Below, in pieces: positions 1 to 64,000 of a stretch of 64,000 nucleotides of DNA. Position 1 is the stretch's first letter; each line of letters opens with the position of its first letter. The translations under genes and the position numbers were made by a program. The notes under the pieces are model-generated. The model saw only the letters and a list, made by a program, of their open reading frames with translations. It did not search any database and was not told the DNA's origin. Source of the stretch: Lyophyllum atratum. Taxonomy: Eukaryota > Basidiomycota > Agaricomycetes > Agaricales > Lyophyllaceae. Location: the NCBI GenBank assembly GCA_014905825.1, contig JACGCN010000010.1, forward strand, positions 124,001 to 188,000, written 5' to 3'.

Positions 1-3000
1 GTGCCCACGCGAGGAACGACGAGACGTGTACCAAGGAACCACAACTCGTTGACGCAAGTCAGGTTAGTCATCCCAGGTGCGGCAGCGATCAGATTCTTGC
101 ACCAAGGGTCTTTAGCGTAGCCGGCAATGATGTCTTTCACGATAGTCGGGTCAACAGTTGGTGTTACAGAGGTTGTCGGCGGGTCCAGCGCGGCGACACG
201 GTGCGCTAGAGCATGTGCCGATGCAAACGGTGATGAGGAACGCGACACGGGCAGAACAGCGTTAATGCAATGAGTAACAAGGTCATCATCATGCATGTCG
301 GCGAACAGGGCGGCTTCAGCAACGGCAGCAGCACTGTCAAGAGCGTCGTCACCAGGAAGGCGCGACAAGGCGTCAGCCACAGTGTTATCCTCACCTTTGA
401 CATATACAATTTTGCAGTCGAACTGCGACATAAACTCTGTCCACCGAGCCTGACGGCGGGAAAGATCGCGCTGTTTGTGGAAATTTTCGAGTGTGCGGTG
501 ATCGGTGAAGACGACGAACTGAGTGCCGAACAAATCAGCTCGCCATTTGCGCAAGGCTCGGATGATGGACAGCATTTCTTTCTCATGCACAGGGTAATTC
601 AGCTCCGCTCCCTTGAAGGTTGAGGAATCGAACGCAACTGGACGAGCGGTCTCCCAACTATCGCCAAATGACAGAACAGCACCAGAACGTCTGTCGCTTG
701 CGTCGCAGGTCACAAAAATTGTTTTCGATTTGTCGTCGTGGTCGATTGTGGTTAAGCACTCGCGACTCACAACGATTTTTTTGATGGCATCCAGAGCGCG
801 TGGGTGACAAGGCAGCCACTCAGGAAAGGAAGTGTCACATTCTTTCCGAGTCAGTTCAGTCAAGATGTCGGTGTGGTCCGCGAGATGAGGCAAAAAGGCA
901 GCGATATAACGGACCAGTCCCAGAAAGGAGCGAACGTCGGTTGAAGATTTAGGAGTGGGCCAGTTCAGAATGCGATCGACCTTGCGTCCGTCGGCCTCAA
1001 TACCAGCAGCGGATATGTGGTGACCCAAAAAATCGATCGACGTGCAATACAGGTTCGTTTTAGCCGGATTGACGTATAACTGTGCGGCTCGGAGAGCCTC
1101 CAATATTTTACGGACGTTGATGTGATGTTCTTCGAGTGTCTGCGAATATATGACGATATCATCCAGGTAAACATGGCATATTTTACACAAGGTGCCAAGG
1201 ACAGTATTTTGATAAAACAAAGCCTGAAGATATTGTGAAGGTGCTCTTTGCGCAACACCACTATGATAAGTGAACATATAGTAAAGCAAATTTTGTATTT
1301 TGTTGAAAATCATAGTGTGAACAAATTCAGAATTTATTCCCTAAAGAAATGTAAAAAAACATCCACAATATTTTTACAATATGATCAGTGAACACTTCAT
1401 AATATGTACACAATATAGTGAGGTATTCCAGACTATGGTGAAGATATGGTGAAAATATTTTGACTACCTGACTATATTGTGAACATATTATAAAATCTTC
1501 ACTGATTATATTGTGAAAACATTGTGAAGGTTTCTTACATATCTTTAGAGAATGAATTCTGAATTTGTTCACACTATGATTTTCAATAAAATACAGAATT
1601 GGGCCTATCATATGTTCATTGATCATAGTGTTATCACACAAAGAGCACCTTCACAATATTTTCAGGCTTTGTCTCATCAAAATATTGTCCTGGGCACCTT
1701 GTGTTACCGATGTAGTCCCTCAACGCTGTCGAGACTCGGCGCTGATGAATCGCGGGCGCATTCCGAAGTCCCATGGGCATAACCAACCACTCGAAAAGTC
1801 CGAAGGGCATCGAAACAGCTGTCAGGTGGACGTGATCAGGGTGCATAGGCGTCTGGAAAAACGAATTTGTCATGTCTATAGTTGAGAAGAACTTGCCCTT
1901 CCCGCAGTCATGCAGAATGTCATCGACACGGGGCAACGGGTGATTATCGGGAACAGTGTTTGCGTTCAATTCGCGATAGTCGTTCACCCAACGAGGGAGA
2001 ACCTTTGGGTCTGCCTTTGGAATAATAAATGCCGGCGAAGCGTATTGAGACGATGAAGGACGGATTCGGCCCGCTTCAAGATGTTCGCCAATAAGTGTTT
2101 GCCATGCTTCACGGTATTTTCTAGGACACTGATATGTGCGTGTACGAATCGATTGGTCGGCTGTCTTCACATGAATTTCTGCCAAGACGTCGCGGGGAAG
2201 GTCTCGAACATGTGGAATGGGTTTGAAAATGTCCTCAAATTCGACCTTCATGTTGGTCTCGAAACCTTTTAGAGATTCCAACGTGGACAGTTCCTCTATA
2301 CGGGTACGCACGGCGGCGACGACGTTAACCTCTTTCACAACCTCAAAGAGGCAAGCAGCTTCAAGCTGTTCACGCCGTGCGTTGCACACAACTTTAAGTT
2401 CTTTGACCATGGCCTTACGGTACGCCTTCGTTTTATTGAACGCAGCGCGGATTGATATTCGTTTATGTGCGGGGATAGGTATGGGACAGGCAGGATTAAG
2501 TAAACTGTAGTTACAGCGCGAGTCAATGATGGTACGAGCGTGATGATCGGTAACGAGGTGGTTATGGGACAGGAAAGGCAGTCCGAGAATGATGGGGGTA
2601 CAGAGGCCAGGGGCAATAATAGCGCGTACAGTGTTCGAGGTCCATGATCGATCGAGGGAGGAAAGAGACAGCTTGCAGTACTCAGTCAGAATATTTGAGG
2701 TCTGGGGCCCCTTCGTTGATTTCGACGACGACGTGGATGGAGACATAGCGAGACCGACATCTAAAGGTTCGTTCAACTGGAAGCGGCGGAGTCCGAGGTG
2801 GTCTGCTAAGTCTGCGTTGATCAAAACCAGGTGTGAGCCACAGTCAATTAAAGCAGAGACATGAAGAGGCAGATCGATACTAGGTCCGGTCACAAGACCA
2901 TCCCATAGATAATGAGGCACAGAAAACGGAGCGATACGTACATCGTCGTCGGACGCGCTCGAACCATCACTCTCAGTAGCAGAATCATCCGACAATACAC

Positions 3001-4390
3001 CGGAGATTGGAGAATCTGGGAGAACGGCTGCGACGAAGCCAGAACGCTGAGGGGAGTCTCCCCAGGAAGTGAAGGAAGAGGAGCCAGCATTAGGAACGAT
3101 GGCTGCGACGGGCTTAGCGGTACGGGGTTTTGACGACGACGATGAAGACGGAGTCTTCTTAGCAGCGGCGGCAGCAGTGGCGGCGAGAGCGGCGTCAGCA
3201 GCGGTGAGGGTGCGGTAGGTACGGCCATCAGGGAATCCCGTTGTGCATGTAAGGGATGTGCAGCCGGAGTAGAAACGACGGCACTTGAAGCACCCTTCGT
3301 GCTCACGCAGCAAGGCCTTCTCGTCATCATGAAGAGGAGGCGGCTTAGAACGGTCTGACGACTGCGGCTTGGAGCTGGATGAAGATTTCTTGGACGAGGA
3401 TGAGCGACCGTTGTTGTCGAAACGCGATTGGGTAAGGGGACGTTTAGCAGCACGTTGAATCGCCTCCTCGACGATCTCCCGTTGGCGTTTCACAGCGCGC
3501 GTCCTAGATTCATCTATCCTCCGGACTGCATCCAACCAGTCATGCCATTCGACGACCTCGGTCAACTTCTCGTCGAAATACTTTTGGGAAAGCTCGATGT
3601 CGAGTCCCGCTTCGATCTTGTTGCGGAGCTCGGTTGTGACAGGGAAATGGGATGGGGTGCCGATCAAGAGGGAGTTCATAGCTTGCATTTCGGCACAATA
3701 GTCCCAGAAGGAGCCCTTGTCGGGGTCGAGACGAAGAGAAAGGATGCGAACACGAAGTTTGGACACCCAGTCCTTGGGAAGATAGTTCGTTTTAACCTCG
3801 GTCATGAATGCAGGGAACGTAAGAGTCATGATGCGGTCGTGGTCACCAGCTATCCAGTCACGGATGCGATGGTCACGAAGACCGGTGTAGGCTCTGGAAA
3901 CCTGGTCCTCGGGCTTGATAGCTTTGTGTTTGAAGTACTCCAAGCAGCCGCGTTCCCAGTCCTTGACTAGACGAGGGGTCAGGTCTCCGTCGAGCAAGCT
4001 AGGAAGTTTTCCATCTCTGAACTCGAGAGTAGCCGTGGACGGCATGTTGCAGTATGGGTCGGTGATGAGGCGAGGTGACGAGTCAGAGGATGAGCTGGAA
4101 GAAGACGAAGATGGGGACGGGGAACGTTGTTCGTTCAACGGCGGCGGCGGTGGTGGAGGAGGCGGGGGCGGTGGGGACGGACGAGCAGGAGGCGACGGAG
4201 CAGCAGATGACGGCGGGGGTGGTGACAACGGCGGGGATGAAGCGGCTAAAGGCGGCAGGGGCGCGGCTCCAGACGAGCCTTGCGGGAGCGAACGGGAGGA
4301 CGGCGGTACAGATGAACTACGCCCACGACTACGCGTGGTGAGGGAAATGGGGACGGAGGGGAGACGGGACAGCTTGGCGGGGCGGGGTGG
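1..4390 (-). pseudogene. Ty3/gypsy Gag-Pol polyprotein, split by a foldback MITE, runs off left edge
   Basis: One minus-strand frame stays open from the stop at 4391-4393 to the window edge apart from the insertion at 1186-1703. Order: proline/serine-rich N-terminus; Gag (about 4045-3400); a Cys-rich knuckle near 3290-3240 in which a Cys stands where CCHC knuckles have His; aspartic protease with DCGSH near 2835-2850; reverse transcriptase with YLDD at 1158-1169; RNase H with TCDASD, HEKEM and TDHRTL (about 690-500) and VADALSR near 365. Integrase lies off the window. The frame has no ATG before 4045, but an ATT at 4346-4348 sits where the start would be expected, possibly a mutated ATG. Removing the MITE plus one TTA copy restores YIGKICHVYLDD exactly, so the insertion is the only visible lesion in pol. 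Confidence 0.9.
1186..1703. mobile_element. Foldback MITE, copy A (518 bp, TTA duplication)
   Basis: The element is almost entirely palindromic: it opens with CACAAGGTGCC, closes with GGCACCTTGTG, and its two halves of about 240 bp pair along their length. TTA at 1183-1185 and 1704-1706 is a 3-bp target duplication. No coding potential is seen. It lies inside the reverse transcriptase of the Ty3/gypsy element. Copy B, in opposite orientation, is at 35969-36487. The CAC ends and 3-bp duplication recall CMC (CACTA/Plavaka) elements, but the superfamily is inferred only. Confidence 0.85.
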
Positions 4391-5504
4391 CTATATGCAC
4401 CAAAAGGCAGGGCGGGATGGCTATATGCGCCAAAAACGTTCGACAGTTCTATGAAAGGCGATTCTGTGATGCCAAGAATGTTCAGTAGGCGCCAGGCACT
4501 CGCTAACGGAGATAACGACGAAAGGAGAAAGAAATCGCGCTAAGCGATCAGGCGGCGGCGGTCGCAGTAGGTAACGTTCGTAGTTTAAAAAAAAGTGGAA
4601 GCTTGCCCTGGTACGGGGCGAGCAACACTGAAATCAGACGCACCAAAACAGGAACGAGTTCTATTTGAGTTGAGTCTGTGCGAGAATACGTGTGGCGGTA
4701 TGAAAGATGGGGGAAAAAGGGAAGAAGGTATGAAAGATGGGGGAAAAAGGGAAGAAGGAAGGGAGAGGTAAAGCGGCGGGTATAAATGGGGACGCCGCCA
4801 AGCATGTGTCAATAGTGTACGTAATCCAGGATTACACGGGGGATCTAGAACGAGATGGATTTTATAGACGGTTTTTGCTGCCCTTTTATACAATTTTCAA
4901 GTACCTATTTTAAAACGCGATGGAGTAAAACGAGGTGGTCGAATTGAGAATGGGGAGGGTATGATGATATACGAGTGGTTCAAAATGAAATGACGGAGGT
5001 AGTGCCTAAATATAGAAAAGTGTCGAAGACATGCTGAAGACCTCAACCGTCGAAACCATTGTCAAAACGGGAATGACTCAGGATGCACTCGGTCCAAAGG
5101 AGTTCGCAGCTGGTGCCCAAGCAGCATGTATGACGTTAAAACCTCCGAAGATGCATCCCTACCGTCTGTTTCTAGAATGATCCGTCGAGTGTTGGACCTG
5201 GCATGAGATGGAAAGTGGGATATAGTATATGTAGAGTTGTCCATGGAGTAAAGTACACCCAAAGTTTCCTGATCGAACACGGCAGACACAGAAATGAAGT
5301 GTCGATGGGGAAGGGATGAAGGAGGTCTTGAATGCGTGGCGATTATTTTGATACCTGCAAAAGGAATGGAGGTAAATGAAGTCAGGGAGGGTAATCGGGA
5401 AGGGAGTGTCGTGCATGCTATATTTTTAGGTAGGTGGCTGTGCATGGGAATGGTAAGGTAGGAACGACCAAGGATGACCTTGACTTTGCGTGAGTTTTGT
5501 AACA
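4391..5504. other. Non-coding stretch upstream of the Ty3/gypsy Gag
   Basis: No convincing gene. It would hold the leader and 5' LTR of the minus-strand Ty3/gypsy element, but the partner LTR is off the window so LTR edges cannot be set. A 30-bp unit is tandemly duplicated at 4697-4758, and the motif TGGCTATATGC occurs twice near 4387-4430. Confidence 0.5.
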
Positions 5505-6836
5505 CTACCACACTGCTTCCTTCCGAGACTTCTCTGCTGCCTCATCGAAAACGACTCCATCCCACTCCACCCCAAGAACTCGCTCAGTGCCGGTCTTTGC
5601 AGTGTCGTGCAGTTCTTGTAGCTCCTGGCGGAATTCCAGCCATTGCTTCACTTCTGCTTTTGCATTTTTCATGCACTTGCTGTGCTGGCTCTTCCCGTGC
5701 ATCTTTGAGAATTTATTAAGAATGGTTTTGAGCTTTAATGTCTGCTCAGCCCTTTAGAGCGAAGGTGTGCTCCTCATCAGACATCATATGACAGGGAAGT
5801 GCTGTATTCGGGCCACTCGATTGTTTGGACTTCTTCTTCATGAATGCCTTCTGCCACAAGCACTCATTATCCATGGCAAGGAGCTTCTCCTTGGTCGCAC
5901 CTGCCAGGAGGTCATCAGAAGCCTTCTCTAGAAGCTGGCGGAGTGCCTCGTTCTTGGTGCGGAGAGCATGGGCAGTGGCATGCTTGGGGAGCCTGGGAGG
6001 CAGAGCAGGGGCAGCAGGATGCCAGGATGTGACAGGCAGACAATAGGTGCGGCTTTGGTTGTTGTGTTGCGGGAGGGAGCAAACATGTGATCAGGGATGG
6101 AGTTGCGATTAAAAGGTTGGATGCCGGTTTTTTGCCATGCTGCAAGGATCATCAATTCCTTGAATGCTGCTGTACGAGCTTGATGGTAGTACTTCAAGAA
6201 ATTAAATTTTTGGTGACAACATACTCGTGATTGACAAGGGTGACCTAAGTACACTAATCAACATTCGGAGCAGTATCAACATTGTCAGACAAAGCGTTCA
6301 CCTGCATTTTCCATAAAAACGGCCACGTTGCACGGTTGGAGTGCGTGGGTGGTGTGCGAGGGGAGGCAGACAATGATCATTTTATGTGCAAGGGCAAAGA
6401 AAAGGAAAGAAGCCAGTATGTACAGTGCAAGTTGTGTCCATCCAAGATGAGCAGGCAATAGCCTCCATTTGCCTTGGCAACCGTTTGTAAATGAAAATCC
6501 TTTTCCAACCAAAGCGCACCCAACTTGCAGTGCTCATTGCTGCTGATTTGCTTCTTAGCTGCACTGATCGGGGAACTGAGGCAGCCCAATCGACTTTGAG
6601 CAGTGCTGTCAGTGGATGGTGACCTTGAGGATTCCTATGCTGCGAAGTTGCCTACAAACAAGATGAAGCGTGTCGGCAACAGCACAAGGCCAGAAAAAAT
6701 TGGGAAAATCCGAGATACATTGGACAAGAAAGCCAAATCGATGGCCACGTGCTGAAAAACCTCGGCTTGGAATGGGCCTCTATAGCAAGAGAGCACCATC
6801 AGCGCAGCTATTCAGCATCTAGAAATCTTCATTCAA
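5505..6836 (-). pseudogene. Decayed pogo-like DDE transposase
   Basis: Minus-strand fragments in several frames line up with the C-terminal half of a DDE_1 (pogo-type) transposase. Landmarks in order: LLILDGHNLHCTY and MIIVCLPSHTTHALQPCNV (about 6480-6310), matching the second catalytic Asp and the LPSHTTHxLQP block; FLKYYHQARTAAFKELMILAAWQKTGIQPF (about 6200-6100, split across lines here only as a description); then a coiled-coil tail LRTKNEALRQLLEKASDD (about 5970-5915) and a Lys/Glu-rich end to 5505. The residue after LQPC is Asn where families usually have Asp. Frameshifts near 6500, 6260 and 5930 and stops make it non-functional. The N-terminal HTH region was not found. Confidence 0.7.
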
Positions 6837-7667
6837 GTATTCTGAGCGAAGTCGAGGAAGAAGGTGCATTGGATGAGAGGTGAAGGCATCTGCAAGGCTC
6901 TGATTCCTTGGTGAGGGTATGTGAAAACGCCTGTGAAGACAGTAGATGTAGTTGTGAAGAGCAAAATTATTATATATATGTTAAATACTGCATAGGTCGT
7001 GTAGATATAAAGTACATGGAGTTGGAACCAAGATTTATGGCGCAAAGGGGAGTGATTGGCTTGCAAATGCGACTTGACTAAGTACCTAGGCTGGCCGACT
7101 ACCTGGCACGTGCCAGTAAGGTAGGCGACATCCACGGCTCTCGAACCTCACGTGATGTTATTTTACTGTGACATTTCTGGCTTATTTGGGAATGATAGTG
7201 AAGATTCGAGGATTGAAAGGCACTACACTCGAAACTGAAGAATATGGGCTCATCATATTAGAGCTATAGACTATAGGATATAGGATTACGAAGGATTTCC
7301 AGAAAAAATAAGAATTGAGAGAGCCAATCACAAAACATATGTTGACATCAGAACTTATGATAGGTTTGAGATCTATTGCACCATTCTTGCAGGATTTTCT
7401 CTGGAAGTACTCAGTGACCCTTGGACTTTCTGGCAGCCCATACAGCCTGTCTTCCGTTGAGTCCCAGCTGATAATCAGCCATAAATCTGTGAACGATTTG
7501 CAAATCTGATGCAAGAAGATCAGATTCCATTAATTGATATGGCATGCCAGGGATACAAGCACTGTCGCATCGATTTAAGGGGTATAGCATCCAGGGCCTC
7601 GAGTGCATTTTTCTCCAGTGTAGGAAAGGGCAAAAATGGTGGGATTGGGTTCTCGAGCAATTTACTG
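6837..7667. other. Non-coding stretch, nothing recognised
   Basis: Short open frames on both strands overlap and resemble no family I know. Two minus-strand frames over 7182-7722 read parts of the same DNA and are not supported as genes. Confidence 0.4.
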
Positions 7668-7935
7668 ACGAGAAAATTTGGAACAAATATATTCTATTTC
7701 TTAACTGAAATATATCTCTCAAATATATTGCAAATATACACTGGAAATATTGTGAATGTATTCAAGATTTCTTTCAAGAAAATGTGATGATTTGTTCCCT
7801 ATATTTCACACAGTGAAGAAAATTCAAAATAGATGCATGACATGACTTCTGAACATAGTTGTATAAGATAAAGAGGACTTTATAATATAATCAAAATTTG
7901 TTCCATCAATATATCGTCATTTGCCTTCTTCATAC
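7668..7935 (+). repeat. AT-rich dispersed repeat, copy 1
   Basis: Similar over most of its length to 57530-57780, including the block ACACTGGAAATATTGTGAAT, the block around TTCAAAATA and the shared end GTCATTTGC. Both copies are AT-rich and non-coding. The recurring ATATTGTGAA word also fills the foldback MITEs, so this may be an older relative. Confidence 0.65.
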
Positions 7936-8980
7936 TTTCTGTATACTGATAACTTCAGATTGATTGACGCCATCTGTTGTGGAGTATCTGATATCTCGAC
8001 ATGAGGACCACCAATACTCTAATATTGGGGATGCACAATGCCAGCCAAACTTCCGTGACCCTGATTAAGTGTACCGCTACCAAATTATTGACGCAGCCAA
8101 ATCCTTTGTCAACCTTATAAACAGTATATATAGACTATAACACCTAAAATATTATGTGGTAAATCATTCTTCTCGTTTCTCGAACTCTTTGTGTGGTATC
8201 CCTTTCTGAGTTAATACCATCTCTCACACACCATTTTGCACCCAACTCATATGAAGCAAATTGATTTACTCATGATAAGCAGATTCTCATGCCATAACTT
8301 TTCCAGTTTCACAAAATTGAATGAGATGCATCAGGTAATTTCTTCAGATTTTGAGATTAAAAAATTCCATGGCGTGAAAGCGAAGGTCATAGTAAAATAA
8401 TGTGATCACACTCTTCGGATTGGTTTTATGCTGAGGTGGCCAGGAGTTACTAAGATGGGTGCAGGGAAAGTTTATTCACAGTGGGCCGCCTCAGTTCACA
8501 GTTTTCATAGGCCTTGCGCATACCCACTAATATCCAGAGCAATAATGAATGTTCACCATTAGGAATTTGAAAGATGACATTGCACAGAGTGCTGTTTTTG
8601 ATGCCTCTTTCCAAGAAGATCATTCAGCCAGGACTATAAAATACAGATTTAGATTTCTGGATCAATTCTAGCATATGAAACAGGCTTACCATGAGTGATT
8701 CAAATATATGCTCCTTGTTGCAAAGTTTTTTCTTTTTTATAATTCTTTGCTAGGGTCCTAAAGTCGTGTCGGGTCCGGTCTTTTGACCATTTTTTCAGCA
8801 ACTGCAACCGCGACCAGTTGCAACTGAGTTGTGACTGATCTAGACAAATTACCTGTAAACTGCTTATTATCTCTCATTTTCCAGTAAAGGCACTGATGTA
8901 CTCGTGGTGGCCAAAAGTGTGGAGACATGTGACGTGATAAACAAACATAGAATATGTGTTGTTACAAATATAGCACTTTC
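7936..8980. other. Non-coding AT-rich stretch
   Basis: No gene, long repeat or RNA was recognised. Confidence 0.4.
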
Positions 8981-8994
8981 CATGCCTCCTGCAG

Positions 8995-9330
8995 GAGTCC
9001 ACGAATTTACACCCTCTAAAGGAGGTCGCATACTCGCTCTACATGACGAAAACTACACTTACCGGGAAATAGCAGCAAAAGTAGACAATTGCTTGGTCTC
9101 CGCCGGTTGGAAGACTGTTGAGCGCGAGAAACTTCATCATACTCGCAATACACTTCCTCGTTCAGGCCTCCACACGCTGTCAGTCCTCGAAAGGAGTGCA
9201 GGGTCCTCCGTGACCTCAAGAGCAACTGATTTGCTGTATACCCAGCTGCCACAGTCAACATCGTCCCGACCACCGTCTCCCTGCTGTATATGGAGGAGTA
9301 AAACTCCGAGCACATCTTTTGTGCACTTAC
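8995..9330 (+). pseudogene. Tc1/mariner transposase N-terminal remnant
   Basis: The frame from about 8995 reads TPSKGGRILALHDENYTYRE, then AGWKTVEREKLHHTRNTLPR, matching the first HTH and linker of Tc1/mariner transposases. After a frameshift near 9180 the other frame gives VLRDLKSN and AATVNIVPTTVS, matching the second HTH, but with stops. No DDE catalytic domain follows. The function would have been TIR binding by the transposase; this copy is dead. Confidence 0.7.
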
Positions 9331-9435
9331 AGCCGCCAGCTCTTTTGACTATGATCTTGGCATCGCAATTGAGCTTCCGGTTGTTCAATCATCCTGCCCT
9401 TTTGGCATGCCAGCACTGCCATTCAGCGGGGTTAG

Positions 9436-9633
9436 ATGTACGTCTCATTTATGCAATTCTGCGCTGATGGCCCCCTTTACATGGGTCATGGGTGTGCTAC
9501 AGACTTTATTGAAGACACCAACCCAGAGACCTGGAAAGCTATAGCAGAGATGCACACCAGGACAGTGGGGGTAAACTTCTTCTCGAAGTCTCACAAGCTA
9601 GCAGCTGACCGCATGGCAAATCTCGGGTTGTAG
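9436..9633 (+). other. Short ORF, 65 residues, unrecognised
   Basis: An open frame with residues such as ATDFIEDTNPETWKAIAEMH and an ordinary composition. It matches no family I recognise and has no clear context; it may be part of a decayed element or chance. Confidence 0.2.
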
Positions 9634-10282
9634 TACAATTTTCAAGTGAACTATTTCCAATATACAACTTTGTTTTTTATTGTGATTTTGCACCACATGT
9701 AGATGTCAGACCGACTCCTATCAGAAGACATCAACCGACTCCTATCAGACTCCTATCAGAGGCGCTCCGAAACACTCACATGCAATGACCGCCTGGATCC
9801 TGTTGACCAAAGGCAGATACATCCTTTGGCTTCCAAAGCAATGCTCCCACCTTGTAAGACCTTGATTCGCCCAACACCATAATCCTCTCCTTCAGTCTGA
9901 CTCCTCCTTGTCCCCTCCCCACCGGTCATAGTCTATGCATGCCTTACCACAAGTCGACCACGGAAGAAAGCACAAGGGATGATCACAGTGACACCCGATG
10001 TGCCCCCTCCTCCATCCGCAGACATCACCGCAACTCATCCAACCAGATAATGTTGACTCTTGAAACAAGAATGCACTCCCTGACTTGTCAGCACTGAAGA
10101 TGCTCAAACGCATCGGACGAGGCCATGATCCAATGGGCACGGTGGCCACGAAACCTGGAGAATGTTCTCTGCCCAGCATCAGCCAGGTATCAACTTGAAG
10201 GAGGGCTGGCAAAATGCTAGACCTGAGGAATGGTAAGCGCACAAACATATCGACCTAATTCACTTTGACCACTTCTATACTT
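9634..10282. other. Non-coding stretch with a short direct repeat
   Basis: The word CGACTCCTATCAGA or a close variant occurs three times within about 9712-9758. Nothing else was recognised. Confidence 0.4.
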
Positions 10283-10469
10283 TGCAGTCATCAATGAATG
10301 CAACCCATTAACAGCTGCTGTGCTGTGAGGTAACTGGCAGAGGACCATGGAGGTCACTGTGGATCAATTCAAGTGGCTTAGAAGCACGACTCACAAATCA
10401 GATCGGGCTGAAACAATTTCAACGCAAGCCCAATCACCACATCCATGATCGTTTTGACATCTGCATAAG
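10283..10469 (-). repeat. Antisense fragment of copia integrase
   Basis: The reverse complement matches the integrase region seen at 21740-21960, including the stretch coding for HSDLHGPLPVTSQQ, with a large internal jump. It is a scrap of the copia family present at 13.5 and 20.7 kb, in opposite orientation. Confidence 0.75.
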
Positions 10470-10566
10470 GTTAGAAACACTGGGCTATCTAATCTCGTTC
10501 CCAACCTATCTCCCAACAACCATATCTCTTGATGGTTGTTTGTCACTGTACAGCATTCCTATGTAT
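10470..10566 (+). repeat. Copia LTR fragment (5' part)
   Basis: Matches the first 90 or so bases of the LTRs at 14917 and 24604, starting GTTAGAAACACTGGGCTATC and ending near the ACAGCATTCCT block. It abuts the antisense integrase fragment, so the locus is a rearranged copia remnant. Confidence 0.75.
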
Positions 10567-10689
10567 TCCTTGCCACCAAAAGTGATGAGAAAATTATGTA
10601 ATCAAATCACATGCATCTTTCTTGACGCGTCTCAACTTGTCTTGTACTGCTCTGTGCAGGGCGCCGACTGCTCTATACCCCCAATCAAT

Positions 10690-11576
10690 GGCTCATGGGG
10701 CGGAGCATGACTACAGCATGAAGATGTATGCGATAGATCTCGCTCAGGGCAGTGGAAGTCGAGCTATGGCTGTGGAAAAGACTGGCATCCCTTACTCAAC
10801 CGTGTCGCGTCTGCTCATCAAGTTTGAAGAGCATGGGACTGTCGAAAACCAACCCCATAGTGGCCGGCCACGCACATTGTAACCAATAGAGGGCAAAGGC
10901 TGGTAGTCCATACTGCCCACAAGAACCGGCACCGGCCGCTACAAGACATCAGCAACACGCTTCCTGTCAAAGTCAGCATACATTTTTCTTGGCAACAAGG
11001 CCGGCTGTGTCCATGTTACTCCCAAACCTGGCGAAGGACTACTTGAGGAATGCCTCTATCCATTCAAGCAGTCTCCCGTGAGGGTTATGGTCTGGGGATG
11101 TGTGATGAATGGGGTGAAAGGGCCGTTAGTGGTGTTGGATTACCCAGGAGGGAAAGGTGGTGGAATGAATGCTGCGAGGTACGAGGACCAAGTATTGTCG
11201 GGCCCACTCCTCAAATTCCACAACAAAATCAAGGCTAACATGGAGAAGAATGGTCAGACTGACCAGATGTACTTCCAACAGGACGGCACTGCATCCCATA
11301 CCGCCCTCACTACAGCCCGATGGCTCGATGATAAAGACATCAAAACACTCTACCACCCTCCCCAATCTCCCAACCTCAACCCCATTGAAGTATGGCACGA
11401 GCTCAAGCGCTGTGTCAGGTCCCTGCCAACTCCCCCCTCGACATCTGAAGCACTCAAAAAAGCTATCTTCGAGGTCTGGGACGAGCTACGTGACGAGGAC
11501 ATCATCCAACATACATCAAGCCATGCCTGAGCGAGTAAATGCTATCCAGCAGGCTCGCAGTGGTCATACCAAGTAA
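10690..11576 (+). pseudogene. Tc1/mariner transposase, degenerate
   Basis: An N-terminal HTH (YSMKMYAIDLAQGSGSRAMA, then GIPYSTVSRLLIKF) and the GRP-like motif HSGRPRT are followed after stops by the DDE_3 catalytic half: KPGEG, VRVMVWGCV, then QQDGTASHTALTTARWL and SPNLNPIE. Thirty-four residues separate the QQD Asp from the Glu, the DD34E spacing of Tc1 elements. The segment that should hold the first Asp (about 10960-11000) is shortened and out of frame. The 150-residue frame at 11078-11530 is the best-preserved part. Family activity would be cut-and-paste transposition at TA sites; this copy cannot work. Confidence 0.8.
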
Positions 11577-12532
11577 TAATGTAATAATTTTATTTGTATA
11601 TATACCATCTAATTGTACATAGCAGGGGGGGCTCTTGGACCCATCTGGTGGTTCAACACCCGATTCCCACCGTTTTTTCCGTGAGCTTCGACACGAGATG
11701 GCTTTTGCCGGCTCGTGACTCTTGTCAAGACTGAGACTCTGCGCGACCACAGTAGTACAAGATATTCGCCCCCCCTCCCTCCTCCTCTCCCTCAACGAGA
11801 CTTAATCCAGTAGGTTCGTTGAAGGTGACACCCAGCCCACAACCATCTGGCATCGATGAGGCCGTCAAGCCTCATCGTTACATCATTACTTGAGTGACAC
11901 ACCTAAAACCCTCGATATGTCTCCATGTGAACGATCAAGGGACCCTGCCCCGCCTAACCCTTGAAGTCGGAATGGCTTGCATATATACCCTACACGCACT
12001 TAGCTCGTGCGCCCCAGCCGTGAGCTGCTGCGAGAGGATTACACCCCTAATTGTTACATGTCTCAGTAGGAAACACACGTGCCTATTAGCCCGACTGTGT
12101 CATCAATCATCTACTCGAACTTATATACATCTTGACTGGTAGGAAGCAATTCCACTACCGACCCCCTCCTTGAGCTGATCCCGCTCGACGCCTGCTATAG
12201 CGACAATGTTCCCCATCGGAATTGCACCAGACAACCTTCATTTTACAACCCCTCTCTCAGGAGTGTCAGGCCAAGGGAGAGGGTACTTTTGGTGTCAATT
12301 TGCCCTGTTTCGCTAGAGCGGTTTTGCCGGCCGCTCTTGGGCCAAGCAAGGGCTACTCACGAGGAGAACCTTCTATTCAGCGCCGTATAAAACGCAAGAA
12401 AATGCACACTCACTCAGCAACCCAGAAAACCACGCTCCTTTTCATGTTTTACTTTGTCCCCCCTGCCAACCTCCAACGTCGCCCAGCCCGCGGCGACGCC
12501 TCCTGCCCTGTGAAGGTCGAGTTCGGAAGTAC
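11577..12532. other. Non-coding stretch
   Basis: No gene recognised. A GGTTCAACACC word near 11652 superficially resembles a tRNA B-box but no cloverleaf forms around it. Confidence 0.4.
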
Positions 12533-12587
12533 TTGTACCATCCGTCGTGGAACACGTACCAATTCTGGAGGGTACAAATGCTAGGCA

Positions 12588-12818
12588 CCCACATAGTCTC
12601 CCAATATTCCTCCTCCAGCTTTGGCTTGGACAACTTAGCAGACCTGCATAGCCGTATTACAGGCTTTAGCGCAACCAACTCGGTCTACACGGTCTCCTTC
12701 ACCATCAAGACCGAGGAAGATGAGACCGTAGTGCTCGATGTCCCGTATCACTACGCAATCCGTAAGTTCAAACAGCTCGATCTCAACCGCCCGCGCTAAT
12801 CGGAATGAGTAGACCCCC
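12588..12818 (+). repeat. Dispersed ORF module, copy 1 (deleted form)
   Basis: Encodes RITGFSATNSVYTVSFTIKT and ETVVLDVPYHY, then jumps to IRKFKQLDLNRPR and a stop. The same peptide is on the minus strand at 25014-25399, where about 200 bp separate the two parts. The module ends at ACCCCCCACC, where a partial copia LTR begins. The protein is not recognised; it may belong to an unnamed element. Confidence 0.55.
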
Positions 12819-12821
12819 CAC

Positions 12822-13038
12822 CCTGTTGACCAGATCAGTTTCTTTAGCTACCATCTAACCAGTGCACACCTTCTTGTGCACAGTATATATAGTAGATTAG
12901 ATTGACCTGAAGTCCCCAGTTTCTAACTTTGGACTTCAGGTGAGTAGACCAGTCAGTTCCTCAATAAACCAGTTTCTAACTTTGGACTTCAGCTTGTAGC
13001 TGTCTAACCTGACATCCCTGCGCTTGCCTGTTCTAACA
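12822..13038 (+). repeat. Partial copia LTR (3' two-thirds) of copia-1
   Basis: Matches the LTRs at 14917-15277 and 24604-24912 from the CTGTTGACCAGATCAG block to the terminal TGTTCTAACA. The first part of the LTR is missing. It contains the TATATATAG promoter-like word and the duplicated CAGTTTCTAACTTTGGACTT segment. Confidence 0.85.
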
Positions 13039-13538
13039 GCAGACTCAGCAAGGCATAATTGACACGGATACTCACTGGGCATTATTGCACGGACCATGGG
13101 TGGTAAAGTCACAAAGGGTCACACGGACGACTCCGGTGGACTCTCAAAAATATCGTCAGGTGACGAGCCATGACCGACCACGAAAGTCGTGGCTCAACTT
13201 TGAACGGGTCTAGCATTGTTCCTCGGGCTTCACCTGGTGTTTCCACGGCAGGTGTTTGCCTTGCCTTCCTTGGTGCATGTCATTAGAGGCAATTTCAGGT
13301 TTTACCGAGTTCTTGCAAGTGATTTGGGATCATGTGGGGTGTCCTTCAGGGATTTTTCTTGACTTCATGGCTGTGCAGTCGAATATCAAACTGATAGATT
13401 TTGACTGATAGATTTTGACTGATAGGTTTCTATGCGATGGTGCGCACGCATGCTACTCTGTTGCTGCACATACTCTCTTCAACTGACTGCAACTTTCTCA
13501 TCTCTGCTAGTACTAATGAATGACAACCAAGGTGCTGT
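13039..13538. other. Copia-1 leader or unrelated insert, non-coding
   Basis: No similarity to the copia-2 internal region. It includes the hairpin CCACGAAAGTCGTGG at about 13178-13192 followed by CTCAACTTTGAACGGG, shared with 26208-26240, and a short tandem TGATAGATTTTGAC near 13391-13424. Confidence 0.4.
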
Positions 13539-14916
13539 GAGTCGCGCTCAGAACAGGCTAATGCAGCCAAGGACACCCCAGAGGAATTTGCCGGAAATGC
13601 GCTTCAGCTCCATGCTGACTTTGATTGGATTGCAGACACAGGCGCCACTACTCACATGACGCCCCACCAAAATTGGGTTCGCAACTATACCCCCTGTCGC
13701 ATTCCAATCAGATTAGCAGACAACACGCTTATTTATTCAGCTGGAGTTGGTTCTGTAGTTTTCAAGCCAATAGTCAATGGCAAGGAGCTCAGAGCTATAG
13801 AGTTTACCAGAGTCTTGCATGTCCCCTTACTCCGAAACAACCTTCTATCCTGTCTATACTTAACTCGAAATAAAGGCTATCATATCCACATTGATTCTAA
13901 AGCCATGCATTTCGGTTTAGATGGAAAGAAGTTGTTCTGTGCATCCATTAACTCCAACAACTCTGCACGTTTGGATGGGCCCACTGAACCATCGGAGTTT
14001 GCAGGCATTACCTCGACGCTTCCCCTTGATCTGAACCTATGGCATCGTCGCTTTGCACATCACAATTATGCACATGTCAAGAAGATGATCAAGGATGAGC
14101 TGGTGACTGGGCTTGCATTGAAATCATCTCAGAAGCCTGATCCGATCTGTGAGCCATGCTTGGCTGGCAAAATGCGCTCAACTCGTCACCAAGTCGTGCT
14201 TCTAAGCCACTTGAATTGATCCACAGTGACCTCCATGGTCCAGCACCTCCTGCACCTGAAAATCGTCCTATCACGCCGCCTCCGCCTCCCGCACCTGCCC
14301 AGCATCACGAGCATTCACCTGAACCTGAAACGCCACCAGCTCGCAATCCAACACCACTTCCTGCACTTGCAACACCACCTCCTGCACCAGTGTCGCCGCC
14401 TCTTGCACAACGCCGCACTGTTAAGCCTCCTGGCAACTGGTGGGTTGTTGCACGAAATCCTCCACCTGCTATCCCTGATAGCAGCGACGAGGATGAGCCG
14501 GAAGCGCCAGAGGATGAGCATTTCGAAGATGTGCAGTTTGTGGGAATGGCTTCTAGCTCAGATCCGCGCACATACAAGCAGGCAATGAAGGCACCGGATG
14601 CAGAGAAATGGAGAGATGCTGCTAATGCCGAAATGACATCCTTGGTTGGCAATGGAGATCGTTGACTTGCCTTGTGATAAAAAGGCAATTGGCTCTGGTT
14701 GGGTATTTCGCATTAAGCGCAATGCAGACGGTTCTATTGAGCGCTATAAAGCTAGACTCGTTGCAAAGGGCTATAGTCAACGTCCTGGCATTGATTACAA
14801 CGAGGTCTTCGCACCTACATTCCGTCCTGCTGCTCTGCGCCTTATTCTTGCCATTGCTGGCATCGAGGACATGGATATTATTTCTTGACTTGGAGATATG
14901 CTGGTTCAGGGGGGAG
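13539..14916 (+). pseudogene. Copia-1 internal region, gag/integrase/RT deleted
   Basis: Closely matches copia-2 (21160-24600) in blocks. Protease DTGATTHMTPH, pre-integrase LWHRRFAHHNYAHVKKM and CEPCLAGKM are present. The integrase catalytic core is lost by a deletion joining CATGGTC to CAGCACCTCC near 14240. After the proline-rich linker, which here keeps QRRTVKPPGNWWVV, RT starts (IVDLPCDKKAIGSGW) but is cut at IEDMDIIS near 14880, the deletion removing most RT and all RNase H. The frame also breaks at GGCAATGGAGATCG (14648-14661), a lesion shared with copia-2. It could only move in trans. Confidence 0.85.
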
Positions 14917-15277
14917 TGTTAGAAACGCCTTCTGGGCTATCTAATCTCGTTCCCAACCTATCTCCCATCAACCATCTTGATGGTTGTTACTGTACAGCAT
15001 TCCTGTGTTGCAGGCTGTGTTGGTTGCATCACCATCTTGATGGTGACTTACTACACTGCCTGTTGACCAGATCAGTTTCCTTAGCTACCATCTAACCAGT
15101 GCACACAGCCTTCTTGTGCACAGTATATATAGTAGATTAGATTGACCTGAAGTCCCAGTTTCTAACTTCGGACTTCAGGTGAGTAGATCAGTCAGTTCCT
15201 CAATAAACCAGTTTCTAACTTCGGACTTCAGCTTGTAGCTGTCTAACCTGACATCCCTGCGCTTGCCTGTTCTAACA
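14917..15277 (+). repeat. Copia-1 3' LTR (361 bp)
   Basis: Starts TGTTAGAA and ends TTCTAACA. It carries a TATATATAG promoter-like word near 15124-15132 and two hairpins around CACCATCTTGATGGTG and AACCATCTTGATGGTT. It is 52 bp longer than the copia-2 LTR because a segment between two copies of CAGTTTCTAACTTCGGACTT is retained. Confidence 0.9.
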
Positions 15278-15371
15278 CACTGGATGACATACCGACTGCA
15301 CAAGCGAGCCGCACAGATTGCCTAAAACACAAATATGAATCAAAGGCCACTATCATCAGTGAAATAAAGAC

Positions 15372-17908
15372 CTACAGTTCGCTCCGTAGCGCAGGATAAG
15401 CCCGCTTCAACGCAGCCATGGCGTCGTTCCAGTATATGGATACGTAATGGTGAGACTCGTAGCGGTCACCCCAATCCATCAAGTAACTGATCACTTCAGG
15501 CGCACTGAATTCATGGTCGCGGCTGAGAGCATTGGCACATCGAGTAATAAGCCTCTTGTTCGCGTTTACGAATTCCCTGACATGCTTCTCTTGGCGCATG
15601 TGAAGCTTGACTCGTTTTGCAAGCAACGCGGCGGCATTGGACGTCTTGTGTTGTTTTTTAGCCGCGTAACTTGTGATGTACCATGCAATATCCTTGGTAT
15701 CCGCACCGCTCGGAATGAGCTTCATATCGTTATCTGCCCGTGTCGAATGCAGAACCGTCGGATTGTAATTATTAACGTACACGCATAGACGCCTTGGCCC
15801 CATTCTCCGTTGGACGCCACCCACTCCTGGCTAGACATAGGAAATGGAGCCCGTCTTTTGCAGACCTTGCGGTTTCCTACTTGCCGCAGACAGGTATTAG
15901 CTCGCGCTCAGCTCGTCTACGGTCGTAGTCTGGTTGCCGTGGGTCAACTGGCGACACACAGTTTACTCGAGGGACCGAACCGATATCTGTGCCATCCGCT
16001 GTATCCACGTGCGCTCGAATATTGGCCTTGATGTATTGCTGAACCTTTTCACGGAAGCCCTCAGACGCCAATGCCTGCTTCATCATGCTCGCTGTAGGTG
16101 CACCCCGAATCCAGAGCAGCATATGCAGGTGCAATGTCCCCCTACCCTGTGCTTCCACAGTCCCGACATAGGCCTGGACGGTGCCCAGTACTCCTTCGCG
16201 TCTTTGAATGCTATGTCCACGGCCAACTTTGATACCTAACAACTCCTCCAATATAACGCCAACAATGTAATGGAAAACTTGGCTGCTGCGAAAGGATCGT
16301 TCGCAATGGTTGTAGCCCTGTCAGCCGCATTTGGCCCTGCTGCCGCAACAAAGCGGTCTAGATCAATCTCCTGACCAGCGAGTACTTGGGCAATTGTCTG
16401 ACCCAGATCGTTGGTGGATTAAAAAGGACTGTGGTACCCCAGATCTTTGCTCGGATGGAGATACGAGATTCATCTGTTCCTTCCACTCGAACTCTGACTG
16501 CAGATACCTCCTTCCGCAGAGTGCGGACCGCAGGATTGCGCACGACGAGCTTCCTCTGCACTCGCATTCAAAAGATCCGAAGGTTTGATTGATCGCAGGA
16601 GGGCTTGGTTGCGAGTGAAGGAAGAACGTGAGACTTGTAATGCTGCGGCCCTACAGACTCGTCACTTCTGAATGACTCCAAATAAACAAAATGCAAATCT
16701 GTGCGGAACCGACGGTCGGCGTATAACAGTGCCCATCTAACATGCGCTTCATATGGAACAAAGCATAACACCGTCAGCAAATCAGAACGCAATACACTTT
16801 GGTTTTTACTCACCAGCACCTTCCTCCACGTCATCTTGAGGAACATACCCAGCGTGTTCACGAGCGAGCGCATTAGTGTCCGCGCTATACCGAAGACCAG
16901 CTAAAATTTCCACTGGCACGGCATTTTCAGGTAGTAGGCGGTCGCCAGATATTTCGATTTCATGGTAGATGGGGTTGTTGACTTTCAAAAAGCGGAGTGC
17001 GTTATGAACATGGTGACGCCGCACCCTGAGCATTCCTGGAAGACTATGTTCCGAAATAGCCCTCGGACCAATATAGGTGACCCCAATGACTGACAATAGC
17101 AATCTAGCAGGTGGGGGCATCTGCCGACCCTCTAACATCCCAGCAATCTCATTTGTGTCGAGGCGATATGTGCACACGTTACCCTTTAGACCTCAGTTAG
17201 CACAGTTTGCGTCGAGAAACTGCGCATTGGGATCCTTTGGGAATAACTTGACGATGTATGCAACAGGGAAATACCGCGCCACCAAAACACGTTCCACCAA
17301 TGTCAATACTGAAAGTTCATGAGGAATGTCCCCCAACCACAATCCGTTTGCGAGAGAGAGCATAGGCGTGTTATCCGCCAATAATCGGCGACAGCATTCA
17401 TGACAGATGTGCGTGGTCCCATCCCTCTATTGCTCTATGGTACAGCAGCATGCCCCTCGTAAGTACATGCTTCGGATGAGGATTGTGAGGCTGGAGACGA
17501 GATGGATTTGGCAATACATGACTGTTGAACTTCCTTCGATGGAGGGCGAAGGAATTCACCTTCAATGAGCTGTTCCACTGCCGTCGTCCCTGTTCCTGCC
17601 ACAGCCACAGCATCATCTGCAGGCCGGTCGTGCAAGCTCTCATCTGAAGACGCCAGCCGCTGACGTACCCGAGGGGCTTCCATCAACTCCCGTCCCCGTA
17701 TACGTTTGGTACCTCGAGAATCTCGAACTCTACTCCGTATGACCTCCTGATTTGCGGCTGAAAACCAAGCGATACCCTCCAGCAAATTCCACCTCTTGCG
17801 TCGCATGGCCCGAGATAGAGTGAATCCACGGCAGCACTCGATGATTTCCGCAATTGTAAGATGGCTGAATGCTTCCAGAATTGAGGACCCATCGTGAAAG
17901 TAGATCAT
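15372..17908 (-). pseudogene. Helitron Rep/helicase-like protein, N-terminal half, frameshifted
   Basis: Reading leftwards on the minus strand: a leader frame at 17908-17435; a DUF6570-like region (LLYHRAIEGWDHAHL, PMLSLANGLWLGDIPHEL, LSVIGVTYIGPRAISEHSLP, about 17440-16960); then the Helitron_like_N/Rep region with GRGTLHLHMLLWI near 16100, giving the HUH motif as His-Leu-His, and WYITSYAAKK near 15690, giving a YxxxY two-tyrosine motif. These are the nicking and joining residues of rolling-circle Rep proteins. At least four frame changes break it, and the Pif1 helicase domain is absent: the sequence stops near 15350 beside the copia LTR. CTRR-type termini were not identified. Confidence 0.75.
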
Positions 17909-18660
17909 GGTCGTCCGAACAAAGGAATGAGTGATGAGCGACTGATCAGCTAACTGTAAAGGGAGAAAGAAAAAAGTTTAGTCATCACGCTAAAAAAAAA
18001 ATTGGAACATTGACGAAACTCGTGGAACCGGACGACTGAAGTCACCATAGAACTTGATAGAACTCACTAGAAAATGAAGTCAACGCACTAGGCAACTAAG
18101 GCTCCATGGGCTCATGAGCAGTAGAAACTGAGGTTCACATCGCAGGTTCGTCACACCGTACGCGCGAAATCTCGCTGGATGTGTTCAATTGCACATGTCC
18201 TATGCACGGTCCAGAGAACAACAAAACCAGCACTAGTAAGGGCTACCCGCTGCCCACGGCCGAACGAAAAGACTGCAGGTGGACATGAGCCATACACAAC
18301 CAAAGACCATTCAACGCGCATGACAAAATCTCGTGACCACTTCTTATTCCTTCTCGAACTCCTCACTGTCATGGCTGATACAAGCGAACAGAGACCCCCT
18401 CAGTCTCCTCAGTCTTCTGTGCGCGTGCCCCTAACCTCAAGCGGTACAAGCTTGTTCGATGCACATCCATTGTTGTTCAAAATTGTTTGTAATACACAAC
18501 TGACGAGTTTGCAGTCCATATCATGGTAGAAGGCACTAGCAGTGGCGGTACGGTGATATCATCCCAAAACCATACAGGACTTAAAACACCCCCGACTCAC
18601 AAATCGGCATCAAGAATCACAGCATCTTATAAATTGCCAACCAACGTCACAACTCCTCAG
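17909..18660. other. Non-coding stretch
   Basis: Short frames only. It should contain the promoter side of the minus-strand Helitron remnant, but no terminus was recognised. Confidence 0.35.
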
Positions 18661-18867
18661 ACATGGCCACATCAACCAACGTATGTTCCTTCCATGCCAC
18701 CATCCAACACTTACAAAGACCTTCCAAACCAGCTATGCTTTGACATCACGGACTTGCTAGTGACCGAAATGCAACACCGAGGAACTCTTCACTTTCATAG
18801 CATCCAGTGGCTATTGTCCTCAGAGTGCGTCGTAGCAGAACCTCCCAAAACAAGTTGCTGACATTGG

Positions 18868-19079
18868 AACACAGATCCAGTACAGCTGCCGATTCCTCCA
18901 CATCTCCTGACTCAAGCGCCCAACATTTACTGGACTATGTTTCACAGCAAGATGCTGTTCGACAGAGAGCACTCATACATTACATCGCCGAGCATATTGC
19001 CAGACATGGTCGACCTCCTTCGCCGGGCGGTAACACAGTTCTGACCTATGTTACCACTTTATGTACCTGCATTACTTAA
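18868..19079 (+). other. Possible exon of an unrecognised gene
   Basis: After a plausible acceptor (GGAACACAG) a frame reads STSPDSSAQHLLDYVSQQDA and LIHYIAEHIARHGRPPS, a normal-looking helical composition. An ATG at 18663 followed by GTATGTTCC could be an upstream exon, but the phases do not join cleanly. No family recognised. Confidence 0.25.
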
Positions 19080-19350
19080 CAAAATGCCTTCATAAGACGG
19101 GAGATGACTGACTCATGCTCCGTGAGCCCTCATCCTTTCTTAAAAATTTCAGCTCACCCATGACTCAGGACAGCGATAATTAATAAGCACCATTTCCGCC
19201 CGTATATATACCAGGCATACATGATCGAACGTTCAGTTTCATCTTGCCTTTTGACCACCATCATCTATATACACTTGACATCTGCAGTAAAGGTATGAAC
19301 TTGGCCGCGCCTCCAGTTTCTACAATGAGCATTCTGACACTTTCCAGATC

Positions 19351-20535
19351 ATGACTTTCAGCGGCCCAGCTTTGCGTAACCGCCTTCATCGCACACCGAA
19401 CTACATCGCCAAATCTGGATGGACGACGACTGTTGGTTGGAGACATGAGGGGACCGATCTCTTGTTGAAAATCATGTCAACGAAGACTGTAGACCGGATA
19501 CTGCAGTCGGCATCATTGTAGGCCAGGTGTCAGAAGATCGTCTCTATGTTTCTCTGGATGGTAATCATAGTCGTTTCAACGTCCTCGCTAAGGCAAAGTT
19601 CCAACTTACGCTTGAACGCCCTTCCGATCCCGACTTCGCTCAAGATTGGGAACCTGTGATCCGTGCGCTCGAACACGCCCAAAATACCATCGCCAACTCC
19701 TCCGAGAAACGGTACATGATTCTGCGAGAGGGAAACATGCCTAGTATTCTTCCATATTTGAGCAAAAGGTGAGCCTATTATCCTCCATCGATCGTGTACT
19801 CCATACTCAACTGCCATTCTGGTGCCCCTCAACCAGACGATGACGACATTCACCTTTGGCCTGTATCAGCTTCGGACCAAGACGCCTTGCATGCCATAGT
19901 TGACACTCACCGTGTACTCCCTATCGTTTATGATGAGAATGAGAACTACGTACCGCCCCACGAAGTGCCCGCCAAATTGAGGGGTCTCGTCGAGATCCAT
20001 TGTCGCTTCAAGCATTACCACATCAGGCCCAGTGACCCTTCCGAACAGCCGTTCGATTCATTCTCTGCCATGATTGGACAAATCATCATCCACAAGAAAC
20101 TGACGCCGAAGAATCCAAGTCCCTACCGTCAAAGCTTCAAAAGAGGACGGGGACCGTACAGGCCCAGAGCGGATGATGGTCCTTCTCGTAGTGAACAAGT
20201 TATGGCCGCTAATACCTTCTTAGCATCTGGACCAAGCTCGTCATCGGTATGTTCCTTCCCATTCACCCACAATGATCATAATTCTGACTTTTATCCTTCT
20301 ATAGAGTGCGCCCAGCGAGCATTCATCAATTCCGGAATCCAACGAAAAAGCCATTGACGAACATTCCCCTCACACATCACTCTCGGGCACATCTCCTTCG
20401 TCTGCATCCACACTGTCCGCCACCGACGAAACTGAAACATTGCCGTCAGCGCGCGAGGATGGAAAAGGAAAACGGAAAGCTGACGAGTCCATGGGATCCC
20501 AAACCCGGAAACGGAATACGCGTTCCCATACTTAG
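19351..20535 (+). CDS. Unrecognised spliced gene, possible dsRNA-binding-like N-terminus
   Basis: An ATG at 19351 opens SGPALRNRLHRTPNYIAKSG and WTTTVGWRHEG, which resembles the start of small fungal dsRNA-binding domains, though the rest of that fold is not found. A second frame from about 19450 (GIIVGQVSEDRLYVSLDGNH) to LPYLSKR, and a third from about 19800 (DDDDIHLWPVSASDQDALHA, then FSAMIGQIIIHKKLTPKNP and SFKRGRGPYRPR), follow. An intron at 20247-20304 (GTATGT to TATAG) joins GPSSSS to SAPSEHSSIPES and ends at TAG 20533-20535 with a basic nuclear-signal-like tail (KGKRKADES, TRKRNTRS). The joins near 19450 and 19770 do not keep frame by one base, so earlier exon edges are uncertain or the gene is damaged. 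No function assigned. Confidence 0.45.
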
Positions 20536-20679
20536 ACGTCACTAGCACATGTACATATGTAATATTTTCTGGTTGTTAAACGTCGTCAGACTGCCAGTGA
20601 TCTTCTGTATCAACCTAAACTGCTCCATGTTACTCACCCGACTCGGATCGAGTCGGAGCAAGGTTTTTGTCGCCGGCGA

Positions 20680-23100
20680 GGCGACTGTTCATCTGCAAAA
20701 GCGCCCTGGCACTCGTTTTAATGCCTATGACGACTTATTCTCCATCAGAAAGGAGGAAGAGGAGTCACTTCAAACTCTTATGAACAGAGTTGACCTGGCA
20801 TTACGTCGCATCAAGGATTTGCGCCCTGCTTCCTTCAGCATTGACGAATTGGACAGTGAGCTAGCCTCAATGGCACTCATTAGATCTCTGCCTGAAGAGT
20901 TCTCCAACTTCACCTCGTCTCTCCTCCTTCTTGACAAACTCGACAAGGCTACCATTCAGCAAGCCTTTGTTACAGAAACCCAACGACATCGTCGCGCTGC
21001 AGACACTTCTGCCTCCACAATTGCCATGGCTGCAGCCCTGGTCAATGCAATTTGTGACTTCTGTGGCAAACCTGGTCATAATGTGACTAAATGCTTTGCT
21101 TACCAAAGGGCACAGAAGCAGGCTAAAGACAACGCACAAAGGCCACGCCAGAAAAAGCGCTCAGAACAGGCTAATGCAGCCAAGGACACCCCGGAGGAAT
21201 TTGCCGGAAATGCAAGTACTCGTCTCCCAGATCATTCTGATCTCTCTACTCCGCTTCAGCTCCATGCTGACTTTGATTGGATTGCAGACACAGGCGCCAC
21301 TACTCACATGACGCCGCACCAAAATTGGGTTCGCAACTATACCCCCTGTCGCATTCCAATCAGGTTAGCAGACAACACGCTTATTTATTCAGCTGGAGTT
21401 GGTTCTGTAGTTTTCAAGCCAATAGTCAATGGCAAGGAGCTCAGAGCTATAGAGTTTACCAGAGTCTTGCATGTCCCCTTACTCCGAAACAACCTTCTAT
21501 CCTGTCTATACTTAACTCGAAATAAAGGCTATCATATCCACATTGATTCTAAAGCCATGCATTTCAGTTTAGATGGAAAGAAGTTGTTCTGTGCATCCAT
21601 TGATTCCAACAACTCTGCACGTTTGGATGGATCCACTGAACCAATTTCGGAGTTTGCAGGCATTACCTCGACGCTTCCCCTTGATTTGACCCTATGGCAT
21701 CGTCGCTTTGCACATCACAATTATGCACATGTCAAGAAGATGATCAAGGATGAGCTGGTGACTGGGCTTGTGTTGAAATCGTCTCAGAAGCCTGATCCAA
21801 TTTGTGAGCCATGCTTGGCTGGCAAAATGCGCTCAAATCCTTTCCCCTCATCACCTAGTCGTGCTTCTAAGCCACTTGAATTGATCCACAGTGACCTCCA
21901 TGGTCCTCTGCCAGTTACCTCACAGCAAGGCAGCCGTTACTGGGTTACATTCATTGATGACTGCACCAGCTTTAAAGCTGCGATGGGTCTTAGGCGAAAA
22001 AGCGACACATTGGTTGCATTCCAGACCTTCAAAGCGTACGCAGAGAACCATTTCGATGCGAAAATCTTGGCGCTTCAAGAGGATAAGGGTGGGGAATACA
22101 TGTCCAACGCATTCATTAAATTTACCAATGAATGTGGCATTCAGCGCCGCTATACCACGCGTAATCGTCCTCAGCAGAATGGTGTTGCAGAACACACCAA
22201 CAGGACTCTGGCTGATGACATTACTGCGATGCTTAATGAATCTGGCTTGCCCCCGTCATTTTGGGAATGGTGTCTAGGCGCTCAGATACATGTTTTAAAC
22301 CGTCTCCCTACTGCGCCTCAGCCAATTACGCCTTATCAAGGCTGGCATAAGCGCAAACCAGATGTTAGCCATCTTCGAGTTTGGGGATGCCTTGCATACG
22401 TCTATGTGCAAAGGGATAAGCGCAAATCTCTCGAACCTCACATGCAGAGATGCGTCTTCATTGGTTATCCGCCTGGATACAAAGGCTGGTTGTTTTACAA
22501 TCCACAAACCAAAAAGACTATCATCTCAGAGAGAGCAGAGTTTGATGAGCGCTATTTCCCCGGACTGTCTGTCACCACTAGACCTCCGCCCCCACCTCCG
22601 CCTATGCCCCCTGTAGATCTCTTTATCCGCCGTGAGCACTCTTCTCCCATTCAGGATGCAGTTCAACTACCTGCACATGATGGGGGGGGAGACATTTTAC
22701 TTCATCAATTGCCTCCAGCACCTCCTGCACCTGAAAATCTTCCTATCACGCCTCCACCTCCTGCACCTGCCCAGCATCACGAGCATTCACCTGAACCTGA
22801 AACGCCACCAGCTCATCCAACACCGCTTCCTGCACTTGCAACACCACCTCCTGCACCAGTGTCGCCACCTCTTGCACTGTTAAGCCTCCTGGCAACTGGT
22901 GGGTTGTTGCACGAAATCCTCCACCTGCTATCCCTGATAGTAGTGACGAGGATGAGCCGGAAGCGCCAGAGGATGAGCATTTCGAAGATGTGCAGTTTGC
23001 GGGAATGGCTTCTAGCTCAGATCCACGCACATACAAGCAGGCAATGAAGGCACCGGATGCAGAGAAATGGAGAGATGCTGCTAATGCCGAAATGACATCC
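20680..23100 (+). pseudogene. Copia-2 Gag-protease-integrase, 5'-truncated, frameshifted
   Basis: Ty1/copia polyprotein lacking its 5' LTR and Gag start. Order: Gag (RPGTRFNAYDDLFSIRK); zinc knuckle CDFCGKPGHNVTKCF near 21050-21100; protease WIADTGATTHM near 21280; pre-integrase LWHRRFAHH and CEPCLAGKM near 21690-21830; integrase core HSDLHGP, QEDKGGEYM, QQNGVAEHTNRTL (D, D, E) near 21880-22210; a proline-rich linker after 22560. The frame is open from 20549 to 23047 but shifts at VSPPLA near 22877, where copia-1 has ten extra bases, and again at GGCAATGGAGATCG near 23107. The first 130 bases of the frame belong to the upstream sequence, not the element. Confidence 0.88.
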
Positions 23101-23104
23101 TTGG

Positions 23105-24545
23105 TTGGCAATGGAGATCGTTGACTTGCCTTGTGATAAAAAGGCAATTGGCTCTGGTTGGGTATTTCGCATTAAGCGCAATGCAGACGGTTCTATTGAG
23201 CGCTATAAAGCTAGACTCGTTGCAAAGGGCTATAGTCAACGTCCTGGCATTGATTACAACGAGGTCTTCGCACCTACATTCCGTCCTGCTGCTCTGCACC
23301 TTATTCTTGCCATTGCTGGCATCGAGGACATGGAATTGCGCTCAGTGCCCCAATGGTGACTTGGAGGAGGATATCTACATGCGCCAGTCAGAGGGATATC
23401 AAGGTGGTCCCAACCAGGTTTTGAAGCTGAGGAAGTTGCTCTATGGCCTCAAACAGTCAGCCAGGCAGTGGAATAAGAAGTTGCATGCTGCACTTCTAAA
23501 GATGGGATTTACTAGACTTGAGTCTGACCGCTCCATTTACATTTATGTCAAGGGAGAGGTCAAGATCATTGTCCCCATCTACATCGACGATATCACGCTT
23601 GCATCGAAATCCACTTCTGCGCTTGACAAGGCTGTCAATGAGCTCTCTCAGCACTTCAAAATCCGTGACTTGGGCGCTTCTAAATTCCTGCTGGGTGTTG
23701 AAATCATCCGTGACCGTCCCAATCGCTCAATTTCACTCTCCCAACGTCAATACATTGTTGACATGCTCGAGCGCTACGGCATGAGCGATTGCAACCCCGT
23801 CTCCACGCCTATGGCACCAGGGACAAAGCTTTCTAAAGCAATGCATGCTCAAACACCTACAGAAATTGAGAAAATGCGCAATGTGCCGTATTTGAATGCA
23901 GTTGGCTCTTTGCAATGCCTTTCTACAATGACCCGCCCCGACATTTCCTATGCAGTGTCATGCTTAGGTTTCAATTCGTCTCCTGGACCGAAGCACTGGG
24001 CTGCAGTCAAGCATTTGTTGCACTATTGCAAAGGCACACTTGATTACAAGCTGCATTACAATGGTAGTCTGGGCACAGAACAGTTTACCACATTCTGCGA
24101 TGCTTCTCATGGTGATTGCCCGGATTCTGGACGCTCTACTGCGGGATATCTGACGACACTTGGTGGTGGAGCAATTGGCTGGAGCAGCAAATTGCAAACC
24201 TTTGTTGCGCTTTCAACTGAAGCAGAGTACATTGCTGCAGTTGAAGCTGGGAAGGAGATCCTATGGATGCGCAACATTCTGCATGAGATGGGCTACACAG
24301 TCAAGGAAGCCTCTCCCCTCATGATTGACAACCAATCCGCTCTCAGTGTCACCAAGAACCCCGAGCACCATGGGCGCATGAAACAGCTTGATCTCTGCTA
24401 TTTCTGGCTTAGAGATGTTGTAGATGCATGCAAAATTGCGCCTCATCACATCCCTGGCACTGAACAAGTGGCGGATATACTTACTAAACCCCTTCCTCTT
24501 CCAAAAGTTGAATTCTGTAGACTACATATGGGCATTTTCGTTTAA
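23105..24545 (+). pseudogene. Copia-2 reverse transcriptase and RNase H
   Basis: The RT_2 domain begins EIVDLPCDKKAIGSGWVFRI and breaks near 23340-23356, where the DVxxAYLNG segment holding the first catalytic Asp is replaced by a deletion. It resumes DLEEDIYMRQSEGYQ and continues without stops to 24545: YGLKQSARQWNKKL, PIYIDDITLA (catalytic DD), LGVEI, TRPDISYAV; then copia RNase H with TFCDASHGD, STEAEYIAAVEAGKE, IDNQSAL and VADILTKPLP. The element cannot support its own replication, though most of the protein is preserved. Confidence 0.9.
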
Positions 24546-24603
24546 TCTCCCTCTCGTTTACTTATTATTTCTTGACTTGGAGATATGCTGGTTCAGGAGG
24601 GAG

Positions 24604-24912
24604 TGTTAGAAACACCTTCTGGGCTATCTAATCTCCTTCCCAACCTATCTCCCATCAACCATCTTGATAGTTGTTACTGTACAGCATTCCTGTGTTGCAG
24701 GCTGTGTTGGTTGCATCACCATCTTGATGGTGACTTACTACACTGCCTGTTGACCAGATCAGTTTCCTTAGCTATCATCTAACCAGTGCACACAGCCTTC
24801 TTGTGCACAGTATATATAGTAGATTAGATTGACCTGAAGTTCCCAGTTTCTAACTTCGGACTTCAGCTTGTAGCTGTCTAACCTGACATCCCTGCGCTTG
24901 CCTGTTCTAACA
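24604..24912 (+). repeat. Copia-2 3' LTR (309 bp)
   Basis: Begins TGTTAGAA, ends TTCTAACA; preceded by a purine-rich GGTTCAGGAGGGAG tract that could serve as the plus-strand primer. TATATATAG lies near 24809. It lacks the 52-bp internal segment of the copia-1 LTR. No matching 5' LTR is in the window. Confidence 0.9.
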
Positions 24913-25013
24913 CATTAGGGGAGAGAATGAGTGACACACGTATAGGTACATAATTTATTAAGGGAACCGCAGGGCGGGTAATCGGCAAGTGGCGTTCTGG
25001 TGCGGTGGGGGGT

Positions 25014-25485
25014 CTACTCATTCCGATTAGCGCAGGCGGTTGAGATCGAGCCGTTTGAACTTACGGATAAGGGAGGCGAGCAAAGGGCATGTATGGCAGG
25101 CAACATTGCGAAGCTCTCAGTCAACGTCTGATACCGCAGGTGCCTTGTGGGGGCTAGATGCGTCCCTCTCCCTGCCTTTGCGAATCATGGCTTCCACCCT
25201 CTTGTGGAGGTCAACATCGAACTCGTGGTGGGGGGTGGTGATCCTGGATGAGTGTGTTAGGAAGTCTTTGGCACTGAGGGATGTGTAGTGATACGGGACG
25301 TCGAGCACTACGGTCTCATCTTCCTCGGTCTTGATGGTGAAGGAGACCGTGTAGAGCGAGTTGGTTGCGCTAAAGCCTGTAATACGGCCAAGGGGCAGGC
25401 AGCGGAGAAGTCCGTGAAATCCACTGGTACAGGACCCCCCTCGTGAGAATAGATCAAGCCGAAGCTGCAGGTGGCTGGCCATCAC
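25014..25485 (-). repeat. Dispersed ORF module, copy 2 (long form)
   Basis: The minus-strand frame 25485-25117 reads MASHLQLRLDLFSRGGSCTS, then RITGFSATNSLYTVSFTIKT and SRITTPHHEFDVDLHKRVEA; the downstream IRKFKRLDLNRLR piece is at 25060-25022. It shares the central peptide with 12588-12818. The composition is protein-like, but I do not recognise the family. Confidence 0.5.
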
Positions 25486-25507
25486 GGCTTCGTTGATCTG
25501 ATCAATT
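25389..25507. repeat. 119-bp perfect inverted repeat, arm 1
   Basis: The reverse complement is identical to 26011-26129. The arms face each other across a 503-bp spacer with no recognised content. The arm overlaps the start of the ORF module. Confidence 0.9.
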
Positions 25508-26010
25508 CCAGATAACGTCCTGCATCGCGTCCTCCATTGTACTGCTCGTTATTTTCTGTCCTACCGCGGTGTTGGTCCGAGCAAAAATACCTTCAGTACT
25601 AAGGCATATAAACCGAGGTCCAAGCAGGTAGACGGCATCTATGGAAGAAAGATCGATCAGTATCAGACATTTGACTCGTGGCTGGAAAACCAAGCTTAAC
25701 CGTCTCGGAAACCTGTATCCATTCTATAGAATCGGAAGTCATGTGTGGATAAGGGGAAGGTGAAAAGTTTAAGGAAGTCAACTGCCCAGATGGGCACTGG
25801 ACCACACTTGAACTATACATGAAACCTATCATATGGCTCCAAAAGACCACAGACGGGCACCTTGGGTGAAGTAGTCCAAGGATGGTAGAGATAAATTACT
25901 TCTATTCGTAGCTGCTGTAGATTTGCTCTTAGTTTAGCAAACAAATAGCTGCTAATATGCCTCGCTACGTCGTCATCCGACTGAACTGCTTCACTGTCAA
26001 TGTTTTCTGA

Positions 26011-26129
26011 AATTGATCAGATCAACGAAGCCGTGATGGCCAGCCACCTGCAGCTTCGGCTTGATCTATTCTCACGAGGGGGGTCCTGTACCAGTGGATT
26101 TCACGGACTTCTCCGCTGCCTGCCCCTTG
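26011..26129. repeat. 119-bp perfect inverted repeat, arm 2
   Basis: Identical to the reverse complement of 25389-25507. Just past the arm, AATACGGCCATGCAGGTCTG is the inverse of a sequence at about 12638-12657, so the duplication has a complex outer junction. Confidence 0.9.
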
Positions 26130-26207
26130 AATACGGCCATGCAGGTCTGAATGCCTGCCCCGGTGTTAGAAGACTCCAAAATAACATCATGTGATGAGCT
26201 GAGACCA

Positions 26208-26240
26208 CAACCACGAAAGTCGTGGCTCAACTTTGAACGG
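26208..26240 (+). repeat. Shared hairpin tail, copy 2
   Basis: CCACGAAAGTCGTGG can form a 6-bp hairpin and is followed by CTCAACTTTGAACGGG, as at about 13178-13208. A hairpin a short way before a CTA-containing end recalls Helitron 3' ends, but the distances and last bases fit poorly. Confidence 0.5.
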
Positions 26241-26660
26241 GGCTACTAATCTCATATTTCGACCCACAGAAGAATTCCCCAGATATAGTATGCGTCCGCA
26301 CGTACACCCTCGGCACACTTCAAGATCTGTAGTGACAGCAGAAGTTCTGATTGTTTAGGTGGGTTCCTGAGCTCGAAGATGCCAAAGCAGTACACAGTTG
26401 AATTGCTTATGGGTGCAAAACCTATGTCTATATGTCTAGCCAAAAACTCGTGCCAATCGGGCCAAGCAACCTACTCCCGCTACCGCACACGGACTCAATA
26501 CCACTTCAGAACATGACACAATTACACATTACGGCTTCACTGACGAAGAACACAACTAATCTCCTAAACCCAAGCACCCAAGCGCTCTACCTCATAGCGG
26601 TCGGATAAGTACCTTGTAAACCCTGACTATATGGATTCACTTCGTTTTAGGTAGCTAGAT

Positions 26661-27033
26661 TTAATATGAAGTAAAAAACTCACAGGCTCCCATGCACCCC
26701 ACGGCTTCCTCATTGGGAGGACATGAAATAATACTGGGCACTAGCTCGACAAAAACTATGACTTGAGTAAACTTGCTAGAACCTAGCGCCAATACTGAAT
26801 TCTGGTGAGATGTTGCAACGCATGGGGTGACATCTGGCAGGTGAGGTTTAGAATATGGCACTCTGGAACCCGATCCATGGAAACAGCAATTCAGCTGGTT
26901 CGAGAGGGCGACCGACGACATTTGCAACATAGTCCAGATAAACCAACAGTTGAGTGTAGAGGTTAATTTCTGGCACATCTTTAGGGTAGATTATATGTTC
27001 CTTGCCTAGAGAACGAGGAATTAGGACTTGCAC
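26661..27033 (-). pseudogene. Tyrosine recombinase-like (Crypton type) scrap
   Basis: The minus frame at 27033-26848 reads NLYTQLLVYLDYVANVVGRP then LEPAELLFPWIG, resembling the pre-catalytic part of fungal Crypton-like tyrosine recombinases. Later frames give fragments such as QYYFMSSQ. No catalytic Arg-His-Tyr set can be followed. Confidence 0.3.
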
Positions 27034-27200
27034 AGAGATAGCGGTGTTTGAAAACGGTCACGTGATCAAACACGTCGCCTTCTCTGTATGCTGTCGTAGT
27101 GTAGTATTGCTGATTCTATCTCTGTTAACTGAAATACCTCTATCTCTGTCTCGTAACATAATGCCAGGACCGTCAAAAACAAAGAAGAACACCAAATGAA

Positions 27201-28363
27201 GTGGACCGTGATGTACGGTCCAAGTACTCGATTCGGCACAGCTTTGCACGACCTGTCTATGCGAAGACCGCGATCAAGGGTCAAAAAGGCCGGGAGCTCA
27301 CATGCTGGACCCGAACATTTCAATGCCTGTGTGGTTCTGATTCCGGTACAGATTCATGGCAGCTCATAGGGTGGGACAATGTGCATTGCTGTTCATGGAT
27401 GCGTGTCGTGATGACACATGACGACGAAAAGATAACCCTGTGCCGCCTGACCCTCTTCTTTCCGAATCAGTTCTATTCTATCAGCCCTGTCGTGATGGAG
27501 GTGCCGATTGCTTGGTTCTTGTCATCGCAATGCCTGAGATGCAAGCCGCCACATGGAAATATGGACAGAAACGGCACGTACTTATGGATCTGACCTTCGG
27601 TTTCTACTCAGCACGCACAAATCTTCTTATATTCATGGTTCTCGATGAGCACAAGAAAGGAATACCGGTTGCTCTCATTGTCTTCACTGCTCGGCATACA
27701 GCAAAAGCAACGCACGCAGACTATAATACCGAAATACAAAGCCTGTTGGAGAAGTGGTGTACTGGCCTGGGAACGAAGGCTGGTTCCAATTTGCTGATCA
27801 ACTTCTCAGTTGCGAGTACAGATAATGACTCTCGAGAACACGTGGCACTCCAGAACATCTGGCCTTCGGTACTTCTCTTACTCTGTTTATTTCACACTTG
27901 GCAATCATGGCGAAATGGGCTGAACAAACATCTGGCAATCATACCAAAAGGCGATGAGCGACTTCACATCCGGCGACACCTTGCGAAATTCTTGATGCGC
28001 CTTCTCTCAGAGATCACGGAATACTCTGATGCCGTAGCTGCGTACAATTCGGAGCTGGAGTATTTTAAAACCCTTGGCAAGAAGCGCAATGAGCTGGCAA
28101 AGAAGCAATCCAGGGGTGGACTCGCGTTCCTGGCATATCTTGGAAGCTATCTCCGAGTTCAGTCTTTTTGGCTTGCATGGTCGAAGGCAGGCACAATTGA
28201 AGCTTCGAAAAGGCTCAATATTCCGCTGGCAGATGTCCCTCGCACCACTAACCACTTAGAATCAAGAATAAGTATTTCGAAGCTTATACTCATGCAGGGC
28301 GGCTTCCTCACCTTGATCTCTGGGTTGTTCTCATCACAACGAAGGTTATGCCTGGATTATTGA
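27201..28363 (+). pseudogene. MULE-like transposase, frameshifted
   Basis: First a Cys-rich N-terminal region (RTFQCLCGSDSGTDSWQLIG, WDNVHCCSW), then after a shift near 27430 a catalytic half: KRHVLMDLTFGFYSARTNLL (candidate first Asp), VALIVFTARHTAKATHADYN, VASTDNDSREHVALQNIWP (candidate second Asp) and LLCLFHTWQSWRNGLNKHL, whose C-x2-H resembles the MULE CxxH block. The frame 27440-28363 is open but shifts again near 28262, where the other frame continues NKYFEAYTHAGRLPHLDLWV. Two shifts suggest a recent death. TIRs were not found. A Zisupton- or other KDZ-type assignment remains possible. Confidence 0.6.
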
Positions 28364-28991
28364 TCTTCAGCATCCGTAGCTTTCGAAGTTTGATGCTGAA
28401 GTTGTCTTGCGCGATGAGCATTTCTTGCATTGCGGTGGCTTGAGCGTTGGCTAGTGATGTGGACTCAGGAGAAGTCGGCCTGGCATCCTCGCGTGACAGG
28501 GCAATGAGATCAAGTGGAGACGGTGGGCGGAGAGATTGAAAATAGCGGGAGAACATTGAGGAATCGATGGGAGAGCTGAGAAGGTTGCCAATGTCCCGCA
28601 TCATGACACTGTCGTTGACCGTGTTATACCACAGCATTGGGTCTTCCAAAAGTGGTGACGCTTCTCCGATCACAGCGGCCTCCTCCATCAGAACCACGCT
28701 ACAACCTTCTCCATCAGCATCAATCCGAAGCGAAAATCCATGATCAGGCTCGACAGGAAGCAGAGGCTCTGGGGTATCAAGGCAGTCATGGTCAGACCCA
28801 AGGTGCGAGTTGCCGTCTGAATTACATTCGTCGTCGTCGTCGTCAATCATCTCATCCAGCAAATTTTGATCGTCAGACGCAATCTCAAAGCTGGTTGACG
28901 AGCTGTCAGGACTGATGAGCTGCAGGCTGCCGTGACGTGAGACTGGTGTTTCAGGACATGGACAGCATGACACCATCCTCGAGCAGGACAC
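28308..28991 (-). other. Acidic ORF of 227 residues, unrecognised
   Basis: The composition is protein-like: a Ser/Asp-rich stretch (EMIDDDDDECNSDGNSHLGS), then RYFQSLRPPSPLDLIAL and a basic tail. It overlaps the end of the MULE-like frame antisense by about 56 bp. It may be an exon of a transposon or host protein; no motif identified. Confidence 0.3.
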
Positions 28992-31650
28992 ACCCCCTTC
29001 CCTACATTCTTACGTGTTTGGCAGCATCCCTGACCCCGCGCCGATCGAAACGACAACCAACGTGACTCCATCAATCACAGTCACCGACAACGCGGGCAAT
29101 GGGCCGCTACTCCGTCTCGTGGGGCAGAAGAAGGAGCTGCGCAAGGAGTCGTACGGGGTTCGGTGAACCATATCATGGTCAGTTCTATTTTGCTATCAGT
29201 TTATTACTTCATTCGAGCATAGATGTACATGTATTCCCGGTTCAATAATTAATGTTCAGAACCAAGACTTGACTCAGAGAACATAAGATGAATGAGAACA
29301 GACATCGAGAACATAGAACATTGGCCGTGAACCGAGAACCAAGTTCAAAGACACACGACAGAGATATACAACTTGGAACAGTGTATGTATTTACATAGAA
29401 CATATATACAGGACAAAGACAGTAGATAGCCGAAGCGCCGAAGGCTAGGGGGGTCTTGGGGGGAACACCCCAAGGCGCCGCAGGCACAAGGGGGGTTCGG
29501 GGGGCGGCCGCCACCACAACGACCCATGTTCTACTTCGGCAAACGTGATTTGTAGCCACGAAAAAAAATTACACAGACATACTACACTACTAACAGAGAA
29601 CTATGGACAGAGAAAAAGCTACACAGATATATCACTTATCTCACAGGGAATGCAGACAGACATATCATGTTTGACACAGACTACACTAAACAGCGAAGAG
29701 CGTGCGACACTAATTTAAACTCTGCTATCTCTGTGTGGGTTCGGGGTCGAGAGAACGAAAGCGAAAGAAACATCAGCACACAGGTTGGTAATAAGCAGCT
29801 TACAATAGAGAGGCTCATTGCTGATATATGGGTTGGTTTTGCTCGGCATAAGGACCTTCAAGTAGGGACCTCCACTATTGCAACCTCGCATAATTTGGCC
29901 AACACATAGTCCAGCAAGTTCAGAGTTCCTGGAGAGCCGTGATTTAAGTAGGTTTTGGTGAGACATGAGCACATACCTCAGCCAGACATTGAAACACATA
30001 GAAAACATGGCGTGCACCTGGGTGTGCTTCAAAGCTAAAGCCTTCTCGGTGGCGTCTGCTGGTGTACGTGCCAAGGCGGCCAAAGGGAACTGGCTCTCGG
30101 ACCGTTTGATGATGCGTTTCATCTACTCAATACCCATATTGCACGCTTTTGCACCGTAATGGCAATGAACCGGGTTCAGATTGCCCCTGTTTACATCAGC
30201 CTTTTTTTTGATGGTGAGAGTTGGACGATGTCCTTCGACATTTTCATTCTTGTTGATAGGTTGCGATGCACATGACAAAGCAGAAGATGCTGAAGACATG
30301 GCGAGAGAAGAGCTTCTGCTGAGGATGAGGATATGAGGGAGCAGATAGGTAATCAGAACGAGAACAGCCGCACTTTTATACACCTGGCCATGGGTGACCA
30401 TTCCTAGCAAATGTCGCACCAAATAAATATAGAGCTATAGTGAACCATAGTGCTAGAAGCTTCATGGCTGTGTATGGCTCTATGTATAAGGTTATCTCTG
30501 CTTTGCTCGTAAACATCTCCCCAATGTTAAGATCTTATTTGCAGCGCCAGATCAAACACCTCAGCCGCAAGCAGCCACTCCTCAATTCAGGATGTCCTGC
30601 TCACTGGGCTCAGGCGAGAATGGTAGTAGCCAGGGTAGTATCGAATATGCATACGATGCATGCACTAGCGGTGCGGGTTGCCCTTCCCCTTCCCTGCCTA
30701 AGGCAAACACAAGAAATTAGGAAGGACCCTCGGTATTTTGGCATTCCCTCCAGCTCTCGACCACCTTGAAAGTGATCTCTTTCAGAGTTCTGGAGCCAAC
30801 ATTTGGATGCAGCCAACTGCTCTTGAAGCAGTCTAGAACTCTGGGCAGCATTTGCAAATATGAATAGGACAGCGTCGGGAACAGAAATAAATCAATTGAT
30901 GCATTGCAATGGAAATGTTACAAGGGGTGATATCGACTGCCTACAGCCTTGGCAAGGAATAAAAGCGAAGGAGTGTGGGCAATTGTTTGAAAAGCAATTT
31001 AATTTAGAGCAAGGTGACGAGGAGACAGATAGGGAGATGATAGGAAAAAGCGAAAGGGCCTCGACGGGTGTGCAAGAAGATAGAATACAAGAGAAATAGT
31101 ACTGACTCAACCTAAGGAGATCTTGTAATTCACGACGATTAATGCTGGTAGCCGAATCAGTGCATTGGGATGCATTAGCAGCATGGTGCGTTGTTCAATC
31201 CTGACTTGGGCAAAAGATAGTTAGAATATAACACTTCCTTTGGAGGGAGAACTGACCTATGCAAGTTCCCACTCTATTCCAAAATGCTGGGACAAATGGC
31301 ACTAGATACGTCCACAGCCCGAGGCCTTCGACTTGGGTGGCAGATGAAGCGCATGATAAGGCAATGCCCTCAATGTAGGTGGGCGCATCACGACCACTGA
31401 TGAACACACTCAGTTGGCTATAGGGAAAAAAGAGGACATGGCAAATGAAGCTAGATCATCAGGCCAACGCCACGAAGACGATGTGATGCGGTGCTTGCCG
31501 AGGAAAGGCCAGCCCAGGCTAAGCAGATTTTTGCGTTGGAGAGTCCCAGACATACAGAGGCTATGAAATCTGGGGACAGTGCTTGCTCAAGCAAGACTTC
31601 CACAGAAAAGGTCGACAAAGAGTACTCAGGGTGCGACACCGGATGCATAA
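28992..31650. other. Mostly non-coding stretch
   Basis: No gene recognised. It contains a G-run-rich segment at 29430-29515 (GGGGGG runs with CGCCG) and a low-complexity AGAACATAG/GAGAAC stretch at 29260-29345. Confidence 0.4.
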
Positions 31651-31680
31651 CAACGGGATGTGGGTTTCGGGGGCTTCCTG

Positions 31681-32090
31681 TTCATATGGGTATGGGTGGG
31701 GGAGCGAAGGTTCAGGGGGGAACTGAGGGTTCGGGTTTTCCAGAAGCAGTTGTTCATAGTATGCACGGAGCGACGCTGGCATAACAACGGGATACTAAGT
31801 TTCCTGTTCATATAGGTATGGGTGGGGGAGCGAAAGTGCGGGGGAGAACTGAGGGTTCGGAGGTTCGGGAAGCGGTCCATATGGGTGAGGGTCCGGGCCT
31901 TCAGGTGTTTGCTGTTCATATGGGTATGGGTGGGGGCACGAAGGTTCTGGGGGGCACTAAGGGTTCGGAAGTTTGGGAATCGATTCATATGGGTGAGGTT
32001 CTGGGCCTTCGGGTGTTTCCTGTTCATATGGGTATGGGTGGGGGAGCGAAGGTTCGGGGGGAAAGTGAGGGTTTGGGGGTGCAGCCAGAG
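31681..32090. repeat. Minisatellite, 108-bp period
   Basis: The block TTCATATGGGTATGGGTGGG starts at 31681, 31807 (one change), 31915 and 32023, giving spacings of 126, 108 and 108 bp. Because 108 is divisible by three, several frames stay open on both strands, e.g. a minus-strand PHPYPYEQETPEGPEPHPYE repeat. No evidence favours translation. Confidence 0.85.
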
Positions 32091-32490
32091 ACCCCGATGG
32101 GAGTGCAGCACAAAGTGGAGGGGCATACTGAATCAGGCTCAAAACTGAGGCACCACGTCAGTCCAAAGTCAAGTGAAGTGAGACAGAGATACATACAAAA
32201 GTCTATGCACCCCAGGGATCATCACAGCTGTCTTTGATTCCGTGTATGCGGGACTGGACCTGCCAGCTTGTTCGTACTGTGCTCGTCGTTTCATAAATGT
32301 AATTTGCTACGAATCTGTTTTGTGCTGCTACCACGCGAATTCAACCGAGGTGCTGTTCGTCGCTTTGTGGGTCCCTATGCGTATATAGTTCCAGCCCTTT
32401 GATTAGAGCTGCCTCCCTATGATAATTATTAATCTCCGTGAATCCGACCAAAATATAAAAGATGGCATCTTACAATTCCTTGTTCCAAAC

Positions 32491-32692
32491 AGGCGGGTTG
32501 CAGATAGGGTCTCCATCGGTACTCTTTGTGTATATGCACCTGTACATGTGTCTATCGCGCAGTCTAACATCAGGTAGCTGCTGAAGGCCCCCTGGCGGTG
32601 GGTTGCAGATAGAGTCTGTATTGGTACTCTTCGTGTATATGCGCCTGTACACACATCTAAGATCAGGTAGCTGCTGAAGCCCCCGGCGGGAA
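32491..32692. repeat. Tandem duplication of about 100 bp
   Basis: Two diverged copies run from GGGTTGCAGATAG to CAGGTAGCTGCTGAAG, at about 32491-32588 and 32599-32678. Confidence 0.8.
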
Positions 32693-33680
32693 GAAAAAGC
32701 GACTGAAGAAGCAGTTGACAGCTTTCAGGTGGGGCACTGAGTCCTGGAGCCTGGAGCAGATTTCAATTTATATTTTCGTTTTGCGTTTTTTCAGGCTGGT
32801 TGGTGCCCAGATCCCTTGCCGGCACCCAGATTGCAATGAGTTACAGAAGTCAAAACCTGCACATACAGTCATAGAATTGTAGCATGTCCAACACTCCAGG
32901 GAATATATACACTGCACCGTGTTTCACGGTCTCAGGAAATTCCCCAGAGCTCTGGAGAATGACTACAGTGTAGCACTGTCTATGGGCCAGGGAATGGACT
33001 ACATTGTAGCGGTTTCCACGGCTCCAGGGGGCCCACTGACCTGCTTCTGCCTGCCTAGGAGAGGGAGAAAACCACGGGAATATTGTGCGCACTCCATGGG
33101 GCTTGTGCAACTACCCACAGGATGTTTGCGGCTGTGCAACTGACTGCGGGATGTTTGCGGCTGTGCGACCACTGTGGGGTGATAGCAGCTGTGCTCATGC
33201 TAGTGTAAAATGCAGTGGGATGAGCGGGATGGATACTAATGTGCCGCAGGATGTGTATTTGGACTATTTGGGCCGCGGGATGTTGTTTTTTTTTTTCTTT
33301 TGTTGAATTCTGCCTGAATAGGGAAGGAAGGAATGATGGGGGGTGTTATATATGCTCCGCGGGGTGTGTGCAAATGCTGCGGTGTGTTGGTGGCTGTGCT
33401 CACATTGATTCAAACAGTTATAAAAGTGCCGCGAGCATGGGCAGGTTAGTGGGATGGACACAGATGCACTGCGGTACGGTTTTTTGGGCCGCGTGATGTG
33501 GGTGTTTGGTTCCCACGCCGCGGCCTTGGCCCAGACTGTCAGCCTGAAATTTAGCTCAAAAACAAGCCCTGAAACAAGCTCAATGGATCAAAACTCATAA
33601 TGTTGATGGGCCGGGAATAGTGATAGGTCCGCGGTGTTACATTCCCACGCCGCGGACGCAGCGCCAAGACCTCGGCCTGT
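32693..33680. other. Non-coding stretch with loose short repeats
   Basis: The words GATGTTTGCGGCTGTGC and CGCGGGATG recur irregularly between 33115 and 33300. A T-run lies at 33287-33295. No gene recognised. Confidence 0.4.
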
Positions 33681-33689
33681 GTGCTAGCT

Positions 33690-35140
33690 CAAAAACAAAA
33701 TCTAGAACAAGTTCAACCGATTAAAACTCATGGAGTTACGACTCCTCAGATGTCAGGAAAATCCTCAGCAAAATCCTTCCACACTATACCCAAGCTGCTG
33801 GATCTTTGCAGCTGCTGCATACTACTCCTGGAAGTCTTTCTAATGCCCACAAGGAGGCCAATAAAGGCCTCAATGGGGCTTCTCGGGCCCGACTTCCCTC
33901 GGCAAAACGAAAGGTATCGTAATTGTCACCTGTTATCAAAGTCTATGCTAAAGGATTTGCTGGTAGAGGACTTCAAAGTTCCAGGTCGCCTTCATTGCAT
34001 TTTTGATTGAGGGGCTCGCCATGGTAAGTGTTGATCGATAAAAACATTGAAATTGGCTTATACAGAAACTGGAAAATAGGAGGACTCTAACGAGGTCGTT
34101 TTGAGGAACCCAGGAGTGCCCAGCATCTGAAAGCTTTGAGCTCTTTCAAAGGAAGTCTTTGTCTACAACAATGTTAATGGCATTATGAACAATGCCTCTT
34201 GGACCCACACCGAGGTCGTAACAGCTTTAAGGGCCCTGTTTCCCCACCTTTTCGAGTACTTCGACTCCCTCAAAGAGTCAGGGCCTCACTGGATCATGTG
34301 TGCAAAGGAGCACAAGTCTCTATATGTGGTGGTCAATGCTGAGCTCACCGGGGAGATCCTCAGCATGAACAAAAATACCAAAAAGGCGAAATTCATCGAC
34401 AATCAACTCTTTTTCGGTGGGTATTGTCACTTGAGAGTAGTGTTCAGCTTACTGATGATGTACCCAAGCCACCTGCAAACCCATCCCGTGTGAGATCAAT
34501 AATCCTTGGTCGAAGGCCAGCTCCCCATTCTCCCTTGGAATTAATGTCCCAAGGTCGTATCAGCGCAAAGGCAAAGGTGAGATGCGATTCACCTCCAAGT
34601 TCAGTCCTGTGGGCTTCCTATTGACATTCATGCAGAGCGTGCCATCTCCGAGGAATCAGAGTCGGATCCGAACAAGTCAGATGAACCGTCCTTCGAAAAG
34701 ACAGCGAGAGTCACAAGGTATATTTAATTTGATTTAATTTCTGCTATCGAGGTGCTGAAAACTATACAGGACCCTTTAAGTCTTCAACTTGTCAAAGCAT
34801 CCTTGACGGTGAAGAAGCACGAGAGATCCTTGATGGTGTGTATATCCTGTTCCTGCTGATCACCTTGCAGCTCATGAGGTTTCATTCAGATCCAGAGGCT
34901 GACAAAGATGGGTCTGACAAAGTCTCCCAGCTGCGACCAAATGTCAAGTCACCAATTGACTTGACAGCGACCAATGACGAAGCTGAGGTCAAACCTGCAG
35001 ACAAGACTGGAATAGTCCCTGTCTCGTCTTTCATGGACGAGAAGCTCGATGTCGATCCTTGGATGACCACTGCAACCTACAATGATTTCTCATCACAGAA
35101 GCCAGGTTTTTCTATTCAGATATATATCACTAATATTTGA
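33690..35140 (+). pseudogene. Remnant of an unrecognised gene, probably element-borne
   Basis: Separate frames look coding: 34185-34440 (SWTHTEVVTALRALFPHLFE, then ESGPHWIMCAKEHKSLYVVV and MNKNTKKAKFIDNQLFF), about 34490-34625 (EINNPWSKASSPFSLGINVP) and 34838-35100 (acidic, SPIDLTATNDEAEVKPAD). GT-AG joins could connect some of them. The first block resembles an uncharacterised protein I associate with agaricomycete transposons, from general familiarity only. Confidence 0.3.
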
Positions 35141-35296
35141 CCAGCCAGTATATAGTACTTGTTTTGTAGCATAATCTTTGAGTCGTCGTATCGTAGCCAC
35201 AGTTGTATTATTACTGTACATACTTATTGACAATTGTAAGGTAGTTCTCTATTTAATCCAAACTAATTTTCTTCTTGTAAAGAATTACCAAATTGG

Positions 35297-35415
35297 GAGC
35301 ATAGTGATCGCACTCATGTATGGCTGAGGATACTGGGTCATCACACTGTATACACCATCTCTATATCTTGAGGCCCCCATATGTCAGTTTATAGAACCGA
35401 TGAGCGACTACCAAT
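35297..35415 (+). repeat. Satellite unit, outlying copy
   Basis: Matches the units at 39715-40300: TGTATGGCTGAGGATACTGG, then CTATATCTTGAGGCCCCC, then CAGTTTATAGAACCGATGAG. It lies on the other side of the pogo transposon from the main array. Confidence 0.75.
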
Positions 35416-35968
35416 GGACTTTCAAGCCCAGTGAAAAGCCGGTTGAGCGGTATGAAGTGTAAATGAGCATAAACAAGGTTACCAAAAGACACTCAATTTA
35501 GCTCCTTCGGCCTCGCCTTCCCTCAACATTTGACCCACTTAAAGAGGCACATTGAGCGGAATCAAGTGGTATGGATCACTAAGTATAGCTTCGTTCTCGC
35601 TCGACAGGATTTTGCTCGTTTCAATTTAGCTCGATTTCAAATGCATCAATTGATAGCTAACTAAGTACGACAAACACACAGGATGAAAACACAAGTCCAC
35701 AAGATGGACCGTCTGCAAAATAGACATACCCACCCCGGCAGCTTCCTCCGAGCTGACCCCCGAAACCCGTCATGAGCGAATAAGATCCCTTGTATATGCA
35801 GCCTCTTGAGTACAAGGACTCGGGTGTCGGTGATAACGGGTGTACATACCTATGTTCGATATATACAGTCAACTCTGTCATAACCCATAGCAGTTGGTGG
35901 AAGCAAAAAGCTATGGGTTACTACAGATTATGGGCTATAAGAGAGGTCGTTATAGGGTCATCTATAGG

Positions 35969-36487
35969 CACAAGGTGCTGAGGACAATATTTTAATGAGA
36001 CAAAACCTGGAAATATTGTGAAGGTGCTCTTTGTGTGATAATACTATGATAAATGAACATATGATAGGCTCAATTCTGTATTTTATCGAAAATCATAGTG
36101 TGAACAAATTCAGAATTCATTCTCTAAAGATATGTAAAAAAACCTTCACAATATTTTCACAATATAATCAGCGAAGATTTCATAATATGTCCACAATATA
36201 GTCAGGTAGTCAAAATATTTTCACCATATCTTCACCATAGTCTGGAATACCTCACTATATTGTGAACATATTATGAAGTGTTCACTGATCATATTGTGAA
36301 AGTATTGTGGATGTTTTTTTACATTTCTTTAGGGAATAAATTCTGAATTTGTTCACACTATGAGTTTCAACAAAATACAAAATTTGCTTTACTATATGTT
36401 CACTTATCATAGTGGTGTCGTGCAAAGAGCACCTTCACAATATCTTCAGGCTTTGTTTCATCAAAATACTGTCCTTGGCACCTTGTG
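35969..36487. mobile_element. Foldback MITE, copy B (519 bp, AGG duplication)
   Basis: Near-identical inverse of 1186-1703: starts CACAAGGTGCTGAGGAC, ends GTCCTTGGCACCTTGTG. AGG at 35966-35968 and 36488-36490 is a 3-bp duplication. It lies between the left TIR and the transposase stop codon. Confidence 0.85.
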
Positions 36488-36544
36488 AGGACTTGTATTA
36501 AGACTATATACAGTATTTAAGCAATTATGTATTGTATTCCATGT

Positions 36545-38724
36545 CTAGCAGTCCTGGGGAACGAAGTAATCAGTAATAACAGTGGATTGAAGGGACTGGA
36601 ACTCGTCGAGGCGTGTATGACGACCAAAACTTGCCAGAAGGACTTCCAATTTGCGTGCAAAAGGTTCGTCGAGGTCTGCGACGTATGCCTGGATCGTTGC
36701 TGCGGCTGTAAGTGCTTCGCGGTGAGAAGGCTTCTCCTCTATGGCCCCATTAGTATCATCATCCGTGACATCGCCATCATTCTTCTCCCTACCCTCCTCA
36801 GCCTCCCGCCGCTCCAAAGCCGCTTGATAGATCTCTTCATCGGTCCCATCATCGATCATGCTTCCCTCATGAACCGGGTTGAGCAACTCTTCCAGAGCCA
36901 TCCGATTGCCTGGTTGCAGGACACCAATCTTTTCAAGATGAGAAAGCGGATTCATGACCTCTTTTTCGGCTGCTGCAATGGCTGCATCAACAGCATCGTT
37001 AACGAGGAGGGACGAGACGGGAATGGCTGGGGCAGTGGTGGAGGATACGGGGTTTAACACGGAGTCTGGAAGTATGCCTGTCTTGCGCCAGCAGTTGCGG
37101 ATTGTGGTTGCATCAACCTCTTTCCAGGCCATGTCGGCGATCCGCATGGCTTTGAGGATGTTGATGTCATAGATGTCGGCCGGAGTAATGTCGCTATCGT
37201 AGCGATCAATGGCGCGATTCATGAAACGTGCGCGGTAATGAGCTTTGAAGCATCGAATAATGCCGGCATCAGCTGGTTGAACGTGGGCAGTGAGGTTAGG
37301 AGTGAAGTTTTCGACGTGGATGTTTGTGAGGTCATCGGGCATGATATGGGCACTGAAGTTATCCTGCAGAAGCAAGATCTTGCGCCCATCATGTCGCATC
37401 TTCGTGTCCCAGTCCCGGAGCCATTCCTGGTAGAGAACTGCGGTCATCCAGGCCTTAGCATTGTTCCGATAATAGAACCCGAGCTGTGCACCAGACTTTC
37501 GTTGGAAAGGTCGTGGTTGCTTAGCTTTGCCAATGACAAAAGGCGGGAGCTTCTCGCTACCACTAGCATTCATTGTAAATGCGTATGTCAGCCGCTTTTT
37601 GCACCCTTTGACACCAGATGTCTGCTTGTCCATGAGACCCCGATCTGGTGGCATCCTGTAAGATGGTGAGTGCTCGGATTTGAGAGAAAGAAAGAACCCT
37701 TACGCCCAGAAAAGACCAGTTTCATCCATATTGAAAATATCTTTCAACTGGTACCCGTGCTTTGCAATGAGGTCGCGGACGCGTTTACGTTCGGATTCGA
37801 TGTCCTCACGGTTTGCAGATGCTGCCTCACCATGCCGCTTGAAGTTCCGCAATCCACACCTCCTCTTAAGTGCCGTCAGCCATCCATCACTCAGTGTGAG
37901 CCTCTCGTCCTCCGGGACACCTTTCAGATCAGAAAAGCGGATCCATTTCTGAGTCTGAGAATCTCCCCACTAAGCGCAATCTCATCTGACATGGCTTTCG
38001 TAACACAGAGCTCAAGCATCTCGTTAACCTCTGGATGCTCAGTCTGCCTGATGCGCTTCGTGTTTCCATCCCGCCCCTGTGCCTGTGAGTCCTCATACTG
38101 CTGAAGTATTTTTGCCTCCTCTTTCAACCAAGCCGAGATGGTGGGCTGCTTGAGGCAGAGATTGGGATAAGTCTTGTTCCAATGCTCGGCAGTCTTGCCT
38201 TGCTTGAACTTTGGACCCTGCGCATGGTGCCACTTGAGAATTTGAACTTTCTGCTTCAAGGTCACATTCTCCTTCTTTGTAAAAACAGGTGCCGCCTTCT
38301 CCTTTTCTGCATAAGGAACAACTTTTCGAGGCTTTTCGGGACCTAAAGAAATCAATCCACAAGTCAACTTCGACGCCGTAATGTTCACAAATTACAACAA
38401 CACACGCTTCCTCTTATTACCTGGCACCTTTCTGATCCCTCCCCCCAGCTCCTGAAGCTTCACAGCCAGTGCCTTCTGTTGTGAATTGAGCCGTTGAAGT
38501 CCATGGTCATAGTCCGAGGCCTTCTCCAGGAGTTCAACAATGCATTCCTCGTCAACCAGATTACCCTCATGGTCCAGCCAGTGCTCGTCTTCATCGGGAA
38601 CAGTCTCTCCTCCTGATATGCGTGCAATGATGGCATCTCGACGCGTTTTGATTTGCTGTTTAAGAATAGCAAGGCCTGCCTTGAGAGTTTCGAGAGGTTT
38701 CGTAGCCATTTCAAGTCGCGTCAT
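36545..38724 (-). pseudogene. Pogo-type transposase (HTH plus DDE_1), two introns, one frameshift
   Basis: Exon 1 (38724-38421, ATG start) encodes a coiled-coil-rich leader, LAILKQQIKTRRDAIIARIS. An intron at 38343-38420 (GTAATA to TTTAG) joins KVPG to PEKPRKVVPYAEK. Exon 2 has a psq/CENP-B-like HTH (KQKVQILKWHHAQGPKFKQG, TISAWLKEEAKI), a Tc5-like HTH (NEMLELCVTKAMSDEIALSG ... LTLSDGWLTALKRR) and NMDETGLFWA with the first catalytic Asp. An intron at 37656-37703 (GTAAGG to TACAG) leads to exon 3: LLLQDNFSAH (second Asp) and HVQPADAGIIRCFKAHY (third Asp), 30 residues between. About 683 residues. Two extra bases in CTCAGACTCAGA near 37950 break the frame; all else is open, so death is recent or the indel is a sequencing error. 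Confidence 0.85.
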
Positions 38725-39060
38725 GTCCGGGAAGTGGACAAATTGGGGTAAGTGATGACATCATTTTCAGGATTCACCTTCCTAATTTGGGGTGGTAAGG
38801 ATTCTGGAGGGCGAGTTTGCGCCCTCCGGAATCCTTACCAGACCAGGTGTAACTCATGGACTCGAAAATAGGAGCATGGAGTATAAAATCTATATATTAT
38901 GGGTACATTATGGGTTATGAAACCCCCATAAATCTATGGGTTATGGAGTATGGAAGAGGTGCTGGATTTCCCTGCGAACGAAGTCGGTGGGGCCCAAAAT
39001 CTATGGGTTACTGATGTTTATGGGTTACTACAGCTATGGATTATGACAGAGTTGACTGTA

Positions 39061-39714
39061 GTACCAAGCCGGTCTTTTTGATCTTAGGTCTAGGGAATGG
39101 GCACATCAGCAAGTGTTTGATTGCGAGGAAGAATGTGAAAGATTACTCACGATGCTACATAGTTCTTTTGCATGGCGGCAATGATGGTGTCGCACTGGTG
39201 TCGCTTACAGCCTTGATTTGCGTATTAATGTTTGCTTGGCTTGGTTGCCCGACTATATGCACACCTGATCTGACCTGATAGATCTGTATGGAGTCGGCAC
39301 TCGAGACTTTCCATCTGCTTCTGAAGATGGAAGTTTGGTTGTTTATGGAAATATTGACCTGCATTCTCAAACTTATCAGCGCTGTCAAGAGGCCTGAGTT
39401 AGAAGGAGTCGTCGTGTCAGAGCGCGCCTCGAGCACACGGTCAGTGAGATCATGAAAAAGAAAGGAACACGTACCATGCTCACACTGTACCCAGCGGGTT
39501 CCCCCGATGTTTCTGGTCTCTGATCTCCTTGACTCGGTATGCCCAGCAAGTTTGATGCACCGGTTCCCCTATCCTGACTCCAAGTATCATGGTACGGAGA
39601 GTACGAAGTTCTGTCTAAGGAGAGCTTTTGAAATGCATAGAATCTGAGGACGTGGAAGACATGGAGGATGTGGTGGGAGAAGACATACAGCGTGCCTGTT
39701 TGTGCGCATTATTT
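39061..39714. other. Non-coding stretch
   Basis: Nothing recognised between the pogo element and the satellite. Confidence 0.4.
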
Positions 39715-40300
39715 GTTCTGTATACTCCAGCTATATATCTTGAGGACCACAGATATCAGTTTATAGAGCTGGCGAACGAGTAATGAACGACTTACGAGGG
39801 TCCAATCAAATAGGGATGGCATGGTGCTCCCAGTCATGTATGGCCGAGGGTACTGGGTCATCGCACTCCATACTCCATCCATACACCTTTGGGGCCCCAC
39901 ATGTCAGTTTGCAGAGCTGGTAAATGATTAATGAACAACTTACAAGGGCCCAAAAAAATGGGCATGGGGGTATGATGCTCGCAGTCGTCCATGGTCGAGG
40001 GTACTGGGTCGTTGCACCATAGTCTGCATCTCTATCTCTTGGCTCCCCTCCCCAAATATCAGCTTACAGAGCTGGCGAACAAATCATGAACAACTTATGA
40101 GGGCTCCAAAAATGAGGGATGGGGAGGATGATGCTCGCAGTTGTATATGGCCGAGGGTACTGGGTCGTTGCACTGGATACTACACCTATGCATGGAATAG
40201 ACACCAATTGTCAGTGTACAGTGATGATAGGCAGGAAATGAACGACTCACAAAGGGGGGAGATGAGGTGGCCATGCTCCTCGGTCGTGGGAACTTGCGAA
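39715..40300 (+). repeat. Irregular satellite, about four units of 142-165 bp
   Basis: The block near CAGTTTATAGAGCTGGCGAA recurs at 39757, 39905, 40070 and 40212, each followed by a GAACGACTTAC-like block and a GGCCGAGGGTACTGGGTC-like block. Units differ by indels and many substitutions, so the array is old. Confidence 0.85.
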
Positions 40301-40685
40301 CTCGGCCCCAGATCCTGTCCAGCACAGCGATACGAGGTCCTGATGCATTAATACATAGGACTATGAGCTAAAGCCTTTAAGAACAAGAGCCGAATGACTT
40401 ACGATGTGCGAACAGTTGCTAGCCACTCATTGTCAAAGATTGTTGGGCGAATATCGACAGTTTGGGGAACCCATGAGGAAACTTTTGGGATTTGATGAAA
40501 GTTCTGCGGCCTTTCTCCAGAGTCCCTGAACGAGCACAGAGCAACCTGGGGCAAGCGATGAGGGAAAGCATGACTTGTCCAAAGTTCCAGGTTGCATTGC
40601 AGAGTTCCGGCAGTTCATGTTTTTGGTGTTCCTACCATCAAAACTCAACTTTCAGCCGAAAATGATTTATTTTATGGTTTGAACG
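40301..40685. other. Non-coding stretch
   Basis: Nothing recognised. Confidence 0.35.
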
Positions 40686-40865
40686 TCATAACATGCTTAC
40701 TTATCATGCAATTTTTGTATTCAGTAAATTTTACTTACAATTTTCTACCTTAGTAATATAGAAATAGCTAGGTATGTAAGTCAAAATATACTGGCCAATC
40801 TCCTTACAAGATTGTCCACCCTCGGCTTAACCACCCCTGTGCTCGCTATCAAGCCCCAAATCCCA
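40686..40865 (-). repeat. LTR fragment of the 58.7-60.2 kb copia family
   Basis: Same orientation and over 90 percent alike by eye to 59968-60150, from CATGCTTACTTATCATGCAA to TCGCTATCAAGCCC. The inner end of the LTR is missing. Confidence 0.85.
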
Positions 40866-41330
40866 ACGCGTCTTTTGCCCAAATCTAACAACCTGCACTA
40901 TTCCTCCGATAGACAGGATGTGTTGAGCATCGTGGAATCCAACTTGTGTCAAAATTTCGATCACTTCCAAATTGGCCAAGCTGTATAATTTTATTTCAAG
41001 GTGCATCTTCTTTCTCGCAATTGGAAGCTGCATCTAGATTATTTTCCAGATAGTACAGTCATTTACGGGTCCTCGATACACCACGGGTCCTCGATACACT
41101 TTTGACACTTGCGTAGTTTCTTCAAACCACTTCAAATCCGTGTACTGTAGTGTTTCGACCGAGTGTTTAGGTCACGCATCACGGAGGGTCGTGAACTGAA
41201 CACTTTCGGTACATGTCACGGCTCACGGTCGGCCGTGAACACTTAGAAAATTAAGACAAAAAAGCAATTTTTTCGGCCACAGGCGCTACCACACCACACG
41301 AATATACATCCTGTTAGTCATTTCAACAGC

Positions 41331-44300
41331 TCAGTGTCCCTCCCATAAGCCCGAGCCACCAAAGAGCTTGGGAGTCTTTCTAACCCGATTACCACGGCCT
41401 AGCGCAACAGGGACTGGCACGGCAGCCGCACTAACGTCCTCAGCCTCGGCTTCAGAGTCCTCACCATTTCCAGACCTAATTATGTTTCCATCCTCATTCA
41501 TTCCAAACCCATCAGCAACAACCATTCCATCCATGGTGACAAAGTCGAGAACTACGTCAAGCGGAACATCACTGCTATCCTCGAAAGGGTCTGCTGAAAA
41601 CGGAGCTTCATCAGCATCTGCAACAGGAGCCAGGCTCTCGTCATCGTCATCATCGATTGCCTCCAATTCTGCGAGAAAGTCACGGTCGGTTTTGGACAGG
41701 TTTCGCAAGGCCGCGAGAGCTTGTGGTGACGTCAAGCTAGCATGCGAGAGATTGAAATCACCGATGCGACATCTTTCGAAGGCCTGGGAGCAAAAATGGG
41801 CAGTGTATCGATAGAGACGGGGTTGGAGAACTTACCTTCGAGATTAGTTGCTTGTCAGAAAGCTCGTTGATAGCATTTACAATCCATGAGACAGTCCTGT
41901 CCCGCAGCGTAGGAACAGAGGTGTCGAGCCTGATAGGCTGCGGTGGCTTTGCAGACATTTGGGCGGTGACCTCCTGCACGACGTCCCGATGCGCTGACCG
42001 CTTGATGCTTAATTTGAGAACGCGCTGAAAACCGACGTCGAGAGGCTGCCAGGCACTTGTACAGCCTCCAGGAACAAAGATGATGATGATGTTCGCGTGG
42101 TGCTGCTTCATCCATGTACGGAACTCCAGGGACTTGTGTACTGACCAGCAGTCTATCAGCCAAATCGAGTGCTGCTCCGGTGGCAGCCCAAGATCCTTCT
42201 TCTTCGACTCGAAGTATGGCGCGATGATGCTGTTGACCAGATCGCGCATTGTCTCCTGTGTGGACCAGTACGTTGATGTCTTCGAAGGCCGCATGCAGAA
42301 CCTGAGATCGATGGCTTCGTTGTACGCTGTACAAGAAGGACTTGGAAGAGAGCGAGATGTGCCCCCGTGATAGATAGCCTGCATCGGAAGGAGCTCACCA
42401 CTTGCAGAAATGGATGGGACCAAGGTGAATGCGCGCTTCTCTTCCTGTCCCACAGTCTTGACCTGTTTGGCACCCTGCTGGTTCCACGTCGTTTTGGCCC
42501 CGTGCTGATACAAAGTCTGGGTTTGGTTGGTGTTAATGCGAAGTTCAGCTGGGATTGCATGGTCACGGATGACATATGCTTCACGAAGGAATGCCTTCAT
42601 GAGGACTTCGTCCAGGTTGTCAGGAAGCTTCTGCGCAGCTTTGGTCGCACGACGTTCGCTCCAACCCATTTTACGCAGGAATTTCCGAACAAAAGAATCC
42701 GAGCATTTGAAGCGAGTGCCATCTGCGCGAACATGTGTAAATAGGTCTGGCGCTAGTTTATCGATAATGGCGACAATGACCCCGCGAATTGTTATGAGTG
42801 TGAGGGAGACGCTGGCCTCGCGAAGAAGTGTAAGTTCTGCCTCAATTTTCTTCTTCACATCAGGGTACGCATCCTGGAGACATATGAGCTTCGTTATCAT
42901 CACTGAGAATTGACTGTACGCACCAAAACTCCAAATCGAGTTTGTTCACCACCAGGGGCATTTCCTCTCCTTACGCGCTCAAGGATAGACGCCCTCCACT
43001 GATAGATCCCTTCCGCTTTTGCTTCTTGATCAATCCATCGACCAACAACTTGCTCGGTAAGCTTTGCAAAGCATTTTGGGTTGAGGCGTTGAGCTTCACG
43101 GAGAATGAGACGCGGGCTCCATGGCTTTCCAGCACGGCGGGTAGCCACTTGGATCTGGTCCCAGATGGCTGGCTGAAACCAGTTTGTCAGTAAGGCAGGA
43201 GTGTGTTCCTTCACGCGTTTTCGGCCGCAAGGTTTTTTCTTCTTTTGCTGGTCTTCCTTGAACTGGCGGCGTGGTCTCGAATTCTCGGCTACTTCACGGG
43301 CAGCAGATTGTTCATTGTTGTCATCGAAATCCTCGAGAGAAGGATGCGAACGTTTTTACAGATAAGATTGCTGATGTCATTCTCGGTGCCAGACTGGGAC
43401 TTGTGGAACTCACACGCTTCAGTCCTGGAACCCAACCATTGGCAATCTTCTCCTCCCTTTCCCGCTCACGATGTTTCTGCTGACGAAGGCGCTCCTGCTC
43501 TCGTCGCTTGTGTACCCTGTCCTGCCGCTCTCTCTCTACTCTCTGCTGCCGCTTCTCTTGATCAAGACGAAGCTTTTCGAAGTCCCCCTGAACATGTTCT
43601 TCCTTTTCCTCCGGTGTCTCGACGTGCCAGAACAAGGTAAGTGATCTATGCTTGACCTTTTTCGAAACTTCGTGGCTTGTTGCTCCCTCCAGACTTTCTC
43701 TGAAAACTCTATCCTTCACGTTGCGCGGGGCGGTGGAAAGCGGCGGTTCAAGCTCAGTCCCTTTCGCAAGCCTCCCAACTGCAGGGTTCTCCAAATCCAC
43801 GTCATCTAGCACTTCATTGCTGCTCGAGAGCTTGACGCCGCAGCTAGAAAGGCCGTCCTCGTCATCCTCATTCCCACTATACTCGCTCTCACCACTTCCA
43901 TCCCCAGGCCAAGTTTCTTCGTGGTCATCACTCCCATCGTCGAAATCGCCGGATGTTGCACGGTCTATACCATCATCTGACGGTCCAGTATGCGAAGTGA
44001 ACGTGAAATTGATGCTTTGGAGTGCCGCAATCGGCAATGAGGTTGGGTCTTCGGTATCCCATGTGAGTTCTTCTTCTTCTGATGTCTTGTACTGAGCCGC
44101 TTCTTTGCTATCATTTGCAGGAAGCTGATAACAGGCATTCAGATCCTCAGAGTGTTGACCAAACAAGTGACTCACTCTCGCAAGGATGTGCGCCGCCACC
44201 GTGTTAAATTCCCGCAACCGTTCAGCAGCGACGTCGACATTGTTCATGAGGAGACATGACTCGGGGTCAATATGGTGTTCAAGGGCATTATGGGCAAATA

Positions 44301-44341
44301 GTCCGCAAGCATGGCTATCGAGCTGGTGGCTGGTTAACAGG
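41331..44341 (-). pseudogene. Fusion gene 3' piece: Ulp1 Gln/Cys, linker, pogo-like DDE transposase
   Basis: Exon 1 remainder (44341-43414) supplies catalytic Gln341 and Cys347 (HQLDSHACGLF), a long acidic linker and a basic coiled coil (RQQRVERERQDRVHKRREQE). Introns at 43332-43413, 42874-42923 and 41784-41835 are all GT-AG and phase 0. Exon 2 holds a basic stretch and a DNA-binding-like region (AIWDQIQVATRRAGKPWSPR). Exon 3 is the DDE domain: LRINTNQTQTLYQ, where Asn896 stands in place of the first Asp usual in NxDQTQ; RAFTLVPSISASGELLPMQA; WLIDCWSVHK; SAWQPLDVGFQR. Exon 4 is an acidic tail (AFERCRIGDFNLSHASL ... ). The restored gene encodes about 1276 residues, all exon lengths consistent. 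Confidence 0.82.
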
Positions 44342-44346
44342 GTGTC

Positions 44347-44532
44347 TGTAAGGGCCCCGCCCTTACTGGGCGTTGTTTGGCTTGTTTGGCGACACCTTCG
44401 GTGTCGTCTATAACAGGCCTGTAGTAAACATGTACAAACCAGACACTTGTAACCTCACGTATACGTAGCAAATACCAAGACTGGTCAAGCTTACGTAGCG
44501 TGAACCGCAAGACCCCCCGTAGCACCGCTACA
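44347..44532 (+). repeat. 5' LTR of the Ty3/gypsy element
   Basis: 186 bp, TG...CA ends. It opens with a perfect hairpin (GTAAGGGC-CCC-GCCCTTAC, 44348-44366), has a second at 44390-44406 (CGACAC/GTGTCG) and closes with GTAGC-ACC-GCTAC. The next bases are TTTTTTTAAGCTACCCAGC with no TGG-starting primer-binding site. Confidence 0.95.
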
Positions 44533-44630
44533 TTTTTTTAAGCTACCCAGCTTAGAAGCTACGACGCGACCTACGGCCGAACACACGACGCGACTCACCA
44601 TCACGTCACCCAAAGAAGCACTGAGACCAC

Positions 44631-47600
44631 ATGGCGACGAATCCGGAACCCGACCCGACCACAGGTCCATCAACAACCACACCCACGCAACAGGGTGCGA
44701 CGCCGGTGACGCCCCCTCCGCTACTCGAAGCGGAGAGGCCACTGCGAACGTCACGACTCAAACAAGAAGACACGGATCCGGAAGCAGGGTCGTTGGCTAG
44801 GCCAACGACCTCAGTGCAACCGTCTCGTCCCGGAACGAGTCGGCCGAGGCACCCGGCATTGGAAACGATGCGAAGACAGGCATCGCAAGGACGAACGCTA
44901 GCGCAGGAACTAGCAGACGCCTCTCAAGCCGGTGGTTCAGGAGGCAGAATACGTCTACCTCCTGTCAATATTGCCAGCCCGGCAATGCGATTAGGACCAG
45001 CTCAAGGAGGTACTAGACCCTCCTTCGGCAACTTCTCGAGCGACGACGGCGACCATGGGGGTACACGAACCTCCCATGGCTTTTTCACTCCAGACCCGCG
45101 GGGCCTAGAATCCTCGGATGGAGAGTTCGACGTACTCGAGGCCGACAGGCAGCTCGAACGCGAACAGAGCAGGCTAGACGCCTTTTGGCAGGCTATCGGC
45201 ATGGACAGTATCCGCCGAAGGGAACGACTGCAGGAGTGCGCTCAAAAGCTTCTATCCGTGAAGCATGGGGTGACTCCCGCGAACAGCACTCGCGAGCAGT
45301 ACTTCGAGAGGATGCTCGAAATCTTGCCTAGGGTTATCTACTTGTACAAGCAGAAGTACCCTACGGGAACTTCGTCTATAGCATCATCAGTAATAAATTC
45401 GCCTGCTCCCTCCACTATCCGTCCGTTAGATAAAGGAAAGCAACGGGTGGAACCAGTGACTCCACAGGCCGTAGCGCAAGAAATGAGACAGCCCATAGAC
45501 GAACGGGCTGTCGCAGTATCGATTATGCATCAGTCGCGCCGACCTGATGAAAGTACCAGCGAATATAAACGGCGCGAGCATGCAGCTCGACGTGAAAAGC
45601 GAGTACGCCACTCGGTGACAATCGACTCTCGCGTACCACGAACTAGCGATTCGTCGTATGAACCACCGACGATCGCCAATTTAAAATATGAATCGTATAG
45701 TAGTTCGGATGAGAATGACGGCGACGCTGTCATTCAAATCCCACCAAAGAAGCGAAAGGCACATTTACCGGAAAAACTACTCCCCGATAGCGTACCTATC
45801 GCGGATACTTTCGATGATCGAGTCTCGTATCAACGTTTACGAATCGCCGATATCAAAAGTGGGCAGAAATCCATATATTCGGACCAGGGAATCGTGTTCG
45901 AAGGGCGACAGCCCATAGACGACATGAAGCGACAGTGGGCTAGCAAAACGCAGACCCACAAGTCAGCACGCGGACAAAGCACAGTTCCCGTGCATCAAGA
46001 AGAGTATGCTGAACCTCGTCGATCGACGTCAGCATACACGCACTCAACTGCCAATGGCAGGGGTTTTTCGATGCCCGCACCGAATAGGCGAACCGCCGAT
46101 ATCGCTGACGGGATACAGCAGAATGAGGAGCGCTATCGCGCACTCATTCATGAACGCATTAGCAAGTTGATCTTCATGCGTTTGGGAACACGGCTACACC
46201 TACCCGAAGGGTTAAAGCCTCGACGAACCGATTCAAAATCGGTCGGAACTTATTCCGGCAGTCCGAAGTTCCAAGAGTTAGAAACCTGGCTTCACAGCCT
46301 GGTCCTCTTGATGGCAGTATCCAGACTAGGCGGTCCTGATCTCGAACAGGAACGCGTAATCATGGTACTAGAGTTTTTGGATGGCAAAGCCAAACGATGG
46401 TTTGTGCGGCATGTCATTCATGTCAATCGAACTCAAGAAGAATGGAAGTTCGAAGAGGTTATATTCGGTCTCTATGATCGATTTATCCTACCGTCGACCA
46501 TGCAAGACGCGCGTGACGAATTCAACGCCGTCTCATATAAACAGCATGCCGACGTTCAAGACTTGTTCGACACCCTTGTCGATCATTCACAGAATATGGC
46601 CGTTAAGGTTACGGACTGGATGTTCTGTGACCGATTCGTGTCAGCAATGTCGACGGATATGCGCAATCATCTATTCGATGAAGGATTGTCGCCTGAAGTC
46701 AACACAGCCGAGGAGTTCTTAGCGCTTGCAAAAGCCTATGAATCTGCTAAGAAGACGGCTAAATATTATGACAAGTCGGCTAGTGTAACCCGACAGCGGT
46801 ATACTACGCCTGTTAGGGAAAACCAGGAGCATCGCGAAGGTGCTCCTAGGAAAGTCTTTGTACGACGCGGCGACTACAAGAAAGGATTATTCCGATCTAG
46901 TCGACCGACGCCGTTCAAGAAGCGAGACGATTATCGCAAGGATAATAAGGTGGACCCGAAACCACCTTATAAGTCCAACGACAATAAGCCAAGCTATCAG
47001 CCGATGGCTAAGATGGATAAGCCAAACCATCAGAAGACCGCAGGTGGATCTAAGTGTTTCAACTGCGGACGAACCGGTCACTTCGCGAAGGAGTGTCCAG
47101 ATCCGAAGAAGCAGCAGCGAGCACACATGCGCGCCATGCGAACGGCTGTAGACGGAACCGAAGGCGAATCGGATAACGACGACTCGGAATCTGCGCACGA
47201 TGCAGATGCCGAAGATGATGACCTCGATCGTCCTGAGTCCGAACTGGGCGAACATGACGACGATATGATTGAAGTCGAAGTATTCGATTACGACGAGTCA
47301 GAGTCTGAGCATATGCACGGAATCTGGGAAGGATCGCCGACCAATGGCGAGGCGTCACAACCGGAATTCTCGGATCGAGTCTTTGGAATTTCGGAGGCAC
47401 CGCCGCCGAAAGACAAGAAGACGAATGACAAAGACAAGGTCATTCGAATGCGAAAGGTCCAATTACACGCAGGGAAGAATAAGATACAACGACCTATCTA
47501 CCCTGCGGAAACCAAAGAATGCCTGGCTACCTACACCAACGTAGGTGGACAAGAGGCATGGACGTTATGGGATACCGGTAGTTCTACTACTGGTATGACA

Positions 47601-47939
47601 CCTGCATTCGCGCAGGTGTCGAAGATAAAAGTTTACCCATTGGAGAACCCGATGATCCTGCAACTAGGAACAACGGGTAGCCGCGCTTCGGTCATTTATG
47701 GTACCGAAGTGCAGATTGAAACGGCAGGGTTCAAAGGGCCAGTGTACATGGACCTGGCGAACTTTGACCGATATGATGTAATTATTGGCACACCATTTAT
47801 GCATGCCAATAATGTCATCCTGGACTTCAAGAACCACCAGGTGGTAGTCAATGGAGTCGCGACGCCAGCTGTGCGCGTGGCGTTAGAAGATACGGACGGC
47901 CGAGCTCGTCGGTATCGATCCATTGAGAAGCGCGAGTGA
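44631..47939 (+). CDS. gag: Gag-protease polyprotein
   Basis: 1102 residues from the ATG at 44631. A long disordered N-terminus (Pro/Thr/Arg-rich) precedes a retrotransposon Gag core at about residues 520-700 (FQELETWLHSLVLLMAVSRL, GKAKRWFVRHVIH, TMQDARDEFNAV). A basic tail leads to one CCHC knuckle, CFNCGRTGHFAKEC, near residue 808, and an acidic stretch. The C-terminus is an aspartic protease with LWDTGSSTTGMT near residue 980 and DVIIGTPFMHANNVILDF. The gene ends at UGA 47937-47939; Pol follows in the same frame. The coding DNA contains many perfect inverted repeats. Confidence 0.93.
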   Translation: MATNPEPDPTTGPSTTTPTQQGATPVTPPPLLEAERPLRTSRLKQEDTDPEAGSLARPTTSVQPSRPGTSRPRHPALETMRRQASQGRTLAQELADASQAGGSGGRIRLPPVNIASPAMRLGPAQGGTRPSFGNFSSDDGDHGGTRTSHGFFTPDPRGLESSDGEFDVLEADRQLEREQSRLDAFWQAIGMDSIRRRERLQECAQKLLSVKHGVTPANSTREQYFERMLEILPRVIYLYKQKYPTGTSSIASSVINSPAPSTIRPLDKGKQRVEPVTPQAVAQEMRQPIDERAVAVSIMHQSRRPDESTSEYKRREHAARREKRVRHSVTIDSRVPRTSDSSYEPPTIANLKYESYSSSDENDGDAVIQIPPKKRKAHLPEKLLPDSVPIADTFDDRVSYQRLRIADIKSGQKSIYSDQGIVFEGRQPIDDMKRQWASKTQTHKSARGQSTVPVHQEEYAEPRRSTSAYTHSTANGRGFSMPAPNRRTADIADGIQQNEERYRALIHERISKLIFMRLGTRLHLPEGLKPRRTDSKSVGTYSGSPKFQELETWLHSLVLLMAVSRLGGPDLEQERVIMVLEFLDGKAKRWFVRHVIHVNRTQEEWKFEEVIFGLYDRFILPSTMQDARDEFNAVSYKQHADVQDLFDTLVDHSQNMAVKVTDWMFCDRFVSAMSTDMRNHLFDEGLSPEVNTAEEFLALAKAYESAKKTAKYYDKSASVTRQRYTTPVRENQEHREGAPRKVFVRRGDYKKGLFRSSRPTPFKKRDDYRKDNKVDPKPPYKSNDNKPSYQPMAKMDKPNHQKTAGGSKCFNCGRTGHFAKECPDPKKQQRAHMRAMRTAVDGTEGESDNDDSESAHDADAEDDDLDRPESELGEHDDDMIEVEVFDYDESESEHMHGIWEGSPTNGEASQPEFSDRVFGISEAPPPKDKKTNDKDKVIRMRKVQLHAGKNKIQRPIYPAETKECLATYTNVGGQEAWTLWDTGSSTTGMTPAFAQVSKIKVYPLENPMILQLGTTGSRASVIYGTEVQIETAGFKGPVYMDLANFDRYDVIIGTPFMHANNVILDFKNHQVVVNGVATPAVRVALEDTDGRARRYRSIEKRE

Positions 47940-48024
47940 CTCCATGGCCCGGAAGAAGGATACGGAGGCTCTATACGAAAAGCCACCGTAGTCGATGATG
48001 ACGAGCCCGGTACAGAGGGGCTCG
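47937..48024 (+). promoter_or_regulatory. Candidate stop-codon readthrough site between Gag-PR and Pol
   Basis: UGA followed by CUC separates Gag-PR from Pol with no frame change, and no other stop lies between. A stem-loop at 47961-47990 (TACGGAGGCT with AGCCACCGTA, one mismatch) starts 21 bases after the UGA, and a second perfect 7-bp stem lies at 48002-48024. UGA-CU contexts are known to be leaky in eukaryotes; use here is inferred. Confidence 0.5.
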
Positions 48025-51000
48025 CCATTAACAGTTTACCAAAAGACCATGGGGCCCTTTTGTTATCGGAAGAAGAGTTTCAGGAAACTCTGAAAGAGGG
48101 GTATCCGGCATTACCCCCTAAAGAAACGACTAGGAAATCAGCGAAAAAGGAAGAGCGCCGCTCGAAGGGGCTCAACCAACAAAAACCGAAAATAAAAAGG
48201 AAGTCAGATGAAGCACAACCAGTGGCTTCGTCAAGCAAAGTGACCTTGGATACGGTACCCGAACCGTCTTCAAGCGTATTACGCGATCGCCTCAAAGAGA
48301 TGATCGATAAAGACTTAGAAAACCAGGACGAAAAATCACAGCAGAATACTGAGAAGAGTACGCGGTCCTTCTGGGACAGACCAACACCAAATCCACATTA
48401 CGAGTGGATGTATGATCACCGCATGCCCGCGGAATGGAACGAAGTAGTCGCCTCCATGAGGGCCTATGAAGGACAGCATAAGCAGCTGCCTGGAGAAGTT
48501 TATCGGAATCCCGAACCCGATGAAATCTCTGAGGTTATGGACTTCACTGAAGCCAAACCGAAGCAGCCTTATGTGCGACCGAAGTATCGATTACCAGTAC
48601 GCGATGAAGGGGACTTTAGTCTTCATAAATTGCGTGCTCGGTTCGATATAGATTCAACAAAACGGGCTGAAGCATCTATTCGAGCTGCTCATACCTTACG
48701 GAAAGGCAAAGGAAAAGCTGACGATAGTCGTCTATCCGAAGAAGACTATCCTAGGCTTAGACAACAATGGCACGATGAATTTGAAGACATGGTCAGCGGT
48801 ACGAAGCCGACCTTACCACCATGGCGAGAGGTTAATCACGAGATTAACCTCATTGATGAATCAAAACAATATCAATACCATGCTCCAAGATGTCCCATGT
48901 CTCTTCGTGATGAATTTCATGCGAAGATTAATAGATATGTGGATGCTGGGTGGTGGGAACACCGGCCAGTGAAACAAGCAGCCCCGCTGCTATGTATTTC
49001 GAAGAAAGATGGATCGCTACGTACGCCGCTCGATGCGCGGCAACGTAACGACAATACTATAAAGGATGTTACACCTCTACCCGATCAAGAGGTCATCCGT
49101 GAAGATGTCGCCCGAGGAAAAATCCGTTCAAAAATCGACTTGACGGATGCGTATGAGCAAGTTCGCGTACTGCTCAAAGATGTATGGAAAACGGCGTTCG
49201 CAACGATCGTCGGGACATATGTCAGCAATATCATGCAAATAGGAGACTGCAATGCTCCTGCGACGTTTCAAAGATTGATGACATCCATCTTTCGAGACGT
49301 TATTGGAAAATTTATGCACGTCTACCTTGACGACATATTCATCTTTTCGGAAACTATTGAGGAACACGAGCAACATCTCCGAGTTATTTTCGAACGACTC
49401 AGAGAATATTCGTTGTATCTAAAGTGGAAGAAATGCGAATTATATTCAGACCGAGTTGATTGCCTTGGTCATATTATCGACGACCAAGGTATCCATCCCG
49501 ATGCTGACAAGCTAGCGCGCATCCGGGACTGGAGAACACCTCGGAATTACAACGATATTCAGAGGTTTGTAGGACTCGTGAATTATCTGAGCAGTTTTCT
49601 GCCAGATATTTCCGCCTACACCGGACCCCTTATGTCCATCACGCAGAACGGGTCTTCATTCTATTGGAGACCTATTCATCAGCGATGTTTTGAAATGATC
49701 AAGCGCATCTGCTGTAAAACACCAATCATTCAACCCATCAAGCCGAAGAACGACATACCGATTTGGGTGATATGCGATGCATCCAAATCAGGTGTCGGCG
49801 CCATGTACGGACAAGGGCCGACGTGGCTCGAATGCCGACCCGCTGGATTTATGTCCAAGAAATTCACCAGCGCTCAGCAGAATTACGCGGTACACGAACG
49901 CGAAACTCTGGCGATACTGGAATCTCTAATGAAATGGGAGGACAAACTTGTGGGATATAAGATCCACATCATTACCGACCATAAAGCTCTGGAGTTCTTT
50001 CGAACTCAAGGAAACCTTACTCCACGTCAACGGAGATGGATTGACTACATGGCTAGATTCGACTTCGACATTACCTACGTCAAAGGCGACTTGAATAAAG
50101 TGGCCGATTGCTTGTCTCGCTATTTCGAAAGCGATACAGCCAATGATGTACATGATATACATGACTATGTGAATGTCGATGCCCGAATCGACCCTACTGG
50201 AGAAGATCTACCACCTCCACGATATAACGAAGTAGTGGACAAAGTAGTTGAAATGCGTTCTATGCACGAAGCCCAACTCCGGCGTAGTAAACGCTTCCAA
50301 GAGCAGCAAGAAGATCGCGACTTAGAAGCGCAGATTATGAATGAAGCTACTCCTGGAGCGTCCCAACGACATCAGGAACCGTCGATACGCGAGGGTTCAG
50401 TCAACATGGACGCAAGCGAGACTATGACTCTGGGAGAAGCACTTATGGGCAAGGCTACCGCGGCCTCTCCACCAGATTTAGTCGACAAAGCCTTTCGTAA
50501 TCGTATTGCGAGGGGGTATGATGAAGATAAACTCTTCAACTATATTAAAGAAAAGCCTGATCGATATAAGCACTTCAATATGAAGAACAACCTTATATGG
50601 ACTAAGAATCTCGCGGGCGAATCCGTTCTGTGTGTACCACGTATACCAGAACTAACTACGTCCATCATTGAACAAGCACATCAGACGCTTGGGCATTTCG
50701 GAGACCAACGTACGTCCGAGTACGTTCGTCGATGGTATTGGTGGCCAAGCATGTCTAGAGACGTGCGGGAGTTCTGTCGCACATGCCAATCATGTCATGT
50801 TACGAAGACATCAAACCAGAAACCCTCGGGACAGCTCCACTCGCTGCCCGTACCAACAAAACCTTGGGACTCCATAGGAATGGACTTCGTTGGACCATTC
50901 CCGGAGTCTAAAGGCTTTAACTATCTATGGGTTATAATTTGTCGGATGACCAGCATGGTGCATCTGTTACCTGTAACCACGAAGAACACCGCAGCTGAAC

Positions 51001-51965
51001 TTTCATGGATTTACCTTCGTGAAATAGTAAGATTGCATGGTCTACCGAGCTCAATCGTTAGTGATCATGATTCGAAGTTCACCTCTCGATGGTGGCGCGA
51101 ACTCCACAAGATGATGGGTACAAAGCTACTCATGTCTACGTCCTTCCATCCTCAGACGGATGGTCAGACCGAACGTGCTAATAGGAATGTGGCCCAGATC
51201 TTTCGAGCCGTGGTACGACACGATCAGAAAGACTGGGTTGACCGTGTTCCGATGAGCGAATTTGCGATCAACGCTAGCATATCGGCCACGACGAAGTTTG
51301 CACCGTTTGAACTTAACGGTGGATATATGCCGTCAATGATAAAGGAGATTCGCTCCGATGAAGTGCTACCTAAAGGAATCAAAGCTTATGCCGAACAAGC
51401 TCTGAGGAATTTAGCAGAGGCACATGATAATATTATTGAAGCTCGCGTCTTTCAGACAGCGTACGCAAATACGAAGCGAGCTGCAGAACCGCAAATTAAG
51501 AAAGGGGACTTGGTTTACCTATCAACCAAGAACCTCAATTTGCCAAAAGGACGCGCAAGGAAGTTATGTCCCAAATACGTTGGGCCGTATAAAGTATTGA
51601 ATGCTATTCCGGCAAAATCTACATATACATTGGAATTGCCGACAGCCTTACAGGCGCGGCGGATACATCCTACGTTCCATGTGTCATTACTACGGCCTTA
51701 TAATGCTAGTAATGATGCGCTGTTTCCCAATAGGGATCAACCGGAGCCCTATGACTTTGGTGCTCCCAACGACCAAGAATGGTTCGTTGATGAAATCTTG
51801 GGTCACCGATGGACCGAAGATAAGAAATTGGAATACGAAGTCAGGTGGAGTCTGGGAGACACCACCTGGGAACCTCATGACGGGTGCAAGAACCTTGAGG
51901 CCTTAGGCCGGTACCTTGAACTGCAAGGTGTCAAGACGCCAAGGGGACTCGCGAAACGCAAATGA
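47940..51965 (+). CDS. pol: Pol: reverse transcriptase, RNase H, chromodomain integrase
   Basis: Open from directly after the Gag UGA; the first possible independent start inside is a TTG at 48060, so it is probably made as a Gag-Pol fusion. RT: SKIDLTDAYEQVRV (first Asp) and HVYLDDIFIFSE (YLDD). RNase H: ICDASKSGVGAMY, VHERETLAI, ITDHKALEFF, KVADCLSRYF. Integrase: zinc-binding QAHQTLGHFGD ... CRTCQSCH, then core MDFVGPFPES, VSDHDSKFTS, QTDGQTERANRNV (D, D, E). A GPY-like region (KYVGPYKVL) and HVSLLRPY precede a C-terminal chromodomain, WFVDEILGHRW ... YEVRWSLGDTTWEP, placing it with chromoviruses. All catalytic residues are present. Confidence 0.95.
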   Translation, partial: LHGPEEGYGGSIRKATVVDDDEPGTEGLAINSLPKDHGALLLSEEEFQETLKEGYPALPPKETTRKSAKKEERRSKGLNQQKPKIKRKSDEAQPVASSSKVTLDTVPEPSSSVLRDRLKEMIDKDLENQDEKSQQNTEKSTRSFWDRPTPNPHYEWMYDHRMPAEWNEVVASMRAYEGQHKQLPGEVYRNPEPDEISEVMDFTEAKPKQPYVRPKYRLPVRDEGDFSLHKLRARFDIDSTKRAEASIRAAHTLRKGKGKADDSRLSEEDYPRLRQQWHDEFEDMVSGTKPTLPPWREVNHEINLIDESKQYQYHAPRCPMSLRDEFHAKINRYVDAGWWEHRPVKQAAPLLCISKKDGSLRTPLDARQRNDNTIKDVTPLPDQEVIREDVARGKIRSKIDLTDAYEQVRVLLKDVWKTAFATIVGTYVSNIMQIGDCNAPATFQRLMTSIFRDVIGKFMHVYLDDIFIFSETIEEHEQHLRVIFERLREYSLYLKWKKCELYSDRVDCLGHIIDDQGIHPDADKLARIRDWRTPRNYNDIQRFVGLVNYLSSFLPDISAYTGPLMSITQNGSSFYWRPIHQRCFEMIKRICCKTPIIQPIKPKNDIPIWVICDASKSGVGAMYGQGPTWLECRPAGFMSKKFTSAQQNYAVHERETLAILESLMKWEDKLVGYKIHIITDHKALEFFRTQGNLTPRQRRWIDYMARFDFDITYVKGDLNKVADCLSRYFESDTANDVHDIHDYVNVDARIDPTGEDLPPPRYNEVVDKVVEMRSMHEAQLRRSKRFQEQQEDRDLEAQIMNEATPGASQRHQEPSIREGSVNMDASETMTLGEALMGKATAASPPDLVDKAFRNRIARGYDEDKLFNYIKEKPDRYKHFNMKNNLIWTKNLAGESVLCVPRIPELTTSIIEQAHQTLGHFGDQRTSEYVRRWYWWPSMSRDVREFCRTCQSCHVTKTSNQKPSGQLHSLPVPTKPWDSIGMDFVGPFPESKGFNYLWVIICRMTSMVHLLPVTTKNTAAELSWIYLREIVRLHGLPSSIVSDHDSKFTSRWWRELHKMMGTKLLMSTSFHPQTDGQTERANRNVAQIFRAVVRHDQKDWVDRVPMSEFAINASISATTKFAPFELNGGYMPSMIKEIRSDEVLPKGIKAYAEQALRNLAEAHDNIIEARVFQTAYANTKRAAEPQIKKGDLVYLSTKNLNLPKGRARKLCPKYVGPYKVLNAIPAKSTYTLELPTALQARRIHPTFHVSLLRPYNASNDALFPNRDQPEPYDFGAPNDQEWFVDEILGHRWTEDKKLEYEVRWSLGDTTWEPHDGCKNLEALGRYLELQGVKTPRGLAKRK

Positions 51966-52019
51966 ACGCGTCGCGGTCATGTGCGTGTCACGTGACACAT
52001 CAATTGCTGAGATCAGTTG

Positions 52020-55000
52020 ATGGCGCCGCAAACCATAATTCGGCTAAGTCCTCTTTCGATCGACACCCACAGTCGACACGTAGCACACCCATCCGATCCA
52101 CCTCGATCCAATGGAACAAGACGGAGCCAACCAGCAAGAGCAAAACCCGAACGCCTGGGGCCCACACGGTGGCCCCGGTGCAGCATCAGGCTCGGGAACG
52201 AGCCTTATGGGGGAGAAGGGGCTCAGGGTCGTGTTTTCCCAGAAAACACGGCGCAACAGCCACCTGTCCAACCCGCCAACGCGTACGTCCCATACGGGCA
52301 ATATCAAAATCCGAACCCAATGCAGATGCCGACGGCTGGTTTCATGAACCAGCCGTACATGCAACAACCGATGGGCGGATATGGTCACCCGCAAATGACC
52401 TATCTTCCCCAACCAATGTACTTTCAACCTCACCCGCAGCAACAACAGCAACAACAACAACAGCAACAGCAACAGCTCATGGGGCAGCCGCCCTATGTCC
52501 AACCTCAGACCACCGGATTTTCAGGGAATCCGGTGCCTTACCAGCAACCTGGGCAGGACTGGCACGCGCAGCCGGCCCTGCAATCAACTCAAGGAACATG
52601 GCCAGCGCAGCCGACCGACCGAATGGACGACACCCCGGATCAGGGACGCCAGGGATCGCTACCGGAGCGTCCCATGGCCCCGATACCACCAGCACCGGTG
52701 CCTCGAGGGGATATTCCTCCCCCTCAAAGAAAAGGACGTGAGGACGACCGCACGGCGTCGTCCTCCTCCAGAACATCCAACAGGGAAACACTCATTCGAG
52801 ACGCCGCTCTCGAACGGGTATTCCGACGACTTGAGCGCGCCGGATTTGCATCCGATATGGTGCAGTTCCTGCGAAACGATGACGGAACGGCGCAGGTCGT
52901 CGTTGGGATGCTCCTCGACGATCTATTGGAAGCACGCGAACGCGTGACCGAGCTCGAGCGAAGACTCGCTCGGCAGGAGTCCCTAGACTATGGGCGCGCC
53001 TCACACGAGCAGGCAGGCCCTAGTAGGAAAAGATTGGCGATGTCTTCTCCGGATCGCGGAGGAGAATCTGCATATCGCCCACCGAAACGTCAAGAAGTTG
53101 AGAGCCTCGACCAAGCGAGGAGATCACACTTCGATGACCGACGACCATACGAGCGTCGCGGTTATCCAGAGCTTCCGTACGAAGAGCGACGGCGTCCACG
53201 AGACGCGCGTCGAGATGGTCCAGGACGGCCTGATCGGCCTGTAGGCCCGGAGCCTACAAGGCGCGGACGGCAGCCATCCCCACTAGCGATGGATAGGCAA
53301 CCGTCTGCATCGGAATCAGCGGACGTCCAGAGTACGTCTGGGGCATCTGCGACGCCCCAGACAAAACTATCCGATGTTCCTCCTCCACCTGAGCCAAGGG
53401 TACAGGTCCCGAATCGTAGAGGTGTCCAAGAGACCATAACGATTCGTATCCCTGCGGTCGCGGTACGGCCACCGGCTCCTACACCGCAACCGCCATCGCC
53501 ACCCCGGCATCAGTACAAACCAACTGGGGACACCGATTATGGCGAGTCCTCAGGCGGTTCCGATGACGAGGACAAGTTGACCTCTCGTCAACGAGAAGAC
53601 CGGGATCGCAAACGCGAAGAGAAAGCGGCAGAGCGTCGCCGCTTAGCTCAGCTCGAACGACCGGGACGCATCCCTGACAACGTCGGGGTTGTGTTCCGCG
53701 AGAACCGATGGGAGAGGGATAATTCATTCCTCGGCATGTTAGATTATAATATCTATCATTCTCCCTACAGCAATCGTGTGTACGCGGCGCACGAAGCTGC
53801 GGCCGCGTCACGATTTGAACTAGCGAACAATCGGGAGTACGTCCCCCAAGGACGACTCTACAGCTTGTTACCACGAGGATTCCCCATGAACCCCCGCCAA
53901 TTGAATCAATTGGTCAACCTCGTGCAGTTCCCGAAGAAGAACTTCCCCCGAGAAGATCGCCTGCAGGCGTATAAACTGCTGAAGGAATTCCTCCGCCTAG
54001 CATTGTGCCTACACTCGAGTTGGCACGATGCTACGTTGAATGCGGCATGGGAAAATCCTGATATCCCGCGCCTTGACAATCCATTCCCCAAGGACGCGAG
54101 GTTGAACTCATTCCCTCCTGTTGAACGCCCAGCTGGCGTTCTCAAGACCAAATCGCGCAAGTCTGGCCATGGTGCCGGATTGCCGCCTCCGACGAGCGAC
54201 GAGGCGTTCAATATTGAACGTTGGGCTCAGCAGGTCGCCCACCATGGGCGACCTGGCTCAGTTAATTCCTTCTCCGGCATCGCAATCGATTATGCGATGC
54301 GCGTTTACTACCCATCGATTTTTGGGTTTCGATTACTGTCTGTACTACTGCCGTCCGCGACGGCAGATGTACAATGGTTCACACGAATCTTCCTGGGCAT
54401 ACTAGCCCGACCCGGATTGTATGCTGAGGCCGTAGCGTCATACTACGACGCACATCCGGATCGTCCTCATAGGACAATCACGGCCCTCCCAGGAGAAACA
54501 GTGACCGTGAATCGGTTCGTTCGACCAGACGGTGTCGAACGCCTTACCGACTTACATGTGCTAGAGCACATGATTAATGTTGGAATACCCATCGCATGGG
54601 TAAACCATTCATATGCTTACGCCAACCGTTGGTGGGAGCACCACTACCCTTACAACGCACAGGGTGGTCCTCCCTTACTAGAATTCTTCCGAACGATTGA
54701 TGACCAACGTATCGAGCGTCTCCATCGTCTCGGGGTGCCCCAGACCATACCCGAATGGTCTGGATGGCGCCATCCAACCCAAGCCGACATTACGCGCATC
54801 CAAGCGCTAATGCGGCATGAATTTGATACACAATCTATTGACTGCTTTTCAAGTCGTCAATGGGTACGTGTTGGGGCTGACCCCCTATTTACCCTACTGC
54901 CGCGGCGTGAAGATTACACCGCGGCACAACGCAACATGATTGGGTCAACGTCATCCGTTAACGACGTTGCAATGACACCCGTCGACAACCCTGCCCTCCC

Positions 55001-55226
55001 TCCAGCGACTTCGACCACAGTCGCAGGGACTACTTCAGTCCCTGAAACCATTGTGGATCCCGCGACGGACCTTAATGGGCCCCTCGCGTCTGCGGTTACC
55101 ACAACCAGCCCTGGTACGGACGGAACACTTCCGCCCAACCAGGAGTCGACGCAAGGATCAACAAGCATGGAGGTCATACCAAATCCGACCGATGACATGC
55201 TTGAGGATACCGCGATGAAGGAGTGA
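52020..55226 (+). CDS. ORF3 downstream of pol, about 1068 residues, unrecognised
   Basis: ATG at 52020, 55 bases after the Pol stop and in the Gag/Pol frame; three UGA codons (51963, 51993, 52008) lie before it. Regions: Gln/Pro/Met-rich N-terminus with a polyglutamine run (52438-52475); charged coiled coil with TLIRDAALERVFRRLERAGF and LEARERVTELERRLARQE; Arg/Pro-rich disordered centre; a compact-looking region at about residues 560-970 (VVFRENRWERDNSFLGMLDY ... FGFRLLSVLLPSATADVQWF ... WWEHHYPYNAQGG); disordered Thr/Pro/Ser tail. No signal peptide, transmembrane helix or catalytic motif is evident, so the env-like position does not make it an envelope protein. The first 58 or so residues look out of frame; the +1 frame from ATG 52111 (MEQDGANQQEQNPNAW) looks more natural. 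Confidence 0.75.
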   Translation: MAPQTIIRLSPLSIDTHSRHVAHPSDPPRSNGTRRSQPARAKPERLGPTRWPRCSIRLGNEPYGGEGAQGRVFPENTAQQPPVQPANAYVPYGQYQNPNPMQMPTAGFMNQPYMQQPMGGYGHPQMTYLPQPMYFQPHPQQQQQQQQQQQQQLMGQPPYVQPQTTGFSGNPVPYQQPGQDWHAQPALQSTQGTWPAQPTDRMDDTPDQGRQGSLPERPMAPIPPAPVPRGDIPPPQRKGREDDRTASSSSRTSNRETLIRDAALERVFRRLERAGFASDMVQFLRNDDGTAQVVVGMLLDDLLEARERVTELERRLARQESLDYGRASHEQAGPSRKRLAMSSPDRGGESAYRPPKRQEVESLDQARRSHFDDRRPYERRGYPELPYEERRRPRDARRDGPGRPDRPVGPEPTRRGRQPSPLAMDRQPSASESADVQSTSGASATPQTKLSDVPPPPEPRVQVPNRRGVQETITIRIPAVAVRPPAPTPQPPSPPRHQYKPTGDTDYGESSGGSDDEDKLTSRQREDRDRKREEKAAERRRLAQLERPGRIPDNVGVVFRENRWERDNSFLGMLDYNIYHSPYSNRVYAAHEAAAASRFELANNREYVPQGRLYSLLPRGFPMNPRQLNQLVNLVQFPKKNFPREDRLQAYKLLKEFLRLALCLHSSWHDATLNAAWENPDIPRLDNPFPKDARLNSFPPVERPAGVLKTKSRKSGHGAGLPPPTSDEAFNIERWAQQVAHHGRPGSVNSFSGIAIDYAMRVYYPSIFGFRLLSVLLPSATADVQWFTRIFLGILARPGLYAEAVASYYDAHPDRPHRTITALPGETVTVNRFVRPDGVERLTDLHVLEHMINVGIPIAWVNHSYAYANRWWEHHYPYNAQGGPPLLEFFRTIDDQRIERLHRLGVPQTIPEWSGWRHPTQADITRIQALMRHEFDTQSIDCFSSRQWVRVGADPLFTLLPRREDYTAAQRNMIGSTSSVNDVAMTPVDNPALPPATSTTVAGTTSVPETIVDPATDLNGPLASAVTTTSPGTDGTLPPNQESTQGSTSMEVIPNPTDDMLEDTAMKE

Positions 55227-55612
55227 AAGTACGGGTAGGCGACCGACGGTTTAACCGTCATTGCGGTCCTCACTGACCCAGTCATGGCGCTGCGCCTATC
55301 GATACTCGAATCGATGGGCTTTTTTGGACATTATCGACTCATGCCCAAGGATTACTCGAACTATCCTTGGGTTTCTTGTCAGTACATAAGGACGACGGGT
55401 CCTCACTTCATGCTACGATCAATATGCCATACTGATCGTATACTTTACTTTACAAAGTTACCGACTATACGCAGTCGGTACACTTTCAGAACCATGCCTA
55501 GGACGACGGGTCCTAGGCCCATATATCATCAACTAGTTATTGTATAAGTCTGTCCTACAGACTAATACACGTATATCTATATCCTCTCTGGAAGATTGCT
55601 GCACGCAATCTT
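55227..55612 (+). other. Hairpin array in the 3' untranslated region of the Ty3/gypsy element
   Basis: Consecutive perfect or near-perfect stem-loops: 55245-55259 (7 bp), 55294-55319 (10 bp with one G-T), 55344-55371 (9 bp), 55389-55403 (5 bp), 55414-55440 (8 bp), 55459-55480 (8 bp), 55496-55518 (9 bp), 55547-55563 (6 bp), 55592-55612 (8 bp). The loop GACGG occurs twice and ACTCGA occurs in two loops. The last stem abuts the polypurine tract. Confidence 0.85.
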
Positions 55613-55623
55613 AAAGGGGGGTA
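55613..55623 (+). promoter_or_regulatory. Polypurine tract
   Basis: AAAGGGGGGTA directly before the 3' LTR, as expected for the plus-strand primer of reverse transcription. Confidence 0.8.
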
Positions 55624-55809
55624 TGTAAGGGCCCCGCCCTTACTGGGCGTTGTTTGGCTTGTTTGGCGACACCTTCGGTGTCGTCTATAACAGGCCTGTA
55701 GTAAACATGTACAAACCAGACACTTGTAACCTCACGTATACGTAGCAAATACCAAGACTGGTCAAGCTTACGTAGCGTGAACCGCAAGACCCCCCGTAGC
55801 ACCGCTACA
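55624..55809 (+). repeat. 3' LTR of the Ty3/gypsy element
   Basis: 186 bp, identical by eye to 44347-44532; followed by the GTGTC target duplication. Confidence 0.95.
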
Positions 55810-56813
55810 GTGTCACAGGTGAGTCCGTCGATCCCATGCTCTTTCGACCACCACTCATATGCGTCACGAAGCTCCTTCGGAATTGGATTGCGGAATGAGT
55901 CTCCAAAGCGGTGCATGCCCACCTCCGTGTCGATCACAATCGCGACCCAGTGCGGCAACGATTCCTCTGACCCGAGGTCCCCAAGGTGACCAACAGTCAC
56001 CAATGACATCTTCCGCTGGAACAGACGTTTCCCGAGTGAGCGGAGCCATCCGAAGTCGGCTCTTGTCTGGTACGTCACACTCCCTGCCTTGAAGCCCTGT
56101 AGGACCTTCGTTGTAACCTCGACCCCCTCTATACAGGACTTCGTGGACCAGCTCGCATGGCTAAGCACCTTCGCCCGAAGGAGTTCCAGGAGGTCATTCA
56201 ATTGCGAATCAGACAGCCAGTTTGTGCCTAGAAACCGCCACAATGTATGTATCCGTTCACCATCAGAAAGGCCGGACGGCTTTATCACGTTCCAAGGTAT
56301 GTCGTTCAGCAGAAGACTTGTTTCCTCCGCTAAACCCCGCCGCTCTGCTGACCTATTCTGACGTGTCTGCTTGAAGACCCAATCTTTACATGTAGCCCAT
56401 CGTTTGACGTGGTCTCGAACATCAAGGATCTCATTCCAGTACGTCACTGTCCAAAGCGGGAATGATGTGGACACGCTGTCATGAAGGTGAGCATACCAAA
56501 CAGATGTAAACCCATCAAGCCATGCCTGACGGCTAGATTCGACTAGCCTCCGGATTGTTCGGTGGTCGGGGATACGAAGGCGGCGGAGGCGCATGATGTT
56601 AGTCCCTGTCATCGGGGTCGATGGTTCCTTGCTAAAGAAGATGCCGAGGTTGGATGGTGGACCAGTGTCAGGGCTAGCAGTCGGGATGGGGAGGGAGAAT
56701 TCGGACATGGCTGTCAAAGACATGGTGGAAGGGGGAAGGATCTTCGCGTAGATATCACAAGGAATTTTGAATTCAACTTTTGCATCGTGCTCGAGTACTT
56801 CAATGGAAGCCAT
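55810..56813 (-). pseudogene. Ulp1-like protease part of the fusion gene (5' piece)
   Basis: ATG at 56813. The first 250 or so residues have no recognised domain. SLPHWVAIVIDTEVG contains the candidate catalytic His (residue 288) and HRFGDSFRNPIP the Asp (residue 305), in the order and spacing of C48 Ulp1/SENP cysteine proteases. The frame is broken at 55810 by the Ty3/gypsy LTR; with one GTGTC copy removed it reads straight into LLTSHQLDSHACGLFAHNAL at 44341. Ulp1 enzymes process or remove SUMO-like modifiers; what this one cleaves is unknown. Confidence 0.8.
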
Positions 56814-57529
56814 TGTCGTCAGGTAGAGACAGACACACGGAAGGAGGTTTTGCTTGAATTTTTAATGCAACATCGGCCGACTCGAGGATATTTTTAGGAC
56901 ACCGAGGGCCACGTGTATCTCAGGTGCCCAATGCTTAGTCAACATGAGGGCGCTTTTGGGCGCACTTGGACAAAATCCGCCCCTCAAACAATGACATCAT
57001 ATGTTGATCCAACTGTCGGTCATTCTCCAACTTCGGTAATCCTACCTCGGAAACCCTGATAATTAGACATTCATGTAATTGGCTACACTAGGCTTCTAGC
57101 CCTTGCGCAAAAAGTGTGAACACCTGTCCAAAAATGAACACTTTTGACCTTGTCACGGATCACTCCTACTGGTGAACAGTCGGCCCAGTGAACACTATAG
57201 GTCACGTGTCACACCCTGTGAACACTCGGTCGAAATACTACAGTACTTATATCATCTACAAGTACATATGGCTTCTATAAAGACCCCCAATAGTTATAAT
57301 GACCAGCCAATGTTGAATACTGAGCAAAAAGGCTTGCCGTTGTTGGCATCATTTCCTAAAAAGGATTTATGCCTCCTCGATACACCACTATTCAACAACA
57401 TACACAGCGAGCTTTGTGTGTATCTTCAAATGCTCTGGTACATGGCTTATTTAAGGTTATACAGAGGGTTCTGTCTCTTCAGATTTGGGAAAAGTGAAGT
57501 TGTTCGTGGATGGGAAGAGTTTTGTCTCA

Positions 57530-57780
57530 TGAGAAAATTCAGAAGAAATATATTCTATTTCCAAAATGTATTGCTCAACTATACACTGGAAATATTGTGA
57601 ATGTATTCAAAATTTCTTTCCAGAAAATATGATGAATTTGTCCGCTATATTTCAAATGGTCAAAATGGAAAGAAATTCAAAATAATTGAACAACATGACT
57701 GCTGAATATGGTTGTAGAATATAAAGGGGACCTTCACAATATAATCAAGATTTTTCTCCTCCGTATATGGTCATTTGCAT
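57530..57780 (+). repeat. AT-rich dispersed repeat, copy 2
   Basis: Diverged copy of 7668-7935; begins near GAGAAAATTCAGAAGAAATA and ends near GTCATTTGC. No coding potential. Confidence 0.65.
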
Positions 57781-58667
57781 CCAGTGTCTATAACTTTGCG
57801 AACAAAAGACTCCGAGTGTTGTGAATCCCTAAGTCCCTTCTGAATCCCGATTCCCGACCATCCAATTCCTTACCACCTCCTTGTCCCTCGTCTCGTCCCC
57901 TCTCCCTCGTCTCATCTCCTCTCCTCGATATTATCACAGTCCTCGCAACATAATCACATTCCCTACTTGTATGCTTCTTATCATACTACTCTACTTAAAA
58001 TCCCAATTCATATGATACACATACATAGTCTCCTTTCCAAAAACCCCTAACCAGTACTCTATATAAACCTCGTAGTTCTCTGTATTCTATATTGAATCAA
58101 CTCAGTGTTAAAACCCAGCTATCTCTATTCATCTGAGTCGCTCTCGTCTATCTAACTCTTTTCCTTATTCATTCGGTTCTAACACCGAGCTATGCAAGAA
58201 CTTATGGTAGTCGCTGGAGGGAGGCTTCTGAATTTTGGGGAAAGGATATCCCAGCAGACTTGCACAATGATTGAGCAGATGCCAGCTGTCATGATATCAG
58301 AGAGCGGGTTGGGAAGAAGTTGCAGGTTGGCTGGGGTTACCTTTTCTCAATCTTTTTCCCTCCTGGGTCATCATGAAGCGAGGACATGCCATGCCCAGTT
58401 CATAGCTCAGTGATAGACAAGATAGAACAGGTAGAGAACTAATGACCAGTTAGCAACCCAGCTGATGGCAACTGATTGATAAATAAGATAATCTAGTCAC
58501 CTGCGTCGACCAACAGCCCCGTGGCCATATTGGACTTTGCGAATATTTCCCAAGTCATTTCAATCTCCGCCCGCACGAAGTCAGCTCCGCATTTGCCCGT
58601 TCAACCTTGTCCTCCTCCATCACATGTTCATCCCTCATCCCATCCCAGCTCCTCTGCATGTGCCTTT
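57781..58667. other. Non-coding, pyrimidine-rich stretch, possibly LTR-like
   Basis: C/T-rich sequence at 57830-57945 is followed by a TATATAAA word near 58060 and a TTCTAACA near 58179, which resembles the right end of a copia LTR. No partner was found. No gene recognised. Confidence 0.35.
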
Positions 58668-60156
58668 TGTTAGAATTTCGGGCTTGATAGCGAGCACAGG
58701 GGCGGTTAAGCCAAGGGTGGACAATCTCGTAAGGAGATTGGCCAGTATATTTTGACTTATATACCTAGCTATCTCTATATTACTAAGGTAGAAAATTGTA
58801 AGTAAAATTTACTGAATACGAAAATTGCATGATAAGTAAGCATGTCGTCATGCCTGATTAACTAGTTTCTTCAAGACTCTCTGTGGCCCCGGAATCTCTA
58901 TCATTGCGCGTCGTCAAAGCTCTCCCTGGCTCTGGAAACCATCAACTTCTATCATCGAGGCTCTCCCTGGCCTCGGGATACGTCATCAAGAAGTGATCTC
59001 GGGATCAGAAAGCATAATCGTTGTCGGTTGCGATGTGCGCATTGTCGGGCGTGTCAGTCTTCTTTGTGTCATCATCTGTTCCTGTCCTGTCCTTCTTCGC
59101 GTCTCGGCAATTTCGGGCTAAATGCCCTTTTTTCCCACAAGTGTAACAGGTGATGTTTGGCGAATATTTACCGACCATTGCCATATCGGTGAGTTTTTGG
59201 TGGCTGAGGTGATTGTTCACGTTCCGTCGGGCTTCTTCATCAATCAGGGTGCCCGTGACATCAGAAACAATGTTCAAGTCGTCCATTGTAGCGCTGAGTG
59301 AGGTGGCCATACTAGACCAGGTTTCATTGAGGTTCATGATGAGCACATCAATAATCGTGCTATCCTCGATTTTGACGCCGATTGATTTGAGTTGTGCAGC
59401 CGTCCTGGTGACACTGTTTACGTAATCTTCGATGGGTTTGTCGGTATCGTGATGGGCACCGTAGAACTTGCGCATCAGGGCAATTCGATTGGCGCGGGAA
59501 TTCTTCTCGTAGATCTTTTGGAGTTTCTTCCATGCATCCACGCCATCAACGGCATCAATAATGTATTGATACTGACTGGGGTCTATTGTCAGTCCAATAG
59601 CCGTTAGGGCGTCCTCCGCTTTGCTCTCCCAATTGGATTGAGATTCGTGTGTCGTAGGCTTCTCTTTCGTCATAATTTCCCAGCACTCAGCCCTGCGTAA
59701 TACCATCGACATCGCGAACTTCCAATCTTGATAGGTGGTGATGTTGCCATCAGAATTTGATGCGCCAAGCTTCGGGACGGAGTTCAAAAGGTTATTGATG
59801 TTTTGGCCGGTCATCGCGGATAGAGATGTAGAGGGCGACTAGAGAGCAGAGGGTGTGTGCAGGCTATACGAGATTGTGTTGGATATATTTTCTTTCTATT
59901 TTCTAACTCTTACTATAGTGTCATGCCAGATTAAGGGAGAGTGTTGGAATCTCGCCCGCTAGTTAATCAGGCATGACGACATGCTTACTTATCATGCAAT
60001 TTTCGTATTCAGTAAATTTTACTTACAATTTTCTACCTTAGTAATATAGAGATAGCTAGGTATATAAGTCAAAATATACTGGCCAATCTCCTTACGAGAT
60101 TGTCCACCCTTGGCTTAACCGCCCCTGTGCTCGCTATCAAGCCCGAAATTCCAACA
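58668..60156 (-). mobile_element. Gag-only copia element with inverted LTR copies
   Basis: The outer ends are TGTTAGAATTTCGGGC (58668) and, at the right, GCCCGAAATTCCAACA (60156), bordered by CCTTT at 58663-58667 and 60157-60161, a 5-bp target duplication. The left LTR copy (58668-58865) is the inverse of the right one (59943-60156, 214 bp) and lacks about 17 terminal bases on its inner side. Between them is one Gag gene on the minus strand and no pol. It must rely on other elements to move. Confidence 0.85.
59005..59814 (-). CDS. gag: Copia-type Gag (UBN2-like) with zinc knuckle
   Basis: 269 residues, ATG at 59814. The N-terminal fold matches copia Gag of the UBN2/DUF4219 kind (YQDWKFAMSMVLRRAECWEI, DAWKKLQKIYEKNSRANRIA, IEDYVNSVTRTAAQLKSIG, STIIDVLIMNLNETWSSM). 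Near the end, CYTCGKKGHLARNC is a CCHC nucleic-acid-binding knuckle. The frame ends at TGA with no protease behind it, so it encodes only the coat protein. The intact frame suggests recent mobility. Confidence 0.88.
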   Translation of the reverse strand: MTGQNINNLLNSVPKLGASNSDGNITTYQDWKFAMSMVLRRAECWEIMTKEKPTTHESQSNWESKAEDALTAIGLTIDPSQYQYIIDAVDGVDAWKKLQKIYEKNSRANRIALMRKFYGAHHDTDKPIEDYVNSVTRTAAQLKSIGVKIEDSTIIDVLIMNLNETWSSMATSLSATMDDLNIVSDVTGTLIDEEARRNVNNHLSHQKLTDMAMVGKYSPNITCYTCGKKGHLARNCRDAKKDRTGTDDDTKKTDTPDNAHIATDNDYAF

Positions 60157-60161
60157 CCTTT

Positions 60162-61292
60162 TGTTGGCAGCGGGGGTTGTGATCATCATGTCCTTGATTG
60201 CCAGTTATGTTGGCACCACCTGAGTGGCACGTGCCCCTGTTTGTGGGCCCATGTACCCGCCACCTCATCAACCCTCGACGCCTCGTTTCGCTAGGAAGGA
60301 CCAAAAGGGGCTCAGTGTTGCATCCAGGAGGCTTCCCCTAGTTTGCACATTTTGTAAGTTGCAACTATTTTGCTCTGACTATACTGACCATCCCATTAGC
60401 GACGACCATATGTAGACAGCCCATGTGATACGGCCCTGGACTGTGGTTTGGACCGTCAACTGGGCGGAGGAAGTGTTCACCTAGCGGAGAGCTGCTCAGT
60501 ACGTCTCCACCCCCCATACCATATTTGCTGACTCATAGCATACCTGCCAGCTAAACGGCCGAAGAACGACCTTCGACGCTTGATAGTCCACCAGCACAAT
60601 CTTCTAGCTGCAGACCACTTTGTGGGATGAGATGGAAAAACTCAAGCCTCATACATGTGTTGAATCCATATTTTAGTCTTCACATGTGGCTTGGTTTTTC
60701 TAGTTCAAATCACGCTTTCAAAGACCTTGTTCTATTCAGGGAACTCGCAGGCTCGTTCTACTGAATAGAACGACCACCAGCACAGTTCCGGCTCCTGGAT
60801 GACGCAGGCCCAGCAGCTCCACCTCGGCTTTCTCCTTCCTCTCTTTTGTCCCTTGCCGCTCGCGAGCGCAGAGAGCCTTGGAGTGTGGTATTCCTTTGTT
60901 GACCCAGGTACCTTACGATGTATTGTAGTAGTTCAAACAAATATATTGATCTATATGTCTACCATTCCTATATGTGAATTATCGCAAGAATCAAGCAGTA
61001 TATAGCTTTTGTAGCTTGCGTATGGACAGCTATGGGGAGCTACAGTACCTGGGCTGGTAGGTATTGGCATCTACGTAATGGGGGACTTGCGTACAAAGGT
61101 ACAACAAGTATCAAGGCTACGTACCTCTACATAGACATGTGAATTTTTCCTGATGATGTCGAATCATATTACATTGACTCAGGTCATTAAATATACACAC
61201 ATTGAGAGTATAATGATAGGAATATAGGCAATACAGAAAAAGTAGCAAGATCCAAAGCAGTGCAAAGACGGGATATAACAGAAACAACTTCG
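60162..61292. other. Non-coding stretch between the copia element and SMC1
   Basis: No gene recognised. It should include the 3' flank of SMC1. No poly(A) signal stands out. Confidence 0.4.
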
Positions 61293-64000
61293 TCATTCAT
61301 CATATTGGGTGAGCTAAGGAAGGATAAGGCCATCATTCGCTGGAGAGAATTAGTTGGTAAACTCACATCTAGTGTTAGCGTGCGTGAACTATTGACCTCC
61401 TGGTCGCGATATATACCGACGAGAGAATTGCCACGTTCATAAAGCGAGCCCTTCAAACTGATGACGATAAACTGGAATGTATCAGACGCCTGTGCGCGGA
61501 TATAGTTGGCGATCTTTGCAACATTCGTGTTGTCAAGTGCAGCGTCAACTTCGTCCAGGACGAAGAACGGGGCGGGCTGGTAACTTGAGACCAGTTCATA
61601 TCAGCAATGTTCCCACTAGAGTCCGAGGACAATTACCTGTGGATGGCAAAGAGGAGAGCAAGTGCCGCAACGGTCTTCTCGCCACCCGAGAGCTGCTCCA
61701 TATCTCTGAATCGCTTCATCGGTGGCATAGCATGATATTTGATGCCTCCAGCGTACGGTTCCTGTACAAAATGTCAGCAAGTAAGATCACCGAGATCAAC
61801 ATACAACATACCTCGCTATCCTCCAAACTAAGGTACGCGACACCTCCCATAGGCGAGGCCTTGCCCTTCGTCAGATCTTTGTATACCTGATCGATGCGGT
61901 CGGAGATATGGTTATACGCCTTGTTAAACAGTTCGCATCTTAAACGTTCGTTAGCCAAGCACGGGGACCGAGATGCTCGGACTGCATTACCTTCGCCTTT
62001 TTACATCCTGGAACTCATCCCGCGCCGATTTAGAGTCTTTACGCGCTTTATCCGCTTCTCTTTCCGTATCCGCGAGCTTAGCTTCAACATCATCAAGGCT
62101 ACAACGAAGGCCGTCAGGAAAGTGATTGCGAAGATAATGAAGCAGAGAGCGTACCGCTCGATCGCCTTCAAGTTAGGCGCCATGCGCTCAATCTCAGTGT
62201 TCAGCTTGGCGATTTCCTTGTCGAAATCCTCCACCGAGCCACTTTCGCGTGTCTCCTCATCCAAGCTTTCAAAGTCAACCTCGATGCCAAAGTCCTGCAC
62301 CTTCTTCGGCTGCTGCGTCCCATCTTCGTCCTCGTCAACGTCCATCGCGACTTCTTCTCGGAGGTTCTAAGAACGGATATCAAATACTAATCGTATAGCA
62401 CGATGCATAGACCATACCTCTTCCATAGGCACATTCTTCAGATTCCCTCGCAGCAGCGGAAGCTGTATCTCCTCCAGACGACATTTACGGTAGATCGCCG
62501 ACCGCTCCAACCCCAGCTTCTCAATCTCGTCGTTCTAAGCACAGCGTTAGTATGATTCCAACAGCCCAAAACAAAGAGGGGAGCCACTAACACATGTGGC
62601 AATTTCCTTGAGCGCCATATCCAGCGCCTTCGCCGCCTTGGACGTTGTCTTCTTCACCGCCTCCACCACCTTATTCTTCTCTTCCAACGTTTCCTGTATC
62701 TCCCCCAGCTCCTCCCTCAGACCCGCAATCGTGCTCTCAAATGCTACGATCTCCTCCTTGAGCGTGTCCCGTTGTGCCTCCCACTTTGCAAGGTTCGCCT
62801 CCTCGGCTGCAATCACACCTTCGAGATTTGCCAGCCGCTCCCCTGTGGTCTTCAGGCCTTCCGCCTCGAAGTCGGCCCTAAGATGGTTTAGTCAGACCCC
62901 GAAATGTACAGATACGGAAACGACTCACTGATGACCGAGCCGGGCAATCTGCGTCTCGAACTGCATCCTCGCCTTGCTCTCCTCCTGTGCAACCTTCATC
63001 TGACGCTCCTCATACTCGCGAATATTCGCAACCCCGATTTTCTTGCAGAACGCCTTAAAGACGCCATCTTCGGCTGCGTTGACGACCGCTGAGAGTTGTG
63101 CGATTTGCGCTAGACAAGTGGCATGGCTCTTTTCCACCTATCGACAAATGAACATCGTCAGTATATGATGATATGCAGGGCGGCAGGATGGACCCTACCT
63201 TTTTCAACTCGGGGGTGGTCTGCTTTATCTCCTTCTCGAGGTGTTTGAGTTCGTCTTTCAGCCCAGTGATGCGGAGTTTACACGCGCTCTGCGATGCTCA
63301 GAGTTAGTACACCCTCAGGAAGTGGAAATAACAGTGAGGGGTCTCACCAAGTCGTCCCTCGCCACCGTGATAACTGAGTCCAAACGTGATATCTCCGCAA
63401 TGAGGTTCTCGTCCGTCTGGCCACGCGGCTTTTGCTTCGCAAGTTCGCGCATTTGCGCCTTGAGACCATCCCGGACTCGCATCAGACCTGTTGATAGCAC
63501 ACTCCATGAACATTATGGGACCCGTTCTTGGAGAATATGCTTACCCTGCACATCCTTCTCATCCCACTTCTTCCCCACCCCATGTGTACTCCTGCCACCC
63601 GTGATGAGCCCACTCTTATGAATAACCGTCCCCTCCAGCGTGACAGCTACCACAATGCCCAGTCAGCAAACACCTAAAACCAAAGAGAATGGCGTACCCT
63701 TCACCTCCTGACCCTTCTCATAGCACACATACCTCGCACTCTCCATCGTATCACACACCAACGCATTCCCACACGCATGATGTATGGCCCGCTCAACAGC
63801 GCCCTCGCTGACTATGACGTCCACGGCGAGCCGTACCCCTTTGGCGAAGGACCGGAATTTGTCGTTTACGGGTTTCACTTGTATCGTGTCAAGGGGGATG
63901 AAAGTCGCTTGGCCTGCGCGTTGATTGCGCATATACTTGTGAAAGATTTCAGTTGATATAGACAAGGGTTCAAGGGTCGAGGGTGACGGCCACACACCTC
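61293..64000 (-). CDS. SMC1: Cohesin subunit SMC1, C-terminal half (13 introns visible)
   Basis: Exons: 64000-63998, 63935-63698, 63646-63545, 63487-63348, 63288-63199, 63137-62929, 62877-62592, 62534-62418, 62366-62155, 62098-61991, 61938-61812, 61761-61637, 61583-61367, 61313-61293; they join in frame to 664 residues. The hinge comes first ([52 protein letters not shown]), then a long coiled coil ([20 protein letters not shown]), then the ABC head with signature [18 protein letters not shown] and Walker [17 protein letters not shown], ending SRTLTLDLTQYDE. The hinge and head match SMC1 rather than SMC2-6. The Walker A half is off the right edge. Cohesin holds sister chromatids together; this is the one clear essential host gene here. 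Confidence 0.95.

Follow-up and report, generated by a model that had tools for sequence, protein, structure and literature searches.

GORS is tied to the persistence of RNA viruses, and its purpose is unsettled. It appears as a genome-wide excess of folding free energy over order-shuffled controls, with stem-loops in series whose positions are poorly conserved. Passages of PMC7642675 describe a dependence on variant frequency, in which common variants are located at unpaired sites and rare ones anywhere, and published excerpts give values of 15% for SARS-CoV-2 and 23.4% for the highest among vertebrate RNA viruses. In yeast, SHAPE analysis of Ty3 and Ty1 genomic RNA, as reported in part of PMC11381356, found dispersed stable regions that account for at most 30% of the RNA, together with a well-folded core close to the RT. 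Template-switch mutations that generate hairpins are described in passages of PMC8794818 for rRNA and microRNA genes. In the Tca2 element of Candida albicans, gag and pol are split by a UGA codon, and the junction alone directed no readthrough in S. cerevisiae, according to an excerpt of PMC2194720. The literature searches made here listed no account of GORS for any LTR retrotransposon.

The element examined here (positions 44347–55809 of the window, the whole 64,000-nt stretch of Lyophyllum atratum DNA that was analysed) resembles GORS in its free-energy excess over order-shuffled controls, serial stem-loops and poorly conserved stem positions. In its own family (F1), shared variants likewise fall in perfect stems less often than expected and singletons do not, though a balanced measure based on the predicted fold shows no significant difference. 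It differs from the GORS reports in that the host is an LTR retrotransposon of a fungus. Like yeast Ty3 and Ty1 it has dispersed RNA structure, here predicted from sequence, but the excess is present in all of its fragments, whereas the passages of PMC11381356 describe no saturation by hairpins across the genome, and in F1 it is Pol that has the fewest perfect stems per kb, in contrast to the Ty3/Ty1 folded core near the RT.

Structure of the element

From its sequence, the element was identified as a young Ty3-type (SH3_Tf2-1) LTR retrotransposon of L. atratum. LTRs, a target duplication, a polypurine tract and the domain order protease-RT-RNase H-integrase, the hallmarks of Ty3-type elements (Metaviridae), were all found. 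The 186 bp LTRs (TGTAAG...GCTACA; forward strand, 44347–44532 and 55624–55809) are identical and are flanked by a 5-bp target-site duplication, GTGTC (forward strand, 44342–44346 and 55810–55814); the element is very young. Two perfect hairpins are located inside the 5' LTR (44348–44366 and 44390–44406), and further full-length copies at 95–98% are found elsewhere in the genome.

All three open reading frames are on the forward strand. ORF1 (44631–47939; 1102 aa) encodes a Gag with a CCHC zinc knuckle and an aspartic protease, and ends in TGA followed by CTC. ORF2 (47940–51965, or 48060–51965 counted from the first start codon) encodes Pol in the same frame, separated from Gag by this one stop codon. 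Pol includes the RT, RNase H, integrase and a Tf2-1-like SH3 domain (SH3_Tf2-1, 59.7 bits; cut-off 30), with a sub-threshold chromodomain at the integrase end (PF00385, 20.1 bits; cut-off 25.1). The arrangement of gag and pol with UGA between them in a fungal LTR retrotransposon is that seen in the excerpt on Tca2, but here the pol is of Ty3 type and the UGA is followed by CUN in four of four families. The ORF3 body (52017–55226; ~1069 aa) had no match in a Pfam search. ORF3 relatives with 34–39% identity exist in the other families, and pN/pS among shared variants was 0.18. The 3' untranslated region (55227–55623, forward strand) is made up of consecutive hairpins and ends with the polypurine tract AAAGGGGGG at 55613–55621; its RNA fold comes to -146.6 kcal/mol, and 100 shuffles gave -101.4 kcal/mol (z -8.36).

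Perfect stems in the element and in controls

An earlier note had listed 15 perfect stems in the element, and their arm lengths, loop lengths and coordinates all proved exact, as did a perfect 16-bp palindrome at 54205–54220. When stems with loops of 0–14 nt were counted and compared with 30 dinucleotide shuffles, the element contained 65 with arms of at least 7 bp (7.9 in shuffles), 33 with arms of at least 8 bp (2.0), 15 with arms of at least 9 bp (0.6) and five with arms of at least 10 bp (0.1). The excess survived codon-preserving shuffling (40 shuffles each, arms of at least 7 bp), the control that the earlier note had proposed, with 16 stems against 2.9 in Gag, 10 against 2.3 in Pol and 26 against 3.4 in ORF3, whereas five other ORFs in the window had 0–3 against 0.7–2.3. 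The hairpins thus depend on the order of the sequence and the choice of codons, not on composition.

The element, 11.5 kb in length, holds 65 of the 114 stems of at least 7 bp in the window. With loops of 3–14 nt, 39 stems against 27.5 expected were found in positions 1–44000 of the window, and the 51.5 kb that flank the 13 copies had 54 against 33.6, indicating that the remaining genome is mildly enriched in stems. In F1, Gag, Pol and ORF3 carry 4.8, 2.7 and 7.5 stems/kb, which bears out the scarcity of stems in the RT, but the contrast is weaker in the related families F2 (4.3, 4.8 and 6.2) and F4 (6.5, 4.6 and 6.8).

Individual hairpins include perfect 10-bp stems in Gag at 44788–44810, which is intact in all but one of the seven F1 copies, and at 47781–47813, which is perfect only in the window copy, the other six F1 copies having one A.C mismatch. 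The arms of a 10-bp hairpin in Pol (48828–48851) cover mostly conserved residues (EVNH and EINL). A perfect 11-bp hairpin is found in ORF3 (54231–54255), and the 3' region carries two perfect 9-bp hairpins, at 55496–55518 and at 55344–55371. In the latter, one pair differs on both sides among F1 copies, and some copies have a C.A mismatch.

Distribution among related families

Families F1, F2 and F4 have ~70% of Pol in common, and in all 11 of their fully read copies the excess of stems with arms of at least 7 bp was 8–12 fold, with hairpins in each of the three ORFs as well as in untranslated sequence. Copy C75, as used here, has a few surplus bases at its 3' end. The F4 set includes L019 and L022, with columns cut at 6000, and L021 has a divergent segment. 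The excess was ~2 fold in a fourth family, F3, and ~1 fold in two other Ty3 elements. F3 is equally young, as the LTRs are identical in both full copies, yet it has far fewer perfect stems, so a high stem density is unnecessary for movement.

The hairpins mostly occupy different positions in each of F1, F2 and F4. Stem centres in Pol were common to F1 and F2 in 3 of 11 cases (0.13 by chance) and to F2 and F4 in 2 of 19, with one in other pairs; as this is more than chance allows, some positions are conserved. The most frequent loop length was 3 nt in F4 and 6–8 nt in F2, with a broad range of 3–14 nt in F1. Neither a regular spacing of hairpins (CV 0.83–1.07) nor a loop 3-mer prominent in all three families was found.

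Folding free energy

The free-energy excess over shuffles (MFED), computed in 350-nt fragments, was ~21% for F1, F2 and F4 together, with all 95 fragments positive (F1, 20.6%, 32/32; F2, 21.2%, 31/31; F4, 21.4%, 32/32). F3 gave 12.0% (31/33 fragments positive), the two other Ty3 elements of the same genome 4.0% (17/22) and 5.8% (18/22), and positions 1–20000 of the window 1.0% (10/20), these non-phage controls spanning 1–6%. Among RNA phages, MS2 gave 30.6%, Qbeta 33.3% and two others 21.5% and 18.6%. The value for the element exceeds that of SARS-CoV-2 and is near the vertebrate virus maximum given in the excerpts, though the shuffling and fragment steps are not identical. The hairpins are packed about as strongly as in some RNA viruses, and the element RNA is probably kept tightly folded.

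Compared with codon shuffles, sense-strand z was -7.3 to -14.7 in nine of nine ORFs of F1, F2 and F4; the two other Ty3 elements gave -1.2 and -2.9. Sense exceeded antisense MFED by 4.2 points in F1, 6.0 in F2, 1.2 in F4 and 3.6 in F3, but also by 2.0 and 2.2 points in the two other Ty3 elements, so that the sense bias is in part general. The codon-shuffle z in F4 was stronger on the antisense strand in three of three ORFs.

Sequence variation among copies

The comparison of sibling copies that the earlier note had suggested revealed a few stems that were repaired or altered on both sides, and few multi-base repairs by raw count. In F1 stems of at least 6 bp, 45 of 191 singletons were found against 31.7 expected from local density, and 52 of 424 shared variants against 78.4 (Fisher p 0.0007), though p values here are too small because shared sites sit in recombinant blocks. 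When alleles were balanced on the predicted fold, the paired fraction of F1 variants was 0.500 for shared variants and 0.553 for singletons, a difference short of significance (p 0.11 on the sense strand and 0.085 on the antisense strand). With an older copy serving as outgroup for Pol, stems were broken by 6 of the 114 shared changes, where 6–7 were expected from the arm fraction. Singletons did not avoid stems in F2 or F4; the three F2 copies provide no class of shared variants, and F4 has just 14 of them. Together, these comparisons lend modest support to selection among copies.

Two further measures were set aside. A 2- to 4-fold protection of arms relative to outside sequence in copy pairs was dropped, as picking stems for being perfect in a given copy hides the breaks of that copy's own lineage, so that neutral change would already give roughly half the rate. 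The unpaired:paired ratios of 0.56 at invariant, 0.67 at singleton and 1.04 at shared sites carry the same bias and were superseded by the balanced measure.

Origin and maintenance of the hairpins

The earlier note had offered template switching by reverse transcriptase or selection for RNA structure as causes. The latter is the better supported, as all fragments of F1, F2 and F4 show a free-energy excess that survives codon shuffling, the sense strand of F1 and F2 has the greater excess, RNA phages are alike, and perfect stems in F1 are depleted of shared variants but not of singletons. In eight RNA phages, 86 perfect stems were found against 18.8, with the same fall-off by loop length. We consider it probable that the RNA of this young Ty3-type retrotransposon is folded throughout and that its hairpins are kept by weak selection, acting on the sense RNA in favour of local pairing as a whole. 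That they are a by-product of composition, codon use or background inverted repeats is scarcely credible; the genome background is slightly raised, but dinucleotide and codon shuffles abolish the signal, and neighbouring ORFs and the two other Ty3 elements show little or none. A role as DNA, with hairpins in single-stranded cDNA or cruciforms pausing reverse transcription, promoting strand switching or binding proteins, is very unlikely. It would fit the strongly mosaic F1 copies, the almost equal MFED on both strands of F4 and the roughly symmetric G.T and A.C mismatches (31 and 45 in one-mismatch stems of F1, F2 and F4; 30 and 28 when the copies within F1 and F2 are compared), but not the sense excess in F1 and F2. 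Loops of 0–2 nt are rarer than those of 3–14 nt in F1 and F2, as in folded single strands, though RNA would behave likewise. The mismatch test at first seemed to speak against RNA-level selection, as G.U was not preferred over A.C in near-perfect stems, but it was taken as neutral because the centre-pair test fails to separate RNA phages too (GT 2.9x and AC 3.0x in the eight phages, close to the ratios in the elements). In one-mismatch stems the phage GT:AC ratio was 29:18 (p 0.027 against the elements). Within F1, singletons had a ratio of 10:19 and shared variants one of 18:15 (p 0.13).

Mutational drive, in which a polymerase swaps template in near-palindromes during reverse transcription or host replication and rewrites one arm as the exact complement, so that hairpins build up without use, is unlikely as the main cause. 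Template switching was evident once in this lineage: the LTRs of F2 copy C2b differ only as TTCC versus GGAA, as if the loop of a perfect 9-bp hairpin had been exactly inverted, and with flanks and at most one mismatch GGAA occurs at one place in the genome and TTCC at eight. Five copies have a C.A mismatch at F1 column 7016, where C88 has a full pair via one arm and C90 via the other, and four pairs occur as two Watson-Crick types. The stems are also perfect more frequently than in the phages examined (Watson-Crick centre pairs in 321/534 cases in F1, F2 and F4 against 142/288), and passages of PMC8794818 report patterns by which template switching makes and keeps RNA hairpins. That account includes loop inversion and stem correction; the present element has candidate cases of both, with one LTR loop inversion and no excess of stem-making singletons. 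In F1 and F2, the families to which this count was confined, with arms of at least 7 bp, 12 singletons made stems (10.8 expected at random) and 42 broke them (40.9 expected), breaking being 3.5 times as frequent as making. A drive able to sustain an excess of tenfold would be expected to form stems as often as they are broken, so this speaks against it; with arms of at least 6 bp, 27 made stems (21.0 expected). Moreover, loop inversion was clear at one stem only, with none in 1321 non-independent comparisons in F1, F3 keeps its 12% free-energy excess despite few perfect stems, and the sense bias of F1 and F2 is not foreseen by mutational drive. A mixed origin, in which reverse transcription repeatedly writes perfect hairpins into the genome of the lineage with a family-specific loop ruler (3 in F4, 6–8 in F2, 3–14 in F1), and selection keeps the resulting self-folding genome, lowered in the sister family F3, appears doubtful.

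With weak selection for overall pairing of the sense RNA, any hairpin would suffice, and individual hairpins could turn over while their density persists, rare template switching perhaps providing some of the perfect stems as raw material. As to function, we infer that a compact RNA with little single-stranded sequence may be less accessible to small RNAs, antisense RNA or nucleases, and may be packed more easily into particles. GORS is seen here in a reverse-transcribing element with no animal immune system nearby, and one genome holds three strongly folded families, a sister family with weaker folding, and Ty3 elements that are almost unfolded, a natural comparison that allows asking whether folding aids silencing evasion, packaging or stability.

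No relatives of the element were found in the viral contig set scanned. Three Ty3 contigs were present in prokaryote bins of the genome contig set, with 6, 4 and 9 stems of at least 7 bp against 5.4, 2.9 and 2.1, respectively.

Structure of the stem-rich element

The Ty3-type LTR retrotransposon at 44347–55809 is bounded by two identical 186-bp LTRs, with a 5-bp duplication (GTGTC) on either side and a polypurine tract upstream of the 3' LTR. The sequence TTTTTTTAAGC, immediately 3' of the 5' LTR (44533–44543), was found in all 13 full copies compared in this genome, one with an extra T. As we know of no obvious complement of it at a tRNA 3' end, priming may be unusual.

ORF1 (Gag) encodes a CCHC knuckle and an aspartic protease, and ORF2 (Pol) a reverse transcriptase, RNase H, integrase, a Tf2-1-like SH3 domain and a chromodomain scoring below threshold. 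The two ORFs share a reading frame, interrupted by one TGA stop codon (47937–47939) that is present at the equivalent place in three related families, F2, F3 and F4 (F1 being the family of the window element). Eleven of the 13 copies show this arrangement; in C1b and C2b (copies are named by contig), no long Gag frame extends to this stop. The codon following the TGA is CTC in F1 and F2, CTA in F3 and CTG in F4. As UGA CUA G is already described as a high-readthrough motif (PMC12233894), Pol is probably made by stop readthrough.

ORF3 (body at 52017–55226) gave no Pfam match. Relatives were found in all four families (34–39% identity) and, outside this genome, in Lyophyllum shimeji and Tricholomella constricta, and variant analysis among copies indicated purifying selection. 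A public protein recorded as Lyophyllum atratum (P0122) has 100% identity over 1016 aa with the ORF3 of contig C97. The region corresponding to the ORF3 start of sibling copies (about 52111–52230) is out of frame with the ORF3 body in the window copy; open copies are present at other genome sites. A public L. shimeji protein annotated as 'putative tannase and feruloyl esterase' (P0001, 1318 aa) consists of an ORF3 relative that continues into a tail of different origin (Pfam PF07519, precomputed), a fusion that is probably a gene-model artefact or due to a nearby insertion.

Related families in the genome

A Pol search of the 64.8 Mb assembly (151 contigs) returned at least 48 matches (36 of 306 candidates scored). 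In addition to partial copies, 13 full copies were compared, seven from F1, three from F2, two from F3 and one from F4. Pol of the F1 copies matches that of the window element at 98–100%, and between families about 68–71% of Pol residues and 63–67% of codon-aligned bases are identical. All 13 copies have 5-bp duplications (that of C75 taken from its flanks). LTR pairs are identical in 10 of the 13, with one difference in C90, one in C67 and four in C2b; C1a was counted as identical, its listed difference falling just beyond the LTR end, and the differences listed for the window copy precede the LTR start.

Excess of perfect stems

Each of the 15 perfect stems reported in the earlier note, and the 16-bp palindrome at 54205–54220, proved exact on rechecking. 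The excess over chance claimed for them was likewise upheld, with 65 stems of at least 7 bp against 7.9 in dinucleotide shuffles, and 15 of at least 9 bp against 0.6. It persisted in each ORF against codon shuffles, and was slight or absent by that control in five neighbouring ORFs. Complementary 7-mers were enriched at loops of 3–14 nt (about 5.5–8.5 per 10,000 position pairs), falling to 1.4–1.9 at loops of 15–30 and to a background of 0.3–0.6 at longer loops.

Relative to shuffles, stems of at least 7 bp with loops of 3–14 were 8.3–12.2 times as numerous in every F1, F2 and F4 copy (11 in total), and 2.1 and 2.2 times in the F3 copies. Two other Ty3 elements from this genome gave ratios of 1.4 and 0.8, and the RNA phage MS2 a ratio of 2.4. 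The stem excess is real, strong and common to three families. Pol stem centres common to two families are few (3 of 11 for F1–F2, 2 of 19 for F2–F4, and 1 for other pairs), yet exceed the 0.03–0.2 expected by chance. The loop-length mode is 3 in F4, where many loops of 1–2 also occur, and 6–8 in F2; F1 is broad.

Folding energy

The free-energy excess over shuffled controls (MFED), computed on 350-nt fragments, was 20.6% in F1, 21.2% in F2 and 21.4% in F4, with all fragments positive, and 12.0% in F3. The values were 4.0 and 5.8% for other Ty3 elements of the genome, 1.0% for window positions 1–20000, 4.9% for L003 (a Ty3 element on a probable contaminant contig) and 18.6–33.3% for four RNA phages. 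Against codon shuffles, sense-strand z was −7.3 to −14.7 in all nine ORFs of F1, F2 and F4, −4.6 to −8.7 in F3, and −1.2 and −2.9 in other Ty3 elements; the replicase genes of the RNA phages MS2 and Qbeta gave −14.6 and −7.4. The 3' untranslated region by itself gave a folding z of −8.36. As an unrooted tree groups F2 with F4, F3 falls among the strongly folded families, unless the root lies on its own branch.

Strong folding extends to the antisense strand, since a perfect hairpin necessarily pairs on both strands. The antisense strand folds more weakly than the sense strand in F1 and F2, and in F4 its codon-shuffle z is slightly the stronger. In 120-nt windows, sense z was below antisense by 0.47 (se 0.14) in F1, 0.45 (se 0.15) in F2 and 0.10 (se 0.17) in F4, and the sense-strand bias is partly general, as an unrelated Ty3 element also showed a lower sense z, by 0.37 (se 0.16).

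Variation among copies and origin of the stems

The F1 copies diverge by 1–4%, and pairwise similarity switches along the element; the window copy and C88 show 0–2 differences per 500 columns at 4500–6500 and 21–45 at 10500–12333. Such strong mosaics suggest frequent recombination between co-packaged RNAs. Protein-level selection is visible in pN/pS, which was 0.23–0.37 for singletons (variants in one copy) and 0.07–0.18 for shared variants.

Singletons broke stems (arms of at least 7) at the neutral rate (20 against 17.5 expected in F1, 22 against 23.4 in F2). In F1, 52 of 424 shared variants fell in stems of at least 6 bp against 45 of 191 singletons (p 0.0007), and 37 of 424 against 29 of 191 for at least 7 bp (p 0.024). 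A fold-based measure treating both F1 alleles alike pointed in the same direction, short of significance, and Pol with an older copy as polariser gave no clear depletion. The variation among copies indicates that mutation erodes stems and that a slow process, at its simplest weak selection, restores the balance. Weak effects are to be expected, as arithmetic indicates that a bias of ~1.4-fold per pair suffices for a tenfold excess of 7-bp stems.

Template switching could also produce perfect stems. In C2b, an F2 copy, the LTRs differ at four adjacent bases, TTCC versus GGAA, where a hairpin with a perfect 9-bp stem has its loop inverted in place. GGAA is the new state, as the loop with its flanks (at most one mismatch) occurs at one genome site as GGAA and at eight as TTCC. 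Such a loop inversion is read in PMC8794818 as a sign of interstrand template switching; here it may date from reverse transcription or from a later event in the chromosome. At one F1 position five copies have a C.A mismatch, whereas C88 and C90 are fully paired there, each by a change in a different arm; four pairs occur in two Watson-Crick forms. Stem-making singletons arose near the random rate (arms of at least 7, 7 against 4.6 in F1 and 5 against 6.2 in F2; at least 6 bp, 14 against 8.8 and 13 against 12.2). The loop inversion and the F1 pair changes indicate that a template-switch route exists; these events are no proof that it causes the stem density.

A free-energy excess along the whole genome, GORS, is known from RNA viruses, where it is described as several hundred consecutive stem-loops at poorly conserved positions, with single mutations as frequent in paired as in unpaired positions and recurrent mutations in excess at the unpaired ones; the excess is given as 15% in SARS-CoV-2, 7.5–10.7% in HCV and at most 23.4% in vertebrate RNA viruses (PMC7642675). 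The window element shares the sequence-based features described there and, in part, the pattern of variation. No report of GORS-like folding of an LTR retrotransposon was found among titles and abstract starts in a search that covered a minority of subscription journals, so earlier reports may exist. GORS in a retrotransposon is the best reading of these patterns, with its function inferred.

Other repeats and contigs

A repeat of the fold-back type, roughly 519 bp long, occurs at 1186–1703 and 35969–36487. Its two copies are about 96% alike, and the sequence matches its own reverse complement at 82–83%. At 58668–60156, inverted repeats of 198 bp (99.5%) surround a 269-aa ORF (59005–59814), and another copy of the repeat is at 40691–40877; this is possibly a terminal-inverted-repeat transposon. 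Ty3 elements L001, L002 and L003 are on contigs assigned to MAGs of Giesbergeria, Acidobacteria and Erythrobacter, and probably represent eukaryotic contamination of these MAGs.
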